From positions 1 to 51,989 of the forward strand of contig JAFZRF010000020.1 of NCBI GenBank assembly GCA_017620025.1: a stretch of 51,989 nt of DNA, written 5' to 3'. This DNA comes from Ruminococcus sp. GTDB taxonomy: Bacteria > Bacillota > Clostridia > Oscillospirales > Ruminococcaceae. The notes under the pieces are model-generated. The model did no database searches and was not told the DNA's origin. It was given only the letters and a program-made list of their open reading frames with translations. Shown here piece by piece: positions 1 to 51,989 of this stretch (positions are counted from its first letter, which is position 1; every line of letters begins with the position of its first letter). The position numbers and the translations under genes were made by a program.

Positions 1-168
1 AGTCCAGAGGCAGAGCCTCTGGTGGGGTGTGGGGCAACGCCCCGCATTTATCCGCAGGGCGCTTCGCAAGGGGTGAATTCCAAAACAGTCCGGGGGACTG
101 TTTTGGAAGAGGGGACGCCTTGCAAGTGAAGGCGTCCCCTGTTAAAAGTATGGTATGTTGACAAACTG
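1..168 (+). repeat. Dispersed multi-hairpin repeat, copy A (cut by window edge)
   Basis: This is one of four copies of an intergenic repeat; the others are at 12398-12599, 15944-16141 (inverted) and 45344-45547. It is built of successive inverted repeats: CCAGAGG/CCTCTGG, GGGGC/GCCCC, CCAAAACAG/CTGTTTTGG and GGGGACGCCTT/AAGGCGTCCCC. The left end, which in full copies starts with TTTGGGATTC and an AAAGGGG/CCCCTTT stem, lies outside the window. The tail ends near a TTGAC motif, as in the other copies. No open reading frame is shared between copies. From 169 to 453 the sequence is unique and holds the promoter at 287-315. Confidence 0.85.
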
Positions 169-286
169 TGCTGTCCTGCTTGTGCAGGCTGTTTTTTGTC
201 TGGTCAATTTTCCGCCGGAAAAACAGGCGCTTGTTTGTGCATATCTCCGAATTGTATTTTCAGCCGAAAAGAACGCTGTCGGATTG

Positions 287-315
287 TTTACATTTGTGAG
301 GGGATGTGTTATAAT
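287..315 (+). promoter_or_regulatory. SigA-type promoter for the MBOAT cassette
   Basis: TTTACA at 287-292 and TATAAT at 310-315 are separated by 17 bases. The MBOAT start codon lies about 140 bases downstream. This is the only good match I see before the cassette. Confidence 0.6.
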
Positions 316-453
316 TACTGTATAGGTTTTTGAACGTGAAGGGTACCGTTCAGGCACCCCGCCCCGGCATCGCCGGAAAAGACAGATATAAAGCCGGATC
401 TCCCGTGAGATACCGGAAAAAAGAACAAAGAACAAATAAGAAAGAAGATAATT

Positions 454-1854
454 ATGGTATTCTCAAAGCTTTTCTTTGTGTACCTTTTTCTGCCGCTGTG
501 TCTGGTGACATACTGGCTCGTAAGGGGTACCAATAATAAAAACACGGTGTTGATATTGTTCTCACTGATATTCTACGCATGGGGCGAGCCCGTGTACGTC
601 TTACTTATGCTCATGAGCGCTGTGGTGAATTATTTCGCAGGTCTCGGCATAGAGAAGTACCGGGGGAAGAAGTCCGCTTCTCTGATAGCGGCTCTTGCTG
701 TCATCTACGACCTGCTCATGCTGGGTATCTTCAAGTACAGCGGATTTATCGCTGAGAACCTCAACGCCTTTTTTTCGTTGTCCCTGCCGGTGCCGGATAT
801 ACGGCTCCCGATAGGCATCAGCTTCTATACCTTCCAGACCATCTCCTATGTCATAGACGTAAGCTGGGAGGAAGTCGCCGCACAGAAAAGGTTCAAGAAC
901 TTCCTGCTCTATGTGTCGCTGTTCCCGCAGCTCGTTGCAGGACCTATCGTAAGGTACAGCACTATTGAGAAGGAGATAGCGGAGCGCCATGCTTCGGCGG
1001 AGGATATCGCATACGGACTCAACCGCATGATACTCGGCCTTTCAAAGAAGGTCCTCCTTGCAAATCAGCTCAGTATAATCGCAGACGCCGCGCTCGGCAA
1101 TGTCGGCACTGCGACCGCTCTCGGCGCATGGTACGGCGCAGCGGTATATGCTTTGCAGATATACTTCGATTTCTCCGGTTATTCCGATATAGCCATTGGT
1201 CTCGGAAGAATATTCGGATTTCACTTCGATGAGAACTTCCGCCACCCGTTCGTATGCAAGGACATCACGGAATTCTGGCAGAGATGGCATATCTCACTCA
1301 GCACCTTTTTCCGTGACTACCTGCTCTATGTGCCGATATTCGGCAAGCGCAGAAAGTACGGCGGACTCTTCCTCGTATGGCTCTGCACCGGTATATGGCA
1401 CGGCGCCAACTGGAACTTCATCCTGTGGGGCCTCTATTACGGCTTCTTCGTATTCTTCGAGATGCAGCTCGGCAAGAAGAGAGTCAGGAAGATACCTACG
1501 ATTCTCCGTCATCTCTACAACAAGCCTGTTATTATAATCGGCTTTGCGATTTTCTACTTCGAGGACCTCGGACAGCTCGGAGAGTTCTTCCGCACGGCAT
1601 TCGGCTTCGGCGGTCACGGCCTCTTCAGCGTACAGGACGCTATCTCCGTATATAACAACTGCTTCCTCCTCATAGCAGCTGTTGTATGCAGCCTGCCGCT
1701 CATCGAGGGTATAAAGAAGCTCGGCGAGAAGGCTGCACCGGTGAAGTATATTTCCCGTCTTACGGCGATACCGGCAGCGGCCGTACTGCTTCTGCTGAGC
1801 AGCATCATGCTCGTTGACGCCACCACAAATCCGTTCCTTTATTTCCGTTTCTGA
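454..1854 (+). CDS. MBOAT-family membrane O-acyltransferase (AlgI/DltB-like)
   Basis: This 466-residue polytopic membrane protein matches the membrane-bound O-acyltransferase family (AlgI, PatA, DltB), which moves acyl groups across the membrane onto exported polymers. Two family hallmarks are clear: TEFWQRWHISLS with His279, and GIWHGANWN with His316, the usual catalytic histidine. Hydrophobic segments run the full length and the size is normal. The start has only a weak AAGAAG ribosome site 6 bases upstream, but the hydrophobic N-terminus begins there. Ten bases follow before the DHHW gene, and an FkbH-like protein and a carrier protein come next, so it probably draws its acyl group from that carrier. 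The acceptor polymer cannot be told from the sequence. Confidence 0.9.
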   Translation: MVFSKLFFVYLFLPLCLVTYWLVRGTNNKNTVLILFSLIFYAWGEPVYVLLMLMSAVVNYFAGLGIEKYRGKKSASLIAALAVIYDLLMLGIFKYSGFIAENLNAFFSLSLPVPDIRLPIGISFYTFQTISYVIDVSWEEVAAQKRFKNFLLYVSLFPQLVAGPIVRYSTIEKEIAERHASAEDIAYGLNRMILGLSKKVLLANQLSIIADAALGNVGTATALGAWYGAAVYALQIYFDFSGYSDIAIGLGRIFGFHFDENFRHPFVCKDITEFWQRWHISLSTFFRDYLLYVPIFGKRRKYGGLFLVWLCTGIWHGANWNFILWGLYYGFFVFFEMQLGKKRVRKIPTILRHLYNKPVIIIGFAIFYFEDLGQLGEFFRTAFGFGGHGLFSVQDAISVYNNCFLLIAAVVCSLPLIEGIKKLGEKAAPVKYISRLTAIPAAAVLLLLSSIMLVDATTNPFLYFRF

Positions 1855-1864
1855 GGAGGGCGCC

Positions 1865-3250
1865 ATGGCAGATAAGAAGAAAAGAAAGCCCGGTTCCTCA
1901 AAGGGGATGAAGGCTATAGCAGTACTCAATATCATTTCCATACTGGCAGTGGTCTTCACCGTAGCTGCGGCTCTGGTGATACTGCCGAGAGAAACTGTCT
2001 CCCATGAGGAGAACCGCACACTTGCAAAATTCCCGGAATTCACGCTCGAGTCATACCTCAAGGGTGATTACACCGAGGGCATAGCTGATTACTATGATGA
2101 CACCGTTCCGCACAGGAGCGATATCAAGAGCCTGGTCGCTACTTACATACTCCCGAACAAGGGCGTGAAGTACGGCGAGGACAGCATCGAGATATTCGGA
2201 AATGTTCCCGCTAAGCCCCAGCAGGAACCGGCCGCAACCGAGCCGCCTGTTACTGAGCCCCCGGTCACAGAGACTGAGGGAACAGGCACGGCTGCAGAAG
2301 AGACAACAACCGTACCCGTCACCACTCTCCCAGACAGCAATGAGCCTGCCGCAGAGGGCGAGATATCGGACGGCATAGTCGTAGTCAACGGCAGAGGCAT
2401 CATGCTCTACGGCGGAGCCGGCGGCATGGACAAGAGCTATGCACAGTGCATGGCGAACTACCGCAAGGAGCTCGGCAATGACGTGAATATCTGGTCTATG
2501 GTGATACCTACGGCGGTATCGTTCTATATGCCGGAGAACTATCTCAGCCTTACAGCGAGCGAGAAGAAGGATCTTGACAGCATCGCAAAGCAGCTCAAGG
2601 ACGTTACGCCTATTGATGTCTATACTCCTCTGCTTGCTCACAAGAGCGAGGCTATCTACGCCCGCACCGATCATCACTGGACTTCCCTCGGTGCCTTCTA
2701 TGCGGCGCAGGCCTTCGCAGAGCAGGCCGGAGTAGATTTTGCACCGATAGAGGAGTACGAGAAGAATACCATACGCGGTTATGTAGGTACTCTCTACGGA
2801 TATACCAAGAGCTCGGAGCTGCTCAACAATCCCGAGAACTTCGTATTCTACCGTCCGAAGGCCGATATCGACGGCAAGCTCAAGGTCACCAAGTACAACG
2901 AATGGTTCTCCGATCCTACAGAGTACTCGCTGCTGAACGATCCCACAAAGATGGACAAGTCACAGATGTACCTGACCTATGGTACGGACGAGCTCATAAC
3001 CCATGTTGAGACCGGAGTAAAGAACGGCAGGACACTTGTAGTCTTCAAGGACAGCTACGGAAACGCTCTCCTTCCCTTCCTCACAAGCTCCTTTGAGCAC
3101 ATCTATATGTGCGATATACGCTATTTCAAGCCCAATGCCATGTACTTCTGCCAGCAGCAGGAGGCAACGGACGTACTCTTCGCCCTGAGCATCTTCTCTG
3201 CTGTCGGCGGCAACCAGGACTGCCTTAACAAGATACTCTATCAGTGGTAA
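1865..3250 (+). CDS. DHHW / AlgX-DltD-like exported protein
   Basis: The protein has 461 residues. A basic N-terminus is followed by one membrane segment (about residues 15-40, IAVLNIISILAVVFTVAAAL), so it is anchored with an extracytoplasmic domain. A Pro/Thr-rich linker (about 120-170) precedes an SGNH-like domain. The DHHW motif lies at 269-272 (Asp-His-His-Trp) and a KDSYGNAL motif places the likely nucleophile at Ser397. Such proteins partner MBOAT acyltransferases in polymer acylation. I chose the ATG at 1865 because GGAGG precedes it by 6 bases and the alternative start at 1814 overlaps the MBOAT gene. Role assigned by family and context. Confidence 0.85.
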   Translation: MADKKKRKPGSSKGMKAIAVLNIISILAVVFTVAAALVILPRETVSHEENRTLAKFPEFTLESYLKGDYTEGIADYYDDTVPHRSDIKSLVATYILPNKGVKYGEDSIEIFGNVPAKPQQEPAATEPPVTEPPVTETEGTGTAAEETTTVPVTTLPDSNEPAAEGEISDGIVVVNGRGIMLYGGAGGMDKSYAQCMANYRKELGNDVNIWSMVIPTAVSFYMPENYLSLTASEKKDLDSIAKQLKDVTPIDVYTPLLAHKSEAIYARTDHHWTSLGAFYAAQAFAEQAGVDFAPIEEYEKNTIRGYVGTLYGYTKSSELLNNPENFVFYRPKADIDGKLKVTKYNEWFSDPTEYSLLNDPTKMDKSQMYLTYGTDELITHVETGVKNGRTLVVFKDSYGNALLPFLTSSFEHIYMCDIRYFKPNAMYFCQQQEATDVLFALSIFSAVGGNQDCLNKILYQW

Positions 3251-3266
3251 GGCATACGGAGGACAA

Positions 3267-5060
3267 ATGAAAGAACTGACATTCCCATTTGACGGCAGGC
3301 AGCTTATGCGCCGCCGCAGAGCGATAAAGAATCAGCTCCTGAGCGACGGGAGCACCCGGATAAAGAAGAAGATAGCCGTACTCGCCGGCTCTACCGCAGA
3401 CGATGTGGTAAAGGCGCTCGAGCTCTTCCTGCTCGATGCAGGAATAGAGCCGGAGTTCAGGATATCCGAGTACAACCGCTTCTATGAATCTGCGGTGTTC
3501 GGCGATCCGGAGCTTGAGGAATTCGCTCCCGATATAGTATACATACACACTACCTCCCGCAATCTCACTCTTCTCCCGCAGTCTCCTTCAGAGACACAGG
3601 AGAGAACGGACGAGCTGCTCATGGAACAGTCAGAGGTGTTTCGGCAGATCTGGACGGGCACAGCAGAGCGCTTCGGCTGTCCGGTGATACAGAACAACTT
3701 CGAGCTCCCGCTCTTCCGCCGCACAGGAAACTGGGACGGCTGGGGCGCAGCAGGACAGTCCGCATTCATACAGCGCATGAACGTCATGGTATCAGACTAT
3801 GCACGCTCTCACAGCGGCTTCTACGTAAACGATATCAGCTATCTCTCTGCCGCTGTCGGACTGGAGAAATGGCATGACCCGCAGGTATGGTATCTTTACA
3901 AGTATGCCATGAGCCTTGACGTCATACCCGACCTCGCCTACAGCCTTGCAGGCATCATCAAGTCGATCTACGGCAGAAACAAGAAGGTCATAGCTCTCGA
4001 CCTCGACAACACCCTCTGGGGCGGTGTCATCGGCGACGACGGTCAGGAGGGGATAGACCTCGGACAGGAGACCGCCGCCGGACAGTCCTTCTGTGAGCTT
4101 CAGTCCTTCCTTAAGGGCTACAGGGATATGGGAGTGCTTCTCTCGGTATGCTCGAAGAACGAGCATGAGAATGCCCTCCTCGGACTTGACCACCCGGAGA
4201 GCATACTCCGTCCGGACGACTTCGTATCGATCAAGGCAAACTGGGATCCGAAGGATCAGAACCTCTCACGCACAGCGGAGGAGCTCGGCCTTCTCACCGG
4301 CAGCTTTGTCTTCGTTGATGACAATCCCGCCGAGTGTGCGATAGTCGAGGCACAGCTCCCCGACGTTACGGCAGTACGTGCAGAGTCCGTAAGGGATACG
4401 ATGTATACCCTCAGCCGCGGAGGCTGGTTCGAGGTGACTTCGCTCACCGAGGATGACCTCAGGCGCAGTGAGCAGTATGCCGCAAACGCAAAGCGCACCG
4501 CACAGCAGAAGCAGTTCGCCGATTACGGTGAGTATCTGCTGAGCCTTGACATGGAGGCAGAGATAGGGGAGTTCCTCCCGGTACAGCTCAGCCGCATCAC
4601 TCAGCTCACCAACAAGAGCAACCAGTTCAACGTCACGACCAGGCGCTATACCCTTCAGGAGATGGAGGCTGTCAGCACTGACAGCAGCCGCATAGCGATA
4701 TGCGGAAGACTGCATGACAAGTTCGGCGATAACGGAATAGTATCCGTAGTCATCGGACGCTGCGAGGGAGACACTCTCCACATTGAGCTGTGGCTGATGA
4801 GCTGCCGTGTGCTCAAGCGTGATATGGAGCTTGCCATGCTCGATGAGCTGGTGAGAAGATGCAGGGAAAGGGGTATAGGCCGCATTATCGGCTATTATTA
4901 CAAGACGCCCAAGAACGCAATGGTATCGGAGCTGTTCGGCAGCTTCGGCTTCACAAGAGAGAGCCTCAGCGAGAACGGCGATTCGGTATGGACGCTTGAT
5001 ACTGAAGGCTACGAGAACAGGAACAAAGTGATAAGGATAAAGGAGAACAGCAATGGATAA
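3267..5060 (+). CDS. FkbH-like HAD-IIIC protein (probable glyceryl- or acyl-carrier loading enzyme)
   Basis: This 597-residue soluble protein carries the FkbH signature ALDLDNTLWGGVIGDDG, with the HAD aspartates at 245 and 247, and further HAD motifs (SVCSKN, FVDDNPAE). A SGNH-like N-terminal region precedes the HAD domain, and a GNAT-like region follows (IAICGRLHDKFGDNGIVSVV to the FGSFGF end). Studied FkbH enzymes take 1,3-bisphosphoglycerate and load a glyceryl group onto an acyl carrier protein. The next gene, overlapping by 8 bases, is such a carrier, which supports that activity here. Whether the product is glyceryl, lactyl or another group is inference. An AGGA ribosome site lies before the ATG. 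Confidence 0.88.
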   Translation: MKELTFPFDGRQLMRRRRAIKNQLLSDGSTRIKKKIAVLAGSTADDVVKALELFLLDAGIEPEFRISEYNRFYESAVFGDPELEEFAPDIVYIHTTSRNLTLLPQSPSETQERTDELLMEQSEVFRQIWTGTAERFGCPVIQNNFELPLFRRTGNWDGWGAAGQSAFIQRMNVMVSDYARSHSGFYVNDISYLSAAVGLEKWHDPQVWYLYKYAMSLDVIPDLAYSLAGIIKSIYGRNKKVIALDLDNTLWGGVIGDDGQEGIDLGQETAAGQSFCELQSFLKGYRDMGVLLSVCSKNEHENALLGLDHPESILRPDDFVSIKANWDPKDQNLSRTAEELGLLTGSFVFVDDNPAECAIVEAQLPDVTAVRAESVRDTMYTLSRGGWFEVTSLTEDDLRRSEQYAANAKRTAQQKQFADYGEYLLSLDMEAEIGEFLPVQLSRITQLTNKSNQFNVTTRRYTLQEMEAVSTDSSRIAICGRLHDKFGDNGIVSVVIGRCEGDTLHIELWLMSCRVLKRDMELAMLDELVRRCRERGIGRIIGYYYKTPKNAMVSELFGSFGFTRESLSENGDSVWTLDTEGYENRNKVIRIKENSNG

Positions 5061-5298
5061 GAATGAAGTAATCGGAAGACTCAACGAGATATTCCGTGAT
5101 GTTTTCGGCGACGACAGCATAACGGTAAACGAAGCTACCACCTCTGATGATATCGAGGACTGGGACAGCATAGAGCATATCAACCTCATCGGCGCAGTTG
5201 AGGATGAATTCGGCCTCCGCTTCAGGATGCGTGAGGTATCCGGCATGAAGAATGTCGGAGAGATGATAGACATCATCTGCGAGAGAGGTACTAAATGA
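5053..5298 (+). CDS. Acyl carrier protein
   Basis: This 81-residue acidic protein has the carrier-protein core DWDSIEHINLIGAVEDEFG. Ser39 is the expected attachment point for the 4'-phosphopantetheine arm. The triplet around it reads DSI rather than the common DSL. It overlaps the FkbH-like gene by 8 bases and the phosphoesterase gene by 4, so all are co-translated. It is most likely the dedicated carrier for the FkbH-loaded group used by the MBOAT protein, not the fatty-acid carrier, since no fatty-acid genes are near. Confidence 0.92.
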   Translation: MDKNEVIGRLNEIFRDVFGDDSITVNEATTSDDIEDWDSIEHINLIGAVEDEFGLRFRMREVSGMKNVGEMIDIICERGTK

Positions 5299-6149
5299 AA
5301 AAGAAGGGTTCGCTGAAGCGCCGGCTGATCATAGGCGGAGCTGCGGCGGCAAGCCTTACTATCCTGTATACCTGGTTCTTCACGATGGAGACAGTCAGTT
5401 ACGAGCTGACATCGGACAAGCTCACAGACAGCATCAGGATAGTGTTCGTCTCCGATCTCCACAGCTGCCGTTACGGCGGCAGGGATCAGAAGACTCTGAT
5501 GAAGGCCATAGACGCAGCGGAACCGGATATAGTTCTTTTCGGCGGCGATGCAGTAGACCACGTCGGCGATCTTAAGGACGTCTGCTCCATCATGAAGCAG
5601 GTCAGGGAAAAGTATCCCTGCGGATACGCCCCCGGCAACCATGAGGTCATGAGACACGATCTGAGCAGCGTCTACGACATGGTCACGAATGAGGCGGGAG
5701 TTCCGCTCCTCCTCGGCAAGGACAGCCTTGATATCACGGTGAAAGGCCAGCAGATAAGCATATTCGGCATTATTGATGCCTGGGAGTACGGCGTCAAGGG
5801 CACACAGCTCGACAACGTCCGTGAGAAGCTCGACAAGGACAGGTATGTCATCCTCCTTGCGCATCAGCCGGAGCAGATAGACGAGTATCTTGCAGAGGGA
5901 GATGATTTCGATCTTGTACTGTCCGGCCATGCACACGGCGGACAGTGGAGGATACCCGGCATACTCGAGCAGGGACTCTATGCACCGGATCAGGGCCTCT
6001 TCCCGAAGCGCACCTCGGGCATATTCCATGAGGGCAATACCGTGCAGATAGTCAGCAGAGGGCTTTCACGTCCGGCAAGGATGGCGATAATACCGAGATA
6101 CTTCAATCATCCGGAATTGTCAGTCATAGAAATAAAGCCGGGAAAATGA
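5295..6149 (+). CDS. Membrane-anchored metallophosphoesterase (YaeI/calcineurin-like)
   Basis: The protein has 284 residues. An N-terminal membrane segment (about 11-30) is followed by the full calcineurin-like metal-binding set: VSDLHS, FGGDAVD, APGNHE and SGHAHGGQWR. The order and spacing fit the YaeI-type family, some members of which act on UDP-diacylglucosamine-like or other phosphoesters at the membrane. It overlaps the carrier-protein gene by 4 bases (ATGA). Its substrate and its link to the acylation cassette are not known from sequence; it may just be the last gene of the operon. Confidence 0.88.
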   Translation: MKKKGSLKRRLIIGGAAAASLTILYTWFFTMETVSYELTSDKLTDSIRIVFVSDLHSCRYGGRDQKTLMKAIDAAEPDIVLFGGDAVDHVGDLKDVCSIMKQVREKYPCGYAPGNHEVMRHDLSSVYDMVTNEAGVPLLLGKDSLDITVKGQQISIFGIIDAWEYGVKGTQLDNVREKLDKDRYVILLAHQPEQIDEYLAEGDDFDLVLSGHAHGGQWRIPGILEQGLYAPDQGLFPKRTSGIFHEGNTVQIVSRGLSRPARMAIIPRYFNHPELSVIEIKPGK

Positions 6150-6198
6150 ACCGTCAGTCCGTTCGGACGAACCGGAAGAAAAATAGTATTCTTCCCTC

Positions 6199-6227
6199 TT
6201 GTAATCGGTGGGTAAAAATGATATAAT
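6199..6227 (+). promoter_or_regulatory. SigA-type promoter for the rRNA methylase gene
   Basis: TTGTAA at 6199-6204 and TATAAT at 6222-6227 are 17 bases apart. It lies 79 bases before the start codon at 6306 and downstream of the preceding operon. Confidence 0.6.
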
Positions 6228-6305
6228 ATAGAGTACGGACCGCGGAGGTCTGTACAGAAAAAGAAATAATACAAGGAGCAGGGCAGCCGCCCGCAAAATG
6301 GATAA

Positions 6306-7082
6306 ATGGATAAGAAGAATATGAGGCCGGAACCTGCTGAGCGTCAGGACAGCGGAGATCTCATCTTCGGCAGGAACCCGGTAATAGAGGCACTCAGGTC
6401 CGGAGCTGCTCTCGATACGATATATATGTGCGGCAGCGGAGGAAGCCTCGGGCTGATCCGCAGTCTTGCAAAGGAAAAGGGCGTCGTGGTAAAGGACGTC
6501 CAGGACAAGAAGCTGACACAGCTCTCCGGAGGCGCTTCCCATCAGGGAGTTGCCGCAGTCACGGCGTGTGCGGAATACGTCACCCTTGACGATATACTGG
6601 CTGTATCGGCAGAGAAGGGCACAGCTCCCTTCATAATCATATGCGATGAGATCGAGGACCCCCATAACCTCGGAGCTATAATACGTACCGCAGAGACCTC
6701 GGGCGCAGACGGTATAATAATCCCCAAGCGCCGCAGCGCAGGACTCAACGGAACCGTATTCAAGACCTCCGCAGGAGCAGCGAGCTACGTGCCGGTCGCA
6801 AGAGTGCCTAACCTTGCCTCTGCCATAGACGAGCTCAAGGAGAGGGGCGTATGGATATACGGCACCGATGCATCGGGTGCTGAGTACACCGAGACCGATT
6901 TTACGGGAGCCTGTGCGCTCGTCATCGGCTCTGAGGGCTTCGGCATAAGCGCCCTTATACAGAAGAAATGCGATTTCATGGTCAGACTGCCCATGCAGGG
7001 CAGGATCAATTCTCTGAACGCCTCAGTTGCAGCGGGCATATTCATGTATGAAGTGCTCCGTCAGCGCAGGGCCAGGAAGTGA
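6306..7082 (+). CDS. rlmB: TrmH-family 23S rRNA 2'-O-ribose methyltransferase (RlmB type)
   Basis: The 258-residue protein has an N-terminal substrate-binding part (FGRNPVIEALRSG) and a SpoU/TrmH knotted domain with all three motifs: DEIEDPHNLGAIIRTAE, LVIGSEGFGIS and INSLNASVAAGIFMYEVLRQR. RlmB methylates the 2'-OH of a conserved guanosine in 23S rRNA using S-adenosylmethionine. The start is unusual. The AAGGAG at 6273-6278 lies far from the ATG, with a small GGGC/GCCC hairpin in between that could bring them closer. A separate ATG at 6298 is out of frame. The exact target base is inferred from family only. Confidence 0.88.
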   Translation: MDKKNMRPEPAERQDSGDLIFGRNPVIEALRSGAALDTIYMCGSGGSLGLIRSLAKEKGVVVKDVQDKKLTQLSGGASHQGVAAVTACAEYVTLDDILAVSAEKGTAPFIIICDEIEDPHNLGAIIRTAETSGADGIIIPKRRSAGLNGTVFKTSAGAASYVPVARVPNLASAIDELKERGVWIYGTDASGAEYTETDFTGACALVIGSEGFGISALIQKKCDFMVRLPMQGRINSLNASVAAGIFMYEVLRQRRARK

Positions 7083-7093
7083 GGAGGGATCTG

Positions 7094-9640
7094 ATGGCTG
7101 ACAAGAATAAAGACAACAAGGTATCACTCGAGGATATCCTGTGTGAGTTCACAGGACAGGATGCGGACAATGATACTTCCGAAAAGGACGAGCAGCGCCG
7201 TGTGATACGTGATACCCTTGAACAGACTGCCAAGATCGAAGCCGTCAAGCCGGCGGAGAAGAAGGAAAAGAAGACTGCCATCCCACAGCGGAAGGAGAAG
7301 AAGAACGACTCCTTCAACAGGGCACGCCGCAGTTCGTCGCCGGCTGATGAATTCAAGCCGACCGATCTTTCAAGCAAGAAGACATCATCATCTGATACCG
7401 GTACCTTGACGATCAAGAATAAGCCCGATCCCGTCCCGCACGTACAGGAGGAGGAAAGGGAATCCGAGATACCGGCCATGATACGTCCGATGTCCGATTC
7501 TACCCGTGCCAAGGAGGCTCAGCGGCAGAGGAAAAAGAAGAAGAGAAGAAAGAAGGGCTCCGGCTACACCTACAAGCAGGAGACCGCCGTCGGAGAGTAC
7601 GTTCTCTCGCCTGAAAAGGACGGCAAGAAGAAATACAAGAAGAACGACACCTCGATAAAGGGAGTTCCGGATGCTGTTCCGGGCACCGAGCCGCCTAAGG
7701 GCAGAGAGGTGACGGATATAGTACCGGCGCCGGAAGAGCCGGATATGATCCCGGTACAGGAGATAACAGATCCTGAGGAACTCGGTGCAGAGCAGGATAC
7801 AGCTGCACAGCACGGTACCCAGACGGGCGTGAAGGTAAGGGTCAGAAAGGCCGGCAGCAAAAAGAAGCGCACCAAGCGCATCGTCGATTTCAACTATTAC
7901 GGTGACGTCGAGGATGTCGGCAGGGATATTACTGATCTCACCGGCATAATATCCTCAAGGGTGCTCATACTTGTACTTGCAGCCTTCCTGAGCATATACA
8001 TCACCCTTTGCAGCCAGTTCGATCTTCCGATAGTGAACCTGCTCACACTCAATCATGTATATATCTACATGACGGTGCAGTTCCTTCTCGGAGCTGTTGC
8101 GGCGGTTGCATCGCTGCCCGTCATGACGAAGGGCATAAAGAATCTCTTCACCGGCAGAGCCGACAGCGATTCACTGACGGCAGCAACGGCGGCGGTATGT
8201 CTCCTTGCGATGATACCCGCATTCTTCAAGGGCGGGCTCGTACAGAATGAGACGATACGCATTTATATGCCCGTCGGTATACTTGCCCTACTGACGAACG
8301 CACTCGGAAAGCTGCTGATCGTGATCAGGGCGAACCGGAACTTCGGTTTCGTATCCAAGGAGTTCGACAGGCACGCAGTAGTATACGTGCGTGACGAGGA
8401 GAGGGCGGAGCGCCTTACCAGAGGCACTCTCGGCGACTTCCCGATACTTGCCGCAATGCGCAAGACCAACTTTATCACAGACTTCCTGAGATACAGCTAC
8501 TCATCGGATATCACCGACAGCTACTGCCGCAAGGCGGTACCGATATGTCTGATATTCTCGGCAGTCGTATCCCTGATAGTCACCCTGCTTCGCGGCGGTA
8601 TGCTGTTCTCTGCGGGCTCGGCAGCGTTTTTCTTCTCGCTGTTCAGTATGCTCGTAAGTGCGGCAGCCTGCACGGCAATGCCTTTCGTAGTGAATATACC
8701 GCTTGAGAACGCCTCTGTAGCGTCTCTGAGAAACAAGGGCATCATCCTCGGCTATCAGAGCGTTGACGATCTCTACGATGCGAACTCCCTGCTCATCACG
8801 GCTGACAAGCTGTTCCCGGCAGGCACGGTGAGAATGGACGAGATAAAGCTTTTCTCCAACACCAAGCTTGACGAGGCGATGCAGTACGCCGCAAGCCTTG
8901 CATCAAGGGCAGGCAGCGTCATGACTCAGGTGTTCGGCATATCTGAGGAGAAGGGCGAGAAGATGCTCGATATCGAGAACTACTCCTACGAGGACGGTCT
9001 CGGAGTATGCGGCTGGCTCAACAACAAGCGTGTGCTCCTCGGAAGCCGTGACCACATGATTAACCACAGCATCGAAGGACTCCCTACCAAGAACAAGGAG
9101 GCGGAGCTCGTCGGAGAGGGAAGAGAAGCTCTCTATCTCTCGGTATCCGGCAATATATCGGCACTCTTCACCGTGAGCCTGCGCCCTGACAGATATATCA
9201 AGCGCTGGTTCAAGAAGCTCCACCGCAGCAAGGTGTGCGTAGTGGTAAGGGCTGTTGATCCCTGTCTCTCATCCGCAAGACTCGCTTCACTTATGGAAGT
9301 GCCGGAGGATATGATCAAGGTCCTTCCGAAGCGTCTCCATGAGGACTTCGACGCAGAGACCAAGAGCGCAGTAAGGCTCAGCGCATCGCTTGCCTGCACC
9401 GGCAGGTTCACTTCGATGGCACAGCTCCTGCTCGGTATAAAGTCAGTTCACGCCTCGGCTGTATCAGGACTTCTTGTGCAGACCGTTTCGATCCTCCTCG
9501 GACTCGGACTCGGACTGCTGCTGATACTCTCAAAGGCCTTTGCAGTGAAATATGCCTATATGTCGGCCGCTGCACTTGTGATATACAACCTGTTCTTCAC
9601 TGTGCTGACATACCTGATAGTCAGCATAAGGAAGCCATAA
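7094..9640 (+). CDS. Large membrane protein resembling a degenerate P-type ATPase
   Basis: This 848-residue protein starts with about 270 hydrophilic, Lys-rich residues (runs such as KKKKRRKKG), followed by membrane segments at about 285-310, 320-345, 360-380 and 390-410, another pair near 490-545, and a C-terminal pair near 785-840. The middle resembles P-type ATPase cytoplasmic domains (GVCGWLNNKRVLLGSRDHM; SALFTVSLRPDRYIKRWFKKL). The catalytic motifs are spoiled: where DKTGT is expected the sequence reads ADKLFPAGT (Asp571), TGD is replaced by RAVD, and GDGxND is absent. I suggest a non-transporting P-type-ATPase relative. The ATG at 7094 is preferred over GTG 7079 because GAGGAGGG lies just before it. 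The LCP gene follows after 82 bases. Confidence 0.6.
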   Translation: MADKNKDNKVSLEDILCEFTGQDADNDTSEKDEQRRVIRDTLEQTAKIEAVKPAEKKEKKTAIPQRKEKKNDSFNRARRSSSPADEFKPTDLSSKKTSSSDTGTLTIKNKPDPVPHVQEEERESEIPAMIRPMSDSTRAKEAQRQRKKKKRRKKGSGYTYKQETAVGEYVLSPEKDGKKKYKKNDTSIKGVPDAVPGTEPPKGREVTDIVPAPEEPDMIPVQEITDPEELGAEQDTAAQHGTQTGVKVRVRKAGSKKKRTKRIVDFNYYGDVEDVGRDITDLTGIISSRVLILVLAAFLSIYITLCSQFDLPIVNLLTLNHVYIYMTVQFLLGAVAAVASLPVMTKGIKNLFTGRADSDSLTAATAAVCLLAMIPAFFKGGLVQNETIRIYMPVGILALLTNALGKLLIVIRANRNFGFVSKEFDRHAVVYVRDEERAERLTRGTLGDFPILAAMRKTNFITDFLRYSYSSDITDSYCRKAVPICLIFSAVVSLIVTLLRGGMLFSAGSAAFFFSLFSMLVSAAACTAMPFVVNIPLENASVASLRNKGIILGYQSVDDLYDANSLLITADKLFPAGTVRMDEIKLFSNTKLDEAMQYAASLASRAGSVMTQVFGISEEKGEKMLDIENYSYEDGLGVCGWLNNKRVLLGSRDHMINHSIEGLPTKNKEAELVGEGREALYLSVSGNISALFTVSLRPDRYIKRWFKKLHRSKVCVVVRAVDPCLSSARLASLMEVPEDMIKVLPKRLHEDFDAETKSAVRLSASLACTGRFTSMAQLLLGIKSVHASAVSGLLVQTVSILLGLGLGLLLILSKAFAVKYAYMSAAALVIYNLFFTVLTYLIVSIRKP

Positions 9641-9648
9641 ATCAAGGG

Positions 9649-9671
9649 ACCTGTACCTCTCCGGTACAGGT
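9649..9671 (+). terminator. Short hairpin between the ATPase-like and LCP genes
   Basis: ACCTGTACC and GGTACAGGT form a 9-bp stem with a 5-base loop. The following sequence (TCTTG) is only weakly T-rich, so it may be an attenuator, not a full terminator. Confidence 0.4.
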
Positions 9672-9722
9672 TCTTGAATATCCGCCGTCCGGTCAGCGGG
9701 CGGCTGACGAAAGGAGAACGCT

Positions 9723-11258
9723 ATGTCAGACGGAAAAAAGAAACTTGTACGTTCCGACAAGCAGACAGTAAATACAGACAACGAGACCACGATGTTCATA
9801 CCCGGAGGCGGACAGCCTCAGCAGGCGCAGCAGTACGGCGCCCCGCAGGGGCAGCAGCCCTATTACGGACAGCCTCAGCAGGCACAGCAGTACGGCGCTC
9901 CGCAGGGCCAGCAGCCTTATTACGGGCAGCCTCAGCAGCCGCAGTACGGCGCACCGCAGGGGCAGCAGCCCTATTACGGACAGCCGCAGTACGGCGCCCC
10001 GCAGGGGCAGCAGCCCTACTACGGACAGCCACAGCAGCCGCAGTACGGCGCACCGCAGGGGCAGCAGCCCTACTACGGACAGCCGCAGCAGGTACAGTAC
10101 AGCGCCCCGCAGCAGCCCTATTACGGGCAGCCTCAGCCTCAGCAGCGCAGAACTCAGCAGAGCAGCAGCTCATCCGGAAAGAAGAAAAAGCAGCAGAGCA
10201 GCCGTCCGAAGCAGGAAAGAAGAACTGTGTCCGAACCTGTTGCAGCCGCTGCTGCACCGAGCAGACACAGAGGACTTCCCGTTCCGAAGTTCATCAAGCG
10301 TTTTATCACCACGCTGATACTGCTTGCACTCCTGCTTTTCGGCTGTTATTCATGTGCATCGTTCATGGTGATTAAACGCCTTGACCATCAGACAGTCGGC
10401 AGCCGTGTAAGGACTAAGGGCGCAATGAATGCCTCCTACGTTTCAAGCATACTCCTTATCGGTACGGACGGACGTCTTACCGGCGAACCGAGCCGCTCTG
10501 ACACGATGATACTGATGTCGATAAACAGCAAGACCAAAGAAGTGGTGCTCACCTCCTTCATGCGTGACTGCTACGTCAATATCCCGGGCTACGGCTACAA
10601 CAAGCTCAATTCCGCCTACGTCAGCGGAGGCGCAGGTCTCCTTATGGATACCATCGAGAGCAACTTCAACGTGAAGGTCGATGACTATGTATGCGTCAAT
10701 TTCGTATCCTTTGCCAACATCGTGGATGCGGTCGGAGGCCTTGACCTCTCCGTAAGCGATGCAGAGGCAGGCGAGATAAACACTATCCTCCAGGCAGAGG
10801 TGAACGGCCTTATGGGCGACGACACCAACGACAGCCTGCTCTCGGGCGGCGGAAAGCTGCACCTCAACGGAAAGCAGGTGCTCTCCTACGCACGTATCCG
10901 CTATATCGGAAATGCCGATTTCGAGAGAACGAGCCGTCAGCGTGAGGTGCTTACGCTCCTCGCCAAGAAGCTCCGCAGCTTCAAGCCCTCGGTAATTACC
11001 GGAGTTGTGAAGAACGTTGTTCCCAATGTGGGGACGAACATGAGCGATATGGATATGTATACCATGAGTCTGAAGCTCCCGTTCATACTCAAATACGACT
11101 TCCGTCAGGTACAGATACCTGCGGAGGGAACATACTGGGAGGTATGGGATGACAATGCCGGCTCGGCGCTCGGAGTAGATTTCGATGCCAATCAGGCAGT
11201 CATTAAGGATAATGTCTTCACAAAGGAGAAGACAGCAGCAGAGGAGGCTGAGGAATGA
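9723..11258 (+). CDS. LytR-CpsA-Psr (LCP) family wall-polymer ligase with Gln/Pro-rich repeat tail
   Basis: The protein has 511 residues. After a short basic start, about residues 30-140 are tandem repeats of the form YGAPQGQQPYYGQPQQ. A basic stretch, one membrane segment (about 196-222) and an LCP domain follow (ILLIGTDGRLTGEPSRSDTMIL, TSFMRDCYVNIPGYGYNKLNSAY, YARIRYIGNADFERTSRQREVL, which carries the conserved Arg residues). LCP enzymes attach anionic polymers to peptidoglycan from lipid carriers. The repeats lie on the cytoplasmic side if the membrane segment is single. AAGGAG precedes the ATG. It overlaps the following lipoprotein gene by 4 bases. Confidence 0.93.
   Translation: MSDGKKKLVRSDKQTVNTDNETTMFIPGGGQPQQAQQYGAPQGQQPYYGQPQQAQQYGAPQGQQPYYGQPQQPQYGAPQGQQPYYGQPQYGAPQGQQPYYGQPQQPQYGAPQGQQPYYGQPQQVQYSAPQQPYYGQPQPQQRRTQQSSSSSGKKKKQQSSRPKQERRTVSEPVAAAAAPSRHRGLPVPKFIKRFITTLILLALLLFGCYSCASFMVIKRLDHQTVGSRVRTKGAMNASYVSSILLIGTDGRLTGEPSRSDTMILMSINSKTKEVVLTSFMRDCYVNIPGYGYNKLNSAYVSGGAGLLMDTIESNFNVKVDDYVCVNFVSFANIVDAVGGLDLSVSDAEAGEINTILQAEVNGLMGDDTNDSLLSGGGKLHLNGKQVLSYARIRYIGNADFERTSRQREVLTLLAKKLRSFKPSVITGVVKNVVPNVGTNMSDMDMYTMSLKLPFILKYDFRQVQIPAEGTYWEVWDDNAGSALGVDFDANQAVIKDNVFTKEKTAAEEAEE
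9813..10140 (+). repeat. In-frame tandem repeats coding YGAPQGQQPYYGQPQ units
   Basis: Near-identical DNA units of about 45-57 bases repeat six to seven times inside the LCP gene. The units differ by loss or gain of a CAGCAG block, so copy number may vary between strains. The high similarity between units, with mostly synonymous differences, suggests recent expansion. Confidence 0.85.
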
Positions 11259-12337
11259 AAAAGAGAATACTGAGCCTTGCTGTGGCAGCTTGTATGCTTA
11301 CGGGCTGCTCGGCAGCAGATAAGCTTCTCGGCAATAAGGAATACGAACCACCGGAGGACGTTACCCCCTTCAACAAGGTAGAGCTTACGAACTACTTCGA
11401 GGGCGAGGAGGATTCACTCTGGTATCAGCAGCTCCGTGAGAAGCTCACCGCTCTTGAGCTTGAGCCTGTACTCGATGAGAGAGTCGGCACTTCTGAGCTC
11501 AAGCAGACCTTTGAAGAGATGCGCAATGACTGTCCGGAGGTATTCTGGTACGGCGGATGGAGTATGCACCCGAAGGGTGATTCCACCCGTGTTGAGGTCA
11601 CCATCCTTCAGGGACTCGAGGCTGACGATCTGCCGAAGATGTATGACGAACTGAAGGAGGCGGCACAGGAGATAATCAACGAGATACCCTCAGGCAGCAG
11701 CGACTATGAAAAGGCACTCTTTGTACACGACTATATCGCAAATCACTGCGAATATGACTATGATTCCATGCATGAGGATCATATGGGACTCTGGCATACT
11801 TCCTACGGTGCACTGGTCGATCATAAGGCTGTTTGCGCCGGATATGCAGAGGCTTTCCAGTACCTCATGAAGCTTCTCGGTATCGAGGGCGGCGTATGTT
11901 CCGGCTTCTCATACAGAGGCGGCAGCCACGCATGGAACTACATAAAGCTTGACGGCCACGACTACTGGATAGATGTCACATGGGATGACTACGAGGGACA
12001 TGATCCCGGCCACGCCTACTTCCTGTTCAACGATGAGCAGATGCTCCGTACACGCTGGCTCGATGCCGGACAGAACTACGCACCTGAGTGCGACTCCTCC
12101 GATGTGAGCTGGTACAAGAAGAACAATGCATACTTCACGGAGTACAACGAGGATTCAATCTCTGCCATCACATCTGCGAACGGCGGAAAATGCGATATCA
12201 TGTTCAGCGATTTCGAGACATACAAGACAGCCCTTGACGAGCTTATCGGCAAGAACCATATGTTCAAGCTTGACGGCGTAACAGGCTCAGTAACATACGA
12301 CCGTGACGACAGAATGTACGTTTTCAGAATACTTTAA
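11255..12337 (+). CDS. Transglutaminase-like lipoprotein
   Basis: The 360-residue protein begins with a lipoprotein signal (LTGC, lipidated Cys18). A transglutaminase-like core follows with a complete catalytic triad: Cys194 (KAVCAGYAEAF), His225 (SHAWNYIKLDG) and Asp240 (YWIDVTWDD). Bacterial members of this superfamily are usually cysteine peptidases or peptidoglycan-related enzymes, not true cross-linkers. A C-terminal region of about 90 residues (from about residue 270) has no motif I recognise. The start ATGA overlaps the LCP stop, so it is translationally coupled to a wall-polymer ligase. A strong terminator follows directly. Confidence 0.88.
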   Translation: MKKRILSLAVAACMLTGCSAADKLLGNKEYEPPEDVTPFNKVELTNYFEGEEDSLWYQQLREKLTALELEPVLDERVGTSELKQTFEEMRNDCPEVFWYGGWSMHPKGDSTRVEVTILQGLEADDLPKMYDELKEAAQEIINEIPSGSSDYEKALFVHDYIANHCEYDYDSMHEDHMGLWHTSYGALVDHKAVCAGYAEAFQYLMKLLGIEGGVCSGFSYRGGSHAWNYIKLDGHDYWIDVTWDDYEGHDPGHAYFLFNDEQMLRTRWLDAGQNYAPECDSSDVSWYKKNNAYFTEYNEDSISAITSANGGKCDIMFSDFETYKTALDELIGKNHMFKLDGVTGSVTYDRDDRMYVFRIL

Positions 12338-12346
12338 AAGCAAAAG

Positions 12347-12378
12347 GCCCGTGAGCAGATAGCTCACGGGCTGTTTTT
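12347..12378 (+). terminator. Rho-independent terminator of the 7094-12337 genes
   Basis: GCCCGTGAGC and GCTCACGGGC form a 10-bp stem followed by TGTTTTTG. Confidence 0.9.
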
Positions 12379-12397
12379 GTAAGATAGTAAGTTTAAT

Positions 12398-12599
12398 CAG
12401 TTTGGGATTCTAAAGGGGCTGCGCCCCTTTAGCGGAGTCCAGAGGCAGAGCCTGGGGTGGGGTGTGGGGCAACGCCCCGCATATATCCGCAGGGCGCTTC
12501 GCAAGGGGTGAATTCCAAAACAGTCCGGGGGACTGTTTTGGAAGAGGGGACGCCTTGCAAGTGAAGGCGTCCCCTGATAAAACTACGGTTTACTGACAA
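12398..12599 (+). repeat. Dispersed multi-hairpin repeat, copy B
   Basis: A full copy, from CAGTTTGGGATTC to the TTTACTGAC tail. It has the stems AAAGGGG/CCCCTTT, GGGGC/GCCCC, CCAAAACAG/CTGTTTTGG and GGGGACGCC/GGCGTCCCC. The CCAGAGG stem is damaged here (right arm GCCTGGGG). It lies between two convergent genes and is bracketed by two similar terminator hairpins (12347-12371 and 12607-12632). Confidence 0.9.
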
Positions 12600-12601
12600 A
12601 C

Positions 12602-12631
12602 AAAAAACCCGTGAGCGGAAAACTCACGGGC
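12602..12631 (-). terminator. Terminator of the minus-strand aminotransferase gene
   Basis: Read on the minus strand, CCCGTGAG/CTCACGGG form a stem followed by six T. It sits 17 bases after the stop codon. Confidence 0.85.
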
Positions 12632-12647
12632 TGTTATACTATTCAGA

Positions 12648-13922
12648 TCATTCAGCAAGCAGCTTCTCAGCAGTTGCAAGCTTCACGCAGATAACGAAGA
12701 GCTCTACTGCCTTTGCCAGGTCTGCCTGAGAGGGATATGTAGGAGCGATACGGATGTTCCTGTCGTCGGGATCCTTGCCGTAGGGGAAGGTTGCGCCGGC
12801 GCCTGTAAGTGTAACGCCTGCCTCTGCACAGAGCGATACTATGCGCTTTGCACAGCCGTTCATGGCGTTGAAGGAAATGAAGTAGCCGCCCTTGGGCTCT
12901 GTCCATTCACCGATTCCGAGAGGTCTGAGCTCCTTCTCGAGTGCATCAAGAACGATCCTGAACTTGGGTGCGATGATCTCCATGTGCTTCTCCATATGCT
13001 TCTGCATGTTCTCGAATGTGCCGAAGAACTTCACATGACGCAGCTGATTCATCTTGTCGTAGCTGATGATGCTGATACCGAGGTACTTTCTCAGCTCATC
13101 CACGTTCTCCTTGCTTGCGCCCATTACCGCAACGCCTGCGCCGGGGAATGTGATCTTTGAAGTTGAACCGAAGATGTATACGATATTCTCATTGCCGGCC
13201 TTCTTTGCCTCGTCGAGGATGTTGAGTATCAGCTTGGGCTCCTTTGTAAGGTGGTGTATGCAGTAGGCATTGTCCCAGAAGATACGGAAATCCTTGGCGG
13301 CGGGCTTCAGGTTCGCAAAGCGGCGTACTGTCTCGTCGCTGTAGCATACGCCCTCCGGATTGGAGTACTGCGGTACGCACCAGATACCCTTTACTGAGGG
13401 ATCATTGTTTACGTATTCCTCTACCATATCCATATCCGGGCCTTCGGAAGTCATCGGGATGTTTATCATTTTGATGCCGAAGAACTCTGTTACCTTGAAG
13501 TGTCTGTCATAGCCGGGCACAGGACAGAGAAATTTGATCTCCCCGCACTGTGACCAGGGCTTTTCGCCGAGTATGCCTTTATTGTAAGCGGTCTGTACTG
13601 CCCAGTACATTGCATTGAGACTGGAGTTGCCGAAGATGATGACTTCATCGTCATTGACGCCGATCATGTCGGAGAAGAGCTTCTTTGCCTCCGGGATGCC
13701 GTCGAGCACACCGTAGTTGCGGACGTCTGTGCCGCACTCGCTCATGAAGTCATTGTCGCTGAACACGTCGAGCATTGAAACGCTCAGCTCGAGCTGCTCC
13801 TTGCAGGGGTTTCCCCTTGCCATATTAAGTGAGAGCGCCTGAGCCTTGAAGCCGTCATAGAGCGACTGAACGCTGTCTCTGAAGCTGACGAGCTCGTCTC
13901 TGGACATCTGTGATAAATACAT
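12648..13922 (-). CDS. PLP-dependent aminotransferase, class I/II (MocR-type aminotransferase family)
   Basis: This 424-residue soluble protein resembles the stand-alone family of PLP aminotransferases labelled Aminotran_MocR, without a DNA-binding domain. Visible motifs are NMARGNPCKEQL near the start, FGNSSLNAMYWA, YSNPEGVCYS, FWDNAYCIHHL (Asp contacting the PLP ring) and GSTSKITFPGAGVAV, which holds the Schiff-base lysine. It probably moves amino groups between an amino acid such as aspartate or alanine and a 2-oxo acid; the substrate is not clear. The ATG at 13922 is chosen because AAAGG lies 8 bases before it; a GTG at 13934 touches that ribosome site. It is a single-gene unit with its own terminator. 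Confidence 0.85.
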   Translation of the reverse strand: MYLSQMSRDELVSFRDSVQSLYDGFKAQALSLNMARGNPCKEQLELSVSMLDVFSDNDFMSECGTDVRNYGVLDGIPEAKKLFSDMIGVNDDEVIIFGNSSLNAMYWAVQTAYNKGILGEKPWSQCGEIKFLCPVPGYDRHFKVTEFFGIKMINIPMTSEGPDMDMVEEYVNNDPSVKGIWCVPQYSNPEGVCYSDETVRRFANLKPAAKDFRIFWDNAYCIHHLTKEPKLILNILDEAKKAGNENIVYIFGSTSKITFPGAGVAVMGASKENVDELRKYLGISIISYDKMNQLRHVKFFGTFENMQKHMEKHMEIIAPKFRIVLDALEKELRPLGIGEWTEPKGGYFISFNAMNGCAKRIVSLCAEAGVTLTGAGATFPYGKDPDDRNIRIAPTYPSQADLAKAVELFVICVKLATAEKLLAE

Positions 13923-14269
13923 AGCAGTACACACCTTTCAGTTTTCAGTAAAGTTCCGTTCGGGCAGCGGTAGCCGTGCCGCAGGTCATTGACTGTCAAA
14001 TAAAAGTATACCATACTGTTAAGGTTTTATCAAGAGACAAGATAACAAATAATAAATGGTGATTACGGCTGTTTTTTGGCAGTTTTCGCATATTAAAATG
14101 GGAATATGTCTATATGTGAAGTAAAGCTGTACGCCGTTGACGGACAGTGAATCGTCATGTTGTATGAAAATTAAGTGAAATTATTGACAAGTATATAATA
14201 AAGATGTATAATGAAAGAAGATAAAGACCAACGGGATTGGGAAGATACTGAAAAAAAGGAGGTTTCATT
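13923..14269. other. Divergent intergenic region
   Basis: It lies between the minus-strand aminotransferase gene and the plus-strand dockerin protein gene. The only features I see are the ribosome site of each gene and the consensus promoter at 14184-14212. The centre is AT-rich and has no reading frame of note. Confidence 0.6.
14184..14212 (+). promoter_or_regulatory. Consensus SigA-type promoter for the dockerin transglutaminase gene
   Basis: TTGACA at 14184-14189 and TATAAT at 14207-14212 are separated by 17 bases, a perfect consensus. The start codon is 58 bases further on. Confidence 0.85.
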
Positions 14270-15892
14270 ATGAAACGATTTCTGCGATCAGCATTTTCTC
14301 TTTTGACGTCAGCTGCTTTCCTTATGGGGGGCAGCGCAGTTTCGGCACAAGCCTCATTGCTCCCGGAAGAGGCAGGAGTTATTGAGAACACAGACTTTAT
14401 GACAGTAGGAGAATACGAAGAGGAGGGCACCTACAGCACAGAGCAGTTCATTACGGGACAGACTGCAAAGGTAATGGCGAATTACAACGAAGGCGCCTTT
14501 AACCTCGGGTATTACCTCGACGCAAACAATTCGGCGGTATACGCTGAATTCATCAAGCTCATCAATCCGTACTTCGATATGGTAGTGGTCGATCTGCCGG
14601 AGCCCGTGACATTCACGGCTTCTTCACGCTCTCTTTCGAGCGAAGCAGATCAGAAGGCCTTTGAGGACGCTGTCTTCGGGGTGTTCCGTCCGGCTATGGA
14701 CTGCGCGGTATTCGATATCCCGGAGCTTTTCTGGATCGATGAATCGCTCGTCGGTGTCAGAGCGGAGGATATCAGGTATTCAAGGAGCTTCTTCTCCTCG
14801 AAGTACACCTTCACGCTCAACAGTATAGCATTCCTTCCGGCTGCATATCCGGGTTTCGCCTCTGAGGAAGAGGTATGGGAATACAAGGACAAGCTGTGGG
14901 AGGCGGCCGACAATTTCGTAGTAAACGGCAACACACGATATGAGCAGCTCAAGGACATACACGACAAGATATCGAAGTTCACATATTATGACGAGAGCGC
15001 CCCGTTCTCGGGCTCTGCGCTCGGCTCGCTCGTTCAGCCGGGAGTAGTATGCGAGGGCTATTCAAAGGGCTTCAAGATGATATGTGACAGGCTCGATATA
15101 CCATGTGTATGCATCTTCGGAAATTATGACCCTGATGAACTCAGCGCACATATGTGGAATTACGTCCTGATGGACGACGGAAAGTGGTATGCTGTTGATG
15201 TTACCTGGGATGACCTTGACGGTGATCTCGGTATGCAGTATTACTACAAATATTTCCTGAAAGGCTCCGACAACTTCTTCAAGGACCATACACCGTCGGA
15301 GGATTATTCGTACACACACTTCACTTTCCCGGTGATCTCAAAGAGCGATTACGATCCGAACAATGCCGTTCCGGTGACGACAACACAGCCGGCCACCACA
15401 ACGACAACGAGCGTAACGACTACAACAACGGAACCGACCACGACAACAACGACTACCGTAACAACAACATCAACGGCTGAGCCGACTACAACAACAGCTG
15501 AACCCACAACTACAACGGCAAAGCCCACTACCACAACAGCAAAGCCCACTACCACAACGGCCAAGCCAACTACTACAACAGCTAAGCCTACAACTACAAC
15601 GGCTAAGCCTACAACTACAACAGCAAAGCCTACTACCACAACGGCTAAGCCTACTACCGCAACACAGCCCACAACAACTGCTCCGCAGACTACGACGACC
15701 GTTCCTGTCCCTAAGAAGGGAGATGTGAACGGCGACGGAAAGGTGAATATGGCGGATCTTGTAGCGATGGAGCGTTTCCTCCTCGGTGCGGGAGATCTTA
15801 AACAGCCATTGGCCGGAGATCTTGATTCTGACAAGGCTATCACAGTATTCGACCTTGTATTTATGCGGCGTATGCTGATTCAGCTGGCATAA
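14270..15892 (+). CDS. Secreted transglutaminase-like protein with C-terminal dockerin
   Basis: The protein has 540 residues. A signal peptide (1 to about 28, cut after VSAQA) is followed by a mixed domain and a transglutaminase-like core with Cys261 (GVVCEGYSKGF), His294 (AHMWNYVLMDDG) and Asp310 (YAVDVTWDD). A Thr-rich linker (about 365-480, repeats of TTTAKPTT) leads to a type I dockerin (about 484-540) with two calcium-binding loops, GDVNGDGKVNMADL and GDLDSDKAITVFDL. The dockerin should plug this enzyme into a cohesin-bearing scaffold of a cellulosome-type complex. The ATG follows AAAGGAGG. Enzyme target unknown; peptidase or wall-active role is inference. Confidence 0.92.
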   Translation: MKRFLRSAFSLLTSAAFLMGGSAVSAQASLLPEEAGVIENTDFMTVGEYEEEGTYSTEQFITGQTAKVMANYNEGAFNLGYYLDANNSAVYAEFIKLINPYFDMVVVDLPEPVTFTASSRSLSSEADQKAFEDAVFGVFRPAMDCAVFDIPELFWIDESLVGVRAEDIRYSRSFFSSKYTFTLNSIAFLPAAYPGFASEEEVWEYKDKLWEAADNFVVNGNTRYEQLKDIHDKISKFTYYDESAPFSGSALGSLVQPGVVCEGYSKGFKMICDRLDIPCVCIFGNYDPDELSAHMWNYVLMDDGKWYAVDVTWDDLDGDLGMQYYYKYFLKGSDNFFKDHTPSEDYSYTHFTFPVISKSDYDPNNAVPVTTTQPATTTTTSVTTTTTEPTTTTTTTVTTTSTAEPTTTTAEPTTTTAKPTTTTAKPTTTTAKPTTTTAKPTTTTAKPTTTTAKPTTTTAKPTTATQPTTTAPQTTTTVPVPKKGDVNGDGKVNMADLVAMERFLLGAGDLKQPLAGDLDSDKAITVFDLVFMRRMLIQLA

Positions 15893-15903
15893 TGTAAAGA
15901 TAT

Positions 15904-15940
15904 ACCCGGAGGCGGTCTCAGGACTGCTTCCGGGTTTTTC
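15904..15940 (+). terminator. Terminator of the dockerin transglutaminase gene
   Basis: ACCCGGAGGC and GCTTCCGGGT pair, with one G-T pair, and are followed by TTTTC. Confidence 0.85.
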
Positions 15941-15943
15941 CGT

Positions 15944-16141
15944 CAATAAACCGTATTTTCATCAGGGGACGCCTTCACTTGCAAGGCGTCCCCTCTTCCC
16001 AAACAGTCCCCCGGACTGTTTGGGAATTCACCCCTTGCGAAGCGCCCTGCGGATAAATGCGGGGCTTTGCCCCACGCCCCACCAGAGGCTCTGCCTCTGG
16101 ACTCCGCTAAAGGGGCGCAGCCCCTTTAGAATCCCAAACCT
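15944..16141 (-). repeat. Dispersed multi-hairpin repeat, copy C (inverted)
   Basis: Read on the minus strand it runs from TTTGGGATTC through all five stems to the tail. Here the fourth stem is CCCAAACAG/CTGTTTGGG, both arms changed relative to copies A and B. It fills the gap between two convergent genes. Confidence 0.9.
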
Positions 16142-16162
16142 GTTTAAACTGTACTTCTGCCG

Positions 16163-17638
16163 TTACAGTATAAAGCATATAAGCCCCGAGCAGCCGTCGT
16201 TGATGACTCTCTCAAGTGTCTCCTGCAGCTTCATGCGTGCATCTGCCGGCATCCTGCACAGCTTGGTATGAAGCCCCTCATTCACCAGCTCATGCAGCGA
16301 TTTCCCGAAGATGTTGCTCTCCCAGATCTTCTCCGGATCGTCGTCAAAGCCGTCAAGCAGATACATCACAAGCTCCTCGGACTGCTTCTCCGTGCCGACG
16401 AGCGGAGAGACTGTAGTGTTGATATTCGCCTTCATCAGGTGTATCGAGGGAGCAGAGGCCTTGAGCTTGACGCCGTACTTGCCGCCCTGCTTTATTATCT
16501 TCGGTTCTTCAAGGGAGAGCTCCTCCGGCTCGGGCATGATTATGCCGTATCCGGTAGCTTCAACCTCCGCAAGAGCCGGAGCTATCTTTTCGTATTTCTT
16601 CTTTATGTCATTGAGCTCCGTCAGCAGCGGGAGAAGATCGCTCTCCCCGGAAAGCTCTATTCCTGCCGTCTCGCCGAGTATTCGGTAGAAGAGACTGCTG
16701 TCGAGGTCTGCGGAGATTGTCACGGTACCCGTGCCCAGGTCTATGGAGGAGACGGCTGCGCTCATGATGTGCGGGCACTCAGCTATCGCCTCGGCAGCGG
16801 CAGCGGCCTCACGGACGAGCCTTACGTCCTTTGCGGCAGAGCGTATGCAGTCAAGGATATCCGTTCTGAGCGGATGCCCCTTTTCGAGCGAGTTTATCCA
16901 GCGGGCAGTGCGTATGTTTATCTCACGTACAGGGAAGGAGAAGAGTATCTCCTTCATCAGCTCACGGATATCCTCCTCGTCGAGGGTGAGACAGTTTAGC
17001 GGCACGACCTTTGCGCCGTATCTGTCGGTGAGCTCTGCGGCGAGCTTCCTGGCCTCCGGTGCGGAGGGATTGACCGTATTCAGCACCACCACGAAGGGCT
17101 TGCCGAGCTCTGTAAGCTCCCTGATCACACGCTCCTCGCACTCCTCGTATTCCTCACGGGGTATGTCAGTGACAGTGCCGTCAGTCGTTATCACAAGGCC
17201 TACGGTGGAATGATCGGTTATGACCTTCTGCGTGCCTATCTCTGCCGCCATATTGAACGGTATCTCCTCATCGAACCAGGAGGTCATGACCATGCGCGGC
17301 TGATCCTCCTCTATGTAGCCTATGGCACTCGGCACGATGTAGCCTACGCAGTCGATGAGCCGCACGCTGAATACCGCTCCGTCCCCGAGACCTATCTCAA
17401 CAGCTTCTTCGGGTATGAATTTCGGCTCAGTCGTCATTATCGTCCTTCCGGCGGCGGACTGCGGGAGCTCGTCAAGGGCTCTCTCCTTCATATAGCCGCT
17501 GCGTATGTTGGGTATCACGAGCGACTCCATAAAGCGCTTTATGAATGTGGATTTGCCTGTCCTCACAGGGCCTGTAACGCCGATGTAGATACTGCCGTCC
17601 GTTCTTTCGGCGATGCTGGTGTATATGTCCTTAGCCAT
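16163..17638 (-). CDS. spoIVA: Stage IV sporulation protein A
   Basis: The 491-residue protein matches SpoIVA in length and sequence. It opens with MAKDIYTSIAERTDGSIYIGVTGPVRTGKST, a Walker A motif used for ATP hydrolysis. It ends in a conserved tail (ADARMKLQETLERVINDGCSG) of the kind that anchors SpoIVA at the forespore surface. SpoIVA polymerises on the outer forespore membrane as the base layer of the spore coat and in clostridia binds SipL. It lies 12 bases downstream of sipL with an AAAGGAG ribosome site, so the two form an operon. The call is firm. Confidence 0.97.
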   Translation of the reverse strand: MAKDIYTSIAERTDGSIYIGVTGPVRTGKSTFIKRFMESLVIPNIRSGYMKERALDELPQSAAGRTIMTTEPKFIPEEAVEIGLGDGAVFSVRLIDCVGYIVPSAIGYIEEDQPRMVMTSWFDEEIPFNMAAEIGTQKVITDHSTVGLVITTDGTVTDIPREEYEECEERVIRELTELGKPFVVVLNTVNPSAPEARKLAAELTDRYGAKVVPLNCLTLDEEDIRELMKEILFSFPVREINIRTARWINSLEKGHPLRTDILDCIRSAAKDVRLVREAAAAAEAIAECPHIMSAAVSSIDLGTGTVTISADLDSSLFYRILGETAGIELSGESDLLPLLTELNDIKKKYEKIAPALAEVEATGYGIIMPEPEELSLEEPKIIKQGGKYGVKLKASAPSIHLMKANINTTVSPLVGTEKQSEELVMYLLDGFDDDPEKIWESNIFGKSLHELVNEGLHTKLCRMPADARMKLQETLERVINDGCSGLICFIL

Positions 17639-17650
17639 TGATTGCTCCTT

Positions 17651-19213
17651 TCAGTCCTTTATCGGTATCAGCAGCATCTCGCCGCCTGAGAGCCTTCCCG
17701 AGACGAGCTCGTTCTCCTCCATTATCGCAGCCGGAGGAGTGCTGCACCGCTTGGCGATATCCCATATATCCTCGTTCTCCGAGCCGAACCACAGCTTCAC
17801 GGCATAATCTCCGTCACGCTTTTTCCGTGCGGTCTCGTCTGTGAGGATATCCGTAACTGCCCGGAAGGTCTGTGTGCCGGCGGCTGTTATCCTTGCCGTG
17901 AGGTCTGCGGCGGCGGAGAGCTCTCCCTCCGGTGATATGCTGTAGGATACACCGGATACGGTTATCACTGAACTGAGTGAAGCACCCTCAGGCAGCGGCT
18001 CGCCGGGCTCGAAGCTTTCCTCGAAGGTCTCGTCGTGGTCGGTCATCACCATAAGTCCCTCACTGTCGAGCGCCGCCATGGAGTAGGTGAGCATACCCGA
18101 TATCACAGCGGATGAACCGTCCGGAGAGAGACGGGTGTTGATATTGCGAGGAGTACACCATACCGCAAATATCCTTTCCGGTACGGCGCTGCCGTCTGCG
18201 AGTCTGGCGCTGCTGCGGAAGGAAGCGGAGAAGCTCTGCGGGAGGAGCTCTGCACGGATATCGGCTGTCTCAACATCGCAGGGATATACCGTTGAAAAGG
18301 CATCGGAGACAGCCATGACCGAGGCGGGGCGGACTGCCGTTATCAAGAGCCGCAGCTCTATCTCGCAGCGGAGCAGACGGTTCTGACCGTTTCTGTCGGG
18401 TGAGGGCGTTATCTCGCAGCTGACGGTCTCCGCCGTCGCAGAGCATATACAGTTCTCGTCTGCTCCGTCTATATCAACAACCTGACTATAGGGTATGGAG
18501 AAGGTCATATCCTCAAGCGCAGGACTGCCGCCGCTCTCGCAGGAATACAGCACACGGATGCCGGCTTCGCCCTTTGCAAGGAGCTTTCCGGAGATGAGCT
18601 TCAGCTCGCAGTCACCCGGAGTACAGCTCTGCATGATGACAGAAAGAGCCTCGGGCTGAGCCTCGGATAGTTCAGCCTCGCCGGAGAGCTGTACCGTTTT
18701 CTGTGCCGTGATACGGCTTCCGGCATAGCGGAGAGGGGAACGCCTGAGCTGTATATCGCTCCTTCCGGCGTCTGTCACTATCTCCTGAGAGGAGGGTGCG
18801 GAGACGTTTATCCTTACCGATACGGCAGCACGTATATCGAGTCTCCTCTTGTTCACGGCTCTGTAGCTGACTCTGCCGGAGGATGCGGATATAGTGACAG
18901 CCGGGTCGGGTGCATTGCTGCCGAGCTCGGCCGTGCGGGTGAATTCCTGCTGCTGCACCACACAGCGGACAGAGCTGTCCTCGCCGGAGCTTCCGCAGTA
19001 CAGGAGACGTATGATGCAGCGCAGCACGTACGTGAGCTTCCCGCCGCTTACCGACCGGTCGGTTATGACGGGTTCGATATCGCAGCGGACAAGCCGGAAG
19101 ATATCGGGATAGTAGTCGGGGAGTATGTAGTCGAGCTCGATGCCCTGTTCCTGCACTCCGTCAAAGACGGTTACAGAAGCAGAGACAGCTTCTTTTGTGA
19201 GTTTCAGATCCAT
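17651..19213 (-). CDS. sipL: SpoIVA-interacting coat protein SipL (SPOCS/DUF3794 domains plus LysM)
   Basis: The 520-residue protein carries DUF3794/SPOCS-like regions rich in beta strands (from ILPDYYPDIFRLVRCDIEPVIT) and ends in a LysM-like domain (DIWDIAKRCSTPPAAIMEENEL to LLIPIKD). This arrangement is that of clostridial SipL, whose LysM domain binds SpoIVA in coat assembly. Position directly before spoIVA supports it. AGGAGGT precedes the ATG. Upstream lies a SigE-like promoter (19243-19271), fitting mother-cell expression. Confidence 0.9.
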   Translation of the reverse strand: MDLKLTKEAVSASVTVFDGVQEQGIELDYILPDYYPDIFRLVRCDIEPVITDRSVSGGKLTYVLRCIIRLLYCGSSGEDSSVRCVVQQQEFTRTAELGSNAPDPAVTISASSGRVSYRAVNKRRLDIRAAVSVRINVSAPSSQEIVTDAGRSDIQLRRSPLRYAGSRITAQKTVQLSGEAELSEAQPEALSVIMQSCTPGDCELKLISGKLLAKGEAGIRVLYSCESGGSPALEDMTFSIPYSQVVDIDGADENCICSATAETVSCEITPSPDRNGQNRLLRCEIELRLLITAVRPASVMAVSDAFSTVYPCDVETADIRAELLPQSFSASFRSSARLADGSAVPERIFAVWCTPRNINTRLSPDGSSAVISGMLTYSMAALDSEGLMVMTDHDETFEESFEPGEPLPEGASLSSVITVSGVSYSISPEGELSAAADLTARITAAGTQTFRAVTDILTDETARKKRDGDYAVKLWFGSENEDIWDIAKRCSTPPAAIMEENELVSGRLSGGEMLLIPIKD

Positions 19214-19242
19214 GGTTTACCTCCTGACGGTTGATTACAGTA

Positions 19243-19271
19243 ATGATATGCAGCGCCCGGCGGCAGTATTC
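19243..19271 (-). promoter_or_regulatory. SigE-like mother-cell promoter for sipL-spoIVA
   Basis: On the minus strand GAATACT (19265-19271) and CATATCAT (19243-19250) are 14 bases apart. Both are one base off the Bacillus SigE elements (KMATATT and CATACAMT-like), with the right spacing. The sipL start codon lies 29 bases after the -10 element. Confidence 0.55.
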
Positions 19272-19275
19272 TTTT

Positions 19276-19535
19276 CAATTCATAATTCTTAATTCATAAT
19301 TCATAATTATTCTGAGCCGGCATCTGAAATTCGGAATTTGTGGTATCGCCTGCAGCAATGATTATTTGCAGGGGCGCACGCTGTTGTGTATGTAACGGTT
19401 GTAGGGACCGCCTCTGGCGGTCCGCACATTAACGACTGGTTGATTGAAGGACGGGCTGCCGAAGGCAGCCCCTGCAATTCAGATCATCGCCGACAGGCGA
19501 TACCGCATTTATTCACTATTCTTTATTATTTATTC
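19276..19535. repeat. Intergenic mosaic of short dispersed repeats
   Basis: It starts with AT-rich direct repeats of AATTCATAATTCTTA type (19276-19310). Then come inverted repeats: GGACCGCC/GGCGGTCC (within 19400-19427) and GGGCTGCC/GGCAGCCC (within 19452-19479, followed by CTGCAATT). Similar pieces (TGTAGGGAC..., CCCCTGCAAT) recur at 34851-34930. The 20-base block at 19495-19514 recurs inverted at 31506-31525. No coding potential is seen. Confidence 0.65.
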
Positions 19536-19579
19536 TTTCTTCTTTTTTGCCCCTTACCGTTTCAGGTAAATCGTCTGAT

Positions 19580-19608
19580 TTGACAAACTCAAAGCGTTGT
19601 GCTATTAT
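19580..19608 (+). promoter_or_regulatory. SigA-type promoter for the mini-protein gene
   Basis: TTGACA at 19580-19585 and TATTAT at 19603-19608 are 17 bases apart, 40 bases before the ATG at 19649. Confidence 0.75.
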
Positions 19609-19648
19609 AAGAGAATACCACCAAGAACTACCGAAAGGAGGCGAGAGT

Positions 19649-19792
19649 ATGTTATTATTAATCAGTATGCTGCTTGCAGTGCTCGGAAGCCCTGCTACAG
19701 GCGATAACTTCCCGGCAAAGGCACTCATAATCGTTGGCGTCATCGCACTTATCCTTATAGTGCTCTCCGTCATCACAAAGAAGAAAAAGTAG
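19649..19792 (+). CDS. 47-residue membrane mini-protein with a sortase-like SPATG motif
   Basis: A strong GAAAGGAGG ribosome site 7 bases before ATG 19649 and a near-consensus promoter show this short gene is real. The product has a short hydrophobic start (MLLLISMLLAVLG), then SPATGDN, a second hydrophobic stretch (ALIIVGVIALILIVLSVI) and the tail TKKKK. SPATG, hydrophobic segment and basic tail are the layout of a cell-wall sorting signal, and SPxTG/PPxTG motifs are known sortase substrates in clostridia. However, almost nothing lies before the motif. It could be a minimal anchored peptide, or simply a small membrane protein. A longer start at 19547 overlaps the promoter and is rejected. 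Confidence 0.7.
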   Translation: MLLLISMLLAVLGSPATGDNFPAKALIIVGVIALILIVLSVITKKKK

Positions 19793-19877
19793 TATCCGGC
19801 GGCCTATTGTGCACAATTGCAGAAAAATGCGGAGCGTCCACAAGAAAATTCTGCAATAACGCACACCGCCGATATAC

Positions 19878-19906
19878 TTGAAAAAAAGCTTCCGGTGTGT
19901 TATAAT
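19878..19906 (+). promoter_or_regulatory. SigA-type promoter of rpsB-tsf with 110-base leader
   Basis: TTGAAA at 19878-19883 and TATAAT at 19901-19906 are 17 bases apart. The leader from here to 20018 contains GC-rich self-complementary stretches (TGCTTTGCGGG, GGTGCATCGCATGATG) that might serve feedback control by S2, as known for rpsB leaders in other bacteria. The fold is not proven here. Confidence 0.75.
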
Positions 19907-20018
19907 ATTAAGGCAATTCGCACGCTGATGCTTTGCGGGTCGGTGCATCGCATGATGTGGCACGCATTTAAGGCACAGCGGAGGATTAAATAACCAATTT
20001 TAAGGAGGACTACGCAAA

Positions 20019-20771
20019 ATGGCAGTAGTATCAATGAAGCAGCTTCTTGAAGCAGGCGTTCACTTCGGACACCAGACAAGACGCTGGAACCCCAAAATGG
20101 CACCGTACATCTTCACAGAGAGAAACGGTATCTACATCATCGACCTTCAGAAGACAGTAAAGAAGCTCGAGGAGGCTTACAACTTCGTTCGTGAGATCTC
20201 CGCACAGGGCGGCGAGGTACTCTTCGTAGGTACAAAGAAGCAGGCTGGCGATTCCGTTAAGGAAGAGGCTACAAGAGCCGGCGCACATTTCGTAAACGCA
20301 AGATGGCTGGGCGGTATGCTCACAAACTTCAAGACCATCCAGACACGTATCAAGAGACTTGAGCAGCTCCACACAATGGAAGAGGACGGCACATTTGATC
20401 TCCTCCCCAAGAAGGAAGTTGTAAAGCTCAACCTCGAGATCGAGAAGCTTGAGAAGTTCCTCGGCGGTATCAAGACAATGAAGAAGCTCCCCGCAGCTCT
20501 GTTCATCGTTGATCCCCGCAAGGAGAAGATCGCTGTAGCTGAGGCTAAGAAGCTCAACATCCCGATCGTTGCTATCGTAGATACAAACTGCGATCCTGAC
20601 GAGGTAGATTACGTTATCCCCGGTAACGATGATGCTATCCGTGCTGTAAAGCTCATTGCAGGCACAGTTGCAAACGCTATCATCGAGGGCAGACAGGGCA
20701 GCGATGCTGAGGAAGCACAGGAGTCTCCTGCTGAGGAGACTGCTGCTGAGGCAGAGGCTGACGCTGAATAA
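20019..20771 (+). CDS. rpsB: 30S ribosomal protein S2
   Basis: The 250-residue protein is a clear S2: [25 protein letters not shown] at the start, the [19 protein letters not shown] block, and [29 protein letters not shown]2 joins the small subunit late and is needed for S1 binding. A short Ala/Glu-rich tail (about 228-250) follows the conserved core. TAAGGAGG precedes the ATG. It is followed by tsf, the usual order. Confidence 0.99.
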
Positions 20772-20790
20772 TCAATAAGAATGTACTGAA

Positions 20791-20833
20791 AGGGCTGCTG
20801 CGGCGTCGAAACGGGGCAGCAGTCCTCTTTTAT
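20791..20833 (+). terminator. Hairpin between rpsB and tsf (possible attenuator)
   Basis: GGGCTGCTG and CAGCAGTCC pair across about 17 bases, followed by TCTTTTATTA. It would lower expression of tsf relative to rpsB; no separate tsf promoter is obvious. Confidence 0.55.
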
Positions 20834-20865
20834 TAATAACAAACGAATAACAGGAGGTAATAACA

Positions 20866-21783
20866 ATGGGAAAGGTATCCGTTGCAGAGATCAAGGAACT
20901 TATGAAGTCCACAGGCGTTGGCATGATGGATTGTAAGAAGGCACTCGAGGAGAACGACGGCGATATGGACAAGGCTATCGAGTTCCTCAGAGAGAAAGGA
21001 CTCGCTACACAGGCCAAGAAGAGCGGCAGAGCTGCTGCTGAGGGCGTAGTTGCTGCTGTAGTAGAGGGCAACACAGGCGTTCTGCTCGAGGTAAACACCG
21101 AGACAGACTTCGCTGCCAACACAGACGATATCAGAAACTTCGTTGCAGGCGTTGCAAAGACAATCATCGAGAAGGCTCCTGCTGATGTTGAGGCACTCAA
21201 GGAGATGCCCATCAGCGGCGGCACAGGCACAGTCGGCGAGGCTCTCACAGAGCTCGCAGGCATGAAGATCCGTGAGAACATCGTTATCCGTCGTTTCGTA
21301 AGAATGGAGGGCGCTCTTGCTTCCTACATCCACAACGGCGGCAGCATCGGTGTACTCGTAAAGATGGATACAGATCTTGCTGCTGATCAGGTAGCAGCTA
21401 TCGGTAAGGACGTAGCAATGCAGTCTGCTGCACTCAATGCTCCTTATCTCTGCCGTGAGCAGGTTCCTGCTGAGGTCATCGAGAACGAGAAGAAGATCAT
21501 GATGGCTCAGATGGCTGAGGATCCTAAGATGGCTTCCAAGCCCGAGCAGGTAAGAGCAAAGATCGTTGAGGGCAAGGTTGGCAAGTACTACACAGAGAAC
21601 TGCCTCCTTGAGCAGGCTTTCGTTAAGGACGACAAGCTCTCAGTACAGGGCTATGTAGACGCAGAGGCAAAGAAGCTCGGCGGCTCCATCAAGATAACAG
21701 ACGTTGTTCGCTACGAGAGAGGCGAGGGAATCGAGAAGAAGGAAGATAACCTTGCAGACGAGATCGCAAAGATGATCAAGTGA
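20866..21783 (+). CDS. tsf: Translation elongation factor Ts
   Basis: The 305-residue protein is EF-Ts, the exchange factor that recharges EF-Tu with GTP. It shows the N-terminal UBA-like domain (IKELMKSTGVGMMDCKKALEEN), the TDFAANTDDIRNFV core contact motif and the dimerisation region (YIHNGGSIGVLVKMD). Length is normal. AGGAGGT lies before the ATG. It is co-transcribed with rpsB. Confidence 0.99.
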   Translation: MGKVSVAEIKELMKSTGVGMMDCKKALEENDGDMDKAIEFLREKGLATQAKKSGRAAAEGVVAAVVEGNTGVLLEVNTETDFAANTDDIRNFVAGVAKTIIEKAPADVEALKEMPISGGTGTVGEALTELAGMKIRENIVIRRFVRMEGALASYIHNGGSIGVLVKMDTDLAADQVAAIGKDVAMQSAALNAPYLCREQVPAEVIENEKKIMMAQMAEDPKMASKPEQVRAKIVEGKVGKYYTENCLLEQAFVKDDKLSVQGYVDAEAKKLGGSIKITDVVRYERGEGIEKKEDNLADEIAKMIK

Positions 21784-21789
21784 TCTGAC

Positions 21790-21824
21790 GGCGGCGGGGA
21801 AATACCCTGCCGCCTTCTTGTTTT
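21790..21824 (+). terminator. Terminator of rpsB-tsf
   Basis: GGCGGC and GCCGCC form the stem of a GC-rich hairpin followed by TTCTTGTTTTG. The next gene starts only 16 bases later, so read-through may supply it. Confidence 0.75.
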
Positions 21825-21839
21825 GCTACGGAGGACGAT

Positions 21840-22529
21840 ATGAAAGCAAAGGCCAAGATAATACTGTTCGCACTGTTTGTCGGTCTGATAATGTTTGTCG
21901 CAAACTTTGAGGACTCGTTATATCTGATCGAGGATAATACCGTGTATTTCAACACGAGCGAGATCAGCGACTATGAGAAGGGCGCTCTTGTAGAAGGGGA
22001 TATCTATTATCCCGTAGGATTGATGCTTACTCTTGAAGAGCAGACCAGCTTCCTGTTCATACCGACAGGTAATGTCAAGACCTTCTACTATCTTGTCTGC
22101 AATGTCGGACACGACAGATACGACCGCTATATGAACAGCGAAGACGAGGAGCTCAATGAATTCTACGCTATTTTCTCAACATCTGATGAGCAGCTTGCCG
22201 ATAAGATAGATTCGCTTTCAAACGCCTGGCAGTACTTCTATGAGAAGTATGAGAATGGCGAGGATGTTGAGTATCCGTCGAATGAGATATCCTTCCAGGG
22301 CAAACTCGAGGAGCAGCCGAATGATGAGGAGTATAAAAAGATACGTGACCACTGCTTTGAGGAATGGGGCTTCAGTCCGTCCGAGGTCGCAACATACCGC
22401 ATCGCAGAGGGAAAAGTCGGTGTATCCCGGCTTATACTTGCCATCCTGAGCATCGTGCTGATAATCGGTTCGCTTATTCTCCTTCCCCGTGCGCTTTCGG
22501 GCAGAGAAGACAGTAAAACAGAAAAGTGA
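21840..22529 (+). CDS. Small bitopic membrane protein of unknown function
   Basis: The 229-residue protein has a membrane segment at about 7-22 (ILFALFVGLIMFVANF) and another at about 197-217 (LILAILSIVLIIGSLILLPRAL), with an acidic extracytoplasmic part of about 170 residues between them. The tail is short and charged. I do not recognise the family. GGAGGA lies 5 bases before the ATG. It lies behind the rpsB-tsf terminator and has no clear promoter of its own, and is closed by a terminator. Confidence 0.75.
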   Translation: MKAKAKIILFALFVGLIMFVANFEDSLYLIEDNTVYFNTSEISDYEKGALVEGDIYYPVGLMLTLEEQTSFLFIPTGNVKTFYYLVCNVGHDRYDRYMNSEDEELNEFYAIFSTSDEQLADKIDSLSNAWQYFYEKYENGEDVEYPSNEISFQGKLEEQPNDEEYKKIRDHCFEEWGFSPSEVATYRIAEGKVGVSRLILAILSIVLIIGSLILLPRALSGREDSKTEK

Positions 22530-22578
22530 CAGACAATATCTTACTTTTTGATCTTGTAATGACTGTTTAAACAATCAG

Positions 22579-22626
22579 AAGCCTGTATCTTTGTGGAAAT
22601 CCCACAATTATACAGGCTTATCTTTA
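22579..22626 (+). terminator. Terminator after the bitopic membrane protein gene
   Basis: AAGCCTGTAT and ATACAGGCTT make a 10-bp stem, with an inner TTGTGG/CCACAA stem, followed by ATCTTTATTTA. Confidence 0.8.
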
Positions 22627-22639
22627 TTTATAATCCCGT

Positions 22640-22668
22640 TTGAAGTTTCAGTCAATTTGTGATATAAT
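22640..22668 (+). promoter_or_regulatory. SigA-type promoter of the MoxR operon
   Basis: TTGAAG at 22640-22645 and TATAAT at 22663-22668 are 17 bases apart, 38 bases before the ATG. Confidence 0.75.
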
Positions 22669-22706
22669 ATATCTGTATAATCTTAGAAAAATTATGAGGT
22701 ATAAAT

Positions 22707-23639
22707 ATGAATGATAAGATAAGAAGGATCACCGATTCCATCGGAAAGGTGATCGTCGGCAAAGAGGATACTGTACTCAGGCTCCTTGCTGCCATGCTCT
22801 GCGAAGGTCATGTCCTTCTTGAGGACGTGCCCGGCGTAGGAAAGACACAGCTGATCACGGCGCTGTCACGCTCCATCGGCGGCAGCTTCAACCGTATCCA
22901 GCTCACTCCTGACGTAATGCCATCCGATATAGCAGGTTTTACCATGCTTGACCAGAATACGGGAGAGTTCATCTACCGTGACGGTGCGGTAATGTGTAAT
23001 TTCCTCCTCGCTGATGAGATAAACAGAGCCTCGCCGAAGGTGCAGTCCGCACTGCTCGAGGCTATGGAGGAGCGCCAGATATCTCTTGACGGCGTGACTC
23101 ATGTCCTGCCGAGGCCCTTCCTTGTAATGGCTACACAGAATCCTGTTGAGACCTACGGTACCTTCCACCTCCCCGAGGCTCAGATGGACCGCTTCTTCAT
23201 GAAGCTCTCAATGGGATATCCTACAGCGGCCGAGGAGATAAGCATTCTCGAGCGTACCGAGAAGTACAACCCGATAGAGAATATCCAGGAGCCTGCGATG
23301 CACGTTGACGATATCGCAACGATGCAGGAGGAGGTCCGCAGCATCCGTGTCACCGACAGCGTGAAGGAATACATCGTCAGCATAGTCGGCGCAACGAGAG
23401 ATGACCGCAATGTTACGCTCGGCATCAGCCCGAGAGGAAGCATAGCGCTCTTCAAGGCTGCAAAGGCCTTTGCATACATATTTGAAAGGGAATATGTAAC
23501 TCCCGACGACGTAAAGAAGACTGCGGTATCCGTGCTTTCTCACCGTATCATACTCTCCCCGCAGGGCAAGAGCGAATACGGCTCGGGTGAGGCATATATA
23601 CAGCATATCATCGATACTGCTGCCGTACCGGAAATGTGA
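22707..23639 (+). CDS. MoxR-family AAA ATPase
   Basis: The 310-residue protein has a Walker A (EDVPGVGKTQL), the MoxR block RIQLTPDVMPSDIAGF, Walker B (LLADEINRASPKVQSALLEAMEE) and the sensor region (FLVMATQNPVETYGTFHLPEAQMDRFFM). MoxR ATPases act as chaperones that help mature enzyme or surface complexes. The partner is usually a DUF58 protein, encoded next here. First gene of a three-gene operon with DUF58 and a transglutaminase-like membrane protein, a widespread arrangement. Confidence 0.95.
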   Translation: MNDKIRRITDSIGKVIVGKEDTVLRLLAAMLCEGHVLLEDVPGVGKTQLITALSRSIGGSFNRIQLTPDVMPSDIAGFTMLDQNTGEFIYRDGAVMCNFLLADEINRASPKVQSALLEAMEERQISLDGVTHVLPRPFLVMATQNPVETYGTFHLPEAQMDRFFMKLSMGYPTAAEEISILERTEKYNPIENIQEPAMHVDDIATMQEEVRSIRVTDSVKEYIVSIVGATRDDRNVTLGISPRGSIALFKAAKAFAYIFEREYVTPDDVKKTAVSVLSHRIILSPQGKSEYGSGEAYIQHIIDTAAVPEM

Positions 23640-23644
23640 GCGGT

Positions 23645-24874
23645 ATGAGCGATAAAAGAAACAACGACAGGAAGCACGGCCTTTTCGGGCAGGAGCTCCT
23701 GCACAGCATGAAGAGTATTGCGGCTTTTGCGGCCGTAGGCTTACTGCTGTACCTCTTCACCTTTTATCTTGACGGCGAAATGGGTATCATACTTATGGCG
23801 TTCGTTATCTTTGCGCCGCTTGTATCCTATGCGATGGCGGCATATGCAAGGAAGAGGATAAAGGTGCATATCGACTGCGAGGGCTATGTCCAGAAGGGCA
23901 GTACCCTTGACGTAAAGATAACCGTTGAAAAGACCGGTATCGTACCGCTTGCGATAGTCGAGCTCGTCCCGAAAGCCACGGAGGTCTTCTCCGGCTGGGA
24001 CAAGAAATATCACCTTTCGCTTGCCGGCGCTGAGAAGAAATCCTTCCACTGTCCGGCAGAGGCAGTCATCGCCGGAAACGGTGAGATATCGATACCGGAG
24101 ATATACTCCTGCGGCTTCCTCGGCTTCATGAAGCTGTTGGTGAAGAACAAGGAGCAGTATCCCGATGTAAAGAGCGTCGGAGTAATACCGGCTCTTCCCG
24201 AGGTGAGCGCCTCCTCACAGCTCTTCCGCAGTATCGCAGACGGCGTTATGTCGTCCGATGAGGAGGAAAACGATACAGCGATGCAGTTCTCGACCAATAC
24301 CTCTCCCGGATACGTCCACAGGGAGTATGTGGAGGGCGACCCGCTCAAGCGTGTAAACTGGAAGCTCAGCTCAAAGAAGAACAAGCTCATGGTGAGACTT
24401 GACGAAGCAGTGGCATCAGTACAGCCCGTAATGGTGCTCGATCTCTACCGCAGCAGCAGTGAGGATCCCGTTAAGTCGGCCATAGCCGGCGAGCGTATAA
24501 TATGCTCGATGTTCGGCCTGCTTGATCTCCTTGTCAAGCAGGGAATCGCCTGTACCTTTGTCTACAGAGGAGAGGACGGCTCGGCGGTATGCGAGAACGC
24601 AGACAATGCCGATGCACCGTCTCAGCTTCTGATGAAGGTGCTTGCAGTAAGGAATATGACCGATGTCAGAGTCGGCCGCACGGATGTGACATCACAGGCC
24701 TGTGCCTGCGTATTCGCTTCCACGGATTTCGGCGGAGATTTCTCACAGCTGACAGCCGGCATCGAGGATCCCGACAGTTCGTGCCTTTTAGCACCGGCTG
24801 CCGATACTCCGAATCCTACAAAGCTGTCAATGTGGTATCTTGACGGCGATAACAATTTCAAAAAAATGGTGTAA
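23645..24874 (+). CDS. DUF58 protein with N-terminal membrane segments
   Basis: The 409-residue protein has two hydrophobic segments near the start (about 20-40 and 45-65), then a beta-rich part and the DUF58 signature REYVEGDPLKRVNWKLSSKKNKLMVRL, followed by a von Willebrand A-like fold (PVMVLDLYRSSSEDP). These proteins work with MoxR ATPases; the molecular job is unclear. A GTG at 23636 overlaps the moxR stop; the ATG at 23645 is chosen as the more usual start, but either is possible. Confidence 0.88.
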   Translation: MSDKRNNDRKHGLFGQELLHSMKSIAAFAAVGLLLYLFTFYLDGEMGIILMAFVIFAPLVSYAMAAYARKRIKVHIDCEGYVQKGSTLDVKITVEKTGIVPLAIVELVPKATEVFSGWDKKYHLSLAGAEKKSFHCPAEAVIAGNGEISIPEIYSCGFLGFMKLLVKNKEQYPDVKSVGVIPALPEVSASSQLFRSIADGVMSSDEEENDTAMQFSTNTSPGYVHREYVEGDPLKRVNWKLSSKKNKLMVRLDEAVASVQPVMVLDLYRSSSEDPVKSAIAGERIICSMFGLLDLLVKQGIACTFVYRGEDGSAVCENADNADAPSQLLMKVLAVRNMTDVRVGRTDVTSQACACVFASTDFGGDFSQLTAGIEDPDSSCLLAPAADTPNPTKLSMWYLDGDNNFKKMV

Positions 24875-24877
24875 AAA

Positions 24878-27289
24878 ATGCCTTCAAATATCAATAAAGA
24901 AAGATCGGGGCGCAGAAGCTTCTGGATCCGGACTCTGGCCGATCCTGTTCTGCTGTATACGGTGCTTGTGATGATGTCGCTGATGTTCCATTACAGGAAC
25001 CGTGCCACTACCGCAGAGACATACAGCCAGTTCGTGGAGACCTTGCGGGATCTGCGCTCTTCCTTTGTGTACGGCATCATTACCTACGTGGCTGCATGGC
25101 TGCTGTTCAGGCTGTATGACTTCATGCAGAAGCATAAGGTCATCGGTACCGTAGGCTTCCTGGCAGTATCCGGAGCGCTCCTTGCGGGAGTCGATGCCTG
25201 TATCTACAAGGGCTATGAGACGTATCCTATCGACTGGATGGTATGGATGCTCACGCCTCAGGACAACATGACCTACAACGGGTACTATGCGCTCAGCGTA
25301 TTCCTGCTGTTCTTCATGTTCATGGCAACCGTAATCTACTACTTCACCCGTATCCGCTACAGGATACTGATGAATTTCCTTATATTTATCATACCCTTTG
25401 CCATCTACGGCAAGGAGTATGAAAAAATGCCCATCGGCTTTATCATCCTCCTTGCAGTGGGATATATGCTGCTGATGGTGACGTTCCGGCAGCTCAGCGA
25501 CAGCGAGACTGTCAGGATCGTCGAAAAGCGCGAGACCTGGAAGACGGTCGCAGTATATACCGTTCTGTTTGCACTTGTATCGACTATTATCCCGAAGCCT
25601 GAGATCGATGCGGACAGATCATACATCGAGTCCCTCATCAACGCTGAGGCCTTCACCGACAAGCTCGATAACCTGCTGAATGTATTCCGTGACAAGTCTG
25701 ACGGAAGTCAGTTCCGCGGCAAACTCGGAAACGCAGCGGTATACTACTCCGATTCCACCATTCCGCTCTCACTCAAGACATCGACCTATTCGACCTACAA
25801 CTTCGGGGACGACGGCTGGTACATCAGCAACTTTGATGATCATTACGGCACTGTTGAAGAAACTCCGGTAATGATCAGCGACAACGGCGACCTCCCGAAT
25901 GCGTTATTCTTCGCAGCCGAGCTCGACAGCAGCTTCGCCGCAAAGTACGGCCTTGAGGAATATGCCGGCAGGATACTCGATATGCCGGAGGAGAGAAAGG
26001 CCACATTCTACAATATCCGCAGCGGCATACTTGCTGCGCCGGTACCGGAGGGAATACACGCCCTCGAATCCACTTCCTACGGTGAAGCTCTCGAGAAATT
26101 CCGTTCCGGCATAATTCTCTCGGATGCTTCTGACTTCAGGTTAGGAGAGAAATTCACCTTCTCCTTCAGACCGGAGGGCTTCTTCGAGAATCCGGAGAAC
26201 TGTGAGATAGTTGACTGGCTCGGCAGCAAGGAAGATTATGACGACATGATCAATGATGCCTATGATATCATCAAGGCCGAGTACAACGATTACAGCGGAG
26301 ACGATGACGAATACTACGACAGAGTTACTGATGCCTACCATGCCCTCAACTTCCTCTGCAGATACATGGAGGACATCGAGACGACTCTCCTTGACTACGG
26401 CAACAGCGAGAAGATCAAGAAGCTTGCCGAGGAGATCACAGCAGATGACAGGACCGATTACGAAAAGGCCAAGTCACTGGAATACTACTTCATAAACAAC
26501 GGTTACCGTTATGACCTCAATTATATCCCGCCCGCAGGCGACAACATAGAAGACTTCCTGTTTGACAAGAAAGTCGGTGTCTGTAGAGAGTATGCGACGG
26601 GAATGGTGCTTATGGCACGCTCGCTCGGTATCCCGGCAAGGTACTGTGAGGGCTACCGTATGCAGGAGGTGGCAGATCCGAAGTCTGTAGCGGCAATATA
26701 TATGTATAACCAGACCGGTATATCGGTCAGCGACACTGCACAGAAGCACAACGGACATTACGGATATATGGTAACAGGAAACGATGCTCATGGCTTCCCG
26801 GAGCTCTACATCAGGGGCTACGGCTGGAAGGTATTTGAACCGACTATGACGGCGGGCGATACAGTTGTCCAGAAGAAGGGAAGTACAACGAGCGGACTTT
26901 CGAGGATGGGCTTATTCATACTTGCGGCGGCGGTATTAGCGCTGCTTCTCATGATAGCATGGCCTGTTCTTTCACATAGATTCTTCCTGTTCATCAACAA
27001 GAGACGCCAGCCTGCCGATCAGGTAAAGGCGTGTATGCACCGTATAAACAAACTCTACGGCGCCGGAAGTGAGCGTACATCACAGGAGACTGCTGCGCTG
27101 GCTGCACAGATCTCGGGCGCTGATGTATCGGGAGTTGCCGCATTGTTCGATAAGGCGGTATACGGCGGTGCTGAACTGGACAGAAAGGACGCAGAAAAGG
27201 CTGCAGAAGAGTACGTGAAGGCTTACGTAGCGCTCAGAGACGCAAAAAAGGCAGCCAGAAAAGAGCGGAGACGTAAGCGTGCTGTTTGA
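24878..27289 (+). CDS. Multi-pass membrane protein with transglutaminase-like domain
   Basis: The 803-residue protein has seven or so hydrophobic segments in the first 240 residues, an extracytoplasmic part, a transglutaminase-like core and a last membrane segment (about 680-700) with a charged cytoplasmic tail. The core has Cys569 (VGVCREYATGMVLMARSLGIPARYCEGY), His638 (DAHGFPELYI) and, where Asp is usual, Glu654 (WKVFEPT). The MoxR-DUF58-transglutaminase set is common in bacteria and thought to act at the envelope. It starts 3 bases after the DUF58 stop with no clear ribosome site, so translation is probably coupled. Confidence 0.9.
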   Translation: MPSNINKERSGRRSFWIRTLADPVLLYTVLVMMSLMFHYRNRATTAETYSQFVETLRDLRSSFVYGIITYVAAWLLFRLYDFMQKHKVIGTVGFLAVSGALLAGVDACIYKGYETYPIDWMVWMLTPQDNMTYNGYYALSVFLLFFMFMATVIYYFTRIRYRILMNFLIFIIPFAIYGKEYEKMPIGFIILLAVGYMLLMVTFRQLSDSETVRIVEKRETWKTVAVYTVLFALVSTIIPKPEIDADRSYIESLINAEAFTDKLDNLLNVFRDKSDGSQFRGKLGNAAVYYSDSTIPLSLKTSTYSTYNFGDDGWYISNFDDHYGTVEETPVMISDNGDLPNALFFAAELDSSFAAKYGLEEYAGRILDMPEERKATFYNIRSGILAAPVPEGIHALESTSYGEALEKFRSGIILSDASDFRLGEKFTFSFRPEGFFENPENCEIVDWLGSKEDYDDMINDAYDIIKAEYNDYSGDDDEYYDRVTDAYHALNFLCRYMEDIETTLLDYGNSEKIKKLAEEITADDRTDYEKAKSLEYYFINNGYRYDLNYIPPAGDNIEDFLFDKKVGVCREYATGMVLMARSLGIPARYCEGYRMQEVADPKSVAAIYMYNQTGISVSDTAQKHNGHYGYMVTGNDAHGFPELYIRGYGWKVFEPTMTAGDTVVQKKGSTTSGLSRMGLFILAAAVLALLLMIAWPVLSHRFFLFINKRRQPADQVKACMHRINKLYGAGSERTSQETAALAAQISGADVSGVAALFDKAVYGGAELDRKDAEKAAEEYVKAYVALRDAKKAARKERRRKRAV

Positions 27290-27316
27290 CATGGAATTTA
27301 CAGGAGGCTGATATCC

Positions 27317-29050
27317 ATGAACAACTTAGCAGTAAAAAAAGTATTGTGTGCCGTAACTGCGCTGTTCGTACTGACAGGAGCTGTAACAGGCGGAAGCGGC
27401 ATACAGAGAAAGGGCAGCAGAGCGGAAACTCTCACCGCTTCGGCTGCTGAGGACTACCACTCGTGGAGACAGAAAGATCCGAGATGGGCTGATCTCCCGC
27501 TGGGACCTTACGAAACCGTTGGCTCAGCAGGCTGTCTTGTGACTTGTCTCTCGATGATCGCTGTAATGTCAGGGGTGAGAGACGAAGGATCCTTTGATCC
27601 CGGCGTGTTCGTGAACAGCATGAACAGCGTCGATGCATTCAATCAGTGGGGCGGAATTGAGAGCTGGGCTTCGATCTTTGAGGTGATACCGGAATTCAAA
27701 GGTATCAGCAAGTTTGATTTCACCGGCACAACTGAGGAAGAGAAGGCTCAGGAGGTCAGCGAATGGCTCAGACAGGGCTATTACGTAATAGTCAATTGCA
27801 ATACCCACCACTGGGTAGTTGCAGAGGGCGTATCAGAGGATGAGATCTTCATGATAGATCCGGCGAGCGATGATACGGAGATGTTCGCTTATTACGACAA
27901 CATCGCAGTGGAGTATATGCTCGTAAAGAGCAGCGGACTTCCCTTCGGAGGTATCACAGCTCCAGTACCCTCGACACCGGCAGCAGCTGCTGTACTTGCA
28001 GCAGAGCCCGCTGCCACAAAGCCTGCATACGAGCCTGCAATATGTATAAACGTCGAGAACCTTCCCAATAAGACTGAGTACGAAGCAGGCGAGAAGCTTG
28101 ATCTCGAAGGCGGATTTGCACAGGTAAGCTTCGTTGATCCCGACAAGGGCACCGTGAACCTGCCGGGCGAGTACATGAACGGCACTACCTACAGCTACGG
28201 CGTTGATGTATCCGGCGTGGATATGTCAGAACCGGGCGTATATCCCGTAAGGCTCATAGCTTATACGGATCTTGCCTATACAGAGGAGAGCTTCGACATC
28301 ATCGTCAATGCACCGGCTGCAACAACGACAGTCAGTGCACTCACAAAACCGGCAGTATCTACTACCGCCTCAAAGGCTGTTACAGTAACGGCAGCACCGG
28401 AGGCAGTAAAGACTACGATAGAAGCAGTCAGCAACTCAATAGCCGCAACAAAGGCGGCAGCTGCGACAACATACACCATTGCGGCAAAGACCACCGCTAT
28501 GCCGGTAACGACCGCAAAGGCCACAGAAGCAGCGAATGAAGATGCGACCGCTGAAGAGACAGATGCGGCAGAGGCTCCTGAGTCCTTCTCCGGAGAGGCA
28601 GAGACTGCTGCACCGGCAGAGAATGCTGAAACAGGAGCAGCCGAGTATTACTACGACGGCGGCTCAAGAATAAGCGTTTTATCTGCACCCGGTACCTCCG
28701 ATGCAGTGACTGTAGCTACAGTCAGCGGAGGCTGCGTAGTCACAGTAACAGAGACCGAAAACGGATACGGCTATGTTGTATCCGACAGCTTCTCAGGCTG
28801 GATCGATCTTTCAGGCATGACAAAGGCAGCCACGGAAGCTGCTGGATTCATTGCCGGCGACATCAATAACGACGGACAGGTCGATATCTACGACCTCACC
28901 CTCATCAACGAGTATCTCAACTGCTGCGGTTCGCTTCCGGAAGGATTCTCCGTTCTCAGGAAATGCGAGCTTGAGGCAGCCGATATCAACGGAGACGGTG
29001 CAGTCGATTCAGAGGACGTGCTCCTCTATCTTATGATAATCTGCGGCTGA
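27317..29050 (+). CDS. Secreted C39-like cysteine peptidase-fold protein with dockerin
   Basis: The 577-residue protein has a signal peptide (about 1-25), then a C39-like papain fold: WRQKDPRWADLPLGPYETVGSAGCLVTCLSMIA with Cys73, THHWVVAEGV with His165, and MIDPASD with Asp181. A bacterial Ig-like part, an Ala/Thr-rich linker (about 335-440) and an SH3-like region (SRISVLSAPGTSDAVTVATVSGG) follow. A type I dockerin closes it (GDINNDGQVDIYDL and ADINGDGAVDSEDV). It may be a scaffold-borne peptidase or wall-binding protein. GGAGG precedes the ATG. It follows the transglutaminase gene after 27 bases, so the operon may continue. Confidence 0.88.
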   Translation: MNNLAVKKVLCAVTALFVLTGAVTGGSGIQRKGSRAETLTASAAEDYHSWRQKDPRWADLPLGPYETVGSAGCLVTCLSMIAVMSGVRDEGSFDPGVFVNSMNSVDAFNQWGGIESWASIFEVIPEFKGISKFDFTGTTEEEKAQEVSEWLRQGYYVIVNCNTHHWVVAEGVSEDEIFMIDPASDDTEMFAYYDNIAVEYMLVKSSGLPFGGITAPVPSTPAAAAVLAAEPAATKPAYEPAICINVENLPNKTEYEAGEKLDLEGGFAQVSFVDPDKGTVNLPGEYMNGTTYSYGVDVSGVDMSEPGVYPVRLIAYTDLAYTEESFDIIVNAPAATTTVSALTKPAVSTTASKAVTVTAAPEAVKTTIEAVSNSIAATKAAAATTYTIAAKTTAMPVTTAKATEAANEDATAEETDAAEAPESFSGEAETAAPAENAETGAAEYYYDGGSRISVLSAPGTSDAVTVATVSGGCVVTVTETENGYGYVVSDSFSGWIDLSGMTKAATEAAGFIAGDINNDGQVDIYDLTLINEYLNCCGSLPEGFSVLRKCELEAADINGDGAVDSEDVLLYLMIICG

Positions 29051-29095
29051 GATCCGCAGTATGTGGAAGAACAGAAGAAAGGAAGGAGTTCACTG

Positions 29096-30067
29096 ATGGA
29101 GTGGACGGAGGTAAACATATATACCGCAACAGAGGCTATAGAGCTTCTCACAGCAAAGCTTATGGACATAGGTGTCAAGGGCTTTGCCATCAAGGACGCT
29201 GAGGATTTCAACGAATTCCTCGAAAACAAGAACGGACAGTGGGATTACATCGAGGAGGACTTAATGCAGCTCTCCTCATGTGAGACCTGTATCACGGTTT
29301 ACCTCCCCGGCAACAGCCAGGGGGCGGATATGCTTTCGGCTATCCGCTCCATGCTGGCTGAGGTCAGGGCTGCCGACAAGGAAGGCAGATACGGAAGGCT
29401 TGAGGCAGAGCTCTCAAGCATCCGTGAGGAGGACTGGGCAAATAACTGGAAGCAGTACTTCAAGCCCATAACCGTAGGTGAAAAGCTGATAGTAAAGCCG
29501 TCCTGGGAGGATCTCCCGGAGACCGGCGGCAGGAAGGTGCTCGAGATAGATCCCGCATCGAGCTTCGGCACCGGCCAGCATCATACCACAAGGCTCTGCC
29601 TTGAGCTGCTCGAGGGCTGCGTATCCCCGGGCTGTCATGTGCTCGATCTCGGCTGCGGAAGCGGTATCCTCTCGATAGGAGCGATACTTCTCGGAGCTGC
29701 GGACGCAGTTGCAGTTGACATCGACCAGAACGCAGCGGCGACAGCTGCCGAGAATGCCGGCAAGAACGGTATCTCAGGCGACAAGTACCATACATACTAC
29801 GGCAATATACTCGATGACGAAAAGCTCTCCTCGGAGATAGAGCTCCCCGGAGGATACGACGTCATCACCGCAAATATTGTTGCGGACGTGCTGATAGCCA
29901 TGAAGGATCACTTCCTCCGTTACCTTAAGAAGGGCGGAACGCTTATAATCTCGGGTATCATCGAGGAGCGCATGGAGGAGGTCCTCTCCGCAGTTGAGAC
30001 TGTGGGCTTCACAAGACTCAGAGTCAGCGTGAAGGAAGGCTGGGCAGCAGCAGAATTCAGACTATAA
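29096..30067 (+). CDS. prmA: Ribosomal protein L11 methyltransferase
   Basis: The 323-residue protein matches PrmA, which trimethylates ribosomal protein L11. The N-terminal L11-recognition domain (MEWTEVNIYTATEAIELLTAKLMDIG) leads to the methylase fold with IDPASSFGTGQHHTTRLCLELLE, the SAM-binding LDLGCGSGILSIGA and the ANIVADVL motif. The ATG at 29096 has GGAAGGAG before it; the GTG at 29063 would add eleven residues not typical of the family. Confidence 0.95.
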   Translation: MEWTEVNIYTATEAIELLTAKLMDIGVKGFAIKDAEDFNEFLENKNGQWDYIEEDLMQLSSCETCITVYLPGNSQGADMLSAIRSMLAEVRAADKEGRYGRLEAELSSIREEDWANNWKQYFKPITVGEKLIVKPSWEDLPETGGRKVLEIDPASSFGTGQHHTTRLCLELLEGCVSPGCHVLDLGCGSGILSIGAILLGAADAVAVDIDQNAAATAAENAGKNGISGDKYHTYYGNILDDEKLSSEIELPGGYDVITANIVADVLIAMKDHFLRYLKKGGTLIISGIIEERMEEVLSAVETVGFTRLRVSVKEGWAAAEFRL

Positions 30068-30231
30068 TCAGTCAGACTGTACACGGCAGCAGGGTGTGAC
30101 GGGAGGATATACAGTCAGTGCATAAAGCGGAGCATCCGCAGCTGTATATTTCGCCTGCCGTAGCTGCTTACAGGAGTGCAGCAGCATTGGATTATATATA
30201 TCAATATCAAACAGCAAGGAGAATGATAAAA

Positions 30232-31410
30232 GTGGCATTATTCAAGAAAAAGGACAAGCAGAACGAAGAGACAACAGAGAACAAGGAGTTAGACCTCAAG
30301 GGCATGGCCCTCGAAGCTCTTAACCAGAAGCTCAACGGACATCTCTATGACGGATGCATCATCATGCCGAGAGGCGGATATACCATCGACATCAATGTTG
30401 CAAGACAGGAGGAGAAGGAGGGCATCAAGCTCGCTCAGTTCGTATACATCATCAGACACGATGATTTTGATGAGCCCATCATCGAGCCCACAGACTCACA
30501 GGGCAAGACCTGGGAGGAGGCAGCTGATGTAGCTGCTCGTATGTTCATGGGAAGCATCTGGCACTGCATAGACCAGGCTTCACAGAGAAAGAATCCCATA
30601 CTTGTTCCGGTCGATTACCTCGGACAGCATTATGATTTTGATATGTTCAGCCAGTCAGTGGTAAGAGTAGGCGTGAGCGAGGATGTACAGCCCACAATGC
30701 TCGTGAACTTCATCAAGGATCAGATCCCGAAGTACCTCGGCTCCAAGAAGTATTACTGGCTCAGGATATTCCTTGCACGCTTCGGCAACAACAGAGTTGT
30801 TGAGGTGCGTGTGAACGGTTCTGTATGCGTAGATCTTGCCCCCTACTTCCAGCAGTATGTTGATCAGATGGATGCAGGCGACAAGTTCGTAAGCGAGAAG
30901 CAGTACGCTTTCTTCGTACAGCATGAGGACGACAAGTGCCCCTTCACCAAGGAGACAGTAGTGAATGCTGCCAAGGATGCTATCGACCGCATGACCAAGA
31001 TCAAGAGCCGTGAGGATTATGAGGCAATGGCTCAGAGCCTTGTTGATATGACAGGCAGCAAGTCACTTGCAGCTGAGATCCGTATCTTCATTCCCGAGAT
31101 ACTTGCAAAGATGACACTCGGCTTCCGTGAGGGCGATAAGCTCTTCCTCATCGCCGATGATTCACAGATCGAGTTCAGAAAGACACAGCTCCGCTCCTAC
31201 TTCTACATTCAGCAGGTAGTTCTCGAGTTCCTTTCAAGGAGACCTGCCACTGAGGAAGTACAGAGCATCGTATACAACAGCGTAGCCTTCAAGGAGATGC
31301 GCAAGGTACTCGAGGACGCAAAGAAGAACGGCCAGGAGATCCAGCCCGGTGACCTCTTTGTTCCCGGTACAGCATACAAGGTAGGCGAAGACGACTACTT
31401 CGTATGGTAA
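30232..31410 (+). CDS. Soluble protein of unknown function
   Basis: I do not recognise this protein. If it starts at GTG 30232 (AAGGAG lies 10 bases upstream) it has 392 residues, no signal peptide and no membrane segment. The first 20 residues are charged (FKKKDKQNEETTENKEL). It contains a compact N-terminal part with IIMPRGGYTIDINV and a longer helical part, and ends in GTAYKVGEDDYFVW. Codon use is like that of rpsB and tsf (much GCT, GTA and AAG), which suggests high expression. An ATG at 30223 is too close to the ribosome site. A strong terminator follows, so it is probably transcribed alone or with prmA. Confidence 0.8.
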   Translation: MALFKKKDKQNEETTENKELDLKGMALEALNQKLNGHLYDGCIIMPRGGYTIDINVARQEEKEGIKLAQFVYIIRHDDFDEPIIEPTDSQGKTWEEAADVAARMFMGSIWHCIDQASQRKNPILVPVDYLGQHYDFDMFSQSVVRVGVSEDVQPTMLVNFIKDQIPKYLGSKKYYWLRIFLARFGNNRVVEVRVNGSVCVDLAPYFQQYVDQMDAGDKFVSEKQYAFFVQHEDDKCPFTKETVVNAAKDAIDRMTKIKSREDYEAMAQSLVDMTGSKSLAAEIRIFIPEILAKMTLGFREGDKLFLIADDSQIEFRKTQLRSYFYIQQVVLEFLSRRPATEEVQSIVYNSVAFKEMRKVLEDAKKNGQEIQPGDLFVPGTAYKVGEDDYFVW

Positions 31411-31436
31411 TCGTTGCCGCAGCAGAATAACAAAAA

Positions 31437-31472
31437 CCTCCTCCTCGGATAACCGGGGAGGAGGACTTTTTT
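31437..31472 (+). terminator. Terminator after the unknown soluble protein gene
   Basis: CCTCCTCC and GGAGGAGG form the stem, extended by CGG/CCG, followed by six T. Confidence 0.92.
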
Positions 31473-31505
31473 GTGTGGTGTAAATAATAAAGAAGAAATA
31501 AGAAA

Positions 31506-31525
31506 GAATAAATGCGGTATCGCCT
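31506..31525 (-). repeat. 20-base block shared with 19495-19514
   Basis: The minus strand here reads AGGCGATACCGCATTTATTC, identical to 19495-19514. Both are followed by T/A-rich sequence of the TTCTTTATTATT type. Confidence 0.75.
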
Positions 31526-31555
31526 CCGGAACTGCTTTCTTTTTTCTTCAAAATA

Positions 31556-31584
31556 TTGACAGATCCGAACAGATAAGTTACAAT
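31556..31584 (+). promoter_or_regulatory. Housekeeping promoter (P1) of sigI
   Basis: TTGACA at 31556-31561 and TACAAT at 31579-31584 are 17 bases apart. It lies upstream of the SigI-like promoter, so sigI appears to have two promoters. Confidence 0.7.
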
Positions 31585-31624
31585 AAAATACAGAAGACAA
31601 TTAATGAACGATTTTTTACACAGT

Positions 31625-31660
31625 ACCCCGTTTTGACGGATCGTGCTGCGTATACTATAA
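31625..31660 (+). promoter_or_regulatory. SigI-type promoter (P2) of sigI
   Basis: ACCCCG (31625-31630), 18 bases, then CGTATACTATAA (31649-31660). The same layout lies before the EKPEPP gene (33690-33725, ACCCCG-N18-CGTAAACTGTAA). The -35 ACCCC element fits known SigI promoters. The start codon is 20 bases downstream. Confidence 0.7.
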
Positions 31661-31679
31661 TTAACACGGGGGTGACGAT

Positions 31680-32402
31680 ATGGATCAGGATGTTCAGAAG
31701 CTGATAAAGCAGGTATATGAGGCCAAGACCGACAGCCATGCGGCTGATGAGCTCATTGCGTCCTATATGCCTTTCATCAAATCGGAAACCGCAAGATTCA
31801 TAAACCGTCCCCCGCAGCCCGAAGATGACGAGCTGAGTATTGCTATGTTCGCTTTCTATGAAGCGATACGCAGCTACTCGAAGCTGAAGGGCTCCTTCCT
31901 GAGCTTTGCCGCACGTCAGATCAAGAACCGTCTCATTGACAACTACCGCAAGGAAAAACGAAGCAGAGGACTTATCTCCCTCGACACCCCCGACGAGGAC
32001 GATAACGAACTGATCGATACCATCAGCGACAGCCATGATGAGTACGAGGAGAACGAGATCCGTGAGGCGACTCAGGCTGAGATACGTGAGCTTTCAGCGC
32101 AGATGGAGACATTCGGTGTATCGCTGTCAGATGTGGCAGACAATTCCCCGAAGCAGGGGCGGACGCTCGCAGCCTGCCAGAAGGCTGTCGCCTACGCAAG
32201 GAGCCATCCCGGGATACTGGAGGAGTTTCTCCGTACAAAGCGTGTCCCGATAGCAAAGCTCGCAGAGGGCACCAACACAGAGCGCAAGACGCTCGAACGG
32301 CACCGCCGCTATCTGGTGGCTGTGCTGCTTATATGCACCAACGGCTACGAGATCATGCGTGGCCACATCATGCAGGTACTGAAAGGCGGTGAGATAACAT
32401 GA
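31680..32402 (+). CDS. sigI: RNA polymerase sigma factor, SigI family
   Basis: The 240-residue protein matches SigI in its region 2 (ELIASYMPFIKSETARFINR, DDELSIAMFAFYEAIRSYSKLKGSFLSFAARQIKNRLIDNYRKEKR) and in its C-terminal SigI-type domain, which ends in a helix-turn-helix-like stretch (KTLERHRRYLVAVLLICTNGYEIMRGHI). SigI factors control heat or wall stress in Bacillus and cellulosome genes in cellulolytic clostridia. It overlaps rsgI by 4 bases and has a GGGGGTGA ribosome site. A SigI-like promoter in front points to autoregulation. Confidence 0.93.
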   Translation: MDQDVQKLIKQVYEAKTDSHAADELIASYMPFIKSETARFINRPPQPEDDELSIAMFAFYEAIRSYSKLKGSFLSFAARQIKNRLIDNYRKEKRSRGLISLDTPDEDDNELIDTISDSHDEYEENEIREATQAEIRELSAQMETFGVSLSDVADNSPKQGRTLAACQKAVAYARSHPGILEEFLRTKRVPIAKLAEGTNTERKTLERHRRYLVAVLLICTNGYEIMRGHIMQVLKGGEIT

Positions 32403-33562
32403 AATATATCGTAATGGAATGCCACGGCGGCTATGCCGTACTTATGGATGAAGCGGCACGATTCGTGAAAGCTGCAAACAGACACTACACTGTAGGCCAG
32501 ACCGTTACCGATCCGATACTCATGGAGGAGAACAAGGAAAAGACCCCCTCACGCAATATCACTGTTATCAAGCGCTTTGCTGCCGCAGCTGCCAGCATTG
32601 CTGTTTTTGCAGGCGCCAGCTACGGCTACTACTATCAGAATCTGAAGCCGCACAGCTCAGTTATCATATGCAGCGCTTCGGATATCTGTCTCAACCTCAA
32701 CAAGAAGGGTCATGTTATCAGTGTAACAAGTGATGATCCGGCCGGAGAAGCCATCATCAGGGAATACAACTACAAGGGCAAGGATAAGCTGAAGGTCGCA
32801 GGCGATATCCTTGAGATAGAAATGGCAAAGGGAATGCTCTCAAGCGGTGACTCCGTAAGGATGTATGTCGATACTGAGGATCCCGAAAACTGCGACGTAT
32901 ATAAAACAGAGCTGGAAGACGGTATGAAGGGGCTTGACCTCAACATAAGCGTCTGTGAAATAGGAGCCCAGCCTGCGGTATCTGATCCGGTCCCTCCCCC
33001 GATACAGGATCAGCCCGCACCGGAAAAGAAGGACGAAGCCCCGGCGAAGCCTGCGGAGACCGCCGGTGTGCCAGGTCCCGGCAGTGAGAATCATCCCGAT
33101 GCTCCTGCTCCTCCGGATCCTGCCAAGGATGGGCACAAGGACAAAGAAGGACCGGCAGCACCCCCGCAGCCGGCACATTCAGACGATGCACCCGCTCCGG
33201 CTGCTCCCGACGATAAGGCTGAGGATCCACCGCCTCCGCCCGTTGACGGAGATAAACCTGCTCCCGAAGCTCCCGGTGAGGATACACCTCAGCCGCCTGC
33301 TCCGGCAGCAAAGAATGATGACAAGCCCACACCACCTTCACCTCCCGTACCTGCTGAGCAGGGAGATGAAAAGACGGCTGTCAGACTTACAGCAGCGATC
33401 CAGCCCCCCGCCGGACCTGTTGCTGCACCGATCCCCCCGGAACCGAACAGACATCCACCGGTCCCGGAACAAGAGGGATCACCCGATAACTTGCCGGCAC
33501 CCGAAGCTCCGGACCCCATTGACCACCCGGTGGCACCGGAAGCAGAAGGACCGCTTTCCTAA
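32399..33562 (+). CDS. rsgI: RsgI-type anti-sigma factor with disordered Pro-rich exterior
   Basis: The 387-residue protein has the RsgI N-terminal anti-sigma domain (MKYIVMECHGGYAVLMDEAARFVKA), a membrane segment at about 58-76 (IKRFAAAAASIAVFAGASYGYYY), a short juxtamembrane extracytoplasmic domain (about 80-185) and about 195 residues of Pro/Ala/Asp/Glu-rich sequence. In RsgI proteins the juxtamembrane domain usually contains an Asn-Pro site where the protein cuts itself. At that place this protein reads ICSASDICLNLN and the Asn-Pro is missing. No carbohydrate-binding domain is present, unlike many clostridial RsgI proteins. It would hold SigI until an envelope signal acts. Confidence 0.9.
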   Translation: MKYIVMECHGGYAVLMDEAARFVKAANRHYTVGQTVTDPILMEENKEKTPSRNITVIKRFAAAAASIAVFAGASYGYYYQNLKPHSSVIICSASDICLNLNKKGHVISVTSDDPAGEAIIREYNYKGKDKLKVAGDILEIEMAKGMLSSGDSVRMYVDTEDPENCDVYKTELEDGMKGLDLNISVCEIGAQPAVSDPVPPPIQDQPAPEKKDEAPAKPAETAGVPGPGSENHPDAPAPPDPAKDGHKDKEGPAAPPQPAHSDDAPAPAAPDDKAEDPPPPPVDGDKPAPEAPGEDTPQPPAPAAKNDDKPTPPSPPVPAEQGDEKTAVRLTAAIQPPAGPVAAPIPPEPNRHPPVPEQEGSPDNLPAPEAPDPIDHPVAPEAEGPLS

Positions 33563-33574
33563 TTCTATTTCTAC

Positions 33575-33619
33575 GCCGTACAGGGCAGCCAGTAGCTCTG
33601 TACGGCACTTTTCCTTTTA
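33575..33619 (+). terminator. Terminator of sigI-rsgI
   Basis: GCCGTACAG and CTGTACGGC form a 9-bp stem followed by ACTTTTCCTTTTA. Confidence 0.85.
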
Positions 33620-33656
33620 TGCGGAAAACAGCCGGGAACTATGCTTAAAAATATCT

Positions 33657-33686
33657 CTGAAAAATTTTTCAAAAAAATTTTTCAGC
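33657..33686 (+). repeat. AT-rich inverted repeat before the EKPEPP gene promoter
   Basis: CTGAAAAA and TTTTTCAG bracket A/T runs and form an imperfect 13-14 bp stem. It ends 3 bases before the ACCCCG element, so it could be an operator, an UP-like element or a second terminator. Confidence 0.55.
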
Positions 33687-33689
33687 TTA

Positions 33690-33725
33690 CCCCGTTTTTG
33701 AGACACCCCTTCCGTAAACTGTAAT
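33690..33725 (+). promoter_or_regulatory. SigI-type promoter of the EKPEPP-repeat gene
   Basis: ACCCCG (33690-33695), 18 bases, then CGTAAACTGTAA (33714-33725). Ten of the last twelve bases match the sigI P2 element, with the same spacing and a shared TTTT after ACCCCG. No SigA-type promoter is seen here. Confidence 0.7.
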
Positions 33726-33820
33726 CAGAAAGCAAAAACGACAAACAAACTGATCAGTTATCCAAAACGCTTTTACTCCGGAAACGGAGGATCCAAATTT
33801 ATTGTAAAGGAGTCTTTATC

Positions 33821-34636
33821 ATGAAAAGAAGTAAGCTTATATCCGCTATCGCCGCTATCTCTGCACTTTCACTCGCTACAGGCGCAAGCGCATTCGCTGG
33901 AAGCCAGCAGGCTAAGGAAGAGAAGCAGGCTGCAGAGCAGGCTACAGTAGCTGTAGAAGAGGCTGAGGCTGTTGAAGCTGAGGCTGAGGCAGAAGCTCCC
34001 GCTGAGGAAGCTCCCGCTCCTATCGAAGAGGCTGAGAAGCCCGATGCACCCGCTGTTGAAGCTCCCGCTGAGGAAGTTAAGGCTGACGGTGAGGCAGTTG
34101 CTGAGGAAGCTCCTGCTGCTGAGGAAGAGGCTAAGCCCGAAGAGGCTGAGAAGCCCGAGCCGCCTGCAAAGAAGCCCGATATGAAGGACGTTAAGGAGAC
34201 AATCCTTAAGGTATTCGATTTCACAGGTCTTGATTTCAACGAGGGAACTAAGGCTGAGTGGTTTGACTACTGCATCAACAAGCTTGAAGTTCAGAAGGCT
34301 GAGCCTGAGAAGCCCGAGCCGCCTAAGCCGCTTGAGGATGGCGAGAAGCCTGAGCCTCCGGCACCGCCTGTAGAGGACGGCGAGAAGCCTGAGCCTCCGG
34401 CACCGCCCGTACATGAGGATGGTGAGAAGCCTGAGCCTCCGAAGCCGCTTGAGGATGGCGAGAAGCCTGAGCCTCCGGCACCGCCCGTACACGAGGACGG
34501 CGAGAAGCCTGAGCCCCCCGCTCCGCCCGTACACGAGGACGGCGAGAAGCCTGAGCCTCCTAAGCCCCACGAGGCAGCTCCTGCTCCTGTAGAAGAGGCT
34601 GTTGAAGAGACTGCTGAGGCAGTTGTTGAGGAATAA
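33821..34636 (+). CDS. Secreted acidic protein with EKPEPP repeats
   Basis: The 271-residue protein has a signal peptide (MKRSKLISAIAAISALSLATGASAFAG). An Ala/Glu/Val-rich stretch (about 30-115), a small folded-looking segment (MKDVKETILKVFDFTGLDFNEG to INKLEV, about 122-160) and seven units of EKPEPPAPPVHEDG type (about 165-250) follow. It has no anchor I can see. The composition is much like the outer part of RsgI encoded next door. Its promoter matches that of sigI, so it is a likely member of the SigI regulon. A role in the wall or as a spacer in the envelope is a guess. AAAGGAG lies before the ATG. Confidence 0.8.
   Translation: MKRSKLISAIAAISALSLATGASAFAGSQQAKEEKQAAEQATVAVEEAEAVEAEAEAEAPAEEAPAPIEEAEKPDAPAVEAPAEEVKADGEAVAEEAPAAEEEAKPEEAEKPEPPAKKPDMKDVKETILKVFDFTGLDFNEGTKAEWFDYCINKLEVQKAEPEKPEPPKPLEDGEKPEPPAPPVEDGEKPEPPAPPVHEDGEKPEPPKPLEDGEKPEPPAPPVHEDGEKPEPPAPPVHEDGEKPEPPKPHEAAPAPVEEAVEETAEAVVEE
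34310..34566 (+). repeat. In-frame tandem repeats coding EKPEPP units
   Basis: Seven units of 36-42 bases code for EKPEPPKPLEDG or EKPEPPAPPVHEDG. The two unit types alternate in a pattern (K, A, A, K, A, A, K) that suggests a three-unit block was duplicated. Confidence 0.85.
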
Positions 34637-34695
34637 TCATTACTCCTTACTGCATATTACCCGAGAATAGACAAAACTGAGAGAGATCTTTTTAA

Positions 34696-34729
34696 GGCCG
34701 ACGGTTCCGCTTCCGTCGGCCTCTTTTTG
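34696..34729 (+). terminator. Terminator of the EKPEPP gene
   Basis: GGCCGACGG and CCGTCGGCC form a 9-bp stem followed by TCTTTTTG. Confidence 0.92.
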
Positions 34730-34799
34730 TGTTGACGTGCTATAGTCGGCTTTTGCCTGACGTGCTCCACAATAGAATAGGCAATGGATTGAATAGAGA

Positions 34800-34930
34800 G
34801 GTGCGGGGCGATGTAGGCGTCGCCCCGCACCTTTTGTTTATGTCTCCCTTTGTAGGGACGGCCATCGGCCATCCGCCTGATGTCAGATTTGTTCTGCTGA
34901 CACCAACAGTCGCCCCCTGCAATCATATCA
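34800..34930. repeat. Second intergenic repeat mosaic
   Basis: It begins with a 12-bp stem GGTGCGGGGCGA/TCGCCCCGCACC (34800-34831), then TGTAGGGACGGCC... (34851-34877) and ends in CCCCCTGCAATCAT. The TGTAGGGAC and CCCCTGCAAT ends match those of the mosaic at 19400-19480, with different inner palindromes. Confidence 0.6.
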
Positions 34931-34973
34931 TCGCCAATCACAAATGCACCCCGCCAGTTCATATCAGCGCCGG

Positions 34974-35003
34974 TTGACAACCACAGCACTATTGTTGTAT
35001 AAT
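34974..35003 (+). promoter_or_regulatory. SigA-type promoter of the deoxysugar operon
   Basis: TTGACA at 34974-34979 and TATAAT at 34998-35003 are 18 bases apart, 53 bases before the ATG. Confidence 0.75.
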
Positions 35004-35056
35004 AAAAGGTAAGAGCTTGCCTGCGGGCAGCCGTCAACTATTATGGAGGTATCATC

Positions 35057-36400
35057 ATGTCTAATTGGAAAAACGAAGCAGAAGCAAGAGAGCAGATAAA
35101 GGCTCTTGTCGCTGATTACTATCACGACTTCAAGGAAAAGAAGGAAGAATTCAAGCCCGGCGACAGGATCAGCTATGCTTCAAGAGTGTTCGATGAGAAG
35201 GAGATGCAGAGCCTTACCGATGCTATGCTCGATTTCTGGCTCACTACCGGCAGATTCTCTGACGAGTTCGAGAAGGAGTTCGCAAAGTGGATCGGCGTGA
35301 AGTACGCTCACCTTGTAAACAGCGGTTCATCTGCAAATCTTATCGCATTTTCCGTACTGACTGCCCCCGAGCTCGGCGACCGTCAGATCAAGAGAGGTGA
35401 TGAGGTCATCACTGTTGCCTGCGGATTCCCCACAACAGTAACACCTGTGCTCCAGTACGGCGCAGTACCCGTATTCGTGGATGTTACAATACCTCAGTAC
35501 AATATAGATGTTACAAGACTTGAAGCAGCCCTTTCTCCCCGCACAAAGGCTGTAATGATAGCACATACCCTCGGCAACCCCTTCGACCTCTCTGCAGTGA
35601 AGGCATTCTGCGACAAGCATAATCTCTGGCTCGTTGAGGACAACTGCGATGCCCTCGGCTCACAGTACACAATAAACGGCGAGACACGCTTCACCGGCAC
35701 ATGGGGCGATATCGGAACAAGCAGCTTCTACCCGCCTCATCATATGACAATGGGCGAGGGCGGATGCGTATACACCAACGATCCTCTGCTCCACAGACTG
35801 ATACTTTCCTTCCGTGACTGGGGAAGAGACTGTATCTGTCCCTCCGGCCGCGACAACTTCTGCGGTCACCGCTATGACGGACAGTTCGGACAGCTTCCCG
35901 CAGGCTACGATCACAAGTACGTATACAGCCACTTCGGCTACAACCTCAAGGTTACAGACCTCCAGGCAGCGGTCGGCGTTGAGCAGCTCAAGAAATTCCC
36001 CTCCTTCATCGAGCGCAGGATACATAACTGGGAGAGACTGAGAAATGCCCTTCTTCCCGTAGAGGATAAGCTGATACTCCCCGAGGCAGCTGAGAACAGC
36101 CGTCCCTCTTGGTTCGGCTTCCTTATCACAGTAAGACCCGGCACAGGCATCGACAGGAACAAGGTAACAAAGTACATAGAGGATCACAACGTACAGACAA
36201 GACTCCTCTTCAGTGGCAACCTCATCAAGCACCCCTGCTTCGATCAGATCAGAGGTACCGACGCTTACCGTGTATCCGGCGACCTTGAGAATACCGAGTA
36301 CATCATGAACAATACCTTCTGGGTAGGCGTATATCCCGGAATGACCGATGCTATGATCGACCACATGGCAGCAGTAATCACAGAGGCGCTTCAGCAGTGA
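35057..36400 (+). CDS. rfbH: RfbH/DdhC-type sugar 3-dehydrase (PLP and iron-sulfur)
   Basis: The 447-residue protein belongs to the DegT/DnrJ aminotransferase fold but is of the dehydrase branch: the PLP lysine is replaced by histidine in SFYPPHHMTMGEGG. A CxCx7C cluster (RDCICPSGRDNFCG) plus a cysteine about 60 residues earlier (EDNCDALGS) provides ligands for a [2Fe-2S] centre. RfbH removes the C3 hydroxyl of CDP-4-keto-6-deoxyglucose on the way to 3,6-dideoxysugars such as abequose and ascarylose. Genes for making the CDP-sugar are not in this window. It is first in an operon with a split transketolase. Confidence 0.93.
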   Translation: MSNWKNEAEAREQIKALVADYYHDFKEKKEEFKPGDRISYASRVFDEKEMQSLTDAMLDFWLTTGRFSDEFEKEFAKWIGVKYAHLVNSGSSANLIAFSVLTAPELGDRQIKRGDEVITVACGFPTTVTPVLQYGAVPVFVDVTIPQYNIDVTRLEAALSPRTKAVMIAHTLGNPFDLSAVKAFCDKHNLWLVEDNCDALGSQYTINGETRFTGTWGDIGTSSFYPPHHMTMGEGGCVYTNDPLLHRLILSFRDWGRDCICPSGRDNFCGHRYDGQFGQLPAGYDHKYVYSHFGYNLKVTDLQAAVGVEQLKKFPSFIERRIHNWERLRNALLPVEDKLILPEAAENSRPSWFGFLITVRPGTGIDRNKVTKYIEDHNVQTRLLFSGNLIKHPCFDQIRGTDAYRVSGDLENTEYIMNNTFWVGVYPGMTDAMIDHMAAVITEALQQ

Positions 36401-36408
36401 GGGAGAAT

Positions 36409-37257
36409 ATGAGACCTACAGCTTCACAGCTTAAAACAGCAGCAGCGGAGATCCGTAAGGATCTCCTTACGCTGTGTGCAAAGGAAACTATACACATCGG
36501 CGGAGACCTCTCCATAACCGATGTAATGACGGTACTCTGGCAGTATCAGATGAACTATGATCCGAAGGATATCAAGTCCGAGTCAAGGGACAGGTTCGTG
36601 CTCTCCAAGGGACACGCCTCCGCCGTTACCAGCTTCAATCAGGCTGCTGTCGGCTGCTTTGACAAGGAGGATATCATGAGGGAATATGCCGCTGACGGCG
36701 GACGCTTCTCCATGCACTCCTGCAATCTTGTCAATCCCTATGTTGAGGCTTCTACAGGCAGCCTCGGCCACGGCTTCCCCATAGCCTGCGGAATGGCAGC
36801 AGGTCTGCGCCTCAAGGGCAATAACACCAGCAGGGTGTATGTTGTTATGGGTGACGGCGAGCAGTCGGAGGGCTCCGTATGGGAGGCCGCCATGAACGCC
36901 GTACACTACCGCCTCGGCAATCTTGTTGCCATAGTGGATTTCAACGGCCTCGAGGCCGACGGCACTATCGACGAGGTCACCTCTCTCGGCGATATAGCAG
37001 GAAAGTACCATGCATTCGGCTGGAATACAGTTGAGATAAACGGCAACGATATCGAAGAGATAATAAACGCCTTCGATGCTCTCCCGCCGGCGGACAGCGA
37101 TATCCCTACGGTTATCGTATGCCATACCACCAAGGGCAAGGGAGTAAGCTTCATGGAAAATCAGGTAAGATGGCACGCCGGAAGACTGACTCCCGAGCAG
37201 CGTGACCAGGCCATAGCCGAGATAGAAGCAGCGCTTGCTGAGGAGGGAGAGAACTGA
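36409..37257 (+). CDS. Transketolase, N-terminal (thiamine diphosphate-binding) subunit
   Basis: The 282-residue protein covers the first transketolase domain: GGDLSITDVMTVLWQYQMNYDP, VLSKGHAS, EASTGSLGHGFPIACGMA and the ThDP motif GDGEQSEGSVWEAAMNAVHYRLGNLVAIVDFN. It needs its partner encoded next, overlapping by one base, to be active. Setting next to RfbH suggests a special role: two-carbon transfer onto a keto-sugar to make a branched sugar, not the pentose pathway. The ATG at 36409 follows GGGAG closely; a GTG at 36397 overlapping the rfbH stop is an alternative start. Confidence 0.92.
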   Translation: MRPTASQLKTAAAEIRKDLLTLCAKETIHIGGDLSITDVMTVLWQYQMNYDPKDIKSESRDRFVLSKGHASAVTSFNQAAVGCFDKEDIMREYAADGGRFSMHSCNLVNPYVEASTGSLGHGFPIACGMAAGLRLKGNNTSRVYVVMGDGEQSEGSVWEAAMNAVHYRLGNLVAIVDFNGLEADGTIDEVTSLGDIAGKYHAFGWNTVEINGNDIEEIINAFDALPPADSDIPTVIVCHTTKGKGVSFMENQVRWHAGRLTPEQRDQAIAEIEAALAEEGEN

Positions 37258-38204
37258 TGGATACCTCAAAGAAATACTTCCTCCGTGATGTTATCGGCGG
37301 ATATATGAAGACAGTCGGCGAGAAGGAACCCCTCTCTGTAATGGTGAACGCAGACCTTATGGGCACCTGCCGCAACCGCACCTTTGCAGAGACCTTCCCG
37401 GAGCGCACCTTCAATGTCGGCATCGCAGAGCAGAACATGATAAGCTTTGCTGCCGGACTTGCACATGAGGGCTTTATACCTTATACCTTCTCAATGGCAC
37501 CTTTTATGAGTATGCGTGCCTGCGAGCAGGTGAGGACGGATGTCGCCTACGAGAATCTTTCCGTAAGACTTGTCGCACCCTATGCCGGACTTTCCGGCGG
37601 AATCTCCGGTGCTACCCACTGGAGCATCGAGGACTGCGGCATCATGACCTCTTTCCCGAATATGACAGTGCTCGAGCCCTGCGACCCGGTACAGGCAGAG
37701 CGCATGATGGATTTCACAATAACACACAAGGGCCCTGTATATCTCAGAGTCAGCGTTGAGCCGGTATACAGCATATATCCCGATGACTACACCTTTGAGC
37801 CCGGAAAGGCCTGCGTTATCCGTGAGGGAACGGACGGCGCCTTCCTCTGCTCCGGTATCACAGTGAAGTATGCTCTCGAAGCAGCGGAGATACTTGAAAA
37901 GGAGCACGGGCTCTCTGTCTCCGTTACGGATATGGCTACTGTCAAGCCCATCGACCGTGAGGCGGTAATCAGTGCCGCACGCACAGGCGCAGTCATAGCC
38001 GCACAGGATCACAATATCTACGGCGGTCTCGGACAGGCAGCCGGCAATGTGATAGCTGAATCCGGCATCGGTACACGCTTCCGCACGGTAGGCATCAGCG
38101 ATACATTCGTATCTATGGCTCATGCGGAGTATCTCTACCACCGCTTCGGATACGACACCGAAGGTCTTGTACGGAATATGCTTGAACTGAAAGGCAGGGC
38201 ATGA
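37257..38204 (+). CDS. Transketolase, C-terminal (pyrimidine-binding) subunit
   Basis: The 315-residue protein carries the second and third transketolase domains, with FPERTFNVGIAEQNMISFAAGLA holding the catalytic glutamate that activates thiamine diphosphate, and the GPVYLRVSVEPV strand. The ATG overlaps the stop of the first subunit (TGATGG), so subunits are made in equal amounts. Split transketolases often serve secondary pathways. The substrate here is inferred from the neighbours. Confidence 0.92.
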   Translation: MDTSKKYFLRDVIGGYMKTVGEKEPLSVMVNADLMGTCRNRTFAETFPERTFNVGIAEQNMISFAAGLAHEGFIPYTFSMAPFMSMRACEQVRTDVAYENLSVRLVAPYAGLSGGISGATHWSIEDCGIMTSFPNMTVLEPCDPVQAERMMDFTITHKGPVYLRVSVEPVYSIYPDDYTFEPGKACVIREGTDGAFLCSGITVKYALEAAEILEKEHGLSVSVTDMATVKPIDREAVISAARTGAVIAAQDHNIYGGLGQAAGNVIAESGIGTRFRTVGISDTFVSMAHAEYLYHRFGYDTEGLVRNMLELKGRA

Positions 38205-38205
38205 T

Positions 38206-39096
38206 ATGAGAATAGCAGTAACAGGCGCAACGAGCTTTATCGGCAGCGCTTTTATAAAGGCAGCAGCCGCAAAGGGACACAGCATCGTTGCAGTAGTGCG
38301 CCGGAACAGTTCCAAGGCTGACGAGCTCAGGGCGATGGAGAACGTAACTGTCACAGAGCTCGATATGGAGGAGTACGACCGTCTCGGTGAGGCAGCCGGA
38401 GAGACTGACTGCTTCGTTCACTTCGCATGGAACGGCACAAGAGGTCTCCAGAGAGCGGACGAGTCCCTCCAGAGAGCCAGCTACGAAAACAGCATGGCGG
38501 CAGTACGTTCTGTCATAGCTGCGGGCTGTCACAAGGTAGTTACAGCAGGCAGTCAGGCGGAGTACGGCAATGTCAGGGACATGATAACCGAGGATACTGA
38601 GTGCTGTCCGAATACAATGTACGGCACCTACAAGCTCCGCTTCTTCAGGGAGGCACAGGAGCTCTGCCGTGAGAACGGCATACCTCTCGTTGAGCCGAGA
38701 TTTTTCAGCCTCTACGGCCCCGGCGACTTCGAGGGCACGCTCATCATGAGCATGATACGCAAGATGAAGAACAACGAGCCCTGCGACCTTACCGAGTGTA
38801 TTCAGATGTGGGATTTCCTCTACGTCAGCGATGCAGTCGGGGCAGTGCTGAGACTGTGCGAGAAGGAGACGGCAGAGGGAGTATACAACCTCGGCAGCGG
38901 CGATGTGCGTCAGCTGAAAGACTATGTCGAGGAGCTGTATACCATTACCGGCAGCAGCAGCGAGCTTAACTACGGCGCAGTACCCTACCCGCCGACAGGT
39001 ATGGTAAGCATATACCCCTCAGTCGAGAAGACTAAGGCGGAAGCAGGGGAGTATGCAGTTACTTCATTCCGCGACGGGATAATGAGTATGATATGA
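38206..39096 (+). CDS. NAD-dependent epimerase/dehydratase (sugar reductase type)
   Basis: The 296-residue protein is an extended short-chain dehydrogenase: Rossmann motif MRIAVTGATSFIGSAFI (GATSFIG in place of GxxGxxG), Ser/Tyr/Lys catalytic set in AGSQAEYG and MYGTYKLRF, and the YVSDAVGAV motif common in sugar-nucleotide epimerases. It begins one base after the transketolase stop. It could reduce or epimerise the keto-sugar made by the previous enzymes. A clear terminator ends the operon. Confidence 0.88.
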   Translation: MRIAVTGATSFIGSAFIKAAAAKGHSIVAVVRRNSSKADELRAMENVTVTELDMEEYDRLGEAAGETDCFVHFAWNGTRGLQRADESLQRASYENSMAAVRSVIAAGCHKVVTAGSQAEYGNVRDMITEDTECCPNTMYGTYKLRFFREAQELCRENGIPLVEPRFFSLYGPGDFEGTLIMSMIRKMKNNEPCDLTECIQMWDFLYVSDAVGAVLRLCEKETAEGVYNLGSGDVRQLKDYVEELYTITGSSSELNYGAVPYPPTGMVSIYPSVEKTKAEAGEYAVTSFRDGIMSMI

Positions 39097-39102
39097 TTTT
39101 GA

Positions 39103-39129
39103 AGGGACTGTGTTGCAGTCCCTTTTTTC
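39103..39129 (+). terminator. Terminator of the deoxysugar operon
   Basis: AGGGACTG and CAGTCCCT form an 8-bp stem with a TGTTG loop, followed by TTTTTCT. Confidence 0.9.
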
Positions 39130-39333
39130 TATGGTTAAATATAAAAAATAATATGATCTGCTTAGACATTTGCTGTGTTCCGGTTGTATAATAAGTGAAG
39201 AATGAATATGTTTCAATTCTTCATATAAAGTTAATAACGGTTCAGGCATACGGAACAGGTCATAAGTTTCAAAACGCAGGTATATAGGCATATTCTACAA
39301 AAATTGTGGGGGGGTAATTGGTTAGTATTGACG

Positions 39334-39362
39334 ATGACATTTGCGGCGATAAATGCTATAAT
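39334..39362 (+). promoter_or_regulatory. SigA-type promoter for the 143-residue secreted protein gene
   Basis: ATGACA at 39334-39339 and TATAAT at 39357-39362 are 17 bases apart. The region 39130-39330 before it is AT-rich, includes a run of seven G and shows no gene. Confidence 0.55.
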
Positions 39363-39383
39363 AAAGATGACAGGATGACTGTA

Positions 39384-39401
39384 TGTGACACGCCTTTTAT
39401 A
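39384..39401 (+). repeat. 18-base direct repeat, copy 1
   Basis: TGTGACACGCCTTTTATA lies in the 5' leader about 90 bases before the 39490 gene. The identical sequence is found at 40005-40022, just before the next gene. Confidence 0.85.
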
Positions 39402-39489
39402 GAAAGTGTCGTTCTTGATCACAGTGTTTATAACGTTCCAAATAAAGTCACAATGTTAAATGGCTTTACGTGAAGAGGAGGTTTTTATT

Positions 39490-39921
39490 ATGAAAAAAAC
39501 AAGTATTATGATAATTACTGCTGTTTCGTTATTTGTCGGTATTTCTGCAGTGACAATCCCAATTGCTTTTGCAGAAAAGAACTCGAATACTATATACGAT
39601 GATACCGAGCATATTGATTATAATTATCCTGTTAACGAATCCGGGCTGACATATGGAGCAGATAACGATTCTATATATTCCGAAGACCTGCCTGATCTGA
39701 TGCTTGCTGTAGGTGATAACGGTAAACAAGGATACGTATACAGAGAAGAATTCAATTACAACCCGGTATCCACTCCCGAACAGGCCGCTGAATACATGAG
39801 GCTTCTTGAAAGCGGTCAATATATTCCAAGGACACTTAACGTGTATGAAGCTGACGGAAAGACGGTTATCGACACTCTGACAGAACAGATTCCCGACCAG
39901 TACAAGCATCTTTATAACTAA
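39490..39921 (+). CDS. Small secreted protein of unknown function
   Basis: The 143-residue protein has a signal peptide (MKKTSIMIITAVSLFVGISAVTIPIAFAEK) and an acidic, Tyr-rich mature part. It ends in a segment of the form GKQGYVYREEFNYNPVSTPEQAAEYMRLLESGQYIPRTLNVYEADGKTVIDTL. Similar tails (GYVR..., PEEA..., IPVYD.DGKTVIG) are seen in small exported Firmicute proteins without a known job. GAGGAGG lies 9 bases before ATG 39490, which fixes the start. The surrounding DNA is more AT-rich than its neighbours. Confidence 0.75.
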   Translation: MKKTSIMIITAVSLFVGISAVTIPIAFAEKNSNTIYDDTEHIDYNYPVNESGLTYGADNDSIYSEDLPDLMLAVGDNGKQGYVYREEFNYNPVSTPEQAAEYMRLLESGQYIPRTLNVYEADGKTVIDTLTEQIPDQYKHLYN

Positions 39922-40004
39922 AATAAGAATCTATTCGTTTTGACTATGCAGGTTTTGTTTCAGATGATAAAGATAGTGATGCGTGTAAATCGCTTTAGGC
40001 CGTG

Positions 40005-40022
40005 TGTGACACGCCTTTTATA
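40005..40022 (+). repeat. 18-base direct repeat, copy 2
   Basis: TGTGACACGCCTTTTATA again, ending just before the AAAGGAGG ribosome site of the dockerin gene at 40037. Its place here would allow a regulator or an RNA to control translation. Confidence 0.85.
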
Positions 40023-40036
40023 AAGGAGGAATCATT

Positions 40037-41026
40037 ATGAAAAAAGCTAAGAGAATGTTGGCGGCCGTTATGGCCGCAGGGATGATGTTTTCTGCGATGC
40101 CTGCTATGGCATCAGCAACTCCGTACTATCCCGATATGCAGAAAGCTCTGGAGGAATGCGGCGAAGGAGCAGTTGTCGTAAATGTTGAATACCCTTTCAC
40201 TTATAAAGATGCTGCAACCTATTTCGTGCTTGATAAGAACGGCAATATGGCAAGGTTCTTCGAGCTTGAGACAATCATTTCCGTGAAGTTCCGTAACGGC
40301 TATACGGCTGATGATGTCGAGCTTCCGGAGGGAACATCAATTAAATACGAAGATTACAGCAATTATCCTGATGCTGCAATTAAACAGCTCGAAAAACTGC
40401 GTGAAGACGGTATAGACCTGTCACCGGGATATTATGTGCACTACAAGTATTTCGATGACCATAAGGCTGCACTTGCCGCAGTAAAAGCTTCTCCGGCAAT
40501 AGAGCAGATTAATACCGTTACAGTGATAGAGAAGTACAAAGCTCCGGATGTTTTAAACATAGCAGTCAAAACAAAAATGTCCGCTGAGGATTTCATTGCA
40601 CTCTACCCCGAGCTTGGCTTAACCGTGTCTGATACAGCAAGCAACGGATACAGCTATGTGCTTGATCTTGCTGATGCTATCAGTCCACGTATGAAGGAGC
40701 CCGGAAAGGCGTATGAGGCTATGGTAAGGCTTGCAGCAAGTGGAACAGAATATAAGTTCAATGTAGGAGTAGCAACATGGGAGTCTGATACGGCTATAGA
40801 TACTTTCGGCTGCTCTGAGACCTGCACTCCCGGCGATGCAAACTGCAACGGCACAGTCGATGTTGCCGATGTAGTAGCCGTACTCCAGTACATGACCAAC
40901 AGCACGAAGTATCCGCTCTCCGAGCAGGGCATAATCAACGCCGATATCGACGGCGAAGAAGGCATAACCGGCGGCGATGCAAGCGCAATTCAGAGGTTAG
41001 ATGCCGGCATCTGGGACGAATCATGA
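40037..41026 (+). CDS. Secreted protein with divergent C-terminal dockerin
   Basis: The 329-residue protein has a signal peptide (about 1-28, AMPAMASA) and about 230 residues I do not recognise, with possible inhibitor- or propeptide-like halves (each with a YxVHYKYFDDHKAALAAVK or VLNIAVKTKMSAEDFIALYPEL-type helix). The end is a dockerin: GDANCNGTVDVADVVAVLQYM and ADIDGEEGITGGDASAIQRLD. The second calcium loop is unusual (GEEGITGG), so that half may be weak. It should be a scaffold-bound, non-catalytic or regulatory component. AAAGGAGG lies before the ATG. Confidence 0.82.
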   Translation: MKKAKRMLAAVMAAGMMFSAMPAMASATPYYPDMQKALEECGEGAVVVNVEYPFTYKDAATYFVLDKNGNMARFFELETIISVKFRNGYTADDVELPEGTSIKYEDYSNYPDAAIKQLEKLREDGIDLSPGYYVHYKYFDDHKAALAAVKASPAIEQINTVTVIEKYKAPDVLNIAVKTKMSAEDFIALYPELGLTVSDTASNGYSYVLDLADAISPRMKEPGKAYEAMVRLAASGTEYKFNVGVATWESDTAIDTFGCSETCTPGDANCNGTVDVADVVAVLQYMTNSTKYPLSEQGIINADIDGEEGITGGDASAIQRLDAGIWDES

Positions 41027-41067
41027 AAAATAGGATAGTAAGCGAGTAATAGCTGCCTGATACAAAA

Positions 41068-41100
41068 AGCCTCCCGGTTCAACAGAGCCGGGAGGCTTTC
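41068..41100 (+). terminator. Terminator after the dockerin gene
   Basis: AGCCTCCCGG and CCGGGAGGCT form a 10-bp stem followed by TTC. Confidence 0.85.
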
Positions 41101-41170
41101 AGTATTTCACACCTCCTCTTCAAATCAACATCTTTAGTACCGAATATGACAAAACTGTAAGGTCAGGATA

Positions 41171-41199
41171 ATGAAATAGTCAGAAATCTATGTTATAAT
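41171..41199 (+). promoter_or_regulatory. Promoter of the ABC transporter operon
   Basis: TATAAT at 41194-41199 is clear; the -35 (ATGAAA, 41171-41176, 17 bases away) is weak, fitting a promoter that needs an activator such as the encoded response regulator. Confidence 0.5.
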
Positions 41200-41227
41200 A
41201 GAATCAACAAATAAGGGAGGTGTCGTT

Positions 41228-41938
41228 ATGGAGTTGTTGAAAGTTGAGGAGCTTTGCAAGGTATACGGCAAGGGAGAGAATGAAGTAAGGGCGGTGGACG
41301 GCGTATCGTTCAGCGTACCCAAGGGACAGATGGTCGCTATAATCGGTGCGAGCGGTTCGGGCAAATCCACGCTCCTTCACATGATAGGCGCAGTAGACCG
41401 TCCGACCTCCGGCAAGATATGGCTCGACGGTCAGGACGTATTTCAGCAGAACAACAGGGAGCTTGCTATATTCCGCAGAAGACAGGTAGGTCTTATATAC
41501 CAGTTCTACAACCTGATACCGGTACTCACGGCAGAGGAGAACATCATCCTCCCGCTTTTTATGGACGGCAGAAAGCCGGATAAGGAGCATCTTGAAAATA
41601 TACTCGGTATGCTCGGACTGAAGGAGCGAAGGGATCATCTGCCTTCCCAGCTTTCCGGCGGTCAGCAGCAGAGAGTGTCCATAGGCAGGGCACTGTTCAC
41701 CTCACCGCAGGTGATACTTGCAGACGAGCCGACAGGAAACCTCGACAGTAAGAACAGCGCCGAGATAATGGAGCTCCTCCGCAGATCTAACCGTGAGCTG
41801 AAGCAGACAACTCTTATCATCACCCATGACGAGAATATCGCAGAGCAGTGCGACCGCATCATAGTGCTGAGCGACGGAAAGATAATCTCTGACGAAGCAA
41901 ACAGCGCTCCGGAGGAGGCTGACAGCAATGAAATATGA
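41228..41938 (+). CDS. ABC transporter ATP-binding protein (LolD/BceA/MacB type)
   Basis: The 236-residue protein is a full ABC ATPase: Walker A IIGASGSGKST, Q-loop YQFYNLIPVLT, signature SQLSGGQQQRVSIGRA and Walker B VILADEPTGNLDS. The close match is to MacB/BceA-type ATPases, which drive FtsX-like permeases. It overlaps its permease gene by 11 bases. AGGGAGGTG precedes the ATG. Likely role: removal or release of an antimicrobial or lipid-bound substrate at the membrane. Confidence 0.95.
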   Translation: MELLKVEELCKVYGKGENEVRAVDGVSFSVPKGQMVAIIGASGSGKSTLLHMIGAVDRPTSGKIWLDGQDVFQQNNRELAIFRRRQVGLIYQFYNLIPVLTAEENIILPLFMDGRKPDKEHLENILGMLGLKERRDHLPSQLSGGQQQRVSIGRALFTSPQVILADEPTGNLDSKNSAEIMELLRRSNRELKQTTLIITHDENIAEQCDRIIVLSDGKIISDEANSAPEEADSNEI

Positions 41939-44900
41939 GAAGCTGCTTGCCTCCCGCTACATAAAGGCGCAGAAAAGGCAGTCCGCATTCACGGTCATAA
42001 GCATCACTGCTGCGGTCGCTGTCATGACGATGATATTCGTGCTGTACAGCGTATACATGGACTGTATGCACCTGACTGTCTACAGCTCAAAGCCATGGCA
42101 TTTTGCGATCAGCGATATACCTGTCACAGAGGAACAGGGCGAGTCGATCAGGGACATGGAACACGTCAGACGTCTCAAGCTCTTCGATCTGGGTGACGGC
42201 ATGATAAGAGCCGAAGTCCTCTTCGACGGCGATATAGGTGACAGAGTCATATGGCAGCAGCAGCTCGAGAAGAAGCTCGGTATCGACAAGAGGATGAACA
42301 ATGTTTCCTGGAACGACAGCCTGATGAACTATGACGGTATCGGGCCGGCGGCACATCTTCACAAGCTCAGGATATTCTGTCTGTTCTTCATGTTTGCCGT
42401 ATTCATGGCATTCGCTCTGAGGCTCGTCGTAGATACCGCCTTTGAGGTATCCTCCAAGGAGCGTGAGAGGCACTACGGAGTATTGCAGTCCGTCGGCGCA
42501 ACGCCGGAGCAGATAGTCAGGATAATAACCTCGGAGGGCATGAAGCTCTGCCTGACCGCTGTACCGCTGGGACTTATCGCCGGTATCGGATTTGCCTTCC
42601 TGATGTACAAGGCAGTGCTTGCAGCGGGTATTGCGGAGCTGTTTGAAAGCAGCACAGAGGCTTCGTTCGCTTTTCCTTTCAGGGTCGATCCGCTGATGCT
42701 GCTCGTAGCAGCCGCAGTAGGTATCATATGGGTATTCCTCTCCGCTTACGGTGTTGGTATGCGTGTAATAAAGAAGTCCCCCATGGAGGCTATAACCGCC
42801 CGTGCAAATGATGTGGAGAAGGTAAGGAAGCGTTCTCTTTCCGGCTTGCTGTTCGGAATATCCGGCAGCATTGCCTCACGAAACGCAAGGAGACAGAAGA
42901 AGCGCTTTGTGATAACCGTTCTGACGCTCACCGTTTCGATATCCATGTTTGCTATGTTCTCCTCCTTTATAGGCGGGCTTGAAAGCTCGATAAAAGAAAT
43001 AATACGTTTAGGTGCAAACGACTACAGTGATGTTGATTTCACAGCATCCAGAGAAAACGGCACTTTCTCAGCGACAGAAGCCACGGAAAAGCTGCTCGGG
43101 GAAAGCGGTCTTTTCAAAGATATCGGCGTGGGTGTCAGTGTAAATATCTATGCACGCAACGGTGACTTTAAAGACTGGCTTAATGTACTCTATGTCAACA
43201 AGACACAGTATGAGCGTATGTTCGGGGAAGATCCGCCTGTGAGCTATGAGGAACTCGCAGCTGCGGGCGGCTATATCGCCAATACAGGCAAGCCCATTCT
43301 CGGGGCGTACATCTCCGATATAGATAACGGTGTGCTCAATGTCGTAAGTGTATACAGAAAGGTCCCCGAAGATAAGCTTGCGGAGACTGCCGACCGGAAA
43401 GCTCTCAGTGAGTATCTCGAGGTGAAGGAAACAGACCGTCAGCTGGATATCATCGGAACAGGATCAAAAGAATGGTCGTCGATCGATCTGATCGGAGCTA
43501 AAGAGACATACGATGCTATAGCTGATGAATGGTACGGCAACTACAATATCTTCACCTGTTTTGAGATGGCATACATAAAGGAAGAATGTTACACCAACGC
43601 AGATCTTGACAAGGTCACAGAATGGTTCAAGGAGCATTCCGCAGATCTGACGCTCGAAAACTGTCAGTATGAGGACAAGACGAAGGTACACTATATCATG
43701 GCGGCAGTAAAGGTCGGCCTGCTGATACTGAATGTATTCATCGGCCTTGTTGCGCTCATCAACCTTATGAACATCATTTCAACAGGTATCGCCAACAGGC
43801 GCAGCGAGCTTGCTTCCATGCAGTGTATCGGCATGACGGACAGGCAGCTCCGCCGCATGGCAGTGATAGAGGTGCTCCAGTTCACAGGTGCGGCAGCAAT
43901 TGCGTCGGCTGTTATCTGCTGGCTCTTCATATTCGGTTCGGAAAAGATCCTCATACCGCTGCTGAGCAGGTCATTCATGGATGATGATGACGAAACAAGG
44001 CAGATACTGACAAAGCTCATCAGCTTTAAGGGTGCATCACCGTTTATCCTCATAGCCCTTGCATCTCTTGCGGCATTTGCAGCAGGCTGTGTTACTTCGC
44101 TCATCATGCTCAGGGCACAGGATAATGAGAGTCTTGCGGATCAGATAAGAGGCTCGGAGATGAAGCTCGATACAAAGAAGACACATATCCTCCGCAACAG
44201 CATCATAGCAGCTGCAGGCATAGCCGTTCTTGCTGTTGCAGGTCTGAGGACATACAGCGTTATCTCCTACCGCAATGGCAGGAAGGAATACGAAAAGGCA
44301 GGCTACCTGAATCTTGTGGATTCAAACGGCTTCAGGATGAACGTCTACAGCACGGGCGCAGAACACGGAAAGCATACTATCGTCGGTATGGCGGGTATGG
44401 GTGTCCAGGCTTATCCGATACTGACAAAGCAGCTGAACGAGCAGCTGGGCAGGGAGAACACTCTTGTTTACCCCGACCGTGCAGGCTACGGATTCAGCGA
44501 TGATTCATACAAAGAACAGAACGTAGAGCAGGTGGTGGAGGATTATCGCACGGGACTGAAGAATGCCGGCTTTGAAGCACCCTACGTGCTGATGCCGCAT
44601 TCCTGGGCCAGCTACTATGCGTTCTACTGGGAGAATAAGTATCCCGACGAAGTGGAAGCGATCATCTTCATGGACTGCACATGGCTGCCGAAGAATGAAA
44701 TGTGGCGCTTCTTCACTGCGGACAACTATCCCTCCATGGCTGATGCAAGATCTGCCGCAAGAAGACTGTTCCTGCGCACATGGCTCGGACTGGACACGTT
44801 TTCCTCTGACTCAGATCCGGAAGATATCGCCCACGGCAGGTCATTGTTCACGGAAGAGGAAACGAAGCTCAGACGGCTTGCCGGCAGCCGGCAGTTCAGC

Positions 44901-45287
44901 GCTGCAAATCTGTCGTCATTACTTCTCGAAGAGCAGGATACCCTAACAGTCCTTTCACTGCTGAAGCCGACAGATACACCGAAGCTTTCCTTCTCGGCAA
45001 CGCCGGGCTGTGAAGAGGATGTGATCGAAAACTACAGATTCAGAAAGGCAGATTACGAAGCGGCAGGACTGGAATACAATATCGATCCCGAAACTGCCGG
45101 AAAGGCAGAATGGAGACAATCTGGAAAATCATACCAGCAGTTCTTTGAGAAGGATATAAAGTCTTTCTGGGAAAGCTGCGGCAATTGCAGGACTGTAAAC
45201 ATCAGCGGAGAGCATGATCTGTTCTTTTCGCAGAATGCGGAAAAGGTGGCAGGGATCATAAATGATTTCCTTGCGGAGATCGAATGA
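41928..45287 (+). CDS. FtsX-like ABC permease fused to an alpha/beta hydrolase
   Basis: The 1119-residue protein has two FtsX modules: membrane segments at about 19-44, 148-168, 205-233 and 255-278, then at about 327-352, 595-620, 653-678 and 705-728, with an extracytoplasmic loop of about 240 residues in the second module, as in BceB-type permeases. A ninth segment (about 758-777) leads to an alpha/beta hydrolase (about 800-1119), which by topology should be outside. The hydrolase has YPDRAGYGFS, a nucleophile motif MPHSWASYY (Ser892), KYPDEVEAIIFMD and SGEHDLFF (His1096). Normal permeases of this type stop near residue 780. No frameshift is involved; the frame is continuous. Confidence 0.9.
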   Translation: MKYEKLLASRYIKAQKRQSAFTVISITAAVAVMTMIFVLYSVYMDCMHLTVYSSKPWHFAISDIPVTEEQGESIRDMEHVRRLKLFDLGDGMIRAEVLFDGDIGDRVIWQQQLEKKLGIDKRMNNVSWNDSLMNYDGIGPAAHLHKLRIFCLFFMFAVFMAFALRLVVDTAFEVSSKERERHYGVLQSVGATPEQIVRIITSEGMKLCLTAVPLGLIAGIGFAFLMYKAVLAAGIAELFESSTEASFAFPFRVDPLMLLVAAAVGIIWVFLSAYGVGMRVIKKSPMEAITARANDVEKVRKRSLSGLLFGISGSIASRNARRQKKRFVITVLTLTVSISMFAMFSSFIGGLESSIKEIIRLGANDYSDVDFTASRENGTFSATEATEKLLGESGLFKDIGVGVSVNIYARNGDFKDWLNVLYVNKTQYERMFGEDPPVSYEELAAAGGYIANTGKPILGAYISDIDNGVLNVVSVYRKVPEDKLAETADRKALSEYLEVKETDRQLDIIGTGSKEWSSIDLIGAKETYDAIADEWYGNYNIFTCFEMAYIKEECYTNADLDKVTEWFKEHSADLTLENCQYEDKTKVHYIMAAVKVGLLILNVFIGLVALINLMNIISTGIANRRSELASMQCIGMTDRQLRRMAVIEVLQFTGAAAIASAVICWLFIFGSEKILIPLLSRSFMDDDDETRQILTKLISFKGASPFILIALASLAAFAAGCVTSLIMLRAQDNESLADQIRGSEMKLDTKKTHILRNSIIAAAGIAVLAVAGLRTYSVISYRNGRKEYEKAGYLNLVDSNGFRMNVYSTGAEHGKHTIVGMAGMGVQAYPILTKQLNEQLGRENTLVYPDRAGYGFSDDSYKEQNVEQVVEDYRTGLKNAGFEAPYVLMPHSWASYYAFYWENKYPDEVEAIIFMDCTWLPKNEMWRFFTADNYPSMADARSAARRLFLRTWLGLDTFSSDSDPEDIAHGRSLFTEEETKLRRLAGSRQFSAANLSSLLLEEQDTLTVLSLLKPTDTPKLSFSATPGCEEDVIENYRFRKADYEAAGLEYNIDPETAGKAEWRQSGKSYQQFFEKDIKSFWESCGNCRTVNISGEHDLFFSQNAEKVAGIINDFLAEIE

Positions 45288-45294
45288 CAAAGAG

Positions 45295-45313
45295 CGGACG
45301 GTTCAGCCGTCCG
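45295..45313 (+). terminator. Hairpin after the permease gene
   Basis: CGGACGG and CCGTCCG form a 7-bp stem followed by TTTCCGCTT. The same 22 bases (45292-45313) recur at 45551-45572 on the far side of repeat copy D. Confidence 0.6.
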
Positions 45314-45343
45314 TTTCCGCTTGCCAAAAAAGCTCCATATCAG

Positions 45344-45547
45344 TCAGTTTGGGATTCTAAAGGGGCTGCGCCCCTTTAGCGGAGTCCAGAGGCAGCGCCT
45401 CTGGCAGGGTGCGGGACAGAGTCCCGCATTTTTCCGCAGGGCGCTTCGCAAGGGGTGAATTCCCAAACAGTCCGGGGGACTGTTTTGGAAGAGGGGACGC
45501 CTTGCAAGTGAAGGCGTCCCCTGATAAAACTAAGGTTTTTGGACAGA
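45344..45547 (+). repeat. Dispersed multi-hairpin repeat, copy D
   Basis: A full copy beginning CAGTTTGGGATTC. Its third stem is TGCGGGAC/GTCCCGCA, changed on both sides relative to GGGGC/GCCCC in copies A to C. The fourth has one changed arm (CCCAAACAG/CTGTTTTGG). It is bracketed by two identical 22-base hairpins. An open frame that runs through it (45409) into the response regulator gene is not a gene. Confidence 0.9.
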
Positions 45548-45573
45548 CTGGAGCGGACGGTTCAGCCGTCCGC

Positions 45574-45602
45574 TTGCATTTGCCTGAGCATCATGGTATA
45601 AT
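45574..45602 (+). promoter_or_regulatory. SigA-type promoter of the two-component genes
   Basis: TTGCAT at 45574-45579 and TATAAT at 45597-45602 are 17 bases apart, 25 bases before the start at 45628. Confidence 0.65.
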
Positions 45603-45627
45603 TAGAAAAAAGCCGGAGGTGAACGGA

Positions 45628-46302
45628 ATGCCGAAGATACTGCTCGTTGAGGACGATGAACAGCTTGCAAGGTTCCTGATGAGGTTTCTGAATTCAGAAG
45701 GCTATACGACCGATCATGCAAGCGGACAAAAGGAAGCCATGCGCCTGTTCGGGGAGAACTGCTATGACTGCGTGCTGCTCGATATATCGCTGAAGGACGG
45801 CAACGGGTACTCAGTGTGCGCTGCGGTGAAGGCGGCGGGCGATACTCCTGTGATATTCATTACCGCCTCGGCTGATGAGGCCTGTACGGTCGCCGGCTTT
45901 GAGATAGGCGCTGATGACTATATCGGCAAGCCCTTCGGCACCCGTGAGCTGCTTGCAAGAATGAAGAATGTCATGCGCCGGCATCAGAGGTCTTCTCCTC
46001 TTCTGCGGTGCGGCAATGTCACGATAGACCCGATCAAGGGCATCGTTTTCAAGAACGGCAGCGAGCTTACTCTGTCAGCGCTGGAATACCGGCTGCTGCT
46101 GGTATTCTTATCCAACAAGAACCAGCTGCTCTCACGTGACCGTCTTGCAGAGGAGCTGTGGTCGCTCACCAAGGAATTCGTCTCGGACAATACGCTTTGT
46201 GTATATATAAGGCGTCTGCGTGAGAAGATAGAGGACGATCCGCAGGAGCCGCATATCATACAGACTGTCAGAGGTCTCGGCTATAAGGCGGTGGACGAAT
46301 GA
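45628..46302 (+). CDS. OmpR-family response regulator (BceR-like)
   Basis: The 224-residue protein has a receiver domain (ILLVEDDEQLARFL, phosphorylated Asp52 in VLLDISLKDG, ITASADE, DDYIGKPFGTRELLARM) and an OmpR-type winged helix (LSALEYRLLLVFLSNKNQLLSRDRLAEELW to YIRRLREKIEDDPQEPHIIQTVRGLGYK). It is the likely regulator of the ABC transporter upstream. ATG 45628 has GGAGGTG 7 bases before it. It overlaps the kinase gene by 4 bases. Confidence 0.95.
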   Translation: MPKILLVEDDEQLARFLMRFLNSEGYTTDHASGQKEAMRLFGENCYDCVLLDISLKDGNGYSVCAAVKAAGDTPVIFITASADEACTVAGFEIGADDYIGKPFGTRELLARMKNVMRRHQRSSPLLRCGNVTIDPIKGIVFKNGSELTLSALEYRLLLVFLSNKNQLLSRDRLAEELWSLTKEFVSDNTLCVYIRRLREKIEDDPQEPHIIQTVRGLGYKAVDE

Positions 46303-47288
46303 GGGACAAGAAACGCCGGCTAATACATTTCCTCCTGACCGCTGCTCTGGTTATTCCTTGTCTGTTTTTCAGTATCCCGTGTGCAGTGACGGCTGCAGCT
46401 GCTTCGGCGGTGTTCCTTGTGTTTTATGAAACGCTGTTTTCGCAGCGGCGAAGCAAGGTCGGGAAGCTGTGTGATGATATTGACAGGATTCTGCGCAATG
46501 ATGATATGATCTCTTTTGATGAATACAGGGAAGGGGAGCTGAGCGTACTTTCGGCGGAGATCCATAAAATGACGATACGTCTGCGTGAGCAGAATGCAGA
46601 GCTGAAAAGCGAAAAGCAGTTTGCAAAGGAAGCGCTGGAGGATATCTCACATCAGCTGAGAACTCCTCTCACATCGGTCATGATGATACTCGGACTGATG
46701 CGCTCCGCCGACCTGGAAGACAAGGAACGCACGGAGTATATGCGTGACCTGTATGAGCTGCTCGCACGCATGAAATGGCTTATCGAGACGATGCTGAGCC
46801 TTTCACGCATCGAGGCTGATGCAGTGAAGTTCGCAAAGGACACTGTTTCCTGCCGTGAGCTGATAAACAGATCCGTCGAGCCGGTTTCCGTTACTGCTGA
46901 GCTCAAGGGCGTCGAGATAAAGACGGAGATCGAAGGCGAGCCTGCATTCATAGGCGACCTTCATTACACCTCGGAGGCGTTAGTGAATCTGCTCAAGAAT
47001 GCCATTGAGCACACTCCCGAAGGCGGCACTGTTACAATAACGGCAAAGGGGAACAATATCTCCTCCGACATAACGATATCAGATACCGGCGAGGGCATAC
47101 CGGAGAAGGAACTGCCGCATATCTTCGAGCGTTTCTACCGCTCCTCGGAGTATACCAAGAATGGCTTCGGCATCGGACTTGCCTTTGCAAAAAAGGTCAT
47201 AAACGCACAGGACGGAAAACTGAAAGCATCCAATCACAAACCGCATGGTGCTGAGTTTGATATCCACTTCTACAAAACGACAATATAA
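46299..47288 (+). CDS. Intramembrane-sensing histidine kinase (BceS-like)
   Basis: The 329-residue kinase has just two membrane segments at the N-terminus (about 8-22 and 25-48) with almost no loop, so it has no outside sensor. His118 in EDISHQLRTPLTSVMM is the phosphorylation site, followed by NLLKNAIEHTPEGG, ISDTGEGIPEKELPHIFERFYRS and FGIGLAFAKKVI. Kinases of this build usually sense through a partner ABC permease, which fits the unusual transporter upstream. Confidence 0.94.
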   Translation: MRDKKRRLIHFLLTAALVIPCLFFSIPCAVTAAAASAVFLVFYETLFSQRRSKVGKLCDDIDRILRNDDMISFDEYREGELSVLSAEIHKMTIRLREQNAELKSEKQFAKEALEDISHQLRTPLTSVMMILGLMRSADLEDKERTEYMRDLYELLARMKWLIETMLSLSRIEADAVKFAKDTVSCRELINRSVEPVSVTAELKGVEIKTEIEGEPAFIGDLHYTSEALVNLLKNAIEHTPEGGTVTITAKGNNISSDITISDTGEGIPEKELPHIFERFYRSSEYTKNGFGIGLAFAKKVINAQDGKLKASNHKPHGAEFDIHFYKTTI

Positions 47289-47326
47289 AACAGGCAGATG
47301 TTCATACGACGGAACATCTGCCTGTT
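47289..47326. terminator. Bidirectional terminator
   Basis: AACAGGCAGATGTTC and GAACATCTGCCTGTT form a perfect 15-bp stem between the kinase gene (plus) and the esterase-like gene (minus). Confidence 0.9.
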
Positions 47327-47422
47327 ATGTTTCATAGCCTTCTGTACAGACCTTCACAGCTGCACTGAAGCTTCTGTATCAGTCCGGCCTGAGCTGTGAG
47401 GCCTCGCTGTTTTGTTCAGATA

Positions 47423-48688
47423 TCACTCAGTCCATATCTCTGTGGGGTTTGCTTCATAAACGAGTATCATTGCATCGTACATATCCTCAGGAGTCAGATT
47501 CAGCTGATAGAACGGTTTTACCAGCTTGATGGCGAGGTTGTACTGCTCACCGAGTGAGCCGGTTTTCATCGGGTTGTGTATCTTCTCATATACAGGATCA
47601 TTTTCCGGTACTGAGCTGAAATCAAGATAGCACATATTTTCATCGCTGTACTTTACCTGATAGGCGAGAGGGTCGTCAGAGCAGAATTTGTGGACCTCAC
47701 GGCCGTTTTTGCCCGGAAGATTATCCTTTGTGATATAGAAATCAGTACCTATAGCGAAGTAGTCATCTCCGAGATCATCATGAAGGAATCTTCCGAGAAA
47801 AGTAGCCACGGAAGACTGATTCTTCGTCATGTGGCCGTTGTGACAGGAGAGCATGAGACGGCTGTCATGATCGCTTTCTTCAATACCGAGCGCCCACATA
47901 ACGTTTTCCTTCATCTGAGTGTCACGGTACTTTGTTGAGAAGCGTTGTTTCTCACGGTATTCCATATAGCATCTGAGCATATCAAACGCACGGCGGGCAG
48001 TAGCAAACTTTTCCTTGCCTGCTGCCGCTTCATAGCTGCTCTGATCTGCATCCAGTTCCGAAGCTGTTTCATCGATGAAAGAGATTATCCTATCATAATC
48101 GGATGGACTGTATGCATCTTCCTCTGTGCCGAAGAGTTCATCGAGCGCAGATGATATTTCCTCTGCTTTTTCAGGAGCGGCAATTGTATAGAAATTCTTT
48201 ATTACCTGAACAGTACACATATCATTCTGTATATCTGCACCGTAGATACGCACCTTGTCATTTTCAGCAGCCGTTTCGTTGTATTCACGCATCCAGGTGA
48301 TGAGTTCGCACATCTCGTCTGTACGGTAAATACGGTATCCGAGCTTCCTTGTGATATCCTCAGCAGTACCTTCGCCGCCGTTTATGTACTCATTTGCAAG
48401 AGCACATCCGCCGAAATCACCTTCGAGTATAAGTCCGCGAACATTTGTGGTCTCGACCAGAGTCCTGAATACAGAAAGCTTAAGCTCCTGGAATTCTTTG
48501 TTACCGTGTGTAGCCTCGCCAAGTGCGATGATTCTTGCGTTATCCGGAACGGTGAGGGATTCCGCAGCTGTAACGTAGTTTCCGAAGCTTTCTATCTTAG
48601 AGGGCTTCAAATGGATCTGAGTTGCCCCGAAACCAGCCCCCAGTGCAAGGATCACTGCTGATGCTATAATTATACCTGCTTTTTTCAT
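47423..48688 (-). CDS. Erythromycin-esterase-family protein with membrane anchor or signal
   Basis: The 421-residue protein starts with a hydrophobic signal or anchor (MKKAGIIIASAVILALGAGFGATQI). It then shows the erythromycin esterase family motifs ARIIALGEATHGNKEFQELKLSVFRTLVE, LILEGDFGGC and LMLSCHNGHMTKNQSSVATFLGRFL. EreA/EreB open macrolide rings, but most family members have other or unknown substrates. Being exported makes a cytoplasmic macrolide-type role less likely. It is convergent with the two-component genes and may belong to the same defence region. Confidence 0.85.
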   Translation of the reverse strand: MKKAGIIIASAVILALGAGFGATQIHLKPSKIESFGNYVTAAESLTVPDNARIIALGEATHGNKEFQELKLSVFRTLVETTNVRGLILEGDFGGCALANEYINGGEGTAEDITRKLGYRIYRTDEMCELITWMREYNETAAENDKVRIYGADIQNDMCTVQVIKNFYTIAAPEKAEEISSALDELFGTEEDAYSPSDYDRIISFIDETASELDADQSSYEAAAGKEKFATARRAFDMLRCYMEYREKQRFSTKYRDTQMKENVMWALGIEESDHDSRLMLSCHNGHMTKNQSSVATFLGRFLHDDLGDDYFAIGTDFYITKDNLPGKNGREVHKFCSDDPLAYQVKYSDENMCYLDFSSVPENDPVYEKIHNPMKTGSLGEQYNLAIKLVKPFYQLNLTPEDMYDAMILVYEANPTEIWTE

Positions 48689-48890
48689 TGTTATTAAGTC
48701 CTTTCGTATGAGTAATGGTTTTAGTCTGTAATCCTGACTGCTATATTATTATAACACAAACCGGAGCAGATGTCTTGTGTTTTAGATTACTTTACGTTTC
48801 AGTTTTGTAATGTAACTCTTTCAGGAGCACGAGTGATTTCCGAGCTTTTCAGGGTTCGGAGACTGAAATCAGTCCGCATGACAGATACAG
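48689..48890. other. Gap between the esterase gene and the element junction
   Basis: On the minus strand a TATAAT (in the AT-rich stretch 48742-48760) could be the -10 of the esterase gene promoter. A short frame at 48770-49006 runs across the terminator and the att site and is not a gene. Nothing else is supported. Confidence 0.45.
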
Positions 48891-48933
48891 AAAAATCGCC
48901 TGAATATCGGGGGAAACCCGTTATCCAGGCGAT
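48891..48933 (-). terminator. Terminator of the tRNA gene at the element junction
   Basis: On the minus strand ATCGCCTG and CAGGCGAT pair, with inner CGGG/CCCG, followed by five T. It lies just after the tRNA 3' remnant and would be the native end of that gene. Confidence 0.75.
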
Positions 48934-48944
48934 CTTTGATTTAG

Positions 48945-48966
48945 TGCGGGTGACAGGACTTGAACC
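48945..48966 (-). other. tRNA-Leu-like 3' end: probable attachment site of an integrated element
   Basis: The minus strand reads GGTTCAAGTCCTGTCACCCG followed by CA, the T-loop, T-stem and acceptor 3' strand of a tRNA that starts GCGGGTG, most like tRNA-Leu. No matching 5' half is found in the next 90 bases, so the gene is cut here. The integrase at 49036-50082 lies directly beside it. The whole tRNA is expected at the far end of the element, outside the window. Confidence 0.7.
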
Positions 48967-49035
48967 TTTTAATTTGCATCACAAACCGCTTAAAATAGGC
49001 ATTTGACAAATCACTTTCGTCACACGTGTGATTTT

Positions 49036-50082
49036 TTATGCTGTATCATCCTCAGATTTAGAAATAATGCTGTTGAAGTAGCTGTCGATCATGCTGTCTA
49101 TCTTTTTACGTTCTGAACTGAAGGTCTGCTGGTATACCGACTTCAATACGCTGTCAGTTGACCAGCCGCCGCGCTCCATGGCATACTTGTCGGGTACTCC
49201 GAGCATAAGCATGATCGAGGCGTTCAGGTGGCGAAGGTCATGGAAGGTCATGTCAAAACCATTCTCTGTAATCAGCTTTTTAAATCTGTCATATAGTATC
49301 TTCCTTGATACAGGAACGATGAAGTCCTCCTGGCTGTCATGCGGAACAGTCATTATCAGATCATATATGTAATCTGGAAGTGCGAGCTGACGCTGACTCT
49401 TTTCGGTCTTGCAGCCTTCACGGACTTTGAAGCCGTCCTTGGTGCGGATAATTGTACGCCTCACGCTAATGGTGTGGTTGTCTGTATCAACATCTTTGAA
49501 CTTCAGGCCTATTACTTCTCCGATCCTGAGGCTTAACCAGGCTGCGAGCAGAACAGGCAGCTCTACATCAGTCCCCTTAAAAATAGGAAATAGATCTCCA
49601 AATGTCGGTAACTCCTTCTCCCTTTTTCTGAGCTTCGGCAGCTTTACACTGTTCAGATTAATATCTACCTCATACATCTTCAGCACAGATTTCAGTAGGC
49701 CAAAAGCATTCTTGAGCGTCTTCGGACTGACACTTTCAGCATCGATATTTACTGCCTTTTGAATCTGAATCGGCGTTAGTTCGGAGAGTTTAACATCCAT
49801 AATCGATCTGAAGCGAAACCTCAGCACCTGATCATAGTTGCATATCGTTGTCTCCTCAAGGATGTTTCTGCGACTCTCGATGTACATCGCTATCGCAGCT
49901 GACAGCGTAGCATTCTGGTCGTAGAGCTGTTCTCTGTTGTTTGTGAAATCAGCTGCCAGCTTCAGTGCCTTCCACTCTTCATCTGCCGTAAACGACCTGA
50001 CGATCCGCTTGCCTGTGATTTCATCATGTCCGGCGACTACCTGAACCCGGTAACTGCCAGAGGGTAGTTTCTTAGCTTTCAT
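49036..50082 (-). CDS. Tyrosine site-specific integrase
   Basis: The 348-residue protein has an N-terminal arm-binding-like region (SGSYRVQVVAGHDEITGKRIVRSFT), a core-binding SAM-like domain (about 60-150) and the catalytic domain with Arg186 (LSLRIGEVIGL), His281 and Arg284 (FHDLRHLNAS), Trp307 in place of the second His (GGWSTD) and the nucleophile Tyr317 (KSVYQQTF). It joins and excises the element at the tRNA site beside it. AAAGGAG is found before the ATG at 50082. The promoter overlaps a palindrome (50108-50138). Confidence 0.93.
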   Translation of the reverse strand: MKAKKLPSGSYRVQVVAGHDEITGKRIVRSFTADEEWKALKLAADFTNNREQLYDQNATLSAAIAMYIESRRNILEETTICNYDQVLRFRFRSIMDVKLSELTPIQIQKAVNIDAESVSPKTLKNAFGLLKSVLKMYEVDINLNSVKLPKLRKREKELPTFGDLFPIFKGTDVELPVLLAAWLSLRIGEVIGLKFKDVDTDNHTISVRRTIIRTKDGFKVREGCKTEKSQRQLALPDYIYDLIMTVPHDSQEDFIVPVSRKILYDRFKKLITENGFDMTFHDLRHLNASIMLMLGVPDKYAMERGGWSTDSVLKSVYQQTFSSERKKIDSMIDSYFNSIISKSEDDTA

Positions 50083-50107
50083 ATGTACTCCTTTCCGGAT
50101 AGCGGAA

Positions 50108-50138
50108 AGTGGTACAATACCATTAGTATTATACCACT
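50108..50138. promoter_or_regulatory. Near-perfect palindrome over the int promoter (probable operator)
   Basis: AGTGGTACAATAC and GTATTATACCACT match as inverted repeats at 12 of 13 positions around CATTA. It contains the -10 hexamer of the int promoter, so a bound repressor would block int. Confidence 0.65.
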
Positions 50139-50156
50139 TTTCTTTTGATTTGTCCA
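50128..50156 (-). promoter_or_regulatory. SigA-type promoter of int
   Basis: On the minus strand TGGACA (50151-50156) and TATAAT (50128-50133) are 17 bases apart, 45 bases before the int ATG. Confidence 0.7.
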
Positions 50157-50163
50157 GTTGTTG

Positions 50164-50391
50164 TTATAATGCAAGAAGCTCATGCAGTTCCATGCTGTTC
50201 ACCACCAGGAAGTTGTCAATCTTCTCCAGTGTAAGGCTCCTTGCGTTCTTGTCATAGTCCCTCAGTGTTCTCTCGCACACGTTAAGGTATGCGGCAAGCT
50301 CACTGTCACTGACATCGCGGAGACTCTGCCAGTAGCGAATCTTACACCACACGCGCTTGTAGAGTGTGATGCGAGTTGATTTCTTAGCCAT
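50164..50391 (-). CDS. Small helix-turn-helix protein
   Basis: The 75-residue protein has a basic N-terminus and a Cro/C1-like helix-turn-helix (LRDVSDSELAAYLNVCERTLRDYDKNARSLTLEKIDNFL). It lies directly upstream of int on the same strand. It may repress int at the palindrome, or help in excision. ATG 50391 has AGGAGG 8 bases before it; the GTG at 50400 is inside the spacing and is rejected. Confidence 0.8.
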   Translation of the reverse strand: MAKKSTRITLYKRVWCKIRYWQSLRDVSDSELAAYLNVCERTLRDYDKNARSLTLEKIDNFLVVNSMELHELLAL

Positions 50392-50471
50392 TATGTTCAC
50401 CTCCTATTTGGGGAATATCGGCGATTTATGCTTGATTCGCCTCGCCGTATGTAGTATAATAATGATATAGT

Positions 50472-50489
50472 AGCGCCCCGAAGGGCGCA
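50472..50489 (-). terminator. Hairpin after the ATPase gene
   Basis: GCGCCC and GGGCGC form a 6-bp stem with a short loop. No T run follows, so it may be a weak terminator or processing site. Confidence 0.4.
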
Positions 50490-50501
50490 TACATATGCTA
50501 A

Positions 50502-51989
50502 TCAAGATATATGATACTCCGCCTTGAATCTTCCATACAGCGGCGTATCAACGAATTTTATAGTTTTGCAGTGAATAACTGCAGGTTCATTTACACCGTC
50601 AAGCTTATTATAGCAGTCACAGCTGAGTATGAAGTCACCGATACCCATGGAGCCAAAGCCAGCGTCCACAGGGTTCTTATATCCAAGCTCAGCAGCGATC
50701 CTGTCAATGGACTTAGATGGCTTGAAGAATATTTTTATACCCGCCTCCTTCACCACATCGATAGCGTGACTGCTCGTCGAGATATACTGCGTCGTCATAC
50801 CTATAAACTTAGTATGGAATTTCCTGCCCTGTGTGAGAATAGTGTGCAATGGGCTGCCTTCAGCAAAATTCTGATCCTTGATTTCGTCTATTACTATGCT
50901 CAGCGGAGCGGTGTCGTGGTCACGCTGCCATTCGAAAGCCGACGATATCATTGCGTCAAGCAGAGAGTGAACTTTATCGCCAGACTCGTTCCCGAAGGAT
51001 ATAACAGGGATTTCCTTCGATTTCTCAAAGAATTCTGCCCATCCACACTCCTCGAAACCTATAGTGTCAATGTCGTCAAGCGTAGAGCTGATAAGGCTGA
51101 ACACATGATGACCTGTCTTACCGCCTCTTTTAAGTGTACTACGGAGCATTTCCGTAGTAACTGAAGTAACATTTGACTGCCGCTTCAGCATATCCGAAAT
51201 TATGCTTGTAAGTAATCTCGCTTCTTCCTTGTCGAGCTTGCCTGCAATAGCCTTTATAAAGCCAACGATGCGGCGCTTCTTAGCCGGAAGGCCGGAGCAG
51301 TCGCCGACAAACAAAAGATTTACCGGTAGCTTCCTTTTTCCGTCTGCTACATCAATGAACTCAAATAGGGAGTTGACTACCTCTTCGGGCAGTGCCCTGA
51401 GGACTTCATCACGAGTGAATGAGTCACTTACGTCACAAACAAGCATCTTGCTACCGAGCATTGCTAACAGCGGAAGCAAATTCGTGGCACAGAAGGACTT
51501 TCCTTTTCCACTTTGGCCTGTTATCAAGATATGGTCATTCGACTTGTTTCCGAAGGAGATATCCTTACAGACATATCTACCGTCTGCTGCTATACCCAAC
51601 GGAAGAAGCTCGTTCTGTTCAAGCTCACTGTATTCGAGAAGATACTTCTGATAATCAGCGAGATCGATCCTCTTACGATTCTCAGCGTTGATGAGTTTCT
51701 TGCTTATGCCATAGGTATACAGCATGTACGGCACACCGTCTGAATTCTGAGCATGGAAACGGTAACACTTGCTGTTCTTGTCGTTGATATTCAGGCATTC
51801 GTAAGCCTTTAATGCCTCTGTCAGCGAGTTAACGCTATGAAGCTTTAGCTTACTGCGAGCAAGCTCTCCTATTATGTCCGTATCGAAATAGACGTAGTCA
51901 TCGTCAACGATGACCGAGTTGTTTCCTTGATTGATAACGATAAACTTCGTCCGCTTTATGAAATTAAAGCGTCCGCTGCTAATCTCCTC
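50502..51989 (-). CDS. HerA/FtsK-like ATPase of the mobile element (5' end beyond the window)
   Basis: The frame stays open from 50502 to the right edge, giving at least 495 residues; the true start is outside. I translated 51735-51989 on the minus strand and found no stop, so a start at GTG 51734 is not the gene start. The ATPase core shows Walker A ILITGQSGKGKSFCATNLL, Walker B PLSIVIDEIKDQNF and the arginine/sensor stretch TILTQGRKFHTKFIGMTTQ. This pattern fits DNA-pumping HerA/FtsK/VirB4-like ATPases in conjugative elements. Which function it has, coupling protein or other, cannot be said without the start and neighbours. Confidence 0.75.
   Translation of the reverse strand, partial: EEISSGRFNFIKRTKFIVINQGNNSVIVDDDYVYFDTDIIGELARSKLKLHSVNSLTEALKAYECLNINDKNSKCYRFHAQNSDGVPYMLYTYGISKKLINAENRKRIDLADYQKYLLEYSELEQNELLPLGIAADGRYVCKDISFGNKSNDHILITGQSGKGKSFCATNLLPLLAMLGSKMLVCDVSDSFTRDEVLRALPEEVVNSLFEFIDVADGKRKLPVNLLFVGDCSGLPAKKRRIVGFIKAIAGKLDKEEARLLTSIISDMLKRQSNVTSVTTEMLRSTLKRGGKTGHHVFSLISSTLDDIDTIGFEECGWAEFFEKSKEIPVISFGNESGDKVHSLLDAMISSAFEWQRDHDTAPLSIVIDEIKDQNFAEGSPLHTILTQGRKFHTKFIGMTTQYISTSSHAIDVVKEAGIKIFFKPSKSIDRIAAELGYKNPVDAGFGSMGIGDFILSCDCYNKLDGVNEPAVIHCKTIKFVDTPLYGRFKAEYHIS

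Follow-up and report, generated by a model that had tools for sequence, protein, structure and literature searches.

The fused gene and its operon

In this study, a stretch of 51,989 nucleotides from Ruminococcus sp. (GenBank assembly GCA_017620025.1, contig JAFZRF010000020.1), referred to as the window, was investigated. It carries an operon in which a probable regulator box and promoter are followed by an ATPase, a permease-hydrolase, a response regulator, a kinase without an ectodomain and a hairpin, as listed below with the gene that lies beside them.

41147..41171, forward strand: probable response-regulator box TGACAAAACTGTAAGnnnnnGATAA, found by upstream alignment, with a putative function
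41171-41176, forward strand: weak -35 element ATGAAA
41194..41199, forward strand: -10 element TATAAT with TG extension, the -10 region being conserved in the upstream alignment
41228..41938, forward strand: ABC ATPase of the LolD/MacB type (type VII), PF00005 at 124.9 bits
41928..45287, forward strand: permease-hydrolase fusion, one intact frame of 1119 aa
41928..44159, forward strand: permease part, residues 1-744, two FtsX modules with 8 membrane segments
42054..42371, forward strand: ectodomain 1, residues 43-148, between segments 1 and 2
42969..43709, forward strand: ectodomain 2, residues 348-594, an exchanged cassette in relatives
44160..44267, forward strand: linker and ninth membrane segment (TM9), residues 745-780 (segment within 754-776), where the captured hydrolase piece begins
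44268..45284, forward strand: alpha/beta hydrolase domain, residues 781-1119, predicted outside, with a variable cap at about 921-1012
45628..46302, forward strand: OmpR-family response regulator, PF00072 and PF00486
46299..47288, forward strand: histidine kinase, PF00512 and PF02518
47289..47326, forward strand: terminator-like hairpin with a 15-pair stem, directly after the kinase stop
47423-48688, reverse strand: erythromycin-esterase-type gene (PF05139)

The initial annotation had described one frame at 41928-45287 that codes for two FtsX modules, a ninth segment and a hydrolase, and this was confirmed by the reading frame, by Pfam (FtsX, PF02687, 72.3 bits in two stretches) and by hydropathy, which gave nine segments when overlapping windows were merged. 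The chain thus runs from a duplicated FtsX-type permease of eight segments through the ninth segment into the alpha/beta hydrolase, and unfused relatives stop near the end of the permease part, at residue 744. The domain and topology check that had been proposed found the two FtsX stretches together with the hydrolase, and nine segments including the ninth in 25 of 26 complete fused proteins, the window's among them, and ten in the remaining one; frames were trimmed to the position matching residue 1 of the window's protein. Counting from a cytoplasmic N-terminus through eight permease segments and TM9, the hydrolase is predicted on the outer face, in agreement with what had been claimed, while the five Lys/Arg on each side of TM9 leave the sidedness of the last loop undecided by charge. 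The two ectodomains lie between segments 1 and 2 and between segments 5 and 6; FtsX modules in which an ectodomain follows the first segment, together with a LolD/MacB-like ATPase, are the features of type VII (FtsX/MacB-fold) ABC systems.

The ATPase scored 230 bits against the LolD model, under the cut-off of 307.75, and its 3' end overlaps the permease start by 11 bases; compared with its counterparts from 25 fused loci (three partial), it averages 90% identity. A two-component pair had been noticed downstream, and both genes are indeed present, with mean identities across 22 fused loci of 88% for the response regulator and 80% for the kinase. The kinase shows a nearly unbroken hydrophobic stretch at residues 7-46, read as two membrane segments with almost no loop. 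Neither a close regulator nor a close kinase was found at two fused operons (L059 and L065), for which 5.0 and 8.0 kb of downstream sequence were examined. Hairpin-type sites in the region numbered 14 against 5.0 in shuffles, and the stem after the kinase is the longest of them.

The box TGACAAAACTGTAAGnnnnnGATAA was present, with at most two mismatches, in 26 of 28 operon upstream regions, one from the window and the others from 27 of the 41 named loci; L062, L068, L087 and L090 are cut before the box position, and L075, L078, L093, L096 and L098 lie outside this survey. Beyond these 28 regions, the box was also detected at L084 and L088, and it was absent at up to four mismatches from six more distant unfused loci, with L095, L097 and L099 among the loci that have no box. 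At up to three mismatches it occurs once in the assembly, a count that is a lower bound since the assembly is 76% complete, against none for the reversed-pattern control and 0.01 expected in the window.

The esterase-family gene that the initial annotation had placed next to the fusion is present. Its suggested share in the system did not hold, as no relative was found in the sequence of 61 loci (48 distinct, 13 of the 41 named loci being duplicates of other fetched loci) with flanks of up to about 10 kb, shorter on short contigs. No tRNA was found in the window.

The hydrolase domain and its free relatives

Abhydrolase_1 was matched at 21.2 bits over residues 834-929 of the full chain (cut-off 25.8) and at 25.8 bits by the hydrolase part alone. 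At E <= 0.001, this family was recorded in 23 of the 26 fused hydrolase domains and Abhydrolase_6 in 21; Hydrolase_4, Thioesterase and Esterase were matched as well, and GDH2_N in one member. Ser892 (HSW; 44601-44603) and His1096 (GEHD; 45213-45215), both named initially at these positions, are invariant in all 26 fused rows. The acid had been left unnamed; the candidates are Asp916 and Asp1031, each conserved in 24 of 26 rows with at least one of the two in every row, and we take them to follow strands 6 and 7 of the alpha/beta hydrolase fold. Asp916 was rejected as the sole possible acid, as it is replaced by Ser in L070 and L086, both of which harbor Asp1031. The putative catalytic residues therefore stand in the alpha/beta hydrolase order of nucleophile Ser, acid and His. 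The hydrolase dN/dS ranges from 0.12 to 0.45 (seven pairs, with hydrolase dS above 1 in two of them), and a search against solved structures returned four matches, all weak.

The same bacteria also harbor free anchored hydrolases (e.g. L122:5856-7013), which share 30-42% identity with the fused domain over the matched part and the same Ser and His motifs. They mostly have one N-terminal segment, a hydrophobic stretch being judged by eye in 18 of 19 N-termini, and differ from the fused form in having no joined permease. The closest of them, placed by a 99/99 branch in the hydrolase tree, sits in a regulator-kinase-hydrolase-ABC operon whose ATPase has the lantibiotic-protection model TIGR03740 as its best match, below cut-off. 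Such immediately adjacent regulator, kinase and ABC genes were seen in only one of the 19 free-hydrolase loci checked for neighbours; at L121 an ABC ATPase lies 3 kb off, and at L123 an unfused relative of the fused operon lies about 5.5 kb off. An NSR-like identity was considered for the S41 protein next to that closest free hydrolase and dismissed, since it lacks the string ASSAE from the published TASSAEM motif.

Distribution, origin and cassette replacement

The same fusion was disclosed in 27 of the 41 related named loci, including the isolates R. flavefaciens FD-1 and YRD2003. The carriers are rumen bacteria of the Ruminococcus group. Its full-length form was found in 9 of 100 same-genus genomes and, with the window's own not counted, in 1 of 297 family genomes; no further fused form came up in the sampled members of the order and class at E 1e-50, a threshold that weaker matches could escape. 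The 26-row counts exclude L075 and L078, which are truncated at contig ends, and the frame-split L081; at L084, L088, L093 and L098, all truncated 3', the fused or unfused state could not be called.

A lost stop or frame error that joined two genes has next to no probability: a frame error is excluded because 27 other loci, two of them isolates, carry the same fusion, and the case of separate genes named beforehand as a refutation is excluded with it. The one pointer to such an artefact is L081 (G028; same record as L048), which has both parts in different frames. It was rejected as a native two-gene form because the switch of frame falls within the conserved sequence that follows TM9, and no anchor is encoded in the second frame.

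In the permease tree all fused rows fall on one side of a 96/99 branch, and in the hydrolase tree, which took 13 of the 26 fused rows and in which two free rows entered twice, on one side of a 100/100 branch. The trees fit a single fusion event between a permease that is still found unfused and a membrane-anchored hydrolase that is still found free. A sister group (L082, L083 and L049) has the same operon without the hydrolase, which shows that the basic function can do without the enzyme.

Among relatives, the large ectodomain 2 and the hydrolase piece have each been replaced independently of the other, and copies of the operon lie in unrelated flanks; both observations are new here. No homology was found among 33 flanks of 17 loci, while a planted second copy of one locus was recovered as control. 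The mean pairwise identity of ectodomain 2 is 39%, against 69-80% for the membrane parts, and its dN/dS is 0.25-0.51 against 0.09-0.25 for the membrane part. Rank correlations with the permease, over its parts from ectodomain 1 through TM8, were 0.57-0.69 for the cap, 0.30-0.33 for the first hydrolase core half and 0.47-0.54 for the second. As a caveat on the cap's higher covariation, faster segments may simply carry more signal.

These data bear on the reading that the enzyme merely gained an anchor and co-expression, with transporter and enzyme acting on different things, which we consider quite improbable. It accords with the own anchor of most free relatives, with the weak tracking of the permease by the first core half, and with the separate replacement of hydrolase and ectodomain 2, by which strict matching is not needed. 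Against it, the fusion has been retained though members diverge to 49% pairwise identity, and covariation with the permease is stronger for the cap than for the first core half, and somewhat stronger than for the second. The apparent swapping of enzyme and outer domain between strains, like cartridges, is as expected of a protection device with a changing target.

Relation to known systems and proposed mechanism

The extraction and hydrolysis suggested in the initial annotation are plausible by analogy with a published enzyme-transporter pair of that proposed role. In the available part of the source, YbbAP-TesA of E. coli is a 2:1:1 complex with the enzyme active site facing the permease, proposed to extract and hydrolyse hydrophobic substrates borne in the membrane (PMC12646458). 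It shares with the present system an ABC ATPase of type VII, a duplicated FtsX permease made as one chain, two ectodomains and an outer-face Ser hydrolase. However, YbbAP has a 10-segment permease whose ectodomains follow TM1 and TM7, against eight plus TM9 with ectodomains at TM1-2 and TM5-6 here, so membership was rejected on segment count. TesA, a relative of which in P. aeruginosa is termed a GDSL hydrolase in the part available (PMC3715468), is a separate protein, whereas here the hydrolase is covalent and of the alpha/beta type. The available portion of PMC12646458 describes no two-component partner, in contrast to the own regulator and kinase observed here, and its text has no mention of fusion, fused or Gram-positive.

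The available texts on other systems offer partial likenesses. In S. agalactiae, NsrFP-NsrRK and SaNSR likewise cluster an ABC transporter, a membrane-anchored serine hydrolase and a two-component pair, but the permease is Bce-type with its ectodomain between TM7 and TM8, and the nisin-cleaving serine protease SaNSR is a protein of its own (PMC5786555). BceAB-BceRS shares the two-segment kinase without a sensor domain and a regulator controlling the transporter genes (PMC10314905). The former BceRS-like label holds for our kinase with next to no external loop and fails for the permease, since BceB has 10 segments, one ectodomain between TM7 and TM8 and no hydrolase, which puts the eight-plus-one-segment, two-ectodomain protein outside the Bce group. 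The MacB-like exporters YtrEF and YknYZ of B. subtilis have two 4-segment FtsX modules, eight segments in total, on two separate permease chains with no hydrolase (PMC11466899); YtrF is the best solved relative of our permease by sequence, at 31.3 bits. By analogy, the fused system may work like YbbAP-TesA or NsrFP with SaNSR while belonging to neither, and no such permease-hydrolase fusion was found among the papers listed in our literature search.

We propose, with a probability of about 0.5, that the operon encodes an inducible type VII (mechanotransmission) ABC system under two-component control with a built-in ectoenzyme, which would draw a probably antimicrobial amphiphile out of the membrane and pass it to the tethered hydrolase. 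ATP binding by two ATPase subunits would move both ectodomains, which would take the amphiphilic molecule out of the outer leaflet and hand it to the hydrolase, kept beside them by TM9, where an ester, thioester or amide would be cut. Lacking a sensor domain, the kinase probably responds to the transporter at work, in the way that BceS monitors BceAB, and expression of the fused operon would then be raised through the regulator. Against this proposal stand the hydrolase-free sister group, the rarity of adjacent regulator, kinase and ABC genes at free-hydrolase loci, the two fused operons with no regulatory pair close by and the missing box at six distant unfused loci. Known type VII ABC transporters work with separate external enzymes; here both are one chain, which fixes the stoichiometry and the place of the enzyme relative to the transporter, and one protein with a single Ser-to-Ala change makes the handover from permease to enzyme testable.

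It is unlikely that the permease is instead a switch, its ATP-driven movement only toggling the tethered hydrolase with no extraction. Type VII does include FtsEX, the activator of a cell-wall hydrolase (PMC11466899, available part), and a covalent tether suits conformational control. FtsEX partners are peptidoglycan hydrolases, however, whereas the fused domain scores as an esterase/peptidase-type alpha/beta hydrolase and matches no peptidoglycan-hydrolase family in the 26 members, judged by family only. Moreover, L082 and L083 retain ATPase, permease, regulator and kinase, operons complete but for the hydrolase, and therefore the permease has its own job.

Ester lipids are plentiful at the outer membrane face, and envelope-lipid housekeeping, the clearance of ester lipids such as lysophospholipids from the outer leaflet, unconnected with antimicrobials, would be near the role proposed for YbbAP-TesA (PMC12646458, available part). 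We regard it as slightly less likely still than the switch: the spread among genomes is patchy, and unshared flanks, separate cassette replacement and a faster ectodomain 2 are unusual for housekeeping.

For the extraction-and-cleavage reading, the likeliest substrates would be membrane-active antimicrobials from rumen competitors. An antimicrobial or its lipid target as substrate would be in line, circumstantially, with regulators that belong to the operon, with its patchy spread and unrelated flanks, with the replacement of cassettes and with the lantibiotic-protection-like ATPase in the operon of the closest free hydrolase. More tentatively, ectodomain 2 (catch) and the TM9-hydrolase piece (cut) of this single-chain extractor and enzyme may be recombined independently in a mobile, self-regulated operon, by which rumen Ruminococcus lineages could possibly build new capture-and-cleave specificities against changing antimicrobials. 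The natural chimeras mark the borders that evolution has cut and are a guide to the part that sets specificity.

Architecture, catalytic residues and distribution

The reading frame at 41928-45287 (+ strand), encoding 1119 amino acids, was found to be intact, and since fused copies without internal stops also occur in other genomes, the single-frame fusion of an FtsX permease with a hydrolase proposed in the initial annotation was upheld. Pfam FtsX was detected in two stretches, and the alpha/beta hydrolase match at residues 834-929 scored 21.2 bits in the full chain, under the cut-off of 25.8 bits, which was equalled (25.8 bits) when the hydrolase part was scored alone. Hydropathy windows gave the following peaks:

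Residues 21-39, 149-167, 207-225 and 256-274: the first four peaks
Residues 327-345, 596-614, 652-670 and 707-725: the next four peaks
Residues 754-776: ninth membrane segment (TM9), two overlapping windows

The last peak bears out the ninth segment claimed beforehand. Because the N-terminus is positively charged, each FtsX module has four segments and a basic stretch precedes segment 5, the N-terminus is predicted to lie inside, segments 1 and 5 are each expected to lead into an ectodomain, and the hydrolase is expected to follow segment 9 on the outer face. The side of the last loop, after TM9, is undecided from charge alone, and the argument for an external hydrolase is segment counting.

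Ser892 and His1096, both named in that annotation, were invariant in 26/26 complete fused proteins, as was Asp1042; Asp916 and Asp1031 were each present in 24/26, with at least one of them in every protein. At the aligned sites of 25 free relatives (hydrolases not joined to a permease), Ser was found in 24 and His in 23. The residue corresponding to Asp916 is retained as Asp in 22 of these and that corresponding to Asp1031 in 12, which favours Asp916 as the usual catalytic acid. Given dN/dS values of 0.12-0.45 in seven pairs (hydrolase dS >1 in two), the hydrolase looks to be under selection rather than decaying.

The spread of the fused operon is patchy. Full-length fused copies were observed in 9 of 100 same-genus genomes, that of the window included (2.7 Mb, 70 contigs, 76% complete), at 10 loci; the other nine share 50-57% identity with the window protein and lack internal stops. 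At the family level, 297 genomes yielded one fused copy in addition to that of the window (genome G391, taken as the same locus as L076), and no further copy was detected at E 1e-50 in 295 order-level and 391 class-level genomes. Among named genomes, 41 loci were identified, comprising 27 fused (two truncated by a contig end), one frame-split, nine unfused and four cut at the 3' end, from Ruminococcus flavefaciens, Ruminococcus sp., Oscillospiraceae and Clostridia, with the isolates FD-1 and YRD2003 carrying the fusion. In the frame-split copy, the frame shifts within a conserved stretch right behind TM9, and no anchor is encoded in the second frame.

Origin of the fusion and replacement of blocks

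In the permease tree (50 rows, midpoint root only, five rows outside any group), a branch (96/99; 94% of 200 bootstrap trees) separated all 28 fused rows from the rest, with the unfused L082, L083 and L049 as neighbours. The hydrolase tree (40 rows), which includes 13 of the fused rows, placed these in one group (100/100) next to the free hydrolase L122 (99/99). This is most simply explained by a single fusion, though the trees are no proof. The fused piece starts at about residue 745, where 19/26 have a methionine, and by eye 18 of 19 free relatives with printed N-termini have a hydrophobic N-terminal stretch; the fusion thus looks like the attachment of a complete enzyme, anchor included, to the permease.

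Mean identity to the window was 90% for the ATPases, 88% for the regulators and 80% for the kinases, against 49-58% for the fused proteins, in which ectodomain 2 (39% mean pairwise identity) and the hydrolase cap (43%) are the variable parts. Pairwise comparison demonstrates the occurrence of block replacement, not its frequency, since the mosaic pairs were chosen from the 16 of 325 pairs with any fused-gene segment at dS <0.35. Caution is called for, as metagenome assemblies make up most of the records. L064 and L094 (contigs of 93 and 134 kb), with rpoB 95.4% identical over 2.4 kb, have operons ~90-100% identical outside two replaced blocks, ectodomain 2 (~residues 400-590) and ~residue 758 to the gene end. 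L092, on a contig of just 11.8 kb, matches L069 (YRD2003) at 93-100% in the hydrolase, and its ectodomain 2 is mostly 80-98% like that of L065 (two blocks lower) versus 19-66% for L069, bar one block at 78%; yet its rpoB is only 81-82% alike in both comparisons. L061 and L063 have mainly the hydrolase piece in common, and between L086 (FD-1) and L070 (rpoB 97.5%) it is instead the regulator and kinase that diverge (76%).

Divergence of the permease segments between ectodomain 1 and TM8, both included, was rank-correlated with that of the cap (0.57-0.69), of the second half of the hydrolase core (0.47-0.54) and of the first half (0.30-0.33). This covariation hints at contact or joint specificity, but different rates may also explain it.

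Relation to known systems and possible role

The type VII permease of YbbAP-TesA carries an esterase on top with the active site pointing down (PMC12646458), BceS complexed with BceAB is reported to contribute to flux sensing (PMC10314905), and NsrFP, SaNSR and NsrRK bring together a transporter, an anchored protease and a two-component pair within a single resistance cluster (PMC5786555). YbbAP-TesA is the nearest precedent, and the fused system combines ideas of all three; in it, transporter and enzyme share a single chain, and the parts are different. Tested for membership, it fell outside both YbbAP-TesA and the Bce type, which includes NsrFP. A type VII ABC transporter with an external enzyme is known; the cartridge-like evolution is unusual. 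Among the matches listed in the open-licence literature, in a search taking in little of the subscription literature, there was no FtsX permease fused to a hydrolase.

At L122, the closest free hydrolase gene lies directly behind a regulator and kinase and ahead of an ABC ATPase. In NCBIfam this ATPase scores best against the lantibiotic-protection model TIGR03740 (207 bits, cut-off 310); an S41 peptidase and two proteins matching ABC-2 membrane models below threshold complete the cluster. L122 is, however, the only one of 19 free-hydrolase loci examined to have regulator, kinase and ABC genes directly alongside. In view of this context, of the patchy distribution and of the exchanged cassettes, we consider a resistance role of the fused system likelier than housekeeping. 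The L122 stretch itself (4131-11769), ordered regulator, kinase, anchored hydrolase, ABC ATPase, two ABC-2-like membrane proteins and S41 peptidase, is a possible separate resistance cluster.

Operon, regulation and neighbourhood

The surroundings of the genes include:

40037-41026: immediately upstream, protein whose C-terminus resembles a dockerin (21.7 bits, cut-off 22.9)
41147-41171: box TGACAAAACTGTAAGnnnnnGATAA, closely followed by a weak -35 and then an extended -10
47423-48688 (-): member of the erythromycin esterase family (PF05139, 134.9 bits), hydrophobic over a stretch at its N-terminus
49036-51734 (-): phage-type integrase and AAA_10 ATPase, beginning 1.7 kb beyond the operon

The ATPase and permease genes overlap by 11 bases and the regulator and kinase genes by 4, and a 15-pair hairpin lies 3' of the kinase. 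The box was recovered within 2 mismatches in 26/28 upstream regions, where the -10 and the ribosome-binding region are nearly all that can be aligned around it. The host assembly (76% complete) contains it a single time within 3 mismatches (0 in the reversed control), and it was not found within 4 mismatches in six more distant unfused loci, including the second system of the same genome. From the operon layout, its own box and the hairpin, the system looks self-regulated. The hydrophobic N-terminal stretch of the kinase (7-46) was read from hydropathy as a pair of segments that leave almost no loop outside. L059 and L065 retain the box, with no close regulator or kinase within 5.0 and 8.0 kb downstream, respectively, and the pair of L077 is divergent.

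No homologous pair was detected at E 1e-10 among 33 flank records (1.7-7.0 kb, 17 loci), although a duplicate of one locus, planted as a control, was recovered; hence either the operon or its neighbourhood moves. The esterase-family gene noted earlier is indeed a neighbour in the window, but it is not conserved beside the operon in relatives. Relatives of the integrase were also seen close to the operon in L044/L074 (one record) and L079; the AAA_10 ATPase is of a type known from conjugation systems. Two remnants were recovered: L144 (YRD2003), where a hydrolase tail of 177 aa is accompanied by regulator and kinase, with no ATPase or permease match within 16 kb, and L145 (genome G020), a short frame linking TM8-TM9 to a hydrolase tail.

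The second, unfused system in the window's genome (L056, contig C54) has a divergent regulator and kinase and no box at <=4 mismatches; its identity to the window operon is 34% (permease), 79% (ATPase), 70% (regulator) and 49% (kinase). L089 and L091 harbor three and two unfused permeases, respectively, beside a single close ATPase and a single two-component pair.
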